This document shows positions 1 to 39,785 of a stretch of DNA of 39,785 nt, piece by piece. The notes beneath the pieces are model-generated. The model was given only the letters and a program-made list of their open reading frames with translations. It did not search any database and was not told the DNA's origin. The stretch spans positions 1-39,785 of the forward strand of contig CALBCY010000078.1 in assembly GCA_937927195.1 (NCBI GenBank), written 5' to 3'. The position numbers and the translations under genes are program-made. The stretch's first letter is position 1, and every line of letters begins with the position of its first letter. Origin of the DNA: an uncultured Chitinophagales bacterium. Its GTDB lineage: Bacteria; Bacteroidota; Bacteroidia; Chitinophagales; UBA2359.

Positions 1-241
1 TTTTCTAAAAGATTTGATGACTGGAATTATTTAAATTGAGTAGGCTCAAACAGCATTTTTTTTTAACGGATTTAACCAAGTTCCTCTGCTAAACCGGGCA
101 GCCGGCGCTGTGACAAATGTCCGGAATTTCAATTAAATCAAAAAATAAATTTTGCTACTGCCTGATAATCAATAGGTTCAAAATCGAACTCAGGTTATTA
201 GCCATTTGCTATTGGTCTTTGGCTTAACCTGTACCGTTCGA
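1..241. other. Intergenic, nothing identified
   Basis: No coding region is supported here. Near positions 190-225 there are short words of the GCCATTTGC / CTATTGG / TTTGGC type, which resemble the intergenic word repeats seen more densely at 11440-11620. No clear intrinsic terminator for the minus-strand hutU gene was found downstream of its stop. Confidence 0.5.
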
Positions 242-2287
242 TTACTTTATGCATTCCTCTAGCAAATCATCGTCTGCCAAATTTGGAAGCGTAACTTTCA
301 ATTTTGGATTTTTATCCATCGCTCTTTTAATGCTATAAATTGCTCCTTCATTTCTAGCCCAGCTTCTCCTTGCTATCCCGTTGTTTACATCCCAGTGAAG
401 CATTGACTCTATGTTTTGACCTGCCTGTTCACCTCCATCTATAACCATCCCAAAGCCACCATTAATAACCGCACCCCAGCCAACGCCACCACCATTGTGA
501 AGGCTGATCCAAGTAGCACCTCTGAATCCATCTCCAACGAAGTTGTGAACGGCCATGTCAGCTGTGAATTGAGAGCCATCGTATATATTAGAAGTCTCTC
601 GGTAAGGTGAATCTGTACCTGAAACGTCATGGTGATCTCTGCCTAGAACGATAGGGGCAGAAATGTGCTTTTCTTTAATTGCTTTGTTAAATGCCAAAGC
701 TATTTTAATCCGACCCTCCGCATCTGCATATAAGATTCTGGCTTGTGAGCCAACCACCATTTTATTATCACCTGCTTGCTCAATCCAGGTAATGTTGTCT
801 TTTAATTGTTGACGAATTTCATCAGGAGCAGTTTTGTAAATTTCTTTTAAAATGTTGCCTGCTATCTCATCGGTCTTTCTTAAATCTTCTGGGTCATTGG
901 AACAACAAACCCATCTGAAAGGTCCAAAGCCATAATCAAAACACATCGGTCCCATAATGTCTTGAACATATGAGGGATATTTGAAGTCTCCATTTTTTTT
1001 GCAAATATCTGCTCCTGCCTCTTTGGCTTGTTTTAGAAATGCATTTCCATAGTCAAAAAAGTACATGCCTTTCGCAGTCATTTTATTAATTGCAATTACA
1101 TGTCTTTTTAATGTTTCTTGAACCAGTTTTTTAAATTGAATAGGGTCTTCGGAAATCATTTTTTCTGATTCTTCGAATGAAATTTGAACAGGATAATAAC
1201 CACCCTGCCAAGGATTGTGCAGTGATGTTTGATCAGATCCCAAATCAACTTTTATGTTTTGTTCGACCAAAGCTTCCCAAAGATTTACAATGTTACCGTG
1301 ATAGGCTAAAGAGACAGCCTCTTTGTTTTTGACAGCACTTTTGATTCTTTCAATCAGTGGATTCAATTGGTCGAATTTTTCTTGCACCCAACCTTGTGCC
1401 AATAATTTGTCAACTTGTTTTAAATTAACTTCAGAGATAACACCAACTCCTCCTGCAATCACAGAAGCTTTGGCTTGAGCACCTGACATACCGCCCAATC
1501 CAGAGCTGATGAATAGCTTACCAGCCATTGTCCCGTTTTCGGGATCGATCATTCTGATGGCATTGAGTATGGTAATTGTCGTTCCATGCACAATGCCTTG
1601 AGGGCCAATGTACATAAATGATCCAGCCGTCATTTGACCGTATTGGGTAACCCCTAAAGCGTTGAATTTGTTCCAATGGTGGTCCTCACTAAAATTAGGA
1701 ATCATCATTCCATTGGTTACAATAACTCTTGGAGCATTTTTGGAGGAAGGGAAAAGCCCCATCGGATGACCACTGTATAAAACCAAAGTTTGGTCCTCCC
1801 CCATATTTGCAAGGTATTGCATACAAAGGCGATATTGAGCCCAATTTTGGAAAACAGAACCGTTTCCTCCATAGGTAATCAATTCATGTGGGTGCTGTGC
1901 TACGGCATAATCCAAATTGTTCTGAATCATTAGCATGATGGCTGCAGCTTGTTTTGAAATTGCAGGGTAATCGTCTATGTGCCTAGCTTTTTGCTTGTAA
2001 TTTGGTCGGAAACGTTTCATGTAAATACGACCATAATCTTCCAGTTCTCTGGAGAACTCTCTAGCCAAAACAGGATGATGTTTGGGATCGAAATAACGCA
2101 AGGCATTTTTTAAGGCCAGTTTTTTATCAGCAGTATTCAAGTTGTCAAGCCTTCTTCTTGGTGCATGGTTTACTGAGGCATCATCATCAGAAGGGTAGGG
2201 AGGTAAAACATCTGGGATGCCCTGTAAAATGTCTTCCTGAAAGGCTTGTAAATCGAATGTTGGATTATTTGCTGTATCTGTCTGCAT
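242..2287 (-). CDS. hutU: Urocanate hydratase (urocanase)
   Basis: Cytosolic enzyme of histidine degradation that hydrates urocanate to 4-imidazolone-5-propionate using tightly bound NAD+. Urocanase hallmarks are strung along the protein: a YGGNGSVFQNWAQYRL block (about residues 139-154), LYSGHPMGLFPS (171-182), the glycine-rich SGLGGMSGAQ NAD-binding stretch (about 262-271), RWVCCSNDPEDL with the expected catalytic cysteine (Cys461/462), and a C-terminal GRDHHDVSGTDSPYRETSN block. I start at the ATG at 2287 (681 aa); a longer reading needs a TTG eight codons upstream. About 680 residues matches the long urocanase form rather than the roughly 550-residue Pseudomonas type. No other hut gene is visible nearby, so it appears to stand alone. 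Function is near certain. Confidence 0.96.
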   Translation of the reverse strand: MQTDTANNPTFDLQAFQEDILQGIPDVLPPYPSDDDASVNHAPRRRLDNLNTADKKLALKNALRYFDPKHHPVLAREFSRELEDYGRIYMKRFRPNYKQKARHIDDYPAISKQAAAIMLMIQNNLDYAVAQHPHELITYGGNGSVFQNWAQYRLCMQYLANMGEDQTLVLYSGHPMGLFPSSKNAPRVIVTNGMMIPNFSEDHHWNKFNALGVTQYGQMTAGSFMYIGPQGIVHGTTITILNAIRMIDPENGTMAGKLFISSGLGGMSGAQAKASVIAGGVGVISEVNLKQVDKLLAQGWVQEKFDQLNPLIERIKSAVKNKEAVSLAYHGNIVNLWEALVEQNIKVDLGSDQTSLHNPWQGGYYPVQISFEESEKMISEDPIQFKKLVQETLKRHVIAINKMTAKGMYFFDYGNAFLKQAKEAGADICKKNGDFKYPSYVQDIMGPMCFDYGFGPFRWVCCSNDPEDLRKTDEIAGNILKEIYKTAPDEIRQQLKDNITWIEQAGDNKMVVGSQARILYADAEGRIKIALAFNKAIKEKHISAPIVLGRDHHDVSGTDSPYRETSNIYDGSQFTADMAVHNFVGDGFRGATWISLHNGGGVGWGAVINGGFGMVIDGGEQAGQNIESMLHWDVNNGIARRSWARNEGAIYSIKRAMDKNPKLKVTLPNLADDDLLEECIK

Positions 2288-2311
2288 GGATATTTCGTTC
2301 TTTATAGGCAA

Positions 2312-2756
2312 AGATAAGAAGAGCCTTGGTGAAACTTAGTCGTGGTGGGTGATTTTTTACCACAGATTCATTTGGCGAAGATTAAAATAGATTGTTTATT
2401 GACTTATACGATTTAAACCATAAAATGTCGCACATAAATGATTAAAATTAATCAAATGCCTTCGTTGAAAAGCCTCGCTTTAGCTATGGCTAGAACTACG
2501 TTTTTCACCTCGGCCTTGATCAATTTTATCATCATATCCAGTACGACATTTTATAATTCAATTCGTATTACATCATTCTGCTTGTTGTTCCATTTTTCAT
2601 ATCCTTGACATTGAAATTTTAGAATAGTCCATTTTGATCTGAGACAAATTAAATAAATTGGTCTAATCAGTTGGAACCAATTTTATAAATAGAAGTATTG
2701 AATTGATTAACAAGTTATGGTCTACCGATTGAGTTTGTAATCAATGATTGGATGAT
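2312..2756. other. Long intergenic region containing an imperfect palindrome
   Basis: Stretch between the DUF1569-like gene and hutU with no supported gene. Its main content is the imperfect inverted repeat at 2421-2553, described separately. The rest is A+T rich without recognisable structure. It should also hold part of the upstream region of hutU (minus strand), but I could not define a promoter with confidence. Confidence 0.6.
2421..2553. repeat. 133-nt imperfect palindrome, MITE-like
   Basis: The ends TAAAATGTCG (2421-2430) and CGACATTTTA (2544-2553) are a perfect 10-nt inverted repeat. Inside them the two halves keep pairing: ATGATTAAAATTAATCAA against TTGATCAATTTTATCAT, then GCC..GTTGAAAA against TTTTTCACC..GGC. 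The centre is TAGC-TATG-GCTA. The whole element could fold into one long hairpin. The size and terminal inverted repeats suggest a non-autonomous mobile element or a dispersed intergenic repeat. No target-site duplication is obvious. Confidence 0.6.
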
Positions 2757-3212
2757 TTAAGCAACAATGTCTCGAATTATTTTCAAATGATGTTTGGTAT
2801 GGACTATTATAAATTGTTGAGCATCTTTTAAGTTTAGCTGACCAAAATAAGGATGTTCAAAATAGTTGTTGCTTTCGAGTTGCTCCATCTGACCAGCATA
2901 TTTTTTAGCCTTCTCAAGATGCTTTTTTAATTCTTCAATTGGCACTGTTGCTTCGATTTTAACGGCTTCAGGAGCTTTGCCTCGCCCGCGAGGAATGTAA
3001 CCGGTTGTCAAAACAAAAGTTTTTTTGAAATTGAACTTGGCTTTGTAAGCAGCAGGATCAGAATTGCTGACCGCTTTGTAAATAGAAACAATTACTTTGA
3101 AGCAATGATTCAAATGCCAAGCGACTCCAACCGTAGAAACTGATGCCTTGTGTTTATCAGCTTCACCGAAGTAGGATTCGAGTTGGTCAATTTCTTTCTG
3201 AAGAAACATCAT
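2757..3212 (-). CDS. DinB-like / DUF1569-type four-helix protein
   Basis: Predicted soluble 151-residue all-helical protein. It carries the scattered histidines typical of DinB-fold metal-binding proteins: WHLNHC (His33, His36), a HPYFGQL motif (His120) and HTKHH (His138, His141, His142). The HPyFGqL plus HxxHH pattern is what I associate with DUF1569. Enzymatic role is unknown; DinB-fold proteins are often thiol-dependent transferases, but nothing here shows the substrate. The start is a tandem ATG-ATG, so the first or second may be used. It stands alone, between hutU and the acyl-CoA synthetase, with repeat-rich DNA upstream. Family assignment is by motif memory only. Confidence 0.6.
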   Translation of the reverse strand: MMFLQKEIDQLESYFGEADKHKASVSTVGVAWHLNHCFKVIVSIYKAVSNSDPAAYKAKFNFKKTFVLTTGYIPRGRGKAPEAVKIEATVPIEELKKHLEKAKKYAGQMEQLESNNYFEHPYFGQLNLKDAQQFIIVHTKHHLKIIRDIVA

Positions 3213-3213
3213 T

Positions 3214-3330
3214 AAGTCTAAGTTGAAGAAAGTCTAAGTTGAAAACTAAGTCTAAGTTTTATGAATAAAATGAATTTTACGAAAAGTAAAAAACGAAAAG
3301 TAAAAAACGAATTCCGAATTCCGAACATCG
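3214..3330. repeat. Nested short tandem repeats upstream of the DUF1569-like gene
   Basis: Three copies of AAGTCTAAGTT begin at 3214, 3230 and 3248. They are followed by two exact tandem copies of GAAAAGTAAAAAAC (3281-3294 and 3295-3308) and two of GAATTCC (3309-3315, 3316-3322), then GAACATCGAATTTC. The last part, read on the minus strand, resembles the CGGTGTTCGGATTT units at 6891-6918. Non-coding. Confidence 0.7.
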
Positions 3331-3334
3331 AATT

Positions 3335-5104
3335 TCAGACATCATAAATTTCAGCGATCTCCTTCGCATACTTTTCCAATACTACTTTTCTCTTAACCTT
3401 CATAGTTGGTGTCAATTCTCCATCTTCAATAGAGAATGCTTTTGTTAGTAGTTTGTATCGTTTCACTTGTTCAACATGCCCAAAGTTTGGATTGAATTCT
3501 TTGCATATTGCATCAAACTTGTCCAATACTTCTTTGTGAACAATCATTTCATTCATTGAGCCATTTGCTATTCCACATTCCCCACAGAAATGTGCAAGCT
3601 GCTCTTCATTGGGGACGATTAAAGCGCCAACGAATTTTTCATCATTGCCTGTAATTACGATTTGTTCGATAAGTGGAGATTCGACAAATTTGTTTTCTAT
3701 AACTTGAGGGGCAACATATTTGCCACCGGAAGTTTTGAACAGCATTTTAATTCTGTCAGTTATTTTTAAATACTTTCCGTCTGCGAAGGTTCCCACATCA
3801 CCTGTATGCAACCATCCATCGCTGTCAATTGTTTCTGCCGTAGCGTCTGGACGTTTGTAATATCCCATCATAACATTTGGGCCTTTGCAAAGGATTTCTC
3901 CGTTCTTAGGATCTATTTTAACCTCAACTCCTGGGATGGGGCGACCTACTGAACCAACCATGCTGTCATCGTCATCGAAGCGATCAATGGATATAACGGG
4001 GGAAGATTCGGTCATTCCATAGCCTTGGCGAACCGATATTCCAGCTGCATTAAACACACGAGCCAACCTTTGTTGCAAGGCTGCAGCACCAGTTATAATG
4101 CCTTCAATGTCGCCACCCAATGCCTCTTTCCATTTGCTGAAAATTAGTTTTCTAGCGATGGTTAGTTTAATCTCATAGATCAATCCTCGATCTTTTGGTT
4201 CCCATTCGTGGCCCAATTCCATTGCCCAGAAAAATAGTTTCTTTTTCGTTCCTTCCAAGGCATTTCCTTTGGCAACAATTTTATCATAAACTTTTTCAAG
4301 TAACCTCGGGACAGTTGAAAAGTAGTGTGGCTTTACCTCTTTAAGGTCATCACCAACCGTGTCTATGCTTTGGGCATAATAGGTAGAACAACCATTGTAG
4401 AAATAACAATAAGTTACTGTTCTTTCAAATATGTGGCAAAGGGGTAAAAAGCTGAGTGTAGTTTTGGTGTTGTCTAAAGGTAAAACCTGACAAACCGAAA
4501 GAACATTACTCAATATATTGTTGTGAGACAACATTACTCCTTTGGGTACACCAGTGGTTCCAGAGGTGTAAATGATCGTAGCCAATTCTCCTGGCTGAAC
4601 ATTGTCTTTTAAACTTTGCAAATCATCGTTCGATCCCCCTTCACCCATGTTTAAGACCTCTTTCCAATTGCGCGCACCTGAAACTTCATCAATTGTATAA
4701 ACATCTTGAAGACTTGGTACCTCTGATTTGATGTTGCTTACTTTTGAAAACAAATCTGCATTGGAAACAAAGCACAATTTAATCTCAGAATTATTAAAAA
4801 TAAATTTGTAATCGGCTTCTGTGATTGTGGGGTAAATGGGCACATTGACTGCTCCAATTTGAAGCATGGCCAAATCAATGAAATTCCATTCGGGACGATT
4901 GTTGGAAACCAATCCAATTTTGTCCCCTGGCTTAATGCCATATTTCATAAGCCCAAGGCTTAGTTTGTTGACAATTTCAATAACTTCTTTATTGCTGTAT
5001 TTTCTCCAGGAACCATCTGATTCCTTATTGCAGAGCATATCCGGTTTCGGATTTTTCTCATTCATATAATACATCAAATCAAACAGTCGTTTTGGCTCAT
5101 TCAT
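3335..5104 (-). CDS. Long-chain acyl-CoA synthetase (AMP-forming)
   Basis: Activates long-chain fatty acids to acyl-CoA through an acyl-AMP intermediate, feeding lipid synthesis or beta-oxidation; cytosolic or membrane-peripheral. Adenylate-forming-family motifs are complete and in order: IIYTSGTTGVPKGV phosphate loop (177-190), LPLCHIFER (220-228), GYGMTESSP (361-369), GWLHTGDVG (430-438), and DRIKMLFKTSGGKYVAP (450-466), the A8 hinge region usual for the FadD15/long-chain subgroup. At 589 residues it is full length. The ATG at 5104 places the N-terminal RLFDLMYY region in its normal position. The fatty acid chain length is inferred from subgroup resemblance. It has no close operon partner: 122 bp separate it from the downstream gene and 560 bp from the upstream one. 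Confidence 0.92.
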   Translation of the reverse strand: MNEPKRLFDLMYYMNEKNPKPDMLCNKESDGSWRKYSNKEVIEIVNKLSLGLMKYGIKPGDKIGLVSNNRPEWNFIDLAMLQIGAVNVPIYPTITEADYKFIFNNSEIKLCFVSNADLFSKVSNIKSEVPSLQDVYTIDEVSGARNWKEVLNMGEGGSNDDLQSLKDNVQPGELATIIYTSGTTGVPKGVMLSHNNILSNVLSVCQVLPLDNTKTTLSFLPLCHIFERTVTYCYFYNGCSTYYAQSIDTVGDDLKEVKPHYFSTVPRLLEKVYDKIVAKGNALEGTKKKLFFWAMELGHEWEPKDRGLIYEIKLTIARKLIFSKWKEALGGDIEGIITGAAALQQRLARVFNAAGISVRQGYGMTESSPVISIDRFDDDDSMVGSVGRPIPGVEVKIDPKNGEILCKGPNVMMGYYKRPDATAETIDSDGWLHTGDVGTFADGKYLKITDRIKMLFKTSGGKYVAPQVIENKFVESPLIEQIVITGNDEKFVGALIVPNEEQLAHFCGECGIANGSMNEMIVHKEVLDKFDAICKEFNPNFGHVEQVKRYKLLTKAFSIEDGELTPTMKVKRKVVLEKYAKEIAEIYDV

Positions 5105-5482
5105 ATCCGGTAGATCTATCTTTTTTAAATACTTTGCTTAGCGAAATTAGAAATGGATTCATAACAATAGGCGAACAAGGCTTCGTGAAATTTGCTATTT
5201 GTTCAATTTGTTCTATCTGTTAAATCCAGTAACAATACTTGATTCTTGCTAAGGGAGGTGGCATTAATAAATGTCTGGCTTATAAAGCAATTATTTTTTG
5301 ATTTTCAATCGGGACCGCCGAAGCAGGAAGAAAACGCAAGAACAGCATGGCTAATTCGAGTATTTATGACGCCTAAAATCAGAAAAAATTAAATTTAGAA
5401 TCGGACAGTTATCTATTTCACATTCCTTAGCACTAAAATATAAAAAAAACATCAATAAAAACGTCTTATTCCAATAGCTTTT

Positions 5483-5504
5483 CTAAGAATTGATCAATTC
5501 TTAG
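5483..5504. other. 22-nt perfect palindrome
   Basis: CTAAGAATT-GATC-AATTCTTAG reads identically on both strands. It lies in an intergenic region, 379 bp upstream of the acyl-CoA synthetase start and about 160 bp downstream of an exbD-like gene. It could be an operator for a dimeric repressor or a small hairpin; no T-run adjoins it, so it is not a typical terminator. Confidence 0.5.
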
Positions 5505-5595
5505 CGATTGAGTTTTGTGGTGAAATTTTAGGAGGAAGTGAAGAGACCTAAATTACATGGAGTATGGTGAAATAGTTAGCATTAGGGGAAAAAGT

Positions 5596-5634
5596 AAAAG
5601 CTTGTAAAGATCCCATTTGGTTTTACAAGCTTTT
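5596..5634 (-). terminator. Intrinsic terminator of the second exbD pair
   Basis: A 13-bp perfect stem, AAAAGCTTGTAAA (5596-5608) and TTTACAAGCTTTT (5622-5634), has a 13-nt loop. It lies about 30 nt past the stop of the exbD-like gene. On the minus strand the stem is followed by ACTTTTTC, giving a modest U-tract. The stem is A+T rich, so termination may be moderate. Confidence 0.6.
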
Positions 5635-5664
5635 GGCAAACTACGATGTTCATATATAAGACTA

Positions 5665-6195
5665 CTATTTCTTTAAATCCGTTGCCTCAGATTCAGATAA
5701 TTTTAACGGATAATGGTCTTTTATGATTTTTTGTTGAGCTTTTTCAAGCTGATCGTAGCTCAAATTGAATTTGTCTTGAGCCATCCTATTCCTCAATTGC
5801 TTGTAGCCCGCTCTTATTTCATTGTAAACTTCTATGTACCTTTTGTAACTGGTGCTTTCATCATTTTGCAATGAAATCACTGCTTTTTGTGGACTATCCG
5901 AGAATTTTGGATCTTTTTTATAGTTGTCAATGTGTTTCATTACTAAATCTTTCAGTTCTGAAATTTCAGTTGATTCTCCCTCAACCATTAATTGATCGTT
6001 AAAATTGACTAGGATTGAAAGTACGTTTCTATCGGGAATTTTTGGAAGCTTCACATCCTTATGAATTGGTGGAGGCAACATCACAGTTATCCCTTTGTCA
6101 ATGTCCATTGAGGTACTGACTAAGAAAAAGATTAAAAGTAAGAAGGCAATGTCGGCCATTGAGCTGGCATTCATTTCTGGTGTTTGTCTGTTCAT
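5665..6195 (-). CDS. exbD: ExbD/TolR-family protein (second pair, type 1)
   Basis: One-pass inner-membrane subunit expected to couple proton flow through an ExbB/TolQ channel to periplasmic work. Residues about 9-32 match the ExbD helix NASSMADIAFLLLIFF with the essential membrane Asp (Asp15); the rest is periplasmic. It is a clear paralogue of the protein at 9336-9902, with shared phrases such as MDIDKGI, SDSPQ.AVISLQND and SYKRYIEVYNEIRA. I start at the ATG at 6195 (176 aa). The open frame continues 51 codons upstream, but that extension is Arg/Lys/Gln rich and unlike any ExbD, and the chosen Met aligns with the paralogue start. It follows another ExbD gene by 160 bp and probably shares its transcript. 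No exbB gene is adjacent. Confidence 0.88.
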   Translation of the reverse strand: MNRQTPEMNASSMADIAFLLLIFFLVSTSMDIDKGITVMLPPPIHKDVKLPKIPDRNVLSILVNFNDQLMVEGESTEISELKDLVMKHIDNYKKDPKFSDSPQKAVISLQNDESTSYKRYIEVYNEIRAGYKQLRNRMAQDKFNLSYDQLEKAQQKIIKDHYPLKLSESEATDLKK

Positions 6196-6355
6196 GTTTT
6201 TGAGTTTTTGTTGTTCAGAATTTGGCTTTTGGTTTTTTGGTCGCTGCGACCATTTGGCGCTGGTGCACCAATCCGACCACTGCTTTTGGATCCTGCGCCT
6301 GAGTCGCCTTTTGGGTTTTTGATGTTTGGAAAGCTCCAGTCTGGTCAATGCCAGT

Positions 6356-6832
6356 TTACAAGCTGCTTTTTATAGATGCATAATTTATTTTCAAAGCATT
6401 CAGGCTTCTTAATTCTTGTTTCACTTCATTGACAATTTTCATCTTGGTTGAAGCATCAATTTTTAAGGCGGTCGTCATTTTGGATTGCAATTTTTCTGGA
6501 ACATCTTTCCTCTCATTCAAAATAAAAGTTTCGATTTCCGAGATATTCTGTGCGATCACATCATTCAATTGAATGCAGGGTTTATTGCCATAAATGGGTT
6601 CCATTATTTTTGTGGGTGGTCCAATGTGAATGTGAGAAACCAAAGAGCGCCTTTCCAGTTTTTGTAATTCGCTAGCAGTGGGTAATTTGACCTGAACTTT
6701 TAAAGTCTGGTCCCTGATTACTGTTGCAACCATAAAAAAGAACAACAACATGAAAACAATATCAGGTAAGGAAGCCGTCGAAATTTTAGCTTGATTCATT
6801 TTGCTTTTTGACTGTTTTTTTAATCTAAACAT
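6356..6832 (-). CDS. exbD: ExbD/TolR-family protein (second pair, type 2)
   Basis: Single-pass membrane protein of 158 residues. The cytoplasmic basic N-terminus (KKQSKSK) precedes the helix STASLPDIVFMLLFFFMVAT, with the channel Asp at residue 24; a periplasmic domain follows. It is paralogous to the product at 8836-9306: both share LPDIVFMLLFFFMVATV, ELQKLERRSLVSHIHIGPPT and the ending LKINY. In the intact operon the order is type 1 then type 2; here type 2 comes first. It probably works with the ExbB encoded at 10333-11064, since no second ExbB is present; that partnership is inference. Upstream DNA contains short tandem repeats. Confidence 0.88.
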   Translation of the reverse strand: MFRLKKQSKSKMNQAKISTASLPDIVFMLLFFFMVATVIRDQTLKVQVKLPTASELQKLERRSLVSHIHIGPPTKIMEPIYGNKPCIQLNDVIAQNISEIETFILNERKDVPEKLQSKMTTALKIDASTKMKIVNEVKQELRSLNALKINYASIKSSL

Positions 6833-6890
6833 ATTGTTTGACTTTTATTGATACTTTTATAATGCAGGGAAGTCTGAAAAGATACAGGAT

Positions 6891-6978
6891 CGGTGTTTGG
6901 AATTCGGTGTTCGGATTTGGGTTTTGTAATCGATAAATTAAAGCCAAGGGCCAAAGGCTAAAAGCCAACAGCCTTTAG
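6891..6978. repeat. Short tandem repeat and word-repeat hairpin
   Basis: Two tandem 14-nt units, CGGTGTTTGGAATT (6891-6904) and CGGTGTTCGGATTT (6905-6918), are followed by GCCAAGGGCCAAAGGC / AAAAGCCAACAGCC words at 6942-6973. AAAGGCT (6953-6959) and AGCCTTT (6970-6976) can form a 7-bp stem ending 14 nt before the start codon at 6991. Both word types recur elsewhere in the window. Confidence 0.6.
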
Positions 6979-6990
6979 AAAAAAATAACT

Positions 6991-7620
6991 ATGATAAACA
7001 CAACATTAAATACTCACGACGGCAAAGGCTGGTTGGTTGTTCTGGGTGAGGACGAGAAAAGATACAGCATAGCCATAAATACGCGAGTTGAAAACCTTCG
7101 CTGGAACGACGATCAAAGCCGTCAATATTTTACCATATTGGATTGGCCGAATGCAGGATTGAATGCTTCTGTCAGAGCAGAAGTTCAGGGGCAATCAAGA
7201 TTTGTGGAACAGGATTTTGCTACTGGCGTAGAATTGATTTTTTCGAAAACTCAATACCGTTTAAAATATGAATGCGGTTTGGTTTATGCGACAAATGAAA
7301 TCGAACCATTGGAAGTTGGAGACTACGATATTTGCTTGCCAGATTATTATCATGACAAAGGAGCAGACTATTTCAAATACTCAGGATTTTCGGGAATTTG
7401 GTTTAGAATCGGAAAAGAAAATTCTGATAAATACATTCACATTGGGAACATTAGTCGTGGTTGTATAACTGTGGGATCCAATCGAGATGAAGATAAATAT
7501 TTATGGACTGAGCTTTGTCATTCGCTATTGCTAAATAGATTGGACAATCAATTGGTCGGAAGATTAAAAGTTGTTGATCGTTTTGATTTTGAATTGGAGC
7601 AGGATGATTTTGTGGTTTAA
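6991..7620 (+). CDS. L,D-transpeptidase (YkuD)-like protein, tentative
   Basis: A 209-residue protein with no signal peptide. The C-terminal half resembles a compact L,D-transpeptidase-like catalytic region: PLEVGDYDICLPD (106-118, like the PxGxY/F entry strand), GIWFRIGKENSDKYIHIGN (His150), then SRGCITVG with the expected nucleophile Cys158. A trailing W...L..LLLNR....VGRLKVVD region matches a family I recall by its phrase YLHxGxxSxGCVTV. The His-to-Cys spacing (8 residues) is shorter than in classic YkuD enzymes, so peptidoglycan cross-linking is not assured; amidase or unrelated function is possible. The N-terminal 100 residues are unrecognised beta-rich sequence. It is the only plus-strand gene in the first 14 kb, and its stop overlaps the stop of the convergent protease gene. 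Confidence 0.5.
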   Translation: MINTTLNTHDGKGWLVVLGEDEKRYSIAINTRVENLRWNDDQSRQYFTILDWPNAGLNASVRAEVQGQSRFVEQDFATGVELIFSKTQYRLKYECGLVYATNEIEPLEVGDYDICLPDYYHDKGADYFKYSGFSGIWFRIGKENSDKYIHIGNISRGCITVGSNRDEDKYLWTELCHSLLLNRLDNQLVGRLKVVDRFDFELEQDDFVV

Positions 7621-8405
7621 TGCTCTTTGAGTTCATCAACTTTTTGTAGTATTTTTTTCAATTCGACGGTTGTTTCGGCAAATATTGTTTTGTGTACTTT
7701 CAATTTTTGGTCATAGCTTGCTTGGGTAAGTAATCCTATTAATTTGCCTTTTGCATCTAGCAAAGGGCCACCACTGAATCCAGCAACATTGACAAGGGGA
7801 TCATAACTGATGCTTATTTTTTTTCCGTTGACAGAATTTACTTTGCCGAGGTAAACATTTTGCTTGCAATTCTCTTCTTGGTAACTGCAACCGAGGAAAA
7901 ATACCCGTTCATCTTTTTTTACAAGATCAAACCTAGGCTCGAAGCTTTGAATTTTTTTCTGAGTTTTAGTATTGGTTTCTTCTAGAGCCAACAGCCACCA
8001 TTCACTTTTGCTTTTTGAATTATTGAATAAACTATCGACTTTGATAATGGGTTTTTCAGTTTTTCTTGGAAATAGATTCCAATAATCTAACTGCTCATTC
8101 AGGTTTTTCGCTTTTACTTTTTTCTTGAAATACTTGGCTTTTTCTACAACATGCTTTGCAGTGCAGGCGAAAAGCTCGCCTTTGTACTTAATTAGAAAAG
8201 CCGATCCATTGTATTTAATATAGTTTCCATTTTTAAGGACTACGTGATTGGTGAGATAGACCTGCTTTACCTTTTTGACCTGTTCATAAGGAATTTTTGT
8301 AGAAGAGCAGGAATGAAAAATTGATAAAATGGGAAACATTAAAAGAAAGAATATTGCTTTGTATCGTTCAATCAAGTTCGATGATATTGATTGGGATGCT
8401 TTCAT
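7617..8405 (-). CDS. Trypsin-like serine protease lipoprotein
   Basis: A 262-residue predicted lipoprotein: a hydrophobic segment (about 16-32) ends at SIFHSCSS, with Cys33 as the likely lipidated residue. The body looks like a degenerate trypsin/DegP-type protease: GSAFLI...ELFACTAKHVVE places the catalytic His at 85, and AGFSGGPLLDAKGKLIGLLT places the Ser at 211, in GFSGGP rather than the usual GNSGGP. The segment where the catalytic Asp would lie reads SEWWLLALEE, so a normal D-x-A-L motif is not visible and activity is uncertain. The gene starts in an ATGA overlap with the upstream ankyrin gene, implying translational coupling. Substrate unknown. Confidence 0.7.
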   Translation of the reverse strand: MKASQSISSNLIERYKAIFFLLMFPILSIFHSCSSTKIPYEQVKKVKQVYLTNHVVLKNGNYIKYNGSAFLIKYKGELFACTAKHVVEKAKYFKKKVKAKNLNEQLDYWNLFPRKTEKPIIKVDSLFNNSKSKSEWWLLALEETNTKTQKKIQSFEPRFDLVKKDERVFFLGCSYQEENCKQNVYLGKVNSVNGKKISISYDPLVNVAGFSGGPLLDAKGKLIGLLTQASYDQKLKVHKTIFAETTVELKKILQKVDELKEH

Positions 8406-8704
8406 TTAGAATTGATGTATGCATTGATTAGATCAATTGCTTGTTGATTTTTCATTCCTTTGGCAACGGACAGTGGTGTATCGCCTCCCCAAACTTCTTT
8501 GATATTGGGATCGCCACCATTTTCCAGAATTAATTTTGCTATTTCTAATTGTTTGAAGCGGATGCTTTCCACCAAGGCAGAGGCCATAAATTCTGGATGT
8601 TGATAATTGGGATCTATTCCACTTTTTAAGTAAAAGTCAACCAATTCAAAATTTCCGTCTTGAACTGCTTTGAACATGTCTTTCCAATCTCCTCCTGAAG
8701 GCAT
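8402..8704 (-). CDS. Ankyrin-repeat protein
   Basis: Small cytosolic protein of 100 residues made of about three ankyrin repeats. Visible repeat phrases are DMFKAVQDGNFELVDFYLKSG-IDPNY, SALVESIRFKQLEIAKLILENGGDPN and GDTPLSVAKGMKNQQAIDLINAYI. Ankyrin repeats bind protein partners. It overlaps the start of the protease lipoprotein by 4 bp, so the two are almost certainly co-translated. In other bacteria small ankyrin proteins often sit beside secreted effectors as immunity or regulatory proteins; here that is only a suggestion. The ATG at 8704 gives a complete first repeat. Confidence 0.82.
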   Translation of the reverse strand: MPSGGDWKDMFKAVQDGNFELVDFYLKSGIDPNYQHPEFMASALVESIRFKQLEIAKLILENGGDPNIKEVWGGDTPLSVAKGMKNQQAIDLINAYINSK

Positions 8705-8747
8705 AGTTAGAATTTAATTTTAAATAATACAATTTGCTGTGCAAACA

Positions 8748-8778
8748 AAAAAACCAGCCGCGAAGCGGCTGGTTTTTT
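8748..8778 (-). terminator. Strong intrinsic terminator of the exbB-exbD operon
   Basis: A 14-bp perfect stem: AAAAAACCAGCCGC (8748-8761), loop GAA, GCGGCTGGTTTTTT (8765-8778). The A-run on one side and T-run on the other make it bidirectional in principle. It lies 57 nt downstream of the last exbD stop and 43 nt upstream of the ankyrin gene, so it separates the two transcription units. Confidence 0.92.
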
Positions 8779-8835
8779 ATTCGTTCAGTCAATGCTTGAC
8801 TTAAAGTTAAGCATTGAACTTTATGCATTTGACTT

Positions 8836-9306
8836 TTATTTGCTAACGCCTTTGGCTCCAGCAGAATAATTGATTTTTAAGGCACCTACCTTTCTCAATT
8901 CCTGTTTAACCTCGGCAACAATCCCCATTTTAGTTCCAGAATCGACTTTCAATGAAGTAGTCATTTTATTCTGAACCTTTTCAGGTTTTGAAGCTCTTTC
9001 GTTTTGGATAAAAGTTCTGATTTCCTTTACATCATCCGCAATAACATCATTCAGCTGAATTCTAGGAGCCGTACCATACTTTTGCTTGTATTGCTGAGTA
9101 GGTGGGCCAATATATATATAGCTTACCAAAGACTTCTTCTCTAGCTTTTGAAGCTCAGAAGCTTTGGGATATTTGATGTTAACCATTTGCTCTGAGTCTC
9201 TCATCACTGTTGCTACCATGAAAAAGAATAACAACATGAAAACGATATCAGGCAATGATGCTGTCGATATTTTAGGTGTGGGTTTGCCCCCTTTACCTCT
9301 AAACAT
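8836..9306 (-). CDS. exbD: ExbD/TolR-family protein (operon, type 2)
   Basis: Last gene of the four-gene energy-transduction operon. It encodes 156 residues: a short basic cytoplasmic tail, a membrane helix at about 17-38 (TASLPDIVFMLLFFFMVATV, channel Asp20), then a periplasmic domain with LQKLEKKSLVSYIYIGPPT and IQLNDVIADDVKEIRTFIQNERA. ExbD proteins sit in the pore of an ExbB pentamer and transmit proton-motive force to periplasmic or outer-membrane machinery. It starts 29 nt after the stop of the upstream exbD. The physiological client (TonB transport, gliding or other) cannot be told from sequence; no TonB or receptor gene is in the window. Confidence 0.92.
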   Translation of the reverse strand: MFRGKGGKPTPKISTASLPDIVFMLLFFFMVATVMRDSEQMVNIKYPKASELQKLEKKSLVSYIYIGPPTQQYKQKYGTAPRIQLNDVIADDVKEIRTFIQNERASKPEKVQNKMTTSLKVDSGTKMGIVAEVKQELRKVGALKINYSAGAKGVSK

Positions 9307-9335
9307 AATTTCAGTTTTATCGATTAATTAAAAAA

Positions 9336-9902
9336 CTACTCTGCTCCTTCCTTAGCGAAATCTGTTGGTTCTGCTTCGGAGAGTTTCAGAGGATAAACTC
9401 TTCTGATGGCTCTTACCTTGGCAGTATCTTTCGCTGCTTCCAAATCTTTAAAGCTTTGGTTGTATTGACGTTTAGCTTCATTGTCTCTCAGCTTGTTGTA
9501 GGCAGCCCGAATTTCATTATAAACTTCGATGTACCTGCTGTAACTGGTTCCCTTATCGTTTTGGAGAGAAACTACTGCTTCTTGTGGGCTATCAGAAAAT
9601 TCGGGATCAACTCCGTTGTTGTCAACGTGCTTCATACAAATTTCTTTTAACTCATTTATGTCCAATAGTTCTCCTTCGACAAGAAGTTGATCTCTGGCAT
9701 TCACCAAGATCTCCAGAACGTTACGCTGATTCAATTTCACTTCAATCTCTTCTTGGTCCGGCACAAATGGTGGTAAGGTAACGATGATACCTTTATCAAT
9801 ATCCATTGTTGTGGTCACAAGGAAGAAGATCAATAGAAGGAAGGCGATATCCGCCATTGAACTTGCATTTATTTCGGGTATTTCTCCTCTGTTTCTTGCC
9901 AT
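9336..9902 (-). CDS. exbD: ExbD/TolR-family protein (operon, type 1)
   Basis: Third gene of the operon, 188 residues. The N-terminal EINASSMADIAFLLLIFFLVTTTMDIDKG contains the single membrane helix with channel Asp18. The periplasmic part carries RNVLEILVNARDQLLVEGE, SDSPQEAVVSLQND and YSRYIEVYNEIRAAYNKLRD, the last likely helical. It is longer than E. coli ExbD (about 140) by a C-terminal charged helix. Two different ExbD proteins in one operon are common in Bacteroidota and suggest a heterodimer inside one ExbB ring. The ATG at 9902 lies 28 nt after the stop of the 3-TM protein. Confidence 0.93.
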   Translation of the reverse strand: MARNRGEIPEINASSMADIAFLLLIFFLVTTTMDIDKGIIVTLPPFVPDQEEIEVKLNQRNVLEILVNARDQLLVEGELLDINELKEICMKHVDNNGVDPEFSDSPQEAVVSLQNDKGTSYSRYIEVYNEIRAAYNKLRDNEAKRQYNQSFKDLEAAKDTAKVRAIRRVYPLKLSEAEPTDFAKEGAE

Positions 9903-9930
9903 TTTATTTAATGTTTAAATTATAAAATGA

Positions 9931-10281
9931 TTATTTAACCAAGTTAACAAGTTCCATAACAACCCATAAGCCAAAGGCGAGAGTGATTAAAATTCCTGAA
10001 ACAAGGATCCCTGCGGTGGTGTACTTATGTACAAAATCTGTTACACCGTCATATTTGGGTAGGGTGAAAACGCCAGTTGCTTCACTTGAAGCAGTAGAAT
10101 AAACTACAAAAATAATGACTGCCAATAAGGCAAATCCCAATATTGATTTAATGGCTTCACCAGGTGAATTTGTCAATTGAACAATCAATTGCCAAACACC
10201 AAACAAGAGGACCAATGCAAGGCAGATGCCTACCAATCCCAAAGAAATGTTTATACCATAATTTACTACAAAATCTTCCAT
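9931..10281 (-). CDS. Three-TM membrane protein of the ExbB/ExbD operon
   Basis: A 116-residue integral membrane protein with three hydrophobic helices at about 12-36, 46-64 and 87-112, and a short Ser/Thr-rich loop (YSTASSEATGVF) followed by KYDGVTDFVHKYTTAG. I do not recognise a named family, but a small hydrophobic protein in this position between exbB and the exbD pair recurs in Bacteroidota operons of this kind as I remember them. Its place between channel and stator genes argues for a role in assembling or regulating the ExbB-ExbD complex. Spacing is 51 nt from exbB and 28 nt to exbD. Confidence 0.8.
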   Translation of the reverse strand: MEDFVVNYGINISLGLVGICLALVLLFGVWQLIVQLTNSPGEAIKSILGFALLAVIIFVVYSTASSEATGVFTLPKYDGVTDFVHKYTTAGILVSGILITLAFGLWVVMELVNLVK

Positions 10282-10332
10282 AATTTTTTTGACTTTTTGC
10301 TTACAAAATAAATTTACTAATCAAGGCCAAAA

Positions 10333-11064
10333 TTATGCTCTTGCTTTTTTGTAACGTGACAATAAGTCAATCAAATTAATAGAAGCATCTTCCATATTGT
10401 TTACAATCCCATCAATTTTAGAAGTAATGTAATTATAAAAGATTTGAAGAATGATCGCTACAATCAATCCGAATACTGTTGTTAAAAGTGCTACCTTAAT
10501 ACCACCTGCAACCAATGATGGTTGAATATCACCAGCTTCCTCAATTGCGTCGAATGCGCCAATCATACCGATTACCGTACCCATGAAACCCAACATTGGT
10601 GCCAATGCGATGAAAAGACTCAACCATGGAAGACCTTTTTCCAATCTACCCATTTGAACAGATCCTTGAGCAACAATTGATTTTTCAGCAACATCAATAC
10701 CGTCATCCAATTTTTCAAGTCCTTGGTTAAAAATAGAAGCGACAGGTCCTCTGGTAGCTTTGCAAACTTGTTGCGCGCCATCCAAATCCCCTTCGTCTAA
10801 TTTAGCGGAAACATTTTTGAGTAATTTGGTCGTGTTTGTGGTAGCAAGATTTAAAGAAATAATTCTTTCAATAGCGATTGCTAATCCAAGTATTAAACAA
10901 ACAAGTACCAGGCTCATAAATTGCCATCCACCGTCGATAAAGTACTTTTTTAATAGTTCAATTCCTTGAGGGTCAGCCGCTGCATCACCTTGTGCCATTA
11001 CACTTAGCTCCGTACCTAAGAGAGCGAAAATGCATAACAGCATTAGAACAAAGATTTTCTTCAT
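10333..11064 (-). CDS. exbB: MotA/TolQ/ExbB proton-channel protein
   Basis: Inner-membrane proton channel, first gene of the operon. After an N-terminal signal-like segment (MKKIFVLMLLCIFALLG..VMAQG, about 1-25), transmembrane helices lie at about 48-70, 147-170 and 187-212. The family signature is clear: LAPMLGFMGTVIGMIGAF (154-171), and KVALLTTVFGLIVAIILQI (190-208), which carries the threonine expected to line the proton path. The cytoplasmic loop between helices 1 and 2 contains the usual LDEGDLDGAQQVC and GPVASIFNQGLEKLDDGI helices. The cleavable-looking leader is usual for the Bacteroidota type but not for E. coli ExbB. It begins 38 nt downstream of tRNA-Ser on the same strand. Confidence 0.95.
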   Translation of the reverse strand: MKKIFVLMLLCIFALLGTELSVMAQGDAAADPQGIELLKKYFIDGGWQFMSLVLVCLILGLAIAIERIISLNLATTNTTKLLKNVSAKLDEGDLDGAQQVCKATRGPVASIFNQGLEKLDDGIDVAEKSIVAQGSVQMGRLEKGLPWLSLFIALAPMLGFMGTVIGMIGAFDAIEEAGDIQPSLVAGGIKVALLTTVFGLIVAIILQIFYNYITSKIDGIVNNMEDASINLIDLLSRYKKARA

Positions 11065-11102
11065 TAGTATAGGTTTAGTTTATAAATAATTTTACTTTAA
11101 TG

Positions 11103-11190
11103 CGGAGAGTAAGGGATTCGAACCCTTGAAACCCTTTTGGGGTTTACACGCTTTCCAAGCGTGCGCCTTCGACCACTCGGCCAACTCTCC
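11103..11190 (-). tRNA. tRNA-Ser (anticodon GGA)
   Basis: On the minus strand the RNA begins GGAGAGTTGGCCGAGTGGTC and ends ACTCTCC plus discriminator G, giving a 7-bp acceptor stem. The anticodon arm reads ACGCTTGGAAAGCGT, with anticodon GGA (reads UCC/UCU). A long variable arm (AAACCCC-AAAA-GGGGTTT-like) marks it as class II serine tRNA. The T arm is AAGGGTTCGAATCCCTT. CCA is not encoded. exbB follows 38 nt downstream. Confidence 0.97.
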
Positions 11191-11628
11191 AGAACACTAT
11201 TTGATATCAGTTCCGAATATGCACAAAAATTATGAAAAACCCTTAATTATTGTGAAATAATTAAGCGTATTCTTCCCTTTGTTAATTGTTGGATGTCACT
11301 AGTTTGTCGGAAGACCAATGCTCTCCATAGCTAAATTCAATCTTAATGTAGCAATATGTTTGCCAATTTTAAAATATATGGCTTTCAAAGCCCATTTTTC
11401 TGTCATTTTTTGTCTGTCACCCGCCAATTTTGAGATTTTTTAAGCCATTGGCATTTTTTTAAGCCATTGGCTCTTAGCTTTTAGCTGTCGGCTTTTTTAG
11501 GCCATTGGCCCTTGGCTATTGGCATTTTTTAAATGCCCTTGGCTATTAGCTTTTAGCTGTTGGCTTTTTTTTATAATGTATGGAAAAAGCCAATGGCCAA
11601 TGGCCAACAGCTAAAAGCCCAATACATC
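11191..11628. other. Intergenic region rich in repeated words
   Basis: No gene is supported. It holds a 10-bp stem with 4-nt loop (CTTAATTATT-GTGA-AATAATTAAG, 11242-11265), which is A+T rich and has no clear role, and the dense word-repeat block at 11435-11620 listed separately. The tRNA-Ser promoter must lie at its left end on the minus strand but was not pinned down. Confidence 0.6.
11435..11620. repeat. GCCATTGGC / TTTTAGCTGTTGGC word-repeat block
   Basis: Repeated variants of AAGCCATTGGC, CTTTTAGCTGTTGGC and CCTTGGCTATTGGC fill this stretch, separated by T-runs. A perfect 16-nt inverted repeat joins GCTTTTAGCTGTTGGC (11549-11564) with GCCAACAGCTAAAAGC (11603-11618). Just downstream of tatD (minus strand), this hairpin with its T-run could also stop transcription. 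Related words occur at about 190-225 and 6942-6973. Confidence 0.75.
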
Positions 11629-12396
11629 TTACTCTCCAAATAGTTTCAAAGCATTTTCCGTGGTCTTCTTTGCCACATCTTCAAGGCTAATTTCTTTGAC
11701 ATCTGCGATTTTTTGAGCAATAATAGGAATGTAGGTGCTTTCGTTTCTTTTTCCTCTAAAAGGTGTGGGTGCTAAATAAGGAGAATCTGTCTCCAAAACA
11801 AGGTAATCAAGGGGTAATTGAGCAACAATTTTATCCAAGCCACCATTTTTGAAAGTTACCACACCTCCAATACCCAAATAAAAGCCCCCTAGCTCTGCCA
11901 CCTTATGAGCATCCTCAACTGAGCCTCCAAAACAATGGAATACTCCTGTCAGGTCATCACCGTTCATTTCCTGGACTATTTCATAGGTTTCGTCAAAAGA
12001 TTTTCTTGTGTGCAATACAATTGGCAATTTTAATTCCTTTGCCCATTCTATTTGTCTTCGCAAAGCATTTAACTGCTGCTCTTTGTGTGTCAAATCCCAA
12101 TGGAAATCCAATCCCATTTCACCAATAGCTACAAAAGGCTTGCTTCTAAGCTCTTTTTCAATCTGATCCAAAACTTCGGACCAATCATCTTTTACAGAAC
12201 AAGGGTGTAATCCCATCATAGGAAAACAATTGTCCGGGTATTTAGCACTTAAGTTGTTTAAAGACTCAATTGAATTTACATCGATATTCGGTAAATAGAA
12301 TCTTTCAACTCCTTTTTTCATTGCCTCAGCCAGCACAATATCTATGTCCTCTTTAAAGTCTTTGGCAAATAAATGTGTATGTGTATCAATGAACAT
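11629..12396 (-). CDS. tatD: TatD-family metal-dependent DNase/hydrolase
   Basis: Cytosolic metal-dependent hydrolase of the amidohydrolase superfamily; characterised TatD proteins are 3'-5' DNA exonucleases. All metal ligands are present: HTH (His6, His8), GEMGLDFHW (Glu93), LHTRKSFDET (His129), GVFHCFGGS (His154) and LETDSPYLAPTPFRGKRNES (Asp204). Length of 255 residues is normal. The ATG at 12396 begins MFIDTHTHLF, the exact expected N-terminus. It appears to be a single-gene unit flanked by repeat-rich intergenic DNA on both sides. The assignment to family is secure; the physiological substrate is inferred from homologues. Confidence 0.94.
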   Translation of the reverse strand: MFIDTHTHLFAKDFKEDIDIVLAEAMKKGVERFYLPNIDVNSIESLNNLSAKYPDNCFPMMGLHPCSVKDDWSEVLDQIEKELRSKPFVAIGEMGLDFHWDLTHKEQQLNALRRQIEWAKELKLPIVLHTRKSFDETYEIVQEMNGDDLTGVFHCFGGSVEDAHKVAELGGFYLGIGGVVTFKNGGLDKIVAQLPLDYLVLETDSPYLAPTPFRGKRNESTYIPIIAQKIADVKEISLEDVAKKTTENALKLFGE

Positions 12397-12440
12397 TTCT
12401 GTTTGTATTTATGTAATGCAATTTGTTGCGGAAAGATACA

Positions 12441-12650
12441 AGTTGTTTTTGGTACGCAGCAACGCTTCGCTCGCTTTTATGCTGTTGGTACGATGCCTTC
12501 GGCATCTGTTGGTAAATCACGATTTATTCGAAATACAAACATAACCAACAGTCCAAATAGACCGTCCAGGTCAATGCAGGCGTACCAAAAGCAAAAGCGC
12601 AGCTAAGTGTACCAAAAGCGCAGCGTACCAAAAGGCCGCAGGCCGTACCC
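12441..12650. repeat. GTACCAAAAGCGCAGC repeat cluster with inverted copies
   Basis: On the plus strand there are three direct units: GTACCAAAAGCAAAAGCGCAGC, GTACCAAAAGCGCAGC and GTACCAAAAGGCCGCAGGCC, around 12574-12645. Inverted copies of the core lie at TTTTGGTACGC (12447-12457), against GCGTACCAAAA (12623-12633). Small hairpins such as GATGCC-TTC-GGCATC (near 12492-12506) and GGCCGCAGGCC also occur. Non-coding, between tatD and the large helical protein. Its higher G+C stands out from the surroundings. Confidence 0.75.
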
Positions 12651-12666
12651 ACCAAGAAGCCTATTT

Positions 12667-14094
12667 TCATTCCAATTCCAAGATCTTCTCCTTCAACCAG
12701 CTCAAATCTGCGACATTGCTGTCTTCTGCCAATTCTTTTTTTAGTAAAATAAGTTTTTTGTGATGCCCATTTTTAACAGCAATCAGTTTTTTTACGTGTT
12801 TGAGTAAGTTGTTGTAGTTTTTTCGGTATTGATTTGAAACGACTTTTTTTCTGCTCAGTAAAATTTTAAAACTTTCAATCAATCCATACAAGGCTTCCTC
12901 CTCTCCAATTTCATAATAAGTTTTCAGCAACATAGATTTACTGTCAAGCAGGTAAAATATATCTTGGTATTCAACCTCGATTAGCAACTCAATTACTTGT
13001 TCATAATTTCCTTTACTGAAATTGAGTTTTGCAAGATTAAAAGTATAGGCATTTTTCTTATACTCCAGTGGAAGATTGTTGCTGTAATCTTCAATGAATT
13101 TTTCTATCCAGTCAAATTCCTTGATTCTCAATCCAACGGTAATGATGTTTTTGTAATCCCAAGGAGACAAAATTTCATTGTTTAGAATTACTTTTTTATC
13201 AAGGACTGTTTTATAAAGCTTAAAAATTTCATTCAAATATTCTTGCTGACCTGTGTTGATTTTTTTGATGCAATAATTTTGAGCAAAACCATACATCATT
13301 CTTGATTCATTGAGTGGAAATTTATTCGAGTGTTCATCTAACAATTGACACAGCTCACCATATTCAGTTTCTTGGTTCTCATAAATAAGCATTTTGAGGA
13401 TTCTATAGTAGATAGCAATGGCTGGTATTTCATCGTAAGAAACCTTTTCTAGATGTTGAATGATTTCTTGAATAAATATCGGCTCATAAGCAATTTGAAA
13501 AACCTTTTTGGAATTAACGAGCTCACAATAATACTTAAGTTTTTGACTGAGATAAAAGTAATCGAGGTTGTCGACTATTTTATCAATATTGATTTGTTCA
13601 GAACGATTGAATTGTAAAGCATTCAAATCGGAGATAATGGTTTGCAATTTATATTCATGATAGAAATATTCCCCATTGCGAAGTTGAGGAGAATCCTGTA
13701 GATTTTTGGCTTTCTTAAGATTGCTGTTTTGCAAGGACTCCAATCCTTTGTCACAAATTCCTTGTAATAGAGAAAGCTGCGGAATGACGGGATTTTCCGT
13801 ATATACTTTATAGGAAAGAAATCCCTCAAATAATTTTAGAAGATCGGAATTGATTCTCCTGAATTTGGTGTCATTGTATTTTTGACCCGCAAAGATTTTA
13901 TTCCAGATAAATTCTTTGCTCTTATTTATGGCTTGTCGATTTTTAGCGTAGGGGAGGAAGAATTCGAAAAGTTGACACAGCTTTTCATTTTCATTGAAGA
14001 AAGGGGAAAGGATGTACTTCTTGAACTGATTCAATTCGTACTTATTAAGTGCCTGTAGACTTTGGCTTAGCTTATTTTGAAAAACTTCTTCCAC
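12667..14094 (-). CDS. Large helical protein of unknown function, TPR-like
   Basis: A 475-residue soluble protein with no signal peptide, rich in Leu, Lys, Tyr and Asn. Pairs of amphipathic helices run through most of its length, such as YELNQFKKYILSPFF at the start and NLAKLNFSKGNYEQVIELL in the C-terminal third; the latter resembles a TPR unit. I recall similar proteins of this length and opening only as hypothetical proteins in Saprospiria. The start is GTG at 14094, chosen because an in-frame stop lies four codons upstream and no ATG is available near the N-terminus. No operon partner. A scaffold or protein-interaction role is a guess from the helical repeats. Confidence 0.75.
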   Translation of the reverse strand: MEEVFQNKLSQSLQALNKYELNQFKKYILSPFFNENEKLCQLFEFFLPYAKNRQAINKSKEFIWNKIFAGQKYNDTKFRRINSDLLKLFEGFLSYKVYTENPVIPQLSLLQGICDKGLESLQNSNLKKAKNLQDSPQLRNGEYFYHEYKLQTIISDLNALQFNRSEQINIDKIVDNLDYFYLSQKLKYYCELVNSKKVFQIAYEPIFIQEIIQHLEKVSYDEIPAIAIYYRILKMLIYENQETEYGELCQLLDEHSNKFPLNESRMMYGFAQNYCIKKINTGQQEYLNEIFKLYKTVLDKKVILNNEILSPWDYKNIITVGLRIKEFDWIEKFIEDYSNNLPLEYKKNAYTFNLAKLNFSKGNYEQVIELLIEVEYQDIFYLLDSKSMLLKTYYEIGEEEALYGLIESFKILLSRKKVVSNQYRKNYNNLLKHVKKLIAVKNGHHKKLILLKKELAEDSNVADLSWLKEKILELE

Positions 14095-14335
14095 TTCATT
14101 AAATTAATAAAAAACGCATTTTTTTCTCGGCGTACAATATTTGCTTGTAAATATATTCTATCTAATAGTAAATCAATGAATTATGAAAATATTTGTTTCT
14201 TGAAATGTATAGTATTGTTGTACAATGTACATTAAATGTACTTGTTTTAACCTTGCTTATTTAGGAACTTTGTTCTAAGACCCTGAAAAATGCTTTATCG
14301 TAGAAATTTTGCCAATAGGTATAAAATATAATAAT

Positions 14336-17300
14336 ATGAAATTTTCTTTATTATCCAGATTGATTTTGTTAGTTGTCATGTTGTCCTTTGGTTTGCCATT
14401 GGGCATGCATTGCGAAGCCTTACCAGCTGAAGACAGTAGAGTGGAAAGGACAAATAAGATGTCGACTATTGGATCGACTAATGGGTTGACTATTGGGTCG
14501 ACGAATGTAATGGATCAAATGAACGATTTGTACAAGCAATTGTGTGAATTGAATAAAGAGTGGAAAAGTCATGCAATGGAGGAAATTTTACTTGGAGTGA
14601 AATCCAATCCTCAAAATTCTACAGACTTAATTCAATTGCATTTGGAATTGGTAGAACAGACACTTCGCTCGAAGTCAACAGCTGAATTGAGCAGCAGGCA
14701 ACTGGCAAATAGAAGAGCTGGACTTGATTATCTTAAAGCCTACCACGAATGTGGCAATTTCCCTAAGAATACTAAACACAATGTTCTAACCCCTTACTTT
14801 ATCGATGATTTTAATACTGCCTGCGCTGTTGGACACATTCTGATTGAATCAGGTGGGGAGGATTTAGCGGATAAAATTTCACGAGAAAACAACTATGCAT
14901 TTATTGAAAACATGAATTACCCAGAATTGTCTGAGTGGGCTTATGAAATGGGATTCACGGTAGAGGAGTTAAAATGGATTCAACCAACTTATGCTCCTCC
15001 ATTGACTGTTTTCACTGAAATGATTACCCCCAATTGCAATGAAACAAATGGTGGAGTTAATGTTATTGATGTTTTGGTTACTGATTGGGCTTGGCAAGAT
15101 GCAGAAGTTTTATCATCCGAAATTATTTGGGCGGATGTAGATGGAAACCCAATCCCAGAAGAAAATGTTGATGGATTGGATCTTGTAAATGTTCCATCTG
15201 GAATTTATAGACGAAGCATACATGTGAGTGTTCAGAAAATTGATGAATCCACAGGTTTTATGATAGAAACTGTTTTGGTCAATCACAATTTTGAATTTTT
15301 AGGTAATCAAGATGTTCAGGAAGTAACAGGGGAAATTTTCAATGAAACTTGCACTGGATATAGTGATGGAGCCATTGAACTTAACTTGCCAGAGGATCAA
15401 ATTTATACGGCTACTTGGTTTGATTGGAATTGCGAACCACTCGGTGAAGGCCTGAGCTTAAACAATCTAAATGGTTTTAATTTTGATGGAATCGATATTG
15501 AATTGGAGTATTACTTGACCCATGTGGAAGTAATCGGTGAAGATGGATGTCGTTCTTTTGGGAGCTTCCTCGTGGAGGTGGACAATCAATTGCCGTACTT
15601 TTTCCCAACCATAAGTATTGAAAGTTGTGTAGATGGATTGTACGATGTCTTTCTTAATATGACAGACCCAGCAACCACAACTGTTGCTTGGAGCAACGGA
15701 GCGACTGGCCAACAGCAAACTTTGCCTGTTGGAGAGTACTCTGTAACATTAACCAATGCCGGTGGTTGTGATTACACATCAAACATTGCGGTTGTTGATC
15801 AATGTTCTGATTCTACTCCTTGCGATGACCTGTTCTGGTTGGAAGAAATTATTTCAGAAAACGATTGTTGCATCAGTACTATATTGAATTTTGACTTAGA
15901 TGGGGAAGAAGTGTTTTATGCAATACCGGGTGGATTTGAAGATGGTGCTTGTCCTACAGATGGTCCAGTTGTTGGCTATTTGTATGCTTGCGACGGTTCA
16001 GTTATTTGTGAAAGCTATATTTTTGGGGGAGGTGAAAACGCTTGCAGTGAATTCTTATTGACTTACGATTATGAAAATCTTGAAGAGCTAGTTTATTGGA
16101 TTTCTCCTTGCTCAGATTGTGTTATTCCTTGGTTGCCTGAAATGGTTCAAGTGGACATTCCTTCTGTAGTGGAACCAGTTTGTGATTGCTATGGTATTGT
16201 TTATAACAATCCAGCCGAAGCTTTGTTTATTGGAGGTTCATTGTTGTGGAGTGATGGTGATTGTGAAATAGTGGATGATTGTGTCAATCCGGATAATATT
16301 GACCTGGATTTTCTTTGTCCTACGAATTACGTTCCTGTTTGCGGCTGCGATGGGGTAACTTACCAAAATAGCTGTTATGCTGAAAAGTTTGGCGGGGTTG
16401 CTTCTTATGTTCTTGGAGAATGTTATCTGGCCACCAGTTGTGAAGATCCCAACCTTGATTGGTTGTTTGATTTGTTAGAAGAATATCCGATTGTAAATCA
16501 AGATGGTTCCATGTGTTATTGTCAAGTAGATGAATATTTATATGAAGGGAATTTTGTTTACAGGTTTTATAGCAATTGTAATTTCATGGACGCACCTGAT
16601 ATTTTATACAACTGTCAGGGGGAAGTAATTTGTTATGACAATGGTGAATTGTTACCTGAAGATCAATGTCCTCTTACATTTATTCAGGAGCTTACGGAAG
16701 GAATTCCTATTTGGGAGCAATGTAACGATGCTTGCATTGATCCAAATCTCATTACGGGTGAAGCTTGCGATGCAGTTTGGGAGCCAGTTTGTGGTTGCAA
16801 TGGCATCACCTATGGAAATGAATGTGAAGCACTAAATTGGGGCGGCGTTTTATCTTGGGAGCCAGGAGAATGTGGTTCAGATTGTATTCCATTTATGGAT
16901 GTTTGGGTGCCTGCTTTTACGGAGTCCACAGAGCCGACAATTATATGTCCTGATTTCTGTGATATACAGATGCCGGCTGAGATTAATGAAATAAATTCAA
17001 TACTTGGTTGTTGTTCTGCTGATATCTTGATTTTGGAAGATGAGCCAGGTTGTTTTAGCTACTTGCCAACACCTTTCATGCCCAATGATGAGTTGAACCT
17101 TTTGGTTTGCAATGCAGAGTCGGGAGCTTGTAATGATTGGACTATTTATATAAGCATAGGTGAAGATATTGGATTGGATGTGGAAGATGACTATATCAAT
17201 ACTGAAGTTGATGTTCCAGTTGAATTCAATGTTTTAGACAATGATCTTGGCCAGATCACAATTGATGACCATACTTTTCCTTCAAACGGATCATTGGTAC

Positions 17301-19126
17301 TTTCTGATGATGGAATTTTTATTTATACGCCAAATCCAGGATTCATAGGATATGACTATTTTATATATTTCGCTTGTACTGCCGACAATAGTTTTTGTGA
17401 AGAGGCGGAGGTTATCATTGAGGTTGGCGATCCGGCCGCTACCACCACCATGATTGCTAATCCAGACATTCTCTTTGTTGATGAAACTGGTGAAGGTTCG
17501 GTTTGTGTCCTTGATAATGATGTAATTGCAGATGAAAATGACATTACAATAAGCAATGATTCCGAATTCTTAATAGGAGATTTGTCATTGATAGATAACT
17601 GTTATTATTTGGTTGTTTCTGATGCAGCTGAGTCAGGAATTTACGAATTTGTTTATACCATTTGTAATTCTGACGGACAATGCATAGAATCAATAGTTAC
17701 GGTAGTCGTTGATGGAATAAATGCAGTTATGGCAACCGATGATTATTCATCGACGGACTTGAATACGGAGCTCGTAATAGAACCTTTGCTAAACGATTTT
17801 ACTACGGGTGATCCTGCCATTCAAAATGAAGGGATTGGTCTTGAAATTACTTCAGAACCACTCAATGGTGAAGTGATTGTTTCCTACAATGAAGAATGTG
17901 AATGGACTGTTTGTCCATTGTTTATTTATGAACCGAATCCAAATTTTGAAGGGACTGATCAATTTACTTATACAATTTGCTCCAATGGTATTTGTGATTC
18001 TGCCACTGTTTATATTCAAATTGGGGTTGATTGTACCGAGTTTTGTGTCTGGCCGGGTGATGCCAACAATGATGGTGTTGCCAATAATATCGATTTGTTG
18101 ACCATAGGAATGATGTACGGATTTGACGGTCTTCCAAGGCCAAATGCCAGCAGTGAGTGGGTAGCACAACCTGCATTTGAATGGAATGAATTTGACAGTC
18201 CCGATGTTGCTTCAGGCAGTTCTGATGTTTTGTTATTGGAAGGGAAATATGCTGATTGTGATGGGGACGGCCAAGTTTTTGACCAAGATATTGTTCCAAT
18301 TTTAAATAATTATGGATTGACACACTTTAGGCCTGAAGAGGAGAATGAGATAGAAGCAGGTGTGCCAACCATTCGCTTAAGCACCAATCAGGAACAAGTT
18401 GGTCCTGGTGATTGGTTAAACTTTGACATCATACTTGAAGACGCTGAAGGCGGAGCCATCGACAATGCCTACGGTATCGCATTTCAATTCGATTATTACA
18501 ATGAATTTGAAGGGATCGAATTAATTCCTCATGACAGCATTGAGGTTTCCTTTGGCGATTCATGGTTAAATGGAGAAGGGGTAGATGAAAAAATTACTTT
18601 GGTTAAAAACTTAAGTGAAATAGGTGGAGGGTCAAAAATTGACATGGCCGTATCAAGGATAAATGCAGTAGGTGCTCAAGGTAGTGGAAACATTGGATCT
18701 ATGTCCTGTTTTATTACTGAAAACATTACAGGTAAGAAAGAGGACAACATAACTGTATACTTTACTGTTACGCAAGCCTATTTGATTTATTCAGATGGAA
18801 CCATTGAGCAATTGAACCACAGCAGTATCACTTCAGATGTTGCAACGACCAACACTGGTTTGGCCAATGTTCTTGAAAATGATCAAATCGCAGTGTATCC
18901 AAATCCAGCAAAGAATGTCTTGAATATAGATTGGAATGGAATGGATGCAAATGTTCAGTCTATTGGATTGCATAATCTCTCTGGGCAGACTTTGATAGAC
19001 AATAAAATTAACGGAGAAGCTTTGACTCATAAAATGGATTTAGTGGCCATTCCTGCAGGTCTTTACTTGTTGGAAATGAAAACTGACCAAGGGACATTTG
19101 TTCAAAAAGTGAGTGTTTTGAAATAA
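14336..19126 (+). CDS. Giant Cys-rich multidomain T9SS-secreted protein with Kazal-like modules
   Basis: 1596 residues, secreted by the type IX system. Order of regions: signal peptide (1 to about 27); a conserved globular domain at about 123-217 containing NRRAGLDYLKAYHECGNFP and FIDDFNTACAVGHILIESG, ending in WIQPTY; SprB/Ig-like beta repeats; two Cys-rich domains at about 496-594 and 702-797, each with LF-WLxx-L and VICxxxxGGG/NG phrases, resembling DUF6970; two Kazal-like modules at about 647-697 and 798-846 (PVCGCDGVTYQNSCYAE, PVCGCNGITYGNECEA); a CPDFC Cys-rich module (about 862-947); three cadherin-like domains (DDY...VLDND); EF-hand/dockerin-like loops (GDANNDGVANNIDLL, DCDGDGQVFDQDI); and a type-A T9SS sorting domain (VYPNPAKNVLNID to the end). 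The ATG at 14336 replaces an upstream TTG. Role probably extracellular binding or protease inhibition; unproven. Confidence 0.88.
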   Translation: MKFSLLSRLILLVVMLSFGLPLGMHCEALPAEDSRVERTNKMSTIGSTNGLTIGSTNVMDQMNDLYKQLCELNKEWKSHAMEEILLGVKSNPQNSTDLIQLHLELVEQTLRSKSTAELSSRQLANRRAGLDYLKAYHECGNFPKNTKHNVLTPYFIDDFNTACAVGHILIESGGEDLADKISRENNYAFIENMNYPELSEWAYEMGFTVEELKWIQPTYAPPLTVFTEMITPNCNETNGGVNVIDVLVTDWAWQDAEVLSSEIIWADVDGNPIPEENVDGLDLVNVPSGIYRRSIHVSVQKIDESTGFMIETVLVNHNFEFLGNQDVQEVTGEIFNETCTGYSDGAIELNLPEDQIYTATWFDWNCEPLGEGLSLNNLNGFNFDGIDIELEYYLTHVEVIGEDGCRSFGSFLVEVDNQLPYFFPTISIESCVDGLYDVFLNMTDPATTTVAWSNGATGQQQTLPVGEYSVTLTNAGGCDYTSNIAVVDQCSDSTPCDDLFWLEEIISENDCCISTILNFDLDGEEVFYAIPGGFEDGACPTDGPVVGYLYACDGSVICESYIFGGGENACSEFLLTYDYENLEELVYWISPCSDCVIPWLPEMVQVDIPSVVEPVCDCYGIVYNNPAEALFIGGSLLWSDGDCEIVDDCVNPDNIDLDFLCPTNYVPVCGCDGVTYQNSCYAEKFGGVASYVLGECYLATSCEDPNLDWLFDLLEEYPIVNQDGSMCYCQVDEYLYEGNFVYRFYSNCNFMDAPDILYNCQGEVICYDNGELLPEDQCPLTFIQELTEGIPIWEQCNDACIDPNLITGEACDAVWEPVCGCNGITYGNECEALNWGGVLSWEPGECGSDCIPFMDVWVPAFTESTEPTIICPDFCDIQMPAEINEINSILGCCSADILILEDEPGCFSYLPTPFMPNDELNLLVCNAESGACNDWTIYISIGEDIGLDVEDDYINTEVDVPVEFNVLDNDLGQITIDDHTFPSNGSLVLSDDGIFIYTPNPGFIGYDYFIYFACTADNSFCEEAEVIIEVGDPAATTTMIANPDILFVDETGEGSVCVLDNDVIADENDITISNDSEFLIGDLSLIDNCYYLVVSDAAESGIYEFVYTICNSDGQCIESIVTVVVDGINAVMATDDYSSTDLNTELVIEPLLNDFTTGDPAIQNEGIGLEITSEPLNGEVIVSYNEECEWTVCPLFIYEPNPNFEGTDQFTYTICSNGICDSATVYIQIGVDCTEFCVWPGDANNDGVANNIDLLTIGMMYGFDGLPRPNASSEWVAQPAFEWNEFDSPDVASGSSDVLLLEGKYADCDGDGQVFDQDIVPILNNYGLTHFRPEEENEIEAGVPTIRLSTNQEQVGPGDWLNFDIILEDAEGGAIDNAYGIAFQFDYYNEFEGIELIPHDSIEVSFGDSWLNGEGVDEKITLVKNLSEIGGGSKIDMAVSRINAVGAQGSGNIGSMSCFITENITGKKEDNITVYFTVTQAYLIYSDGTIEQLNHSSITSDVATTNTGLANVLENDQIAVYPNPAKNVLNIDWNGMDANVQSIGLHNLSGQTLIDNKINGEALTHKMDLVAIPAGLYLLEMKTDQGTFVQKVSVLK

Positions 19127-19282
19127 ATTTTGGACTTTAGATTTCATCCCCAAACTTGTTAATGAAATCTAATTTCTTATATTTTACCATACCGAAAAAG
19201 AATCTAATTTTGACTAATGTCGATGTTACCCCAATTGTATTTGGATTCGGTCATACTGTTTAATTTACAGTCAATACGTAAG

Positions 19283-19320
19283 GTCCCAAGTTCAGTAAAA
19301 TGAATCTTGGGACTTTTTTT
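19283..19320 (+). terminator. Intrinsic terminator after the giant T9SS protein
   Basis: GTCCCAAG (19283-19290) and CTTGGGAC (19306-19313) form an 8-bp perfect stem with a 15-nt loop, followed directly by seven T residues (19314-19320). It lies 157 nt past the stop codon. Confidence 0.85.
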
Positions 19321-19867
19321 ATGGCTTGTAATTTTTGGATTGTAAAATGAGTCGCTAGCTGTTGAGGCATTTCCGTCGAGACAATGGAAATGTTAGTAAA
19401 AAATAGAGAAAAGGAAGAAAATGGAAATGAACTTTATTCCATTGTTAGACAAATTAAAATACTAATCCTTGGTTCTATATGAAGAACATCCTTGTCTGAT
19501 AGACAATTTTATTGTTAGATAATAAATTGAATAGAATTCCAAGTAAGTATTTCAATAAAAACACAGTTTCAGCTAAAAGCAATACACTATTTTTTCGTCT
19601 TCAATTGCCTGGTAATGAGTCATTTATTCAAATGATTTATGTTTTTTTTGCATTCATCCCACCATGTGTCCATTTTTTTCGTCTAATAAGCTGATACTGT
19701 TAAACTTTTTAGGGTCTACAGTATCCAACGAGGTTGGAGCTTGTATTTTGGTCTTTTTTGATGAAAATCAAGTTATTTGTTTGATGTATTACATTGATTA
19801 TCAAACAATAATTTCACAGTTTAATAATATTTTCTTTATCATAATTTAATGAATAGCATTAAAATGC

Positions 19868-19875
19868 TACTTTTG
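19868..19875 (+). promoter_or_regulatory. Candidate Bacteroidota -7 promoter element
   Basis: TACTTTTG matches the TAnnTTTG consensus of the Bacteroidota housekeeping sigma factor exactly. It lies 20 nt upstream of the ATG of the EGF-like lipoprotein. A -33 TTTG is not perfect: a TTTA occurs about 19 nt further upstream. Leader would be very short. Confidence 0.4.
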
Positions 19876-19895
19876 CAGCTTAAAAAAATAAAATC

Positions 19896-20750
19896 ATGAG
19901 ATCTTTACAAAAAAATTTTTATTTCGCAGCCATGCTAACATTAGTTGGCTGTATGTTTGTTTTCAATTCATGTGGAACTGATCCATGTGAAAATTTCACA
20001 CAGGATTGTGTAAACGGTCAATGTGCTGATGACGGTTTAGGGAATGCATTTTGTAACTGTTTTGCTGGCTATGAGCTTGATGCAAACGGTGCATGTACGG
20101 TTCAGACTACAGATCTTTGTGCAGATATTACTTGCGAAGGAAATGAGGCTTGTGTAGACGGGGTTTGTGTAGACCAATGTGACGGTGTTGTTTGTCCTGC
20201 TAATTCTACCTGTGCTTTAGAGGCTGGAGAAGTAGTTTGTAACTGTGACGAGGGTTATGAGCCAAATGGGGAACTTTGTCTTCCTGCTTGTGGAGAAGGT
20301 TATGTATTAAACGCAGATTCATCAGGATGCGAATTGGTAGACATTAGAGTGTTGATGGAAGGAGATTATTTACAGACAGACAGTGACTGTTCTTCAGGGC
20401 TTGATAGCACCTTAGTTAATTATGCAACTGTTGAGACATTGATTAGTGGAGACAGTCTTGTGGTTATATTCTACAACTTCGCAAATTTTGCAGATGCAAC
20501 TAGCAATGATGGTTTGTCTGTGAGTTTGAGTACAGATGGGTTTGAATATGATCCAACAAATAATGTATATTCGATTGGATTTATGGTTGCTCAGCAAATT
20601 GTTAATGGAGTAACAGTTGAAGGAAATACAACAGGAACATTCCAATATTTCGTTGACACAGATGATGCTAGTTTTGTATTTGGTTTTACTGCGACAGGAA
20701 CAGGTTTCAGCGATACTTGTATTGCGGTATTGAACAAAATAGACGAATAA
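19896..20750 (+). CDS. EGF-like-domain lipoprotein
   Basis: 284 residues, predicted to be anchored in the outer or inner membrane. The N-terminal hydrophobic stretch (about 9-24) ends at NSCGTDPC, with Cys26 as the probable lipidated residue, though the lipobox is not ideal. Residues 26-145 are packed with cysteines in EGF-like spacing: GQCADDGLGNAFCNCFAGYELD, CVDGVCVDQC, NSTCALEAGEVVCNCDEGYEPNGELC. The C-terminal 135 residues form a cysteine-poor beta-rich domain (ISGDSLVVIFYNFANF, GNTTGTFQYFVDTDD), like small Bacteroidota lipid-anchored ligand-binding domains. It has its own candidate promoter and shares a terminator with the convergent lipoprotein gene. The binding partner is unknown. Confidence 0.82.
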   Translation: MRSLQKNFYFAAMLTLVGCMFVFNSCGTDPCENFTQDCVNGQCADDGLGNAFCNCFAGYELDANGACTVQTTDLCADITCEGNEACVDGVCVDQCDGVVCPANSTCALEAGEVVCNCDEGYEPNGELCLPACGEGYVLNADSSGCELVDIRVLMEGDYLQTDSDCSSGLDSTLVNYATVETLISGDSLVVIFYNFANFADATSNDGLSVSLSTDGFEYDPTNNVYSIGFMVAQQIVNGVTVEGNTTGTFQYFVDTDDASFVFGFTATGTGFSDTCIAVLNKIDE

Positions 20751-20836
20751 ACAAAGTGATTAGAATATCAATTGTTTGAACTCAACTTTAAATTTTGGAT
20801 TTCTCTGATATTATAAAGTAGAGTGGTCATAATAAC

Positions 20837-20873
20837 AAAACCCCCAAGCAGCCATTGGCTGCTTGGGGGTTTT
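20837..20873. terminator. Bidirectional intrinsic terminator
   Basis: A 17-bp perfect stem: AAAACCCCCAAGCAGCC (20837-20853), loop ATT, GGCTGCTTGGGGGTTTT (20857-20873), followed by more T. Convergent genes flank it, the EGF-like lipoprotein from the left and the repeat lipoprotein from the right, so it can serve both. Confidence 0.93.
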
Positions 20874-20970
20874 TTAGTTTCATTTTCAGTGATTGTGCTA
20901 GTTCATTCAATCAGTACCCATTATATATTGTTTGCATTTTAAATGAAAGTATATATATGAATGAGGAAGG

Positions 20971-21423
20971 CTATTTTCCACCACCTCTGTTTCTGATTTT
21001 ACTATCTGCATCCTTTGCAGGACTGCTTGTCCCTTGGTTTCCTGTTTTCGGTGCTCCTCTATTGATAATTTTACTGTCCGTAGCATTCGTAGCGGGCTTA
21101 GTAACAGGGGCAGGTGTTGTTTTGGTAGAAGATCCACCTTTGCTACCACCTTTAGAAGCAGAAGAGCCAGCAGCAGAAGATTTTCCACCACTTTTAGCGG
21201 ATAATTTCATTTCAAGGCTTCTAACCTGCTGTTGATGTTCTTTTTGGATAGAATCCATCTTTAAGGCGTTTTCAGCCTGCATGTAAGATCTAACAGAATC
21301 AACTTTTCTAGACATTAATGCATCTACTTGAGCAGGACTCATTCCCGCACCTGGCTTTTGGCAGCCAATTGCCCCCAAAAGGAGGATTCCTGTAAGACTG
21401 CCAACAATTAAGTTTCTAATCAT
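20971..21423 (-). CDS. Small lipoprotein with Lys/Ser/Gly-rich tail repeats
   Basis: 150 residues with a clear lipoprotein signal: MIRNLIVGSLTGILLLGAIGC, Cys21 lipidated (LGAIGC lipobox). The mature part has a helical segment with DALMSRKVDSVRSYMQAENALKMDSIQKEH (about 34-63), likely coiled coil, then a Ser/Gly/Lys-rich linker (GGKSSAAGSSASKGGSKGGSS) and a repeated end motif: DSKIINRGAPK (about 116-126) and DSKIRNRGGGK (140-150). The layout of anchor, coiled coil and low-complexity basic tail recalls envelope-spanning lipoproteins such as Lpp in general form only. No family recognised. The convergent neighbour shares its terminator; the OmpA gene lies divergently upstream, 354 bp away. Confidence 0.78.
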   Translation of the reverse strand: MIRNLIVGSLTGILLLGAIGCQKPGAGMSPAQVDALMSRKVDSVRSYMQAENALKMDSIQKEHQQQVRSLEMKLSAKSGGKSSAAGSSASKGGSKGGSSTKTTPAPVTKPATNATDSKIINRGAPKTGNQGTSSPAKDADSKIRNRGGGK

Positions 21424-21777
21424 TATATTAATTTTAAAAGTTTAAAGATTTTTGAGTTTAAATACGTTTCTTTGTGACTGTAGAATTACTTATACGTTTA
21501 TTACACAGTATTTTATCAAAATTGGTAAATTATTGTTGAAAAAAAACAATATAATGGTTTTTTAATCAAAAAAAAGCCAATTGTTTTGAATAAACAGATA
21601 TAGAGAACTATATTTACAGGGCATATTTTTGTCTTTCCGTTTGATGCTAGTATAGAGGGAGTTCTAAAGTAAATTGACCATATTTTGACTCTTTTTGTGA
21701 CAGCTTTTTTTTTGAAAGTCCAATTATAAGCCGATTGAGTATTGACTAAAATTATTAAATTTAAAAAACTACACGAT
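21424..21777. other. Divergent intergenic region
   Basis: 354 A+T-rich bases between the divergent repeat-lipoprotein and OmpA-family genes. It must hold both promoters, but no convincing TTTG / TAnnTTTG pair at the usual spacing was found. No inverted repeat of note. Confidence 0.5.
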
Positions 21778-23589
21778 ATGTTAAAGAGCAAACATTTGCT
21801 AACTTCTTTTATTGTGATGTTAGTAGGGCTTACGCTCTTTGCTCAGGAAACTAAGTTTGAAGAGTATCCATACCCTTATTCTAAGGATAAAGAGTACTCA
21901 GATTATATCAAGCCAAAGTTTCAGGAGCAGCACGATAAATTTCTGGATCGTAAGTACAATTTTCCACCGCCACCCAAAAGCCAATGGGAAATTGGTTTAG
22001 ATATTGGTGCCTTACACGTAAGTGGTGATGTGAAAACCAAAAGTATCTTACCGGGTTTTGGTATTGGAGGACATGTTCGTAAGTCATTCGGATATGTTTT
22101 TTCTGTTAGAGGAAGCCTTATGTTGGGAACAACATATGGAGAAGACTGGCAAGGAAAAACCAGACCAATCCAACAAGATGGTGAAACTGACTACAACAAT
22201 GCTATTGCAGGATGGTCGCAGTATGATCAATTCAATACTACATTCGAGAGAACTCCGGATTATAGTTTTGACAATGGTGGTTCTGGAACTGTATTCTTGA
22301 ACTACAAATCAAGAATACGCCAATTGGTGCTTTCTGGTATCGTTAACTTTAACAATATCAAATTCCACAAAAGAAGAAATAAATTTACTTACTACGGTGT
22401 CTTTGGTATCGGTGGATTGGTTTACAATACAACCATTGACCAACTAGATGCTGATGGAAATGAATATTTTGATCTTTACTCTGGAATTCGTGATTTCAAC
22501 CAAGAAGAAGACAAAGGTGATGTTAAAACTGCATTGGAAGCTCGTGATGGTTCTTATGAATCTCAAGCAGAAATGCATTTTGATGATTACTGGATTTTTG
22601 GATCTTCAAGAGAAGGTGATCACAACTGGAGTTACCGTCCAACCGCTCACATCGGTCTAGGTACGGCTATAAAAGTTACTAAAAGAATAAACATCGGCTT
22701 AGAATCAACAGTTACCTATACTAACGATGATTTGTTAGATGGTGACAGATGGACAGAATGGGGTTCTTTATCACGTGATTACGATACATATGTATTCACA
22801 AACTTGAGCCTTAATGTAAATCTTGGTCGTAAAAATACTGTTGAGCCACTATGGTGGATGAATCCTTTGGATTATGCTTATTCTGAAATGAATGAGAAGC
22901 CATGTTGTGATGATTTGGAAATTCCAGATTTAACTGACAGTGATGGAGACGGTGTTCCTGACATTTTTGATGAGGAGCCAGATTCAAGACCTGATTGTCC
23001 AGTTGATACAAAAGGTCGTATGTTGGATTCTGACAGAGATGGCGTTTTGGATTGCGATGATGATCAACCTCACACACCTTCACACTTAATTGGTGAAGTT
23101 GATGAAAGAGGAGTTGCAATGGAAGAAAACTGTTGTGATGAAATTGAAGACATTAAGAGAAGATTATCTGCACTTGAATACGAAGCACCATGTGATGATT
23201 CAATGTTGCCGAACGTATTGTTTAAAGATGGTAGTACAGCAGTTTCTGATAACTTCCGTCCACAACTACAAGCAGTTGCTGATTACCTAAGAAGTAATCC
23301 AGATATTAAGTTGTGTGTTGTTGGTCATACAGATACAAGAGGTAGCGCTGCTGCCAATGATCTTGTTTCATGGAAACGTGCCAACGATGTAATAAACAAA
23401 TTAACTTCAGAGTTTGGAATTTCAAGAAGCCAATTGATCCTTCAATACAGAGGAGAAAACGAGCCAATCATCAGAGGAATGTCTGAATTTGCTCCTAAGA
23501 AAGGTGTTGACGCAGAATTTGCTTTGAGCAGAAGAGTTGATTTCAGATGCTGCGAAGGTTCTTATGACATGCCTAAACCAGGACGTTAA
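21778..23589 (+). CDS. OmpA-family outer-membrane protein with thrombospondin-3-like repeats
   Basis: 603 residues. A signal peptide (MLKSKHLLTSFIVMLVGLTLFAQE) precedes a beta-barrel-like region of alternating aromatic strands (about 70-370; e.g. WEIGLDIGALHVSGDV). Then come calcium-binding thrombospondin type 3-like repeats at about 386-431 (DSDGDGVPDIFDEEPDS, DSDRDGVLDCDDDQP). The C-terminal OmpA domain (about 478-600) reads LPNVLFKDGSTAVSDNFRPQL, VVGHTDTRGS and LSRRVDFRC, which should bind peptidoglycan in the periplasm. It therefore links the outer membrane to the cell wall. I start at the ATG at 21778; a TTG 12 codons earlier is not needed. Pairs of cysteines (CCDDLE, CCDEIE) flank the repeat section. 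Confidence 0.93.
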   Translation: MLKSKHLLTSFIVMLVGLTLFAQETKFEEYPYPYSKDKEYSDYIKPKFQEQHDKFLDRKYNFPPPPKSQWEIGLDIGALHVSGDVKTKSILPGFGIGGHVRKSFGYVFSVRGSLMLGTTYGEDWQGKTRPIQQDGETDYNNAIAGWSQYDQFNTTFERTPDYSFDNGGSGTVFLNYKSRIRQLVLSGIVNFNNIKFHKRRNKFTYYGVFGIGGLVYNTTIDQLDADGNEYFDLYSGIRDFNQEEDKGDVKTALEARDGSYESQAEMHFDDYWIFGSSREGDHNWSYRPTAHIGLGTAIKVTKRINIGLESTVTYTNDDLLDGDRWTEWGSLSRDYDTYVFTNLSLNVNLGRKNTVEPLWWMNPLDYAYSEMNEKPCCDDLEIPDLTDSDGDGVPDIFDEEPDSRPDCPVDTKGRMLDSDRDGVLDCDDDQPHTPSHLIGEVDERGVAMEENCCDEIEDIKRRLSALEYEAPCDDSMLPNVLFKDGSTAVSDNFRPQLQAVADYLRSNPDIKLCVVGHTDTRGSAAANDLVSWKRANDVINKLTSEFGISRSQLILQYRGENEPIIRGMSEFAPKKGVDAEFALSRRVDFRCCEGSYDMPKPGR

Positions 23590-23616
23590 TTAGAACATAA
23601 TAAAATATATAAAATG

Positions 23617-23647
23617 GCCCCTGTAGTTTTCTGCAGGGGCTTTTTTT
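23617..23647 (+). terminator. Intrinsic terminator after the OmpA-family gene
   Basis: GCCCCTGTAG (23617-23626) pairs with CTGCAGGGGC (23631-23640), with one G-T pair and a TTTT loop, and is followed by seven T residues. It lies 27 nt past the stop. Confidence 0.9.
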
Positions 23648-23857
23648 ATTTTAGTAATGTATGAAGCCGATAAAGCAGCTATCCCATTTGTTTTTTAAAT
23701 GACCGAAAAACAAACCATTTGATTTAAAACCTGTAATCAAATAGTCTTAAACTTATTTTCTTATTACTTTGTCTTTTCATTTCAATTTTTATTTACTGTT
23801 AATTGTTAAATTGCTTTCTAATTAATTTTCTACAAACTTTTATTGGGTTTCTATAGA

Positions 23858-24622
23858 ATGGTAAAAAATATTCCAGTACCAAATCAGATAAATGAGTTCT
23901 CTCCAATAGGATTGGCTGAACTTGACAGTGTTAAACTACTCAACCGTGTTGACACAAAATTTATATTGACCTACGATGTATTGGAGAAGGTTTTGGCCAT
24001 GGTAAGCAAGGATTACAGTGTTTTGGAATTAAATGGAATTCGTTACAACAATTACGAATCGATTTACTTTGATACTCCAGAATTGAAATTGTATCATCTG
24101 CACCACAATGGCAAAGGCAATCGTTTTAAATTGCGCTATAGGAAATATGTGGAGTCGAATCTTAGTTTTTTTGAAATTAAGACCAAAAGCAACAAAGGGA
24201 GGACCAGTAAAGCGAGAGTGAAAATCAATGATATTGCTTACAACTTTGTGCAAGAAGCACAAGATTTGATGTTTAAGGGAGCATTGGATTATAAAGCTTG
24301 GAACTTTCATCCGATGCTTGATATACTGTTTAAGAGAATGACCTTTGCGGACAAAGATTTTACAGAGCGAATGACCGTTGATCTTGCTTTGACCTTTAGA
24401 ACCAAGGAAAATCAATCGGATTTAGAAAGGTTGGTCATTGTTGAATTAAAGCAAGGAAGAAGGAATAGTAATTCAAAAATTTTCAAAGCTTTGAAGAGTT
24501 GTGGAGTTTTACCATATAATATGAGCAAGTACTGTTTGGGTATTATTTCATGTTATGATGGAGTGAAACAAAATCGATTTAAAAAGAAGTTGTTGACCCT
24601 GGAAAAAATGGGCGTACTGTAA
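23858..24622 (+). CDS. VTC-domain (polyphosphate polymerase-like) protein
   Basis: 254 residues, cytosolic. The fold is the VTC/CYTH-type triphosphate tunnel: NRVDTKFIL (about 30-38), NYESIYFDTPELKLYHLHHNGK (about 65-86), the basic strand KLRYRKY (about 91-97), FFEIKTKSNKGRTSKARV (about 105-122) and the late acidic-basic strand VIVELKQGRR. In yeast Vtc4 this domain makes polyphosphate from ATP; bacterial members are often annotated only as polyphosphate polymerase domain proteins. It starts at the ATG at 23858 rather than the TTG five codons earlier. It leads an operon with DUF4956 (10 nt gap) and DUF2490 genes, a grouping I recall from Bacteroidota and others. Confidence 0.86.
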   Translation: MVKNIPVPNQINEFSPIGLAELDSVKLLNRVDTKFILTYDVLEKVLAMVSKDYSVLELNGIRYNNYESIYFDTPELKLYHLHHNGKGNRFKLRYRKYVESNLSFFEIKTKSNKGRTSKARVKINDIAYNFVQEAQDLMFKGALDYKAWNFHPMLDILFKRMTFADKDFTERMTVDLALTFRTKENQSDLERLVIVELKQGRRNSNSKIFKALKSCGVLPYNMSKYCLGIISCYDGVKQNRFKKKLLTLEKMGVL

Positions 24623-24632
24623 ATAAAATAGA

Positions 24633-25331
24633 ATGATCTTAGAAGCAGCTGGAACCGGTATATTTGAAACTCTTGAGAATATCAGGATTTTTGGAATAAA
24701 AATCTTGGATACACAGGATTTCTTTAATTTGTTGTTTCGCCTGATAATAGATGTTTTTGTGACAACTATTATCGTTCGTTACATTTATTATCCTGTTAGA
24801 AGAGACAAGGATTATCTTTTTACTTTTCTTATTTTTAATATCCTCACCTTTTTTGTTTGTTACCTTTTGGGTGGAGTGAAACTGGAAATGGGCTTTGCCT
24901 TTGGTATTTTTGCTTTGTTCTCCTTACTTAGGTATAGAACCAACCCATTGCCCGTAAAGGAAATGACTTATTTGTTTGCTGTCATTGTTATTGCTGTGAT
25001 CAATGCGCTTAGTACAAAAAAAGTAAGTTATTTCGAGTTGTTTTTTACAAACTTTACGGTACTTGGACTTATTTATTACCTCGAACGTATTTGGTTTAAA
25101 TTTAAAGGCGCCTATCAAGTGATCACCTACGAAAAAATTGAAAATATAAAACCAGCCAACAAAGATTTACTAATTGCTGATCTTGAAGATAGAACTGGCT
25201 TGAAGATAATCGGTGTGGAGGTAGAAAGAATTAATTTTTTAAACGATACAGCAAAAATTTCTATCAATTACATTCCTGATGCCAATAACACGATGAGTGA
25301 ATCTGCCAGGAAAGCACAAGATTTAGAATAG
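24633..25331 (+). CDS. DUF4956 membrane protein
   Basis: 232 residues. Four to five hydrophobic helices lie at about 30-53, 62-80, 86-100, 110-127 and 134-150 (e.g. LFRLIIDVFVTTIIVRYIYYP). The signature GFAFGIFALFSLLRYRTNPLPVKEMTYLF (about 87-115) is characteristic of DUF4956. A cytosolic C-terminal domain of about 75 residues (YEKIENIKPANKDLLIADLEDRTGLKI) follows. The gene sits between the VTC-domain and DUF2490 genes with gaps of 10 and 2 nt. A sensible hypothesis is that it is the membrane partner of the VTC-domain protein, perhaps moving or sensing the polyphosphate product, but no biochemical role is shown by the sequence. Confidence 0.88.
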   Translation: MILEAAGTGIFETLENIRIFGIKILDTQDFFNLLFRLIIDVFVTTIIVRYIYYPVRRDKDYLFTFLIFNILTFFVCYLLGGVKLEMGFAFGIFALFSLLRYRTNPLPVKEMTYLFAVIVIAVINALSTKKVSYFELFFTNFTVLGLIYYLERIWFKFKGAYQVITYEKIENIKPANKDLLIADLEDRTGLKIIGVEVERINFLNDTAKISINYIPDANNTMSESARKAQDLE

Positions 25332-25333
25332 CA

Positions 25334-26041
25334 ATGAATCTAATGAATCTGTTTAAATACATATTTCCCCTTTTATTTTGCTTTGTTTTTTCCATATTAA
25401 TACCTTGCTACGCTCAAGGTGTTTATCAAGATGCAGAGCTTTGGTCTGAGATAACCTTAAAATCAGAAATCAATAAAAAATTGGGATTTGATTTCACTCC
25501 TTCTTTGAGATTAAATGAAAATTTAAGTGAGTTTAAACTCTTTTATCTTCAAGGACTGTTAAGTTATGATCTAGCCAAATGGTCCAATTTGAAATTGGGG
25601 TATCGGTTTGTCTTAAAATCAGAGGATCAAAACGACGCTCAAAGAATTTTTCTGGATTGGTCTACGAAAGAAAGATTCAAACCGATTAATTTAAAGAATA
25701 GGGTTAGATTTCAAATAGATGAAGAGATCTTGGAGGGTTGGAAATACTCAGAAGTTCTTGCCAGAGAAAAATTCAGTATTTCATACCAAAGGAAAAAGAA
25801 GCACAAGCTTGTTCCTGAAATAGGTGGTGAAATATTTTACAATGTTACTGATAAAAGCTTTGAAAAATATAGAATTTTTTCTGCCTTGGCTTATGATATG
25901 AAAAAAGGCCAAGAAATTTCACTAAAGTATATCTTCCAAAGAAGTTTAAATGACAGTCGTGTTTTTCAATCCCATATTTGGGGAGTTGCTTACTCCGTAA
26001 GAATTAAAAAGAAAAAGAAAATACAAAATAAAGCCGAATAG
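25334..26041 (+). CDS. DUF2490-type outer-membrane beta-barrel protein
   Basis: 235 residues with an N-terminal signal (MNLMNLFKYIFPLLFCFVFSILIPCYAQG). The mature part is a run of amphipathic strands typical of a small outer-membrane barrel: DAELWSEITLKSEINKKLGFDFTPSLRLNEN, SNLKLGYRFVLKSE, RNRVRFQIDEE, EIGGEIFYNV and ending in HIWGVAYSVRIKKKKK. WSE...KLG.....RL and the length point to DUF2490. Third gene of the VTC operon, 2 nt after the DUF4956 stop, so translationally linked. It implies that the operon product or signal involves the outer membrane. The ATG at 25334 is preferred; an ATG three codons later is also possible. Confidence 0.83.
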   Translation: MNLMNLFKYIFPLLFCFVFSILIPCYAQGVYQDAELWSEITLKSEINKKLGFDFTPSLRLNENLSEFKLFYLQGLLSYDLAKWSNLKLGYRFVLKSEDQNDAQRIFLDWSTKERFKPINLKNRVRFQIDEEILEGWKYSEVLAREKFSISYQRKKKHKLVPEIGGEIFYNVTDKSFEKYRIFSALAYDMKKGQEISLKYIFQRSLNDSRVFQSHIWGVAYSVRIKKKKKIQNKAE

Positions 26042-26442
26042 CTAACCTGATAGCTATAAATCTAGTACTGCATTTATCCCATTGCGTGTTAAATTTATTA
26101 ACAAAATTATTGCTCGATTTTCAAGTCTATTTATTTAGAGCTTGCTAAATTCTCAAATCATGGATTTTATTGAAAAATAAAAGACAGTCGTTATGTAATT
26201 TTATTAAATAGTATTTTTTTTTATGTAAAAATTGAATTAAACAATTTTTTATTCTTACTTTCATATTTCTACGACTCCGATAAAATACTTATTAAGTTTC
26301 CAATCTTTTTATCAAAAAGTTATTTATAGCTTTTAATGAAATCCTCATCTGGTCTATTTAATGATCAGAGGTTTATGAGTGTTTTGTGTCTCCTTGTGAA
26401 ATAACAACTTCGATTATTTACAGGCCCTAAAAAAATTGGCAA
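26042..26442. other. Intergenic region, no feature identified
   Basis: 401 very A+T-rich bases between the VTC operon and the giant Ig-repeat adhesin. No terminator hairpin with a T-run after DUF2490 is obvious, and no complete promoter was found. No supported small gene. Confidence 0.5.
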
Positions 26443-29400
26443 ATGGCGTACATGTATGAAAGCCCTTTAAGTTTTTATCTTTTTATTTCGATCTTAATTT
26501 TAGTATCTGTTCAAGTTCTCGCATTTGTAGAGAATAAGTCGAATAGGCAATTAGAATTTGCAGTTGATTCAACTGAACACGATCATGAGCATCCTGAAAA
26601 GAAGTTCTACGACTTTTATTATATCAATTCTGCTGCTGCTTCTGCAGCAAATGAAGAGTGTTTCAATATAGATTTTGAGGAAGGCAATCTCGATGGTTGG
26701 ACTGGGCAATTGGGCTCGATTCAACAAGCTGATGGCTATCCCTTAATTGAATCCATCGGTTTTGATCCAACGCAACAAATGGTTACTTCCCTCGATGAGG
26801 GCTTTGATTCACTCGCTGCGACCTGCAATATCTTTATCCCTAGGGTAGGGGAAGGTTTGCATTCACTTCGTTTGGGTGACAATGATGGTGGTTGGGAAGC
26901 CTCTTGGATTAGAAGGCCAATGTTGGTTACAGAAGAAAATAATTTGCTTTTATTGTCTTATGCAGTGGTTTTGGAAAATCCGGATCACAACGATTGGGAG
27001 CAGCCGAGGTTCTCCATGAAAATATTGGATGCCAACAACAATGTTCTTCCTTGCGGTGAATATTCAGTGACTGCCGCTGATGGAGTGGAAGGTTTCGAAA
27101 CTTGTGGAGACTGGGAAGTCCGAAATTGGACGACAGATCCTATTATATTGTCGCCATTTATGGGCCAAACAATTTTTATAGAATTTCTTGCTGGTGATTG
27201 CTCTCAAGGTGCTCATAGTGGTTATGCCTATATGGAAGCCCAATGCCAATCACTTGATGTTTTATACAGTGAGTTTTGTCCTGGAACCTCTATTACACTC
27301 GAAGGCCCACCAAACTTTTACAGTTATGAATGGTCCACCGGTGATGAGACCTCAAGTATTACAATAGACAATCCTGAACCAGGAGAATTTTATTCACTAA
27401 CGCTGACTTCTGTAAATGGATGTGAGGCACAGTTGGATTTTATAGTACCTGATCCAGGCTTATTAAACAGCATCGATGTTGAGTCAACTGAAGATGTTAT
27501 TTGTGATGGGGATAGTGTTAGCCTTAATGTTGTCGGAAACAACATTGCTTCTGTTTATTGGAATGAATTAGGAGTTTATGGACCAGCTCAAACGGTGAGT
27601 CCTTCTGAGACGACAACTTATACTATTTATTTGGAGGATGTGGCCGAATGTGAACCAGATACCATCGAATATACAGTTGAGGTTCGCGAAGCTGATACAC
27701 TTTCTATTCCGACTGATACAACGATTTGTATTGGGAACCCGCTTCCTCTTTCGGCGGGATACAATGGTATTTACGATCTGTATTGGAGTCCATTAGATAT
27801 TTATGCAACCGAGCTTGAAATTTTTCCAAATCAAACAACAAGCTATACAGTCAGTTCAACAGATCCAACTTCTTGTGCTCCACCACCAATGAGTATGACC
27901 GTTACCGTATTGGATCCAGCTCCCGTTTCTTATCAAATAGAAGATCAAACCATTTGTGAAGGTGGAACAGCAACCTTGAGCATTTCAGGAGAGAATATGG
28001 GTGAAATTTATTGGACAGATCTTGATGCAATGGGTCCAACTGTTGTATTGGAACCGGATGCTCCTGCATGGTACCATTTCACGATAGCCGACCAGGCTGA
28101 TTGCGAAGTTTTTGAAGATTCTGTTTTTCTAGATGTTATTTTTCTTGAACCAATCGAATACAATAATGACACTTTATCGGTTTGCCCTGGTGAGTCTGTG
28201 ACCATAGAGATCATTGGAGACAATGTAGGAAATGTTTACTGGTACGGAACTGGCGAAACTTCGAATTCTATAACAGTAAGTCCAGGTCAAACGACCAATT
28301 ATGAATTTCAAGCCTATGACTTATATGGTTGTTCCAATGTAGACGATGTAATAACTGTTGAGTTTACAGAGCAATCAAGTTTGTTTATCAGTTCCGAAAT
28401 TTCTACTATTTGTATAGGCGACGAATTGACGATGACTGCTGTCTATTCGGGTAATGCAGATTTGGTCTGGGAAGGATTGAATTTTTCTGAGTCGGAGATA
28501 ACAGTCATGCCTCAACAAAATACGACCTATACACTAAGCACAAATGACCAAACTGCTTGTGCACCAGATCCAGCCACTTTTTTTGTAGAAGTATTGAATC
28601 CTGCACCACTTTCATTTGCGATTGACGATCTAAGTGTTTGTCCAGGTGATCCTGTTACTTTGCAGATCAGTGGAGAAAATATGGGGGAAATAATTTGGAC
28701 AGACCTCAATCAAGCTGGGCCTACAGTTACGATTGCGCCTGCTATAAATGCAACGTATCATTTCACGATAGCTGATCTGGCTGATTGTCAAATTTTTGAG
28801 GATTCGGTAACAGTTGATATTTATGAAATAAATGACATTGAATACAACAATGACAACCTTTCTGTGTGCCCAGGTGAAACCATAACATTGGATATCAGCG
28901 GAGACAATGTTGGCAATGTTTACTGGTATGCTACTGGCCAAAATTCCAATCAAATTCAGGTAAGTCCAGTTCAAACGACTACTTATGAATTTCAGGTTTC
29001 CGATTTGTCTGGTTGTGTTCAGCAAAATGATGAAATTACAGTCGAATATACCGAACAATCCTCTTTATACATTACAGCCGATCAAACCATTATTTGTATT
29101 GGGAATGAATTGGAACTAAGCGCAAATTATTCGGGGAATGCAGATTTGATTTGGGAAGGACAAAATTCTTCGGAAGCACAAATATTGGTCAGCCCAACGC
29201 AAACAACAACTTATACAGTAAGCACCAATGATCAAACCTCTTGTGCACCTGATCCGACTAGCTTTACGGTCGAAGTTCTGAACCCCGCTCCACTTCAGTA
29301 TGAAATTTCTGATTTAAGTCTCTGTCCTACAGAAGTTGGCTTGTTGGAAATTACAGGGCAAAACTTAGGTGATATTTTTTGGGAAGAACTCAATCAGGCG

Positions 29401-32400
29401 GGCAATCAAATTCCATACTTACCAACTGAATCCACTTGGCTTCATTTTACAATAAATGACCAATTGCATTGTGAAAGTTTTTACGATTCTGTTTTTGTTG
29501 AATTAAATGCTCAAAATATTTTATACATAGAGCAAAGTGATACTGCCATATGTGAGGGACAATCATTGAACCTATCTGTCATTTATGATGGAGATGAAAC
29601 CATCAATTGGGTTGGACTCGATGAGACTGGTTCCAGTATTGCGTTTGCTCCTCAATTGAGTGGATGGGTTGTGGTTGAAATTATTGACAGTACTTTGTGT
29701 GCTCCCCCTGCAGATAGCATTTTTGTAACGGTCCACGATGCTGATATCGTATACAATGCAGATAGTCTGTTCTTCTGTTTGGGAGATGCTTTGAACCTTG
29801 AAATAGAAGGTAGCAATATTGAAACTGTTTATTGGCAAAGTCTGGATTCCTATGACAATCCTATAGCTACCTATCCAACAGAAAATACGCTGTATCCATT
29901 TGTTATTTCGGATGCCAATAATTGTACTGAAATATACGATACAATAGTTGCTGTTTTAACCGATCAGTTTGAATTAAACATTGAGCAAAATCCTATAACG
30001 ATTTGCATTGGAGAAGAAATAAGTCTTACTGCTTTTTATGATGGTTCTGCAGATTTGTTTTGGCCCGAATTAAATTTGTACGGTGACTCCGTTAGTTTTG
30101 AGCCACAAGAATCGCAAACCTATCAAGTCGTGTCGCTTGATGAATCAAACTGTGCCGCCGACCCTGATTTTATATTCATCGAAGTGCTCAATTTTCCAGC
30201 AGTTTCCTATCAATTAAATGACATAGAAATTTGTTTGGGGACAGAGATTGTTCTTGCTCCAAATCCTGAAAATTTCACTCAGATATATTGGCCGCAATTT
30301 GACAGCAATGAGGAGATTATTACTTTCTCGCCTGATTCAAGTGGCTATTTTTATTTTGAAATTGAAGGCTTGGGAGATTGCCAATTGGTAACGGATTCTG
30401 TTTACGTAACAGTAAACCCAGCCGATCAATTGGAAGTTAGTCAATTCGATACAACTATTTGTATAGGGAATTCGATTCCTATTGAAATATTCTACAATGG
30501 AGATGCACCTTTGTTGTGGAATGGCGAAATACTCGCAAACAATAGCTTTGAGATTATACCCTTGGATACGACTGTTTATACGGTTAGTGTGATGGACGAA
30601 ACAACTTGTGCTCCTGAACCAATAGAGTTTACAATTACAGTGTTAGATCCTCCTCCTATGGTCATTGAAATTGATGATCAACAGATTATTTGTTTGGGAG
30701 ACAGTGCGAATTTGACAGTTTTAGGCGAAAATTTTGGTGAGGTATATTGGCCAAGTTTGGATACCACAACGAGTAAAGTAACCGTTGCGCCAGATACGAC
30801 GACTGTTTATGTTTTCTATGTTTCAGATTTGTACAATTGTGAAATGGTGGTTGATAGTTTTACTGTGCTGGTTGATATAGTATTCCCTCCATTGGTTTCA
30901 CCAGAAAGGGGAGATACTTTGATCTGTGATGGGGACACTGCCTTCTTATCAATTAGTGGGTCGAATGTTGAAACTGTATATTGGCCGGATCTCGATATTT
31001 ATGTTCCTGAGTTAGCTGTCACTCCTTCAGAATCTACAGTTTATCGATTTGTGGTTTGGGACAGTTTGGGTTGTCAAATTGTGGAGGATTCTGTTTTTGT
31101 AAATGTGAACCCTTTGCCTGAAATTTCATTTGAACAAGAGGACCCAGATGTCTGTATTCATGATACCATAGTTTTATCAGTTCTAGGGGAAAATATAGAC
31201 ACTTTCCATTGGTTAATTCAAGATGCTTTTGGTCCAACAATTGAATTGGCACCTGATTCTACTCAAACTTTATTTGTACAAGGGACAGATGTCTATGGTT
31301 GTCGATCTTTAGAAACACCAATAACTGTTTTTGTTTTGGTGCCTCCTGAAATGGAATACGAGATTGAAGATAAAACGGTCTGTTTCAATGATACTGTTCA
31401 ATTAGAAGTTGCTGGTGATTTTATTGGTGCAGCTTATTGGTCAGATTTTGAACAGGACGGGTTTGCCGTAGAGACGGTAGCGAGTCAAGATACAAGCTAT
31501 GAAATTTTGGTAAGTGATGTATTTGGTTGTGATACGGTGCTTGAAAAAGTAATGGTTGAGGTGCTTCCTTTACCAGAAGTAATGGTTGATGATTATGAAA
31601 TAACCGTTTGCGAAGAAGAAAGAATTTTATTAGAAGTTGAAAATGAAGAGTACAGTGAGATCTATTGGTTCGAATTGAATGAATATGGTCCACAGGTAGA
31701 ATTGTTGGCCTCAGATAGTGTTGAAATAAATGTTCAGGTGACAGATTTGAATCTTTGTAGGTCTGTTGTTTCACCAATACAAGTAAATGTCAATCCGCTT
31801 CCACAAATAAATATATTGCAAAACGATTTTGTTATTTGTTTGGGTGAAACGCTTGAGATTGAAATAGAAAGTTTCAATACAGAACTCGGAATGGTCAATT
31901 GGAATGGTTTAGTGAACGAGGAGAATGTGTTTACTTCCACACCATCTGTTTCGCAAAATTTTGAAATAGAAGCCTGGGATATTTATGGTTGTAGTTCCAA
32001 AAAGCAAGACATTCCAATCGAAGTTTTAACCGCTCCTTTGATTGAATTAGGGCCAGATTTATGTGAGTCGCCCGGTGTTGAGCTGGACGCTTCATTTCCC
32101 GGTGCAGAATACCAATGGCAAGACGGGAATGATGAATCAATTTTTTCAGTGGAACAGTCTGGCCTATATACTGTCGAGGTTGCGAATCAGTGCGGTGTTT
32201 TCATGGACTCTGTCTGGGTTTATATAGATGGTTGTCAATTCAAATTTGCAACAGTATTTTCTCCAAATGGAGATGGACTGCATGATCGCTTTGGTCCAAT
32301 AGATTATTGTATCAATAACAGGGTCAAAAATATCAAATTTAGGATATTCAATAGATGGGGAAATAAAATTTACGAGTCGAGCCAATTGGATCAAACTTGG

Positions 32401-32520
32401 GATGGGCGTTTCCGTGGCAAAGAAGTTGGAACTGGTGTTTATGTTTGGTTCTTGGAATACTACAGTGAAGTATGTGATCAGTGGTTCTTTAAGAAAGGGA
32501 ATGTTTCTTTGATAAAATAG
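26443..32520 (+). CDS. Giant Ig-like repeat adhesin with gliding-type (CHU_C) T9SS C-terminus
   Basis: 2025 residues. After an N-terminal hydrophobic export segment (about 8-28) comes a jelly-roll/MAM-like domain at about 72-272 (CFNIDFEEGNLDGWTGQ, GLHSLRLGDNDGGW). Then about 20 Ig-like units of 76 residues run to about residue 1930. Each unit has an (I/V)C-xG start, a central YW or W, PxxTTxY and a late D...C. The units form a higher-order repeat: units five to seven closely match units eight to ten, with a period of 684 bp (three units). The final 94 residues are the CHU_C gliding-associated domain (ATVFSPNGDGLHDRFG, RIFNRWGNKIYESS, WDGRFRGKEVGTGVY), which targets T9SS export and surface anchoring. 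Likely an adhesin or gliding filament; ligand unknown. The ATG at 26452 is an alternative start. Confidence 0.92.
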   Translation: MAYMYESPLSFYLFISILILVSVQVLAFVENKSNRQLEFAVDSTEHDHEHPEKKFYDFYYINSAAASAANEECFNIDFEEGNLDGWTGQLGSIQQADGYPLIESIGFDPTQQMVTSLDEGFDSLAATCNIFIPRVGEGLHSLRLGDNDGGWEASWIRRPMLVTEENNLLLLSYAVVLENPDHNDWEQPRFSMKILDANNNVLPCGEYSVTAADGVEGFETCGDWEVRNWTTDPIILSPFMGQTIFIEFLAGDCSQGAHSGYAYMEAQCQSLDVLYSEFCPGTSITLEGPPNFYSYEWSTGDETSSITIDNPEPGEFYSLTLTSVNGCEAQLDFIVPDPGLLNSIDVESTEDVICDGDSVSLNVVGNNIASVYWNELGVYGPAQTVSPSETTTYTIYLEDVAECEPDTIEYTVEVREADTLSIPTDTTICIGNPLPLSAGYNGIYDLYWSPLDIYATELEIFPNQTTSYTVSSTDPTSCAPPPMSMTVTVLDPAPVSYQIEDQTICEGGTATLSISGENMGEIYWTDLDAMGPTVVLEPDAPAWYHFTIADQADCEVFEDSVFLDVIFLEPIEYNNDTLSVCPGESVTIEIIGDNVGNVYWYGTGETSNSITVSPGQTTNYEFQAYDLYGCSNVDDVITVEFTEQSSLFISSEISTICIGDELTMTAVYSGNADLVWEGLNFSESEITVMPQQNTTYTLSTNDQTACAPDPATFFVEVLNPAPLSFAIDDLSVCPGDPVTLQISGENMGEIIWTDLNQAGPTVTIAPAINATYHFTIADLADCQIFEDSVTVDIYEINDIEYNNDNLSVCPGETITLDISGDNVGNVYWYATGQNSNQIQVSPVQTTTYEFQVSDLSGCVQQNDEITVEYTEQSSLYITADQTIICIGNELELSANYSGNADLIWEGQNSSEAQILVSPTQTTTYTVSTNDQTSCAPDPTSFTVEVLNPAPLQYEISDLSLCPTEVGLLEITGQNLGDIFWEELNQAGNQIPYLPTESTWLHFTINDQLHCESFYDSVFVELNAQNILYIEQSDTAICEGQSLNLSVIYDGDETINWVGLDETGSSIAFAPQLSGWVVVEIIDSTLCAPPADSIFVTVHDADIVYNADSLFFCLGDALNLEIEGSNIETVYWQSLDSYDNPIATYPTENTLYPFVISDANNCTEIYDTIVAVLTDQFELNIEQNPITICIGEEISLTAFYDGSADLFWPELNLYGDSVSFEPQESQTYQVVSLDESNCAADPDFIFIEVLNFPAVSYQLNDIEICLGTEIVLAPNPENFTQIYWPQFDSNEEIITFSPDSSGYFYFEIEGLGDCQLVTDSVYVTVNPADQLEVSQFDTTICIGNSIPIEIFYNGDAPLLWNGEILANNSFEIIPLDTTVYTVSVMDETTCAPEPIEFTITVLDPPPMVIEIDDQQIICLGDSANLTVLGENFGEVYWPSLDTTTSKVTVAPDTTTVYVFYVSDLYNCEMVVDSFTVLVDIVFPPLVSPERGDTLICDGDTAFLSISGSNVETVYWPDLDIYVPELAVTPSESTVYRFVVWDSLGCQIVEDSVFVNVNPLPEISFEQEDPDVCIHDTIVLSVLGENIDTFHWLIQDAFGPTIELAPDSTQTLFVQGTDVYGCRSLETPITVFVLVPPEMEYEIEDKTVCFNDTVQLEVAGDFIGAAYWSDFEQDGFAVETVASQDTSYEILVSDVFGCDTVLEKVMVEVLPLPEVMVDDYEITVCEEERILLEVENEEYSEIYWFELNEYGPQVELLASDSVEINVQVTDLNLCRSVVSPIQVNVNPLPQINILQNDFVICLGETLEIEIESFNTELGMVNWNGLVNEENVFTSTPSVSQNFEIEAWDIYGCSSKKQDIPIEVLTAPLIELGPDLCESPGVELDASFPGAEYQWQDGNDESIFSVEQSGLYTVEVANQCGVFMDSVWVYIDGCQFKFATVFSPNGDGLHDRFGPIDYCINNRVKNIKFRIFNRWGNKIYESSQLDQTWDGRFRGKEVGTGVYVWFLEYYSEVCDQWFFKKGNVSLIK

Positions 32521-32688
32521 ATGTTAGGGATGGTGGTTCTCAAGCAGCTTGTTTGTAGTATGAACACAATAATACCTGCCGCATGGGCACCAAAACATTT
32601 AAACAAAATTTAAATGCATTCAATGCAAGTAATTAAATGATTGGTCTAGGATATCGTGAGCCAAGGAAGTGCAATATCCAATACTGAA

Positions 32689-33201
32689 TTAAGCAATACT
32701 TGACTCTGCAATGAACTGATCGATCAAAAGCTGGAAGGCCTGCTCGACGTTTGTCCCAGATTTCGCGCTGGTAACTATATCAGTTATCACGCCCAGTTCT
32801 GAAGAGTTATCAGCAACGGGTTGGTCAAGAAGATCAGACTTGTTGCCAATGACAATTTTTTTAAGATTGGGAGAAGTTTCAAGAAAGCCTTTGAACTCAT
32901 TACAGATTCTGTTGAAGGTTTCCTTTCTAGTAAGATCATAGACTAAAATGATTCCATGTGAACCTTTTAAATAGGACTTTGGAATATTTTGGTAGGTGAC
33001 GATGTCAGCAATGTCCCAAATAAGAAGATGAACAATTTTATCTTCATATTCAATGGTTTTATTCTTGATATTAACTCCAATGGTTGATAAATACTCCTCG
33101 GAAAATAATCCTGTAGTGTATTTAGTAACGAGAGAGGTTTTTCCAACTGCGAATGCACCGATCACCAATATCTTTTTTCGTATAATAGTTTTATTCTCCA
33201 C
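32689..33201 (-). CDS. Ras/Rab-like small GTPase with altered G3 motif
   Basis: 170-residue cytosolic GTP-binding protein. Motifs: P-loop GAFAVGKTS (15-23), switch I Thr in STIGVNIKNK (Thr40), G3 as WDIADIVTY (62-70), G4 NKSD (120-123) and G5 TSAK (144-147). The layout STIGV...WD...Y.KG..GIILVYDLTR..TF is strikingly Rab-like. The canonical DTAGQ is replaced by DIADI: both the Gly and the catalytic Gln are missing, so intrinsic hydrolysis should be poor. There is no C-terminal prenylation cysteine. The start is GTG, overlapping the upstream gene by 11 bp, which indicates translational coupling with the longin-like protein. Not MglA by motif. Bacterial Ras-superfamily GTPases of this sort have no established role. 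Confidence 0.88.
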   Translation of the reverse strand: MENKTIIRKKILVIGAFAVGKTSLVTKYTTGLFSEEYLSTIGVNIKNKTIEYEDKIVHLLIWDIADIVTYQNIPKSYLKGSHGIILVYDLTRKETFNRICNEFKGFLETSPNLKKIVIGNKSDLLDQPVADNSSELGVITDIVTSAKSGTNVEQAFQLLIDQFIAESSIA

Positions 33202-34111
33202 GAATAAGTTCTTTTAAAGCCTGAGACATTTTTTTCTCGCTTAACAAATCTGACTTTCCTTCAAGGTTATTCAAATGTTGCTCTGCGAAATCCAATAGCC
33301 TTTCGTGTAATTCAGATTTGAAGGTCTCCGTTACTGGACCGTTGATAACTGTAGCTGAATAACATGAAAAAAAGTTGTAAATAATTATATTGTAACTATC
33401 AAACTGAATGGTGTTTAATCCCTCTTCTTTTTGACCCATTACATCTTCACCAAATGATTTCAAGGCTGTCAACAATCCTACCAACATCTGTTGGTCTAGT
33501 TGGAACGGCCCATGATCTGCATAACTCGCCAGGATAAATCCAGTGTCTTTTTCAATAATGAATATTTCTTCAATGTTGTTGAAGAATGCCTTGTTTAATA
33601 GTCTTCCACTTTGGGGTAATTGTCGAGGTTCTTTTTTTAATAATTTAACTCTTACAAATTCTATTGCCTTTACTTTTAATGATCCATTTTTAAAGTCTTC
33701 CTTTAAGGCTTGAAAGGTTTTGTCGAAAGTTTCTACCCAAACGTTGATCTCGGAATAGGCAAATTTTTTGACCATTTTTCCGATGATTGGATAAAAAGCA
33801 TCCACCATTTCATGCTCATTATTTTTAATCTGACTGCTGATGGCTTCCCTAACAACATTGCCGTACAATTCCGGAAATTTCAACTTTATCTCATCCAAAT
33901 GCTCTTTGATAATTGGTGTTACAAGCTCTTTAAATTTATTGTCATCTAATATTTCCCTAATCTGGTTTAGATCCTTTTTTAAGTTATTCTGCTCCTTGCG
34001 CTCTTCATCTAAAATCAAGTTTTTTAGTAACTCAAAATTGTCTTCTGACTTATTGAATCTCTCCCGATCCTCATTGTCAATCTTAGTGTCAGATGGATTA
34101 TAAGTACTCAT
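33191..34111 (-). CDS. Coiled-coil plus longin/roadblock-like protein, GTPase partner
   Basis: 306 residues, soluble. A charged coiled coil (about 12-56) leads into a helical region (about 60-150) with the phrase VVREAISSQIKNNEHEMVDAFYPIIGKMVKKF. The C-terminal part (about 175-290) reads EEIFIIEKDTGFILASYADHG, QMLVGLLTALKSFGEDVM, and a beta stretch ending in LLDFAEQHL. This is the pattern of a longin/roadblock-type domain, the fold used by partners of Ras-like GTPases. In Proteobacteria I recall similar sequences fused to a C-terminal OmpA domain; that domain is absent here. It overlaps the GTPase gene by 11 bp and follows the coiled-coil gene by 20 nt. A GTPase regulator or effector role is inferred. 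Confidence 0.72.
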   Translation of the reverse strand: MSTYNPSDTKIDNEDRERFNKSEDNFELLKNLILDEERKEQNNLKKDLNQIREILDDNKFKELVTPIIKEHLDEIKLKFPELYGNVVREAISSQIKNNEHEMVDAFYPIIGKMVKKFAYSEINVWVETFDKTFQALKEDFKNGSLKVKAIEFVRVKLLKKEPRQLPQSGRLLNKAFFNNIEEIFIIEKDTGFILASYADHGPFQLDQQMLVGLLTALKSFGEDVMGQKEEGLNTIQFDSYNIIIYNFFSCYSATVINGPVTETFKSELHERLLDFAEQHLNNLEGKSDLLSEKKMSQALKELIRGE

Positions 34112-34131
34112 GTTGTTTTTTGGAGCATGAA

Positions 34132-34482
34132 TTACTTCTTCAAGGAATTTCCAAACTTGATTATAGTCTCAGCAATTTTACTGCGATCATCAACATTGGA
34201 TTTTTTAACTTGACTAAGTTCTTTCTCAAAATCCTTGCTTATAGTTTTTAAACTCTTCTCTATATTTTTGGACATTTTGTCATCGAAAGAAACAATTTTG
34301 CTGTTCATTTCTTTGGTAGAAGAATCAAATTTTTTCTCTATGGTTTTCTTGAAATCAATCAATTGATCTTCAATTCTACTCAATTGGACTTCCTGAGATT
34401 CTAATCGGTCCTCAATCCTTTGGATCTCTTCTCCAAAGATTAAATGCTTGATCGCATCAATTTTTGATAATTGTTGGTTCAT
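34132..34482 (-). CDS. Small coiled-coil protein, first gene of GTPase operon
   Basis: 116 residues, almost entirely heptad-rich helix. After a short head (KIDAIKHLIFGEEIQRIEDRL) that ends in an LIFGEE motif, residues about 21-92 are continuous coiled coil (LESQEVQLSRIEDQLIDF, KTISKDFEKELSQVKKS), and the tail is DRSKIAETIIKFGNSLKK. The start MNQQLSKIDAIKHLIFGEE is similar in style to small coiled-coil genes I recall beside bacterial Rab-like GTPases, but the family is not named. It probably makes a scaffold for the longin-like protein and the GTPase in the same operon. Confidence 0.78.
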   Translation of the reverse strand: MNQQLSKIDAIKHLIFGEEIQRIEDRLESQEVQLSRIEDQLIDFKKTIEKKFDSSTKEMNSKIVSFDDKMSKNIEKSLKTISKDFEKELSQVKKSNVDDRSKIAETIIKFGNSLKK

Positions 34483-35036
34483 GGTAAACTAGTTATTAGT
34501 AGGTTTATATTCGTACAACTAAAAAATTCCTAACCGAAAGGTTTGGCAAATTTTCAATAAAGAAGGGGAATGCTTTTATATACGCAACTATTTCTTTAAA
34601 GTTAGGGGCACAAGTTCAATGTAGAATATTGCAAATTTTTATCAAGTCAATTTATATGCTGTAATTCTGTCCTTATGCTCAATACAAATACTGATATTTG
34701 ATGATATGAAAAGAGATCATTAACATATTTTTTTGTTTTTAATTGGTTTTTTTTTATCATAAATCAATTATAAATGAATACAAACATTTTTTTTGATTTG
34801 GCGTAAAACCAATTGATTTTAATATTGTACAGGCTATTTTGACCCCTTCAAAGCAATCCCCCTCTCTGCGGAACATTAACCAGTAGCCATTTTAGAATCT
34901 TGTTACTTTATTATTTTCCTCCTATTTTCTCCCTTTCATTCTCTCTTTAATGAGTGAGAATTCCCCTTCATTAACCCTCTTTAGTGATTTATTAATCTCT
35001 GATCTTAGAGAAAAAAAATGTGGAAATAGCTGAAAT
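34483..35036. other. Divergent intergenic region with candidate promoter
   Basis: 554 bases between the GTPase operon (minus) and the PKD protein (plus). A plausible plus-strand promoter is TTTG (34797-34800), 19 nt, then TAATATTG (34820-34827), one mismatch from TAnnTTTG; this would leave a leader of about 200 nt. No gene or stable hairpin is seen. The block 34880-34985 is pyrimidine rich (CCCTCTCTGC, CTCCTATTTTCTCCC). Confidence 0.45.
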
Positions 35037-38000
35037 ATGATGCCCAGAAAATTCTTCGTCTTTTGTATATGTTTTTTATTTTACTCAAATGTTTTCTCTC
35101 AGACGCTCGATCTAAAATTTTCAACTGAAATAGACTGTGACAATAATCAGTACCTCGTAACTTATCAAATTAAAGTTGCTGAGTTGGGGGAATTTGGAAA
35201 TATTGGTAATTCTTCAATACTGATGAATTACAACGCCGATGCACTTGACTACAACAGTTATCAATCAATCAATTTTGATGAATCTGACAATTGTTATTTT
35301 GGGGTTGCTCCAACTTGGGGTCCACATGGTATTGATGGCTTAATGGATGGTTCTTTCAATGTTACTATTTTGATCAATGCCATCCTTCCGGAAGGAGCGG
35401 ATAGCATGAGTTGTCCAACTATTTATAACGATTGGATTGACATTGGCAGAATTGTGTTTGACATAGAAAACGATGAGTTGACATCTGGCTTGATGTTTCC
35501 AGAAGTAGATTATGCCATAAGTTTTAACAGCGCTATTCCGAACAACGGTACGGAACAATTGGCAGAAGGCAATTTCTCAAATTTAGACGAAGCACTAACA
35601 TGCGCAGCCTCAGTCGAACCCACTGCCACGATTGAAGCTTCGGTTATGGATGGGCCTGCAGAATTAGAGGTTACTTTCGATGGAACGCAATCCTTTGATT
35701 CTGATGGAACAATAATTTCATGGCTTTGGAATTTTGGAGATGGTAATTCGAGTTTAGATCCCAATCCTACTCACATCTATGAAACAGAAGGTGATTATAT
35801 CGTAACCCTCACTGTTATAGATAACGACGGCTTAGAAGGTCTTTCAAATGTTATTATAGAAGTTGGCCCACCTATGCAAGCTCCTATAGCTGATTGCTTT
35901 GTTGACTTTTTGGAAGGTTTTGCACCTTTAACAATAAATGCAGATGGTAGTGTTTCCACAGACATTGATGGTTCCATAATATCTTATCAATGGAATTTTG
36001 GTGATGGTGAAGGAGTACTAGGCGCTTCTGTTTCTCATACATATATGGAACCTGGTATTTACCAGTTGGAGTTGATTGTTACTGACAATGATGATTTAAG
36101 CGATATTCATATTGTGGAAATTGTTGTTAATGCAGTGGAGATTCCTCCGGTTGCTCAATTCTCACATTCTGATATAAGTGATTTTGCTCCGATAGAAGTT
36201 TCCTTTGACGGAAGTCTTTCTTTTGATAGTGATAATGAAATTGTAGACTTTGCTTGGGATTTTGGTGATGGAAATACAGGATCCGGTGAATTGCAAAGTC
36301 ATACTTTTCAAAATGCAGGAACTTTCAATGTGGTTTTGACGGTAACGGATGAAAGTAACCTTAGTGCTTCTGTTTCTCAAGAAATAGTAGTTGTTGATGC
36401 TCCTGCTGAACCAACGGCTGATATAGAAGTTGATTTCAGTAGTGGAACTGCCCCTTTGGCAGTTAATTTTAATGCTTCAAATTCCAACGATCCTGATGGT
36501 TCGATTGTTCAATACGATTGGGACTTCGCCGATGGAACAACTGGTACAGGAGAAACCCTTAGCCATGTTTTTACAGAAGGTGGATTTTATAGTGTAAGTC
36601 TCCTTGTGACAGACAATAGTGGAATGACTGCACAAGCAGAAATTACTATAGTCGTTGATAGTCCATTGCCGCCAACGGCTACAATAACAGCAGATCCAAC
36701 AGAAGGCTTGGCACCATTGCCAGTCAGTTTTGACGGTTCAGGCTCAACAGATCCAGACGGTTCAATCGTAACTTATTCATGGGACTTAGGAGATGGCACG
36801 ACGAGTGATGAAATGACGGTTGAACACACTTACACAGAAAGTGGAAGTTATACAGTAACCCTGATGGTGACTGATGATCAGGATTTAACATCAACAACAG
36901 AAACAACAATAACAGTAACAAGTGCAGCCAGTCCAACGGCTACAATAACAGCAGATCCAACAGAAGGTCTTGCCCCATTGCCAGTCAGTTTTGACGGTTC
37001 AGGCTCAACAGATCCAGACGGTTCAATCGTATCATATTCATGGGACTTAGGAGATGGCACGACGAGTGATGAAATGACAGTTGAACACATTTACACAGAA
37101 AGTGGCAGCTATACAGTAACCCTGACGGTGACTGATGATCAGGATTTAATTTCAACAACAGAAGCAACAATAACGGTAACAAGTGCAGAAGAACCAACCG
37201 CAGTTATAAATGCAGATCCAACATTAGGGGAAACACCCCTTCCTGTTTCATTAGATGCCAGTGATTCTTCTGATCCAGATGGAAACTTAGTTGAATTCAA
37301 TTGGGACTTGGGTAACGGAATGACTGGTTCAGGAGAAACGATGGATCATACCTTTACTGAAGTAGGAGAACACATGGTCATTCTTGAAGTTATGGATGAT
37401 CAGGGAATGATGGATTCAGATACTTTGATGATTGTAGTTTTGGAAACAGGATTAGCCCCTTGCGATACAATTTACAATAACATTGACCTAAACAGTCAAG
37501 AATTTCTTTGCTCTTCAAATGGAGTCAGTCTTTTTGAATTGTTTGGTATTGTCGAAAGTCCAATTTATACATCCGATGGAATACTTGTCGACAATGCTGA
37601 TGATTTTGATTTTACCAACAGCTCTTGTGAAATTCAATTGTATCAATTTTACATTCAAAGTTCAAGTTTTGATATTACCAATTGCCAATATGATGTGTTT
37701 ACAACGGACCTTTTAGTTTCAGTCTCACCAGAAACAAATTTAGAATATTCCATTACAGAGGATTGTGGAATCGAATTCCAATACAATTGTTCGGACTTTG
37801 ATTTGTATTTCGATGGCGAGATAATTGACAATAGTCAGGTGTTCTATCCAGACTTTTCTGTCAGTACTTCCTTCTTCGCTATTGACAATAAAGGTCTTTG
37901 TGGCCCAACCTCTTTGTCGATAGAAATGGATTGCATCGATGAAACAGGTTGTGATTCAACGCCGTCAATATGTGTGGAGGCTGGAAAAACTTCAAGCATC

Positions 38001-38837
38001 TGTCCTGAGTTCTGCAATTTTGAATCAGATGATTACATAATCATTTCAGCAAGGACCGACTATCATTGCAGTATTTCATTGCTAAGCGATAATTGTATAG
38101 CCTACGAACCATTAGGTGTTCAAGATGGAACAGATACCAGCCTTGAAATAATCGCTTGCCGCCAATCTTCAGAAAACACCATAGAATGTGATACTTTGAT
38201 TTATGAAGTCGTTATTGGAGAATGCAGCTTAAATGAAACTTCAGAGTCTTGTATTAAATATGAAGCGTTCTGTACTCAACCTGCAAGCAGTCTTGATTTT
38301 TGCGTTGAGTATTGTTCTGATGATAAAATTATGACCCATGTTAGTGCTGGAGATTTAAGACCAGTACAACCACTTGACAATTTTTGTGTAAGGTACACTG
38401 CTGTAGAAGGATTTGGATCGGGAAGGGATACTGTAATGGTCGTTGCTTGCAATCAAAATCAAGTATGTGATACAATCTATGCCATTATTGAAATCAATGA
38501 CGAATGCGATGAAGATCCGTTCAGATTGGTAGATGATAATTGTTATGAAAATTTGCCAAATATGTTTAGCCCGAATAACGATGGCAACAATGATGTATGG
38601 AAATTTAATGATCAGGTCAATTGTCAAGGAAATTTTGAAATTGAATTGTTAATTTTTGATAGAATGGGACAAGTCGTTTATCAAAACATATCCTCCCATA
38701 TTGGAGATTTGGTATGGAACGGTAACTTCCTTGATTCTGAAGAAAAAGTAAGTGAAGGCGCCTATTTTTATGCCTTAAGACTGAAAAATGAAAACAACCT
38801 CATAAACCGTAGTGGTTTTATTGAAGTGAGGTACTAG
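35037..38837 (+). CDS. PKD-repeat surface protein with CHU_C T9SS C-terminus
   Basis: 1266 residues. Signal peptide MMPRKFFVFCICFLFYSNVFSQ, then a cohesin-like beta domain (about 22-190: SSILMNYNADALDY, SDNCYFGVAPTW, NDWIDIGRIVFDI), then seven PKD domains of 81-87 residues (about 195-803), each with the W(N/D)(F/L)GDG or similar core followed by H.Y...G.Y.V.L.VTD. PKD domains 5 and 6 are near-identical at DNA level with a 261-bp period. Two Cys-rich modules follow (about 980-1060 and 1080-1155; CPEFC, FCVEYC). The end is CHU_C (NMFSPNNDGNNDVWKF, IFDRMGQVVYQN) for T9SS export. The start is tandem ATG-ATG. Likely a cell-surface adhesion or gliding protein; ligand unknown. A paralogue follows downstream. 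Confidence 0.92.
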   Translation: MMPRKFFVFCICFLFYSNVFSQTLDLKFSTEIDCDNNQYLVTYQIKVAELGEFGNIGNSSILMNYNADALDYNSYQSINFDESDNCYFGVAPTWGPHGIDGLMDGSFNVTILINAILPEGADSMSCPTIYNDWIDIGRIVFDIENDELTSGLMFPEVDYAISFNSAIPNNGTEQLAEGNFSNLDEALTCAASVEPTATIEASVMDGPAELEVTFDGTQSFDSDGTIISWLWNFGDGNSSLDPNPTHIYETEGDYIVTLTVIDNDGLEGLSNVIIEVGPPMQAPIADCFVDFLEGFAPLTINADGSVSTDIDGSIISYQWNFGDGEGVLGASVSHTYMEPGIYQLELIVTDNDDLSDIHIVEIVVNAVEIPPVAQFSHSDISDFAPIEVSFDGSLSFDSDNEIVDFAWDFGDGNTGSGELQSHTFQNAGTFNVVLTVTDESNLSASVSQEIVVVDAPAEPTADIEVDFSSGTAPLAVNFNASNSNDPDGSIVQYDWDFADGTTGTGETLSHVFTEGGFYSVSLLVTDNSGMTAQAEITIVVDSPLPPTATITADPTEGLAPLPVSFDGSGSTDPDGSIVTYSWDLGDGTTSDEMTVEHTYTESGSYTVTLMVTDDQDLTSTTETTITVTSAASPTATITADPTEGLAPLPVSFDGSGSTDPDGSIVSYSWDLGDGTTSDEMTVEHIYTESGSYTVTLTVTDDQDLISTTEATITVTSAEEPTAVINADPTLGETPLPVSLDASDSSDPDGNLVEFNWDLGNGMTGSGETMDHTFTEVGEHMVILEVMDDQGMMDSDTLMIVVLETGLAPCDTIYNNIDLNSQEFLCSSNGVSLFELFGIVESPIYTSDGILVDNADDFDFTNSSCEIQLYQFYIQSSSFDITNCQYDVFTTDLLVSVSPETNLEYSITEDCGIEFQYNCSDFDLYFDGEIIDNSQVFYPDFSVSTSFFAIDNKGLCGPTSLSIEMDCIDETGCDSTPSICVEAGKTSSICPEFCNFESDDYIIISARTDYHCSISLLSDNCIAYEPLGVQDGTDTSLEIIACRQSSENTIECDTLIYEVVIGECSLNETSESCIKYEAFCTQPASSLDFCVEYCSDDKIMTHVSAGDLRPVQPLDNFCVRYTAVEGFGSGRDTVMVVACNQNQVCDTIYAIIEINDECDEDPFRLVDDNCYENLPNMFSPNNDGNNDVWKFNDQVNCQGNFEIELLIFDRMGQVVYQNISSHIGDLVWNGNFLDSEEKVSEGAYFYALRLKNENNLINRSGFIEVRY
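36672..37193 (+). repeat. Tandem 261-bp duplication of a PKD domain
   Basis: Copy one (36672-36932) and copy two (36933-37193) each begin CCAACGGCTACAATAACAGC and differ at only about 16-20 positions by eye. Each encodes one 87-residue PKD domain. The third, diverged unit follows at exactly the same 261-bp phase (37194). A recent tandem duplication inside the coding region, in frame. Confidence 0.85.
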
Positions 38838-38868
38838 GGGCTATTGTATTAACAATGCGCCATACAGG

Positions 38869-38912
38869 GTCGCCATTCTGATACCTAACCAGAATCGGCG
38901 GCTCTTTTTTTT
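38869..38912 (+). terminator. Intrinsic terminator after the PKD protein
   Basis: GTCGCC-ATTCTG (38869-38880) pairs with CAGAAT-C-GGCGGC (38890-38902) with one bulged base, and the stem is followed by CTC and eight T residues (38905-38912). It lies about 30 nt past the stop. Confidence 0.8.
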
Positions 38913-39086
38913 GTAACAATGAATATATATGATCGTAAATAAGTAAGGAGAACTCTTTTAAATCTAAGATGGTGATTTTTGATTATGTTAAAACACCTCT
39001 TTTACAGCAAGTTGCTAGAGTATTTCAACAGGATCTGAAGTTTTTTTGGTTAAGCAACCCACCGTACTTGATAAAATTAAAAAACA

Positions 39087-39785
39087 ATGGAAAAATTTCC
39101 CTCTGGAACTGCCAGATATTTGATGCTTGTCATTATATTAATGATAACAAGTTGGGCGGATATAAATGATAATGGTTTAAAGGCCAGTAATACGAATGTT
39201 ACAAATAGTGTAAGTCCTGTTACGAATTCCAAAATTCCACTTTTGGTAAACGATCCAACTCTTGAACTTCGGTTTGTAACCAATCAGGGTTGTTCAGATA
39301 CTTATTGTGCGACCATCCAAATACGGGTGAAAGAAGTAGGGGACTCAACCCAATTGGGAACCAGCTCAATCTTATTCAATTACAATCCCAATGCTCTAGC
39401 ATATTCAAGTTATACATCTTTGAACTTTGATGGTTCGGATAACTGCTTTTTTGGTGGTTTGGGTCCTGCATGGGAGGAACATGGCTCTGATGGATTGGCC
39501 TCGGGCACATTCAACATTACTTTGACGATTCTTGGTTTGGGTTTGGACTACAGTTGTCCGATAATAAAAAATGATTGGATAGATGTTGGAACTATATGTT
39601 TTGATATTCTAAGTCAAGACTTTGGAAACCTGACTTTCTCAACTGACCCTCAACAAATAAGTTTCAATGCAAATGAAGAAGATGAAAATGGAGAATTCCC
39701 AAGCATTCCTGTCGACTTTGTCAATATGGGGAATGTTAATGAAATTCCTATCGGAAATGTTCCATTTCCTGAAATTACAAACGAT
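39087..39785 (+). CDS. Surface protein with cohesin-like N-domain, partial (runs off window)
   Basis: The reading frame starts at the ATG at 39087 and stays open for 233 codons to the last base, so the gene is cut by the window edge. A hydrophobic segment (about 11-23, RYLMLVIILMITSWA) is the export signal. Residues about 57-200 match the N-terminal domain of the preceding PKD protein: LELRFVTNQGC, GTSSILFNYNPNALAYSSY, FDGSDNCFFGG, SGTFNITLTI, CPIIKNDWIDVGTICFDI. That makes the two genes tandem paralogues, so a PKD or similar repeat region and a T9SS C-terminus may follow outside the window (inferred). It begins 249 nt after the previous stop, past a terminator, so it probably has its own promoter. 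Confidence 0.88.
   Translation, partial: MEKFPSGTARYLMLVIILMITSWADINDNGLKASNTNVTNSVSPVTNSKIPLLVNDPTLELRFVTNQGCSDTYCATIQIRVKEVGDSTQLGTSSILFNYNPNALAYSSYTSLNFDGSDNCFFGGLGPAWEEHGSDGLASGTFNITLTILGLGLDYSCPIIKNDWIDVGTICFDILSQDFGNLTFSTDPQQISFNANEEDENGEFPSIPVDFVNMGNVNEIPIGNVPFPEITND

Follow-up and report, generated by a model that had tools for sequence, protein, structure and literature searches.

Introduction

GEFs, GAPs, scaffolds and coats all make use of longin and roadblock folds. The described system that lies closest to the locus reported here is the Group 1 Rup module, which was recognized in 2014 from gene neighborhoods alone (Wuichet and Sogaard-Andersen, PMC4316618). By that paper's account, Group 1 Rup GTPases are members of the Ras superfamily without the G3 glutamine, and their genes neighbor those for a coiled-coil protein, for a protein with an unnamed domain that is often followed by a transmembrane helix and OmpA, and for an output protein, typically with GGDEF/EAL domains or a histidine kinase, that bears an invariant N-terminal glutamine. 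Bacteroidetes and Nostoc are named there as carriers, and as of that account no Rup protein had been characterized (PMC4316618). The terms "Longin" and "PAS domain" are absent from its main text, and among the titles and abstract starts listed for openly licensed PMC papers we found no report that names or characterizes a longin domain in Rup systems.

Pairs of small GTPases and proteins of these folds are also described elsewhere. In MglA and its homologues a Thr replaces a conserved Asp (PMC3000849). Intu and Mon1-Ccz1 need their first longin domains, which follow the longin order of structural elements, for GEF activity (PMC6864590). Longins have been traced in one proposal to MglB-like domains, when eukaryotes arose (PMC3521125), and in another to archaea (PMC10933270), and a review table lists "Longin/Roadblock" as present in bacteria, the two not being separated (PMC4917890). 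In Asgard MK-D1, according to one study, the genes for Rab-like GTPases and longins are generally not found in common operons (PMC10933270).

Results

A Three-Gene Operon between Two Giant Surface Proteins

The stretch of DNA analyzed here (the window) is 39,785 nucleotides long and comes from an uncultured Chitinophagales bacterium. The features that concern us are these:

32689-33201, minus strand: 170-aa Ras-superfamily GTPase (Rab-like, Rup-type), with a GTG start
33001-33018, minus strand: G3/switch II motif WDIADI of the GTPase, with Asp66 at the position of Ras Gly60 and Ile67 at that of Gln61
33191-34111, minus strand: 306-aa protein with a helical N-terminal half and a predicted C-terminal longin domain
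33194-33580, minus strand: predicted longin domain, residues 178-306 of the 306-aa protein (from the predicted model)
33632-34078, minus strand: helical N-terminal half, residues 12-160 of the 306-aa protein (from the model's secondary structure)
34132-34482, minus strand: 116-aa protein, likely a coiled coil, first gene of the operon (from the ORF; N-terminal motif IDAIKHLIFG)
34483-35036, no strand: 554-bp intergenic region from which the operon and the T9SS gene diverge (from ORF coordinates)
35037-38837, plus strand: 1266-aa T9SS type B surface protein with PKD-like repeats, divergent to the operon

The first-pass annotation had described three packed minus-strand genes lying between two giant T9SS proteins, and both parts of that description hold. 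The ORFs are separated by a gap of 20 nt between the genes for the 116-aa and 306-aa proteins and joined by an overlap of 11 bp between those for the 306-aa protein and the GTPase, and the flanking giants, of 2025 aa (26443-32520) and 1266 aa, both exceed the cut-off of TIGR04131, the T9SS type B sorting domain. Elsewhere in the window, a 615-aa OmpA-family protein (21742-23589), with no other Pfam match at E <= 1e-5, lies about 9 kb from the operon, and the first part of a further ORF (39087-39785), cut short by the contig end, groups with the giant T9SS proteins.

Probable Kinship with the Group 1 Rup Module

Pfam assigns the 170-aa protein to the Ras family (E 2.9e-34), and a sequence search of the PDB puts Rab1 proteins at the top (E 1.3e-31), in keeping with its initial description as Rab-like. 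It is a single-domain GTPase with eukaryote-like motifs, of which G1, G2, G4 and G5 are intact and G3 is altered; Ile67 occupies the place of the G3 glutamine. A Pfam-Ras search of the genome yielded five places, among which the operon GTPase was the sole strong match (E 1.3e-33); the other four (E 4.1e-5 to 9.9e-4) lie in open frames of 295-1037 aa and, judged by length, are probably translation- or ribosome-type GTPases.

The neighbors of the GTPase gene have counterparts in the Group 1 description as well. The 116-aa protein, which from its sequence is likely to be a coiled coil, corresponds to the coiled-coil neighbor; its hydropathy peak is 0.2, in line with a cytoplasmic protein, and its weak matches to Pfam families were put down to helical composition. 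The 306-aa protein corresponds to the neighbor with the unnamed domain: a profile built from the window's family matches P0025, a 632-aa OmpA fusion, at E 4.1e-36, and P0025 is related in turn to, among others, proteins of the OmpA family in Sulfurovum and Nitratifractor. "OmpA family" proteins with the unnamed domain are numerous, 238 having been matched in one search. On a Nostoc plasmid and on plasmids of Mesorhizobium and Rhizobium the gene order is coiled coil, longin fusion, GTPase and output gene, the last three being named in the Mesorhizobium record as an OmpA family protein, a Rab family GTPase and an adenylate/guanylate cyclase domain protein.

The first-pass annotation had the longin-type part fused to OmpA in Proteobacteria and separate here, and we found an OmpA fusion in other bacteria and a separate protein in the window. 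Pfam recognizes OmpA in the fusions of Nostoc and Mesorhizobium and in the proteins (589-636 aa) of five loci that belong to other classes of the phylum (L156 falls just under the cut-off), and each of the fusions has a TM-like hydropathy peak of 1.9-2.5. For the 306-aa protein taken by itself Pfam gave no match, OmpA included, and it has no TM-like hydropathy peak; such a peak (>= 1.8) was found in none of the 100 Bacteroidota longin proteins of our main set. Two soluble 273-aa longin relatives (P0004 and P0011) are named "cell envelope biogenesis protein OmpA" with no Pfam domain listed, a name apparently taken over from the fused forms.

Thus, the locus resembles the Group 1 Rup module in its Ras-superfamily GTPase without a G3 glutamine, its coiled-coil protein and its conserved protein with the unnamed domain, whereas it differs in having no linked fourth gene with an invariant glutamine, no transmembrane helix or OmpA, and an Asp at the Gly60 position. 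We consider kinship between the two highly probable. Because the linked fourth gene is missing in the window, we class the operon as divergent kin of the Group 1 Rup modules and not as one of them. The module, for which the first-pass annotation gave no established function, is nevertheless already described: it matches the Group 1 neighborhood as presented in PMC4316618, in which a fourth gene is normally present.

A short N-terminal motif recurs across both the coiled-coil and the longin families (IKHLIFG and LKNLILD in the two proteins of the operon). A regular expression for it, written post hoc, matched 100 of 103 coiled-coil proteins and 55 of 105 longin proteins, as compared with about one each in shuffles, and we treat the shared motif as a lead only.

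A Predicted Longin Domain in the 306-aa Protein

The gene for the 306-aa protein is present in single copy in the genome, which is 93.5% complete. The AF2 model of its product is of moderate quality (pLDDT 71.1, pTM 0.41), with the helical half (residues 12-160) varying from pLDDT 48 to 82 over ten-residue blocks. In the C-terminal domain the model places strands at residues 180-187, 193-198, 234-237, 240-246 and 250-257 and helices at 207-225, 262-280 and 289-304. The predicted order of elements is thus two strands, a helix, three strands and two helices, which is the longin order (PMC6864590). Entries from TRAPP, Fuzzy-Inturned, Mon1-Ccz1, BLOC-3, AP and SNARE proteins made up most of the 50 matches listed when the model was searched with Foldseek, all of them remote in sequence (6-14% identity). 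We take the matched chains to be longins. The Myxococcus roadblock protein MglC was also matched (7ct3, 8.7e-4).

Pfam pointed weakly in the same direction. When 74 of the 80 Bacteroidota relatives described below were scanned (L046, L060, L065, L069, L096 and the incomplete L117 were set aside), Fuz_longin_1 was matched by 18 (best E 7.7e-4) and Intu_longin_1 by eight (best E 1.5e-3), every other family being matched by four or fewer. These matches are weak (15.5 bits as against a cut-off of 26.1 bits in one example), and unrelated families match single members equally well or better (Pox_D5 at 2.4e-4 in 1 of 74; DOMON at 0.0019 in 2 of 22). The longin domain of the window itself matched no Pfam family at E <= 1, and no curated longin model was passed. 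The first-pass annotation had proposed a longin/roadblock-type domain at this C terminus, with which the predicted structure agrees, and we think it very likely that the domain has a longin fold.

Other identities were considered and set aside. An NCBIfam match to VpdC (E 2.2e-4; 19.4 bits as against a cut-off of 1000) was attributed to helical composition, and the PDB profile-sequence matches to AP-4 sigma (E 0.1) and 3k6q_A (E 0.26) were not significant.

Conservation of the Gene Set

Homologues of the 306-aa protein were found in 25 of 149 genomes of the order, representing 19 of 82 genera; in the window's own family the gene is present in 18 genomes, G085 being the one listed genome without it. 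At the order-level loci the GTPase gene lies near the 306-aa gene in all 25 cases, and the 116-aa gene was recognized, in a single-sequence search, in 17 of 25. A profile search of the phylum found the family in 13 of 296 genomes. A scan of a genome collection found at least 539 relatives in the stretches examined, of which we kept the 80 titled as Bacteroidota or its subgroups. No relative was confirmed on viral contigs.

We then compared 100 distinct loci, leaving out those from repeat genomes (L046, L060, L065, L069 and L096). In 99 of the 100 the GTPase gene lies no more than 2 kb downstream of the longin-type gene and on its strand, the exception (L117) being at a contig end, and a coiled-coil gene, a relative of that for the 116-aa protein, lies within 2.5 kb before the longin-type gene in 98. 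The longin and GTPase genes overlap or are separated by 30 bp or less in 71 of 99 cases, with a median spacing of -6 bp. A fourth gene was linked in 84 loci, as judged with our first profile, and the whole set was present in 82. With the GTPase gene so placed in 99 of 100 loci, the arrangement is more than chance, and the conserved co-occurrence that had been put forward as a check on the module is thereby upheld. Among the five loci from other classes, the GTPase gene is co-directional in L155 and L157 and divergent in L156 and L159, and none was found in L158; the tight order is therefore best kept within the class Bacteroidia.

An apparent duplication of the module is seen in six Flavobacteriaceae loci (L071, L075, L089, L095, L099 and L113), where two copies of a Rup-type GTPase gene flank a gene for a PAS protein of about 200 aa.

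The GTPase Switch and a Proposed Role for the Longin Protein

Glutamine is absent at position 61 in 102 of 104 aligned GTPases (five rows repeat genomes). Glycine is retained at the Ras Gly60 position in 98 of the 104 and is replaced by Asp in six, including that of the window. These six form one clade (support 100/98) in a tree from which rows of less than 150 aa and the repeat loci L046, L060, L065, L069 and L096 were left out, and its members carry Ile or Val for Gln61. From Ras biochemistry, a double change at Gly60 and Gln61 slows hydrolysis. By analogy, the GTPase of this clade would be a slow or non-hydrolyzing switch and, given these changes, may act mainly through nucleotide-dependent binding.

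How might such a switch be set? We propose that the predicted longin-domain protein binds the Rab-like GTPase and promotes GTP loading, so that it would be exchange (a GEF-like activity), rather than hydrolysis, that is promoted. A dimer of the longin domain would form the platform for the GTPase, and assembly of the complex would fall to the 116-aa protein together with the helices in the N-terminal half of the 306-aa protein.

Alternatively, the longin protein might act on the GTPase as MglB does on MglA: as a GAP or co-GAP it would complete the active site lacking the G3 glutamine and so switch the GTPase off. The absence of Gln61 from nearly all of the aligned GTPases is what such a GAP would make good, an unknown GAP that supplies a residue in trans has been proposed for Rup proteins (PMC4316618), and roadblock domains, which are circularly permuted relatives of longins, are GAPs for MglA (PMC3521125). 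Nonetheless, we judge this alternative rather unlikely: the Pfam families most often matched are first longin domains of Rab GEF proteins, no Arg or Gln is found among the invariant and near-invariant columns printed for the longin protein (48 rows; 22 domains), and the GTPase of the window lacks Gly60 too.

The Fourth Gene and Its Predicted PAS Domain

In Bacteroidota, residues 1-130 of the fourth protein are predicted to adopt a PAS fold (pLDDT 94.9), with PAS/LOV matches to WalK, PpsR and YtvA in Foldseek. The output regions vary among a kinase, a kinase plus a receiver with or without Hpt, no recognizable kinase, and PAS alone, with several PAS proteins being just 131-148 aa long or without a Pfam kinase match; elsewhere, Mesorhizobium has a cyclase as its output and L155 a sigma-54 activator. 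Hence the conserved part of the fourth gene seems from these sequences to be the PAS domain and not the kinase. Eight loci (L035, L037, L061, L063, L067, L084, L101 and L112) have a PAS domain alone (132-148 aa) as the fourth gene, and in L043 and L079 the fourth protein is 362-373 aa long and has no Pfam match at E <= 0.001.

A Gln is near-invariant in the fourth protein across 31 aligned rows (Q117 of L037, in a QQERNE-type motif), and one MAFFT alignment puts a Gln at the corresponding site of the output proteins of Nostoc and Mesorhizobium. The PAS profile gave no match at E <= 10 to the fourth proteins of Nostoc and rhizobia and none to those of the five other-class loci, the equivalence of all of which is drawn from position and a forced alignment. 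In the PAS model the Gln sits on the long C-terminal helix (residues 106-132). Such a helix is the usual output helix of PAS proteins, and the position of the Gln on it argues against the idea, advanced in 2014, that it completes the active site of the GTPase and, as far as the model goes, for a role in signal output. That idea would make the PAS-type protein itself the GAP, with its near-invariant Gln acting in the GTPase active site, as is hinted at in PMC4316618, and the recurrence of the residue in the Nostoc and Mesorhizobium proteins would fit it. We regard it as improbable, given that the Gln is on a helix that leads into the kinase, where one is present, and not on a loop, and that no PAS protein was detected in some of the genomes that carry the three genes.

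Is there a PAS protein in the window's own genome? The PAS profile found no match beside the operon in the window, G104, G133 or G001, the last having just downstream a different sensor kinase, which escapes the profile; the contigs of G092 and G110 end 2 and 67 bases after the GTPase gene, which leaves four of the six loci for this comparison. A whole-genome search of the Asp clade, however, found PAS kinases in the window's genome (G000), G092, G110 and G133, and none in G104 (82% complete) or G001 (97%). The protein in G000 is a 370-aa PAS-histidine kinase on another contig (G000:C269:5157-6269; E 1.8e-22) with HisKA and HATPase_c domains, which may work with the operon GTPase. Its named neighbors (an RlmN-type methyltransferase, phosphoglucomutase and DUF3667) give no clue to its role. 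In these unlinked kinases, that of G000 included, one MAFFT alignment shows the QQERNE-type motif to be broken, the residue that replaces the Gln being ambiguous. The kinase genes of G000, G110 and G133 lie inside other contigs, and in G092 the kinase gene starts at a contig end and the GTPase gene ends at one, with no sequence overlap, so that the two could be linked there. As PAS kinases turn up elsewhere in Asp-clade genomes, we describe the PAS-kinase gene of the window as unlinked to the operon rather than lost.

We considered and rejected a tie between Asp at the Gly60 position and loss of the fourth protein. PAS genes lie beside the operon in 0 of 4 loci with the Asp and in 86 of 91 others (Fisher p 4.0e-5; the 86 comprise 84 matches of the first profile and the degenerate copies of G065 and G076, and L012 and L091 were left out as being at contig ends), but the six Asp GTPases form one clade, so that any association with absence of the fourth gene represents one event. 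Besides their degenerate linked copies, G065 and G076 have kinases elsewhere too, and genomes with a good linked PAS copy showed no second significant match.

Three genomes, G019 and G053 (both listed as 100% complete) and G009 (92%), keep the three genes and have no PAS match at E <= 0.01 (0.17 in G053), and for this reason the PAS protein may be dispensable or have diverged past detection. Conversely, G085, the 86% complete family member with no longin gene detected, has a relative of the PAS kinase (G085:C222:6912-7235), which may act alone unless the operon is missing from the assembly.

A Rab-like Switch Possibly Wired to a PAS Sensor

Bringing these parts together, we suggest that the GTP-loaded GTPase would control a PAS-type sensor protein, for which there is a candidate on another contig in the case of the window, and that the output would be the PAS signal helix and, where present, the kinase. 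The reading of the operon as a Group 1 Rup-type module in which the longin protein loads the GTPase, acting as an exchange factor, and so steers a PAS sensor seems to us to stand about evenly between right and wrong. More tentatively, Group 1 Rup modules could be to bacteria what the Rab/longin-GEF unit is to eukaryotes, a working pair of Rab-type GTPase and longin-type exchange factor. Their longin would be canonical, not circularly permuted, and of the Fuz/Mon1 LD1 type, the pair would act on PAS sensor kinases and not on vesicles, and the clade of the window would have a non-hydrolyzing, kinase-split switch; this wider proposal is possible, and we incline somewhat against it.

The comparison with eukaryotes has two sides. 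The window shares with the tri-longin-domain Rab GEFs (Fuzzy-Inturned, Mon1-Ccz1 and Hps1-Hps4) and the longin subunits of TRAPP a predicted longin fold, a weak Pfam likeness to first longin domains and a Rab-like GTPase partner, but it has a single predicted longin domain behind a helical half, encoded in a bacterial operon. Similarly, MglA-MglB, the polarity switch of Myxococcus, and the actinobacterial conservons resemble the window in that a small GTPase gene lies beside that for a longin/roadblock-type regulator, and they differ from it in that the GTPase of the window keeps its G3 Asp and its partner has, in the model, the canonical longin helix order and not that of a roadblock. The residue replaced by Thr in MglA is, we presume, this same G3 Asp, which the window GTPase retains as Asp63 (WDIAD), in accord with the earlier remark that it lacks MglA features. 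Robl_LC7, the MglB-type roadblock family, had no match in the window's genome (93.5% complete), in a search whose control was positive in 3 of 14 genomes. Finally, whereas the Rab-like GTPase and longin genes of Asgard MK-D1 are reported to lie generally in separate operons, longin-type and GTPase genes lie together in 99 of 100 loci here. If our reading is true, a widespread bacterial operon joins a Rab-like GTPase to a canonical longin, and the pairing would be older than supposed or exchanged between domains; it would also give a candidate role, as a GTPase regulator, to the unnamed domain of the "OmpA family" proteins.

A Local Link to a T9SS Surface Protein

The first-pass annotation had further suggested that the operon may control surface or gliding machinery, and we asked how widely the T9SS genes accompany it. 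A relative of the 1266-aa protein is divergent to the operon in the window and in G092, G104 and G110, with its N-terminal approximately 200 residues being 44-48% identical to those of the window protein and with long further similarity in G092 and G104; the 2025-aa protein has just the sorting-domain end in common with the divergent giants. Outside these three genomes, a tblastn search with the first 205 residues against L026-L125 (100 loci, including five repeats, with flanks of limited length) gave one weak 27% match, in G122 (L036), 3 kb from the operon. The suggestion of surface or gliding control is thus weakly sustained, by the three close relatives of the window and little beyond them, and the T9SS-operon link is, on these comparisons of sequence, a local one. 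The 554-bp intergenic region could possibly hold regulation common to the operon and the T9SS gene. It might be argued that the operon, whatever its signaling ancestry, has been re-used as a local regulator of the secretion, anchoring or expression of the divergent T9SS protein, as its place beside that gene in four genomes would allow; yet the four are close relatives, so that their common synteny may be inherited without function, and elsewhere there is the single 27% match. We find this proposal quite improbable and prefer the module in which the longin protein would load the GTPase.

Genes for VTC-domain, DUF4956 and DUF2490 proteins lie in a row at 23843-26041 in the window, and in G104 (L027:47-2253) their relatives adjoin the Rup operon, with no 2025-aa protein between.
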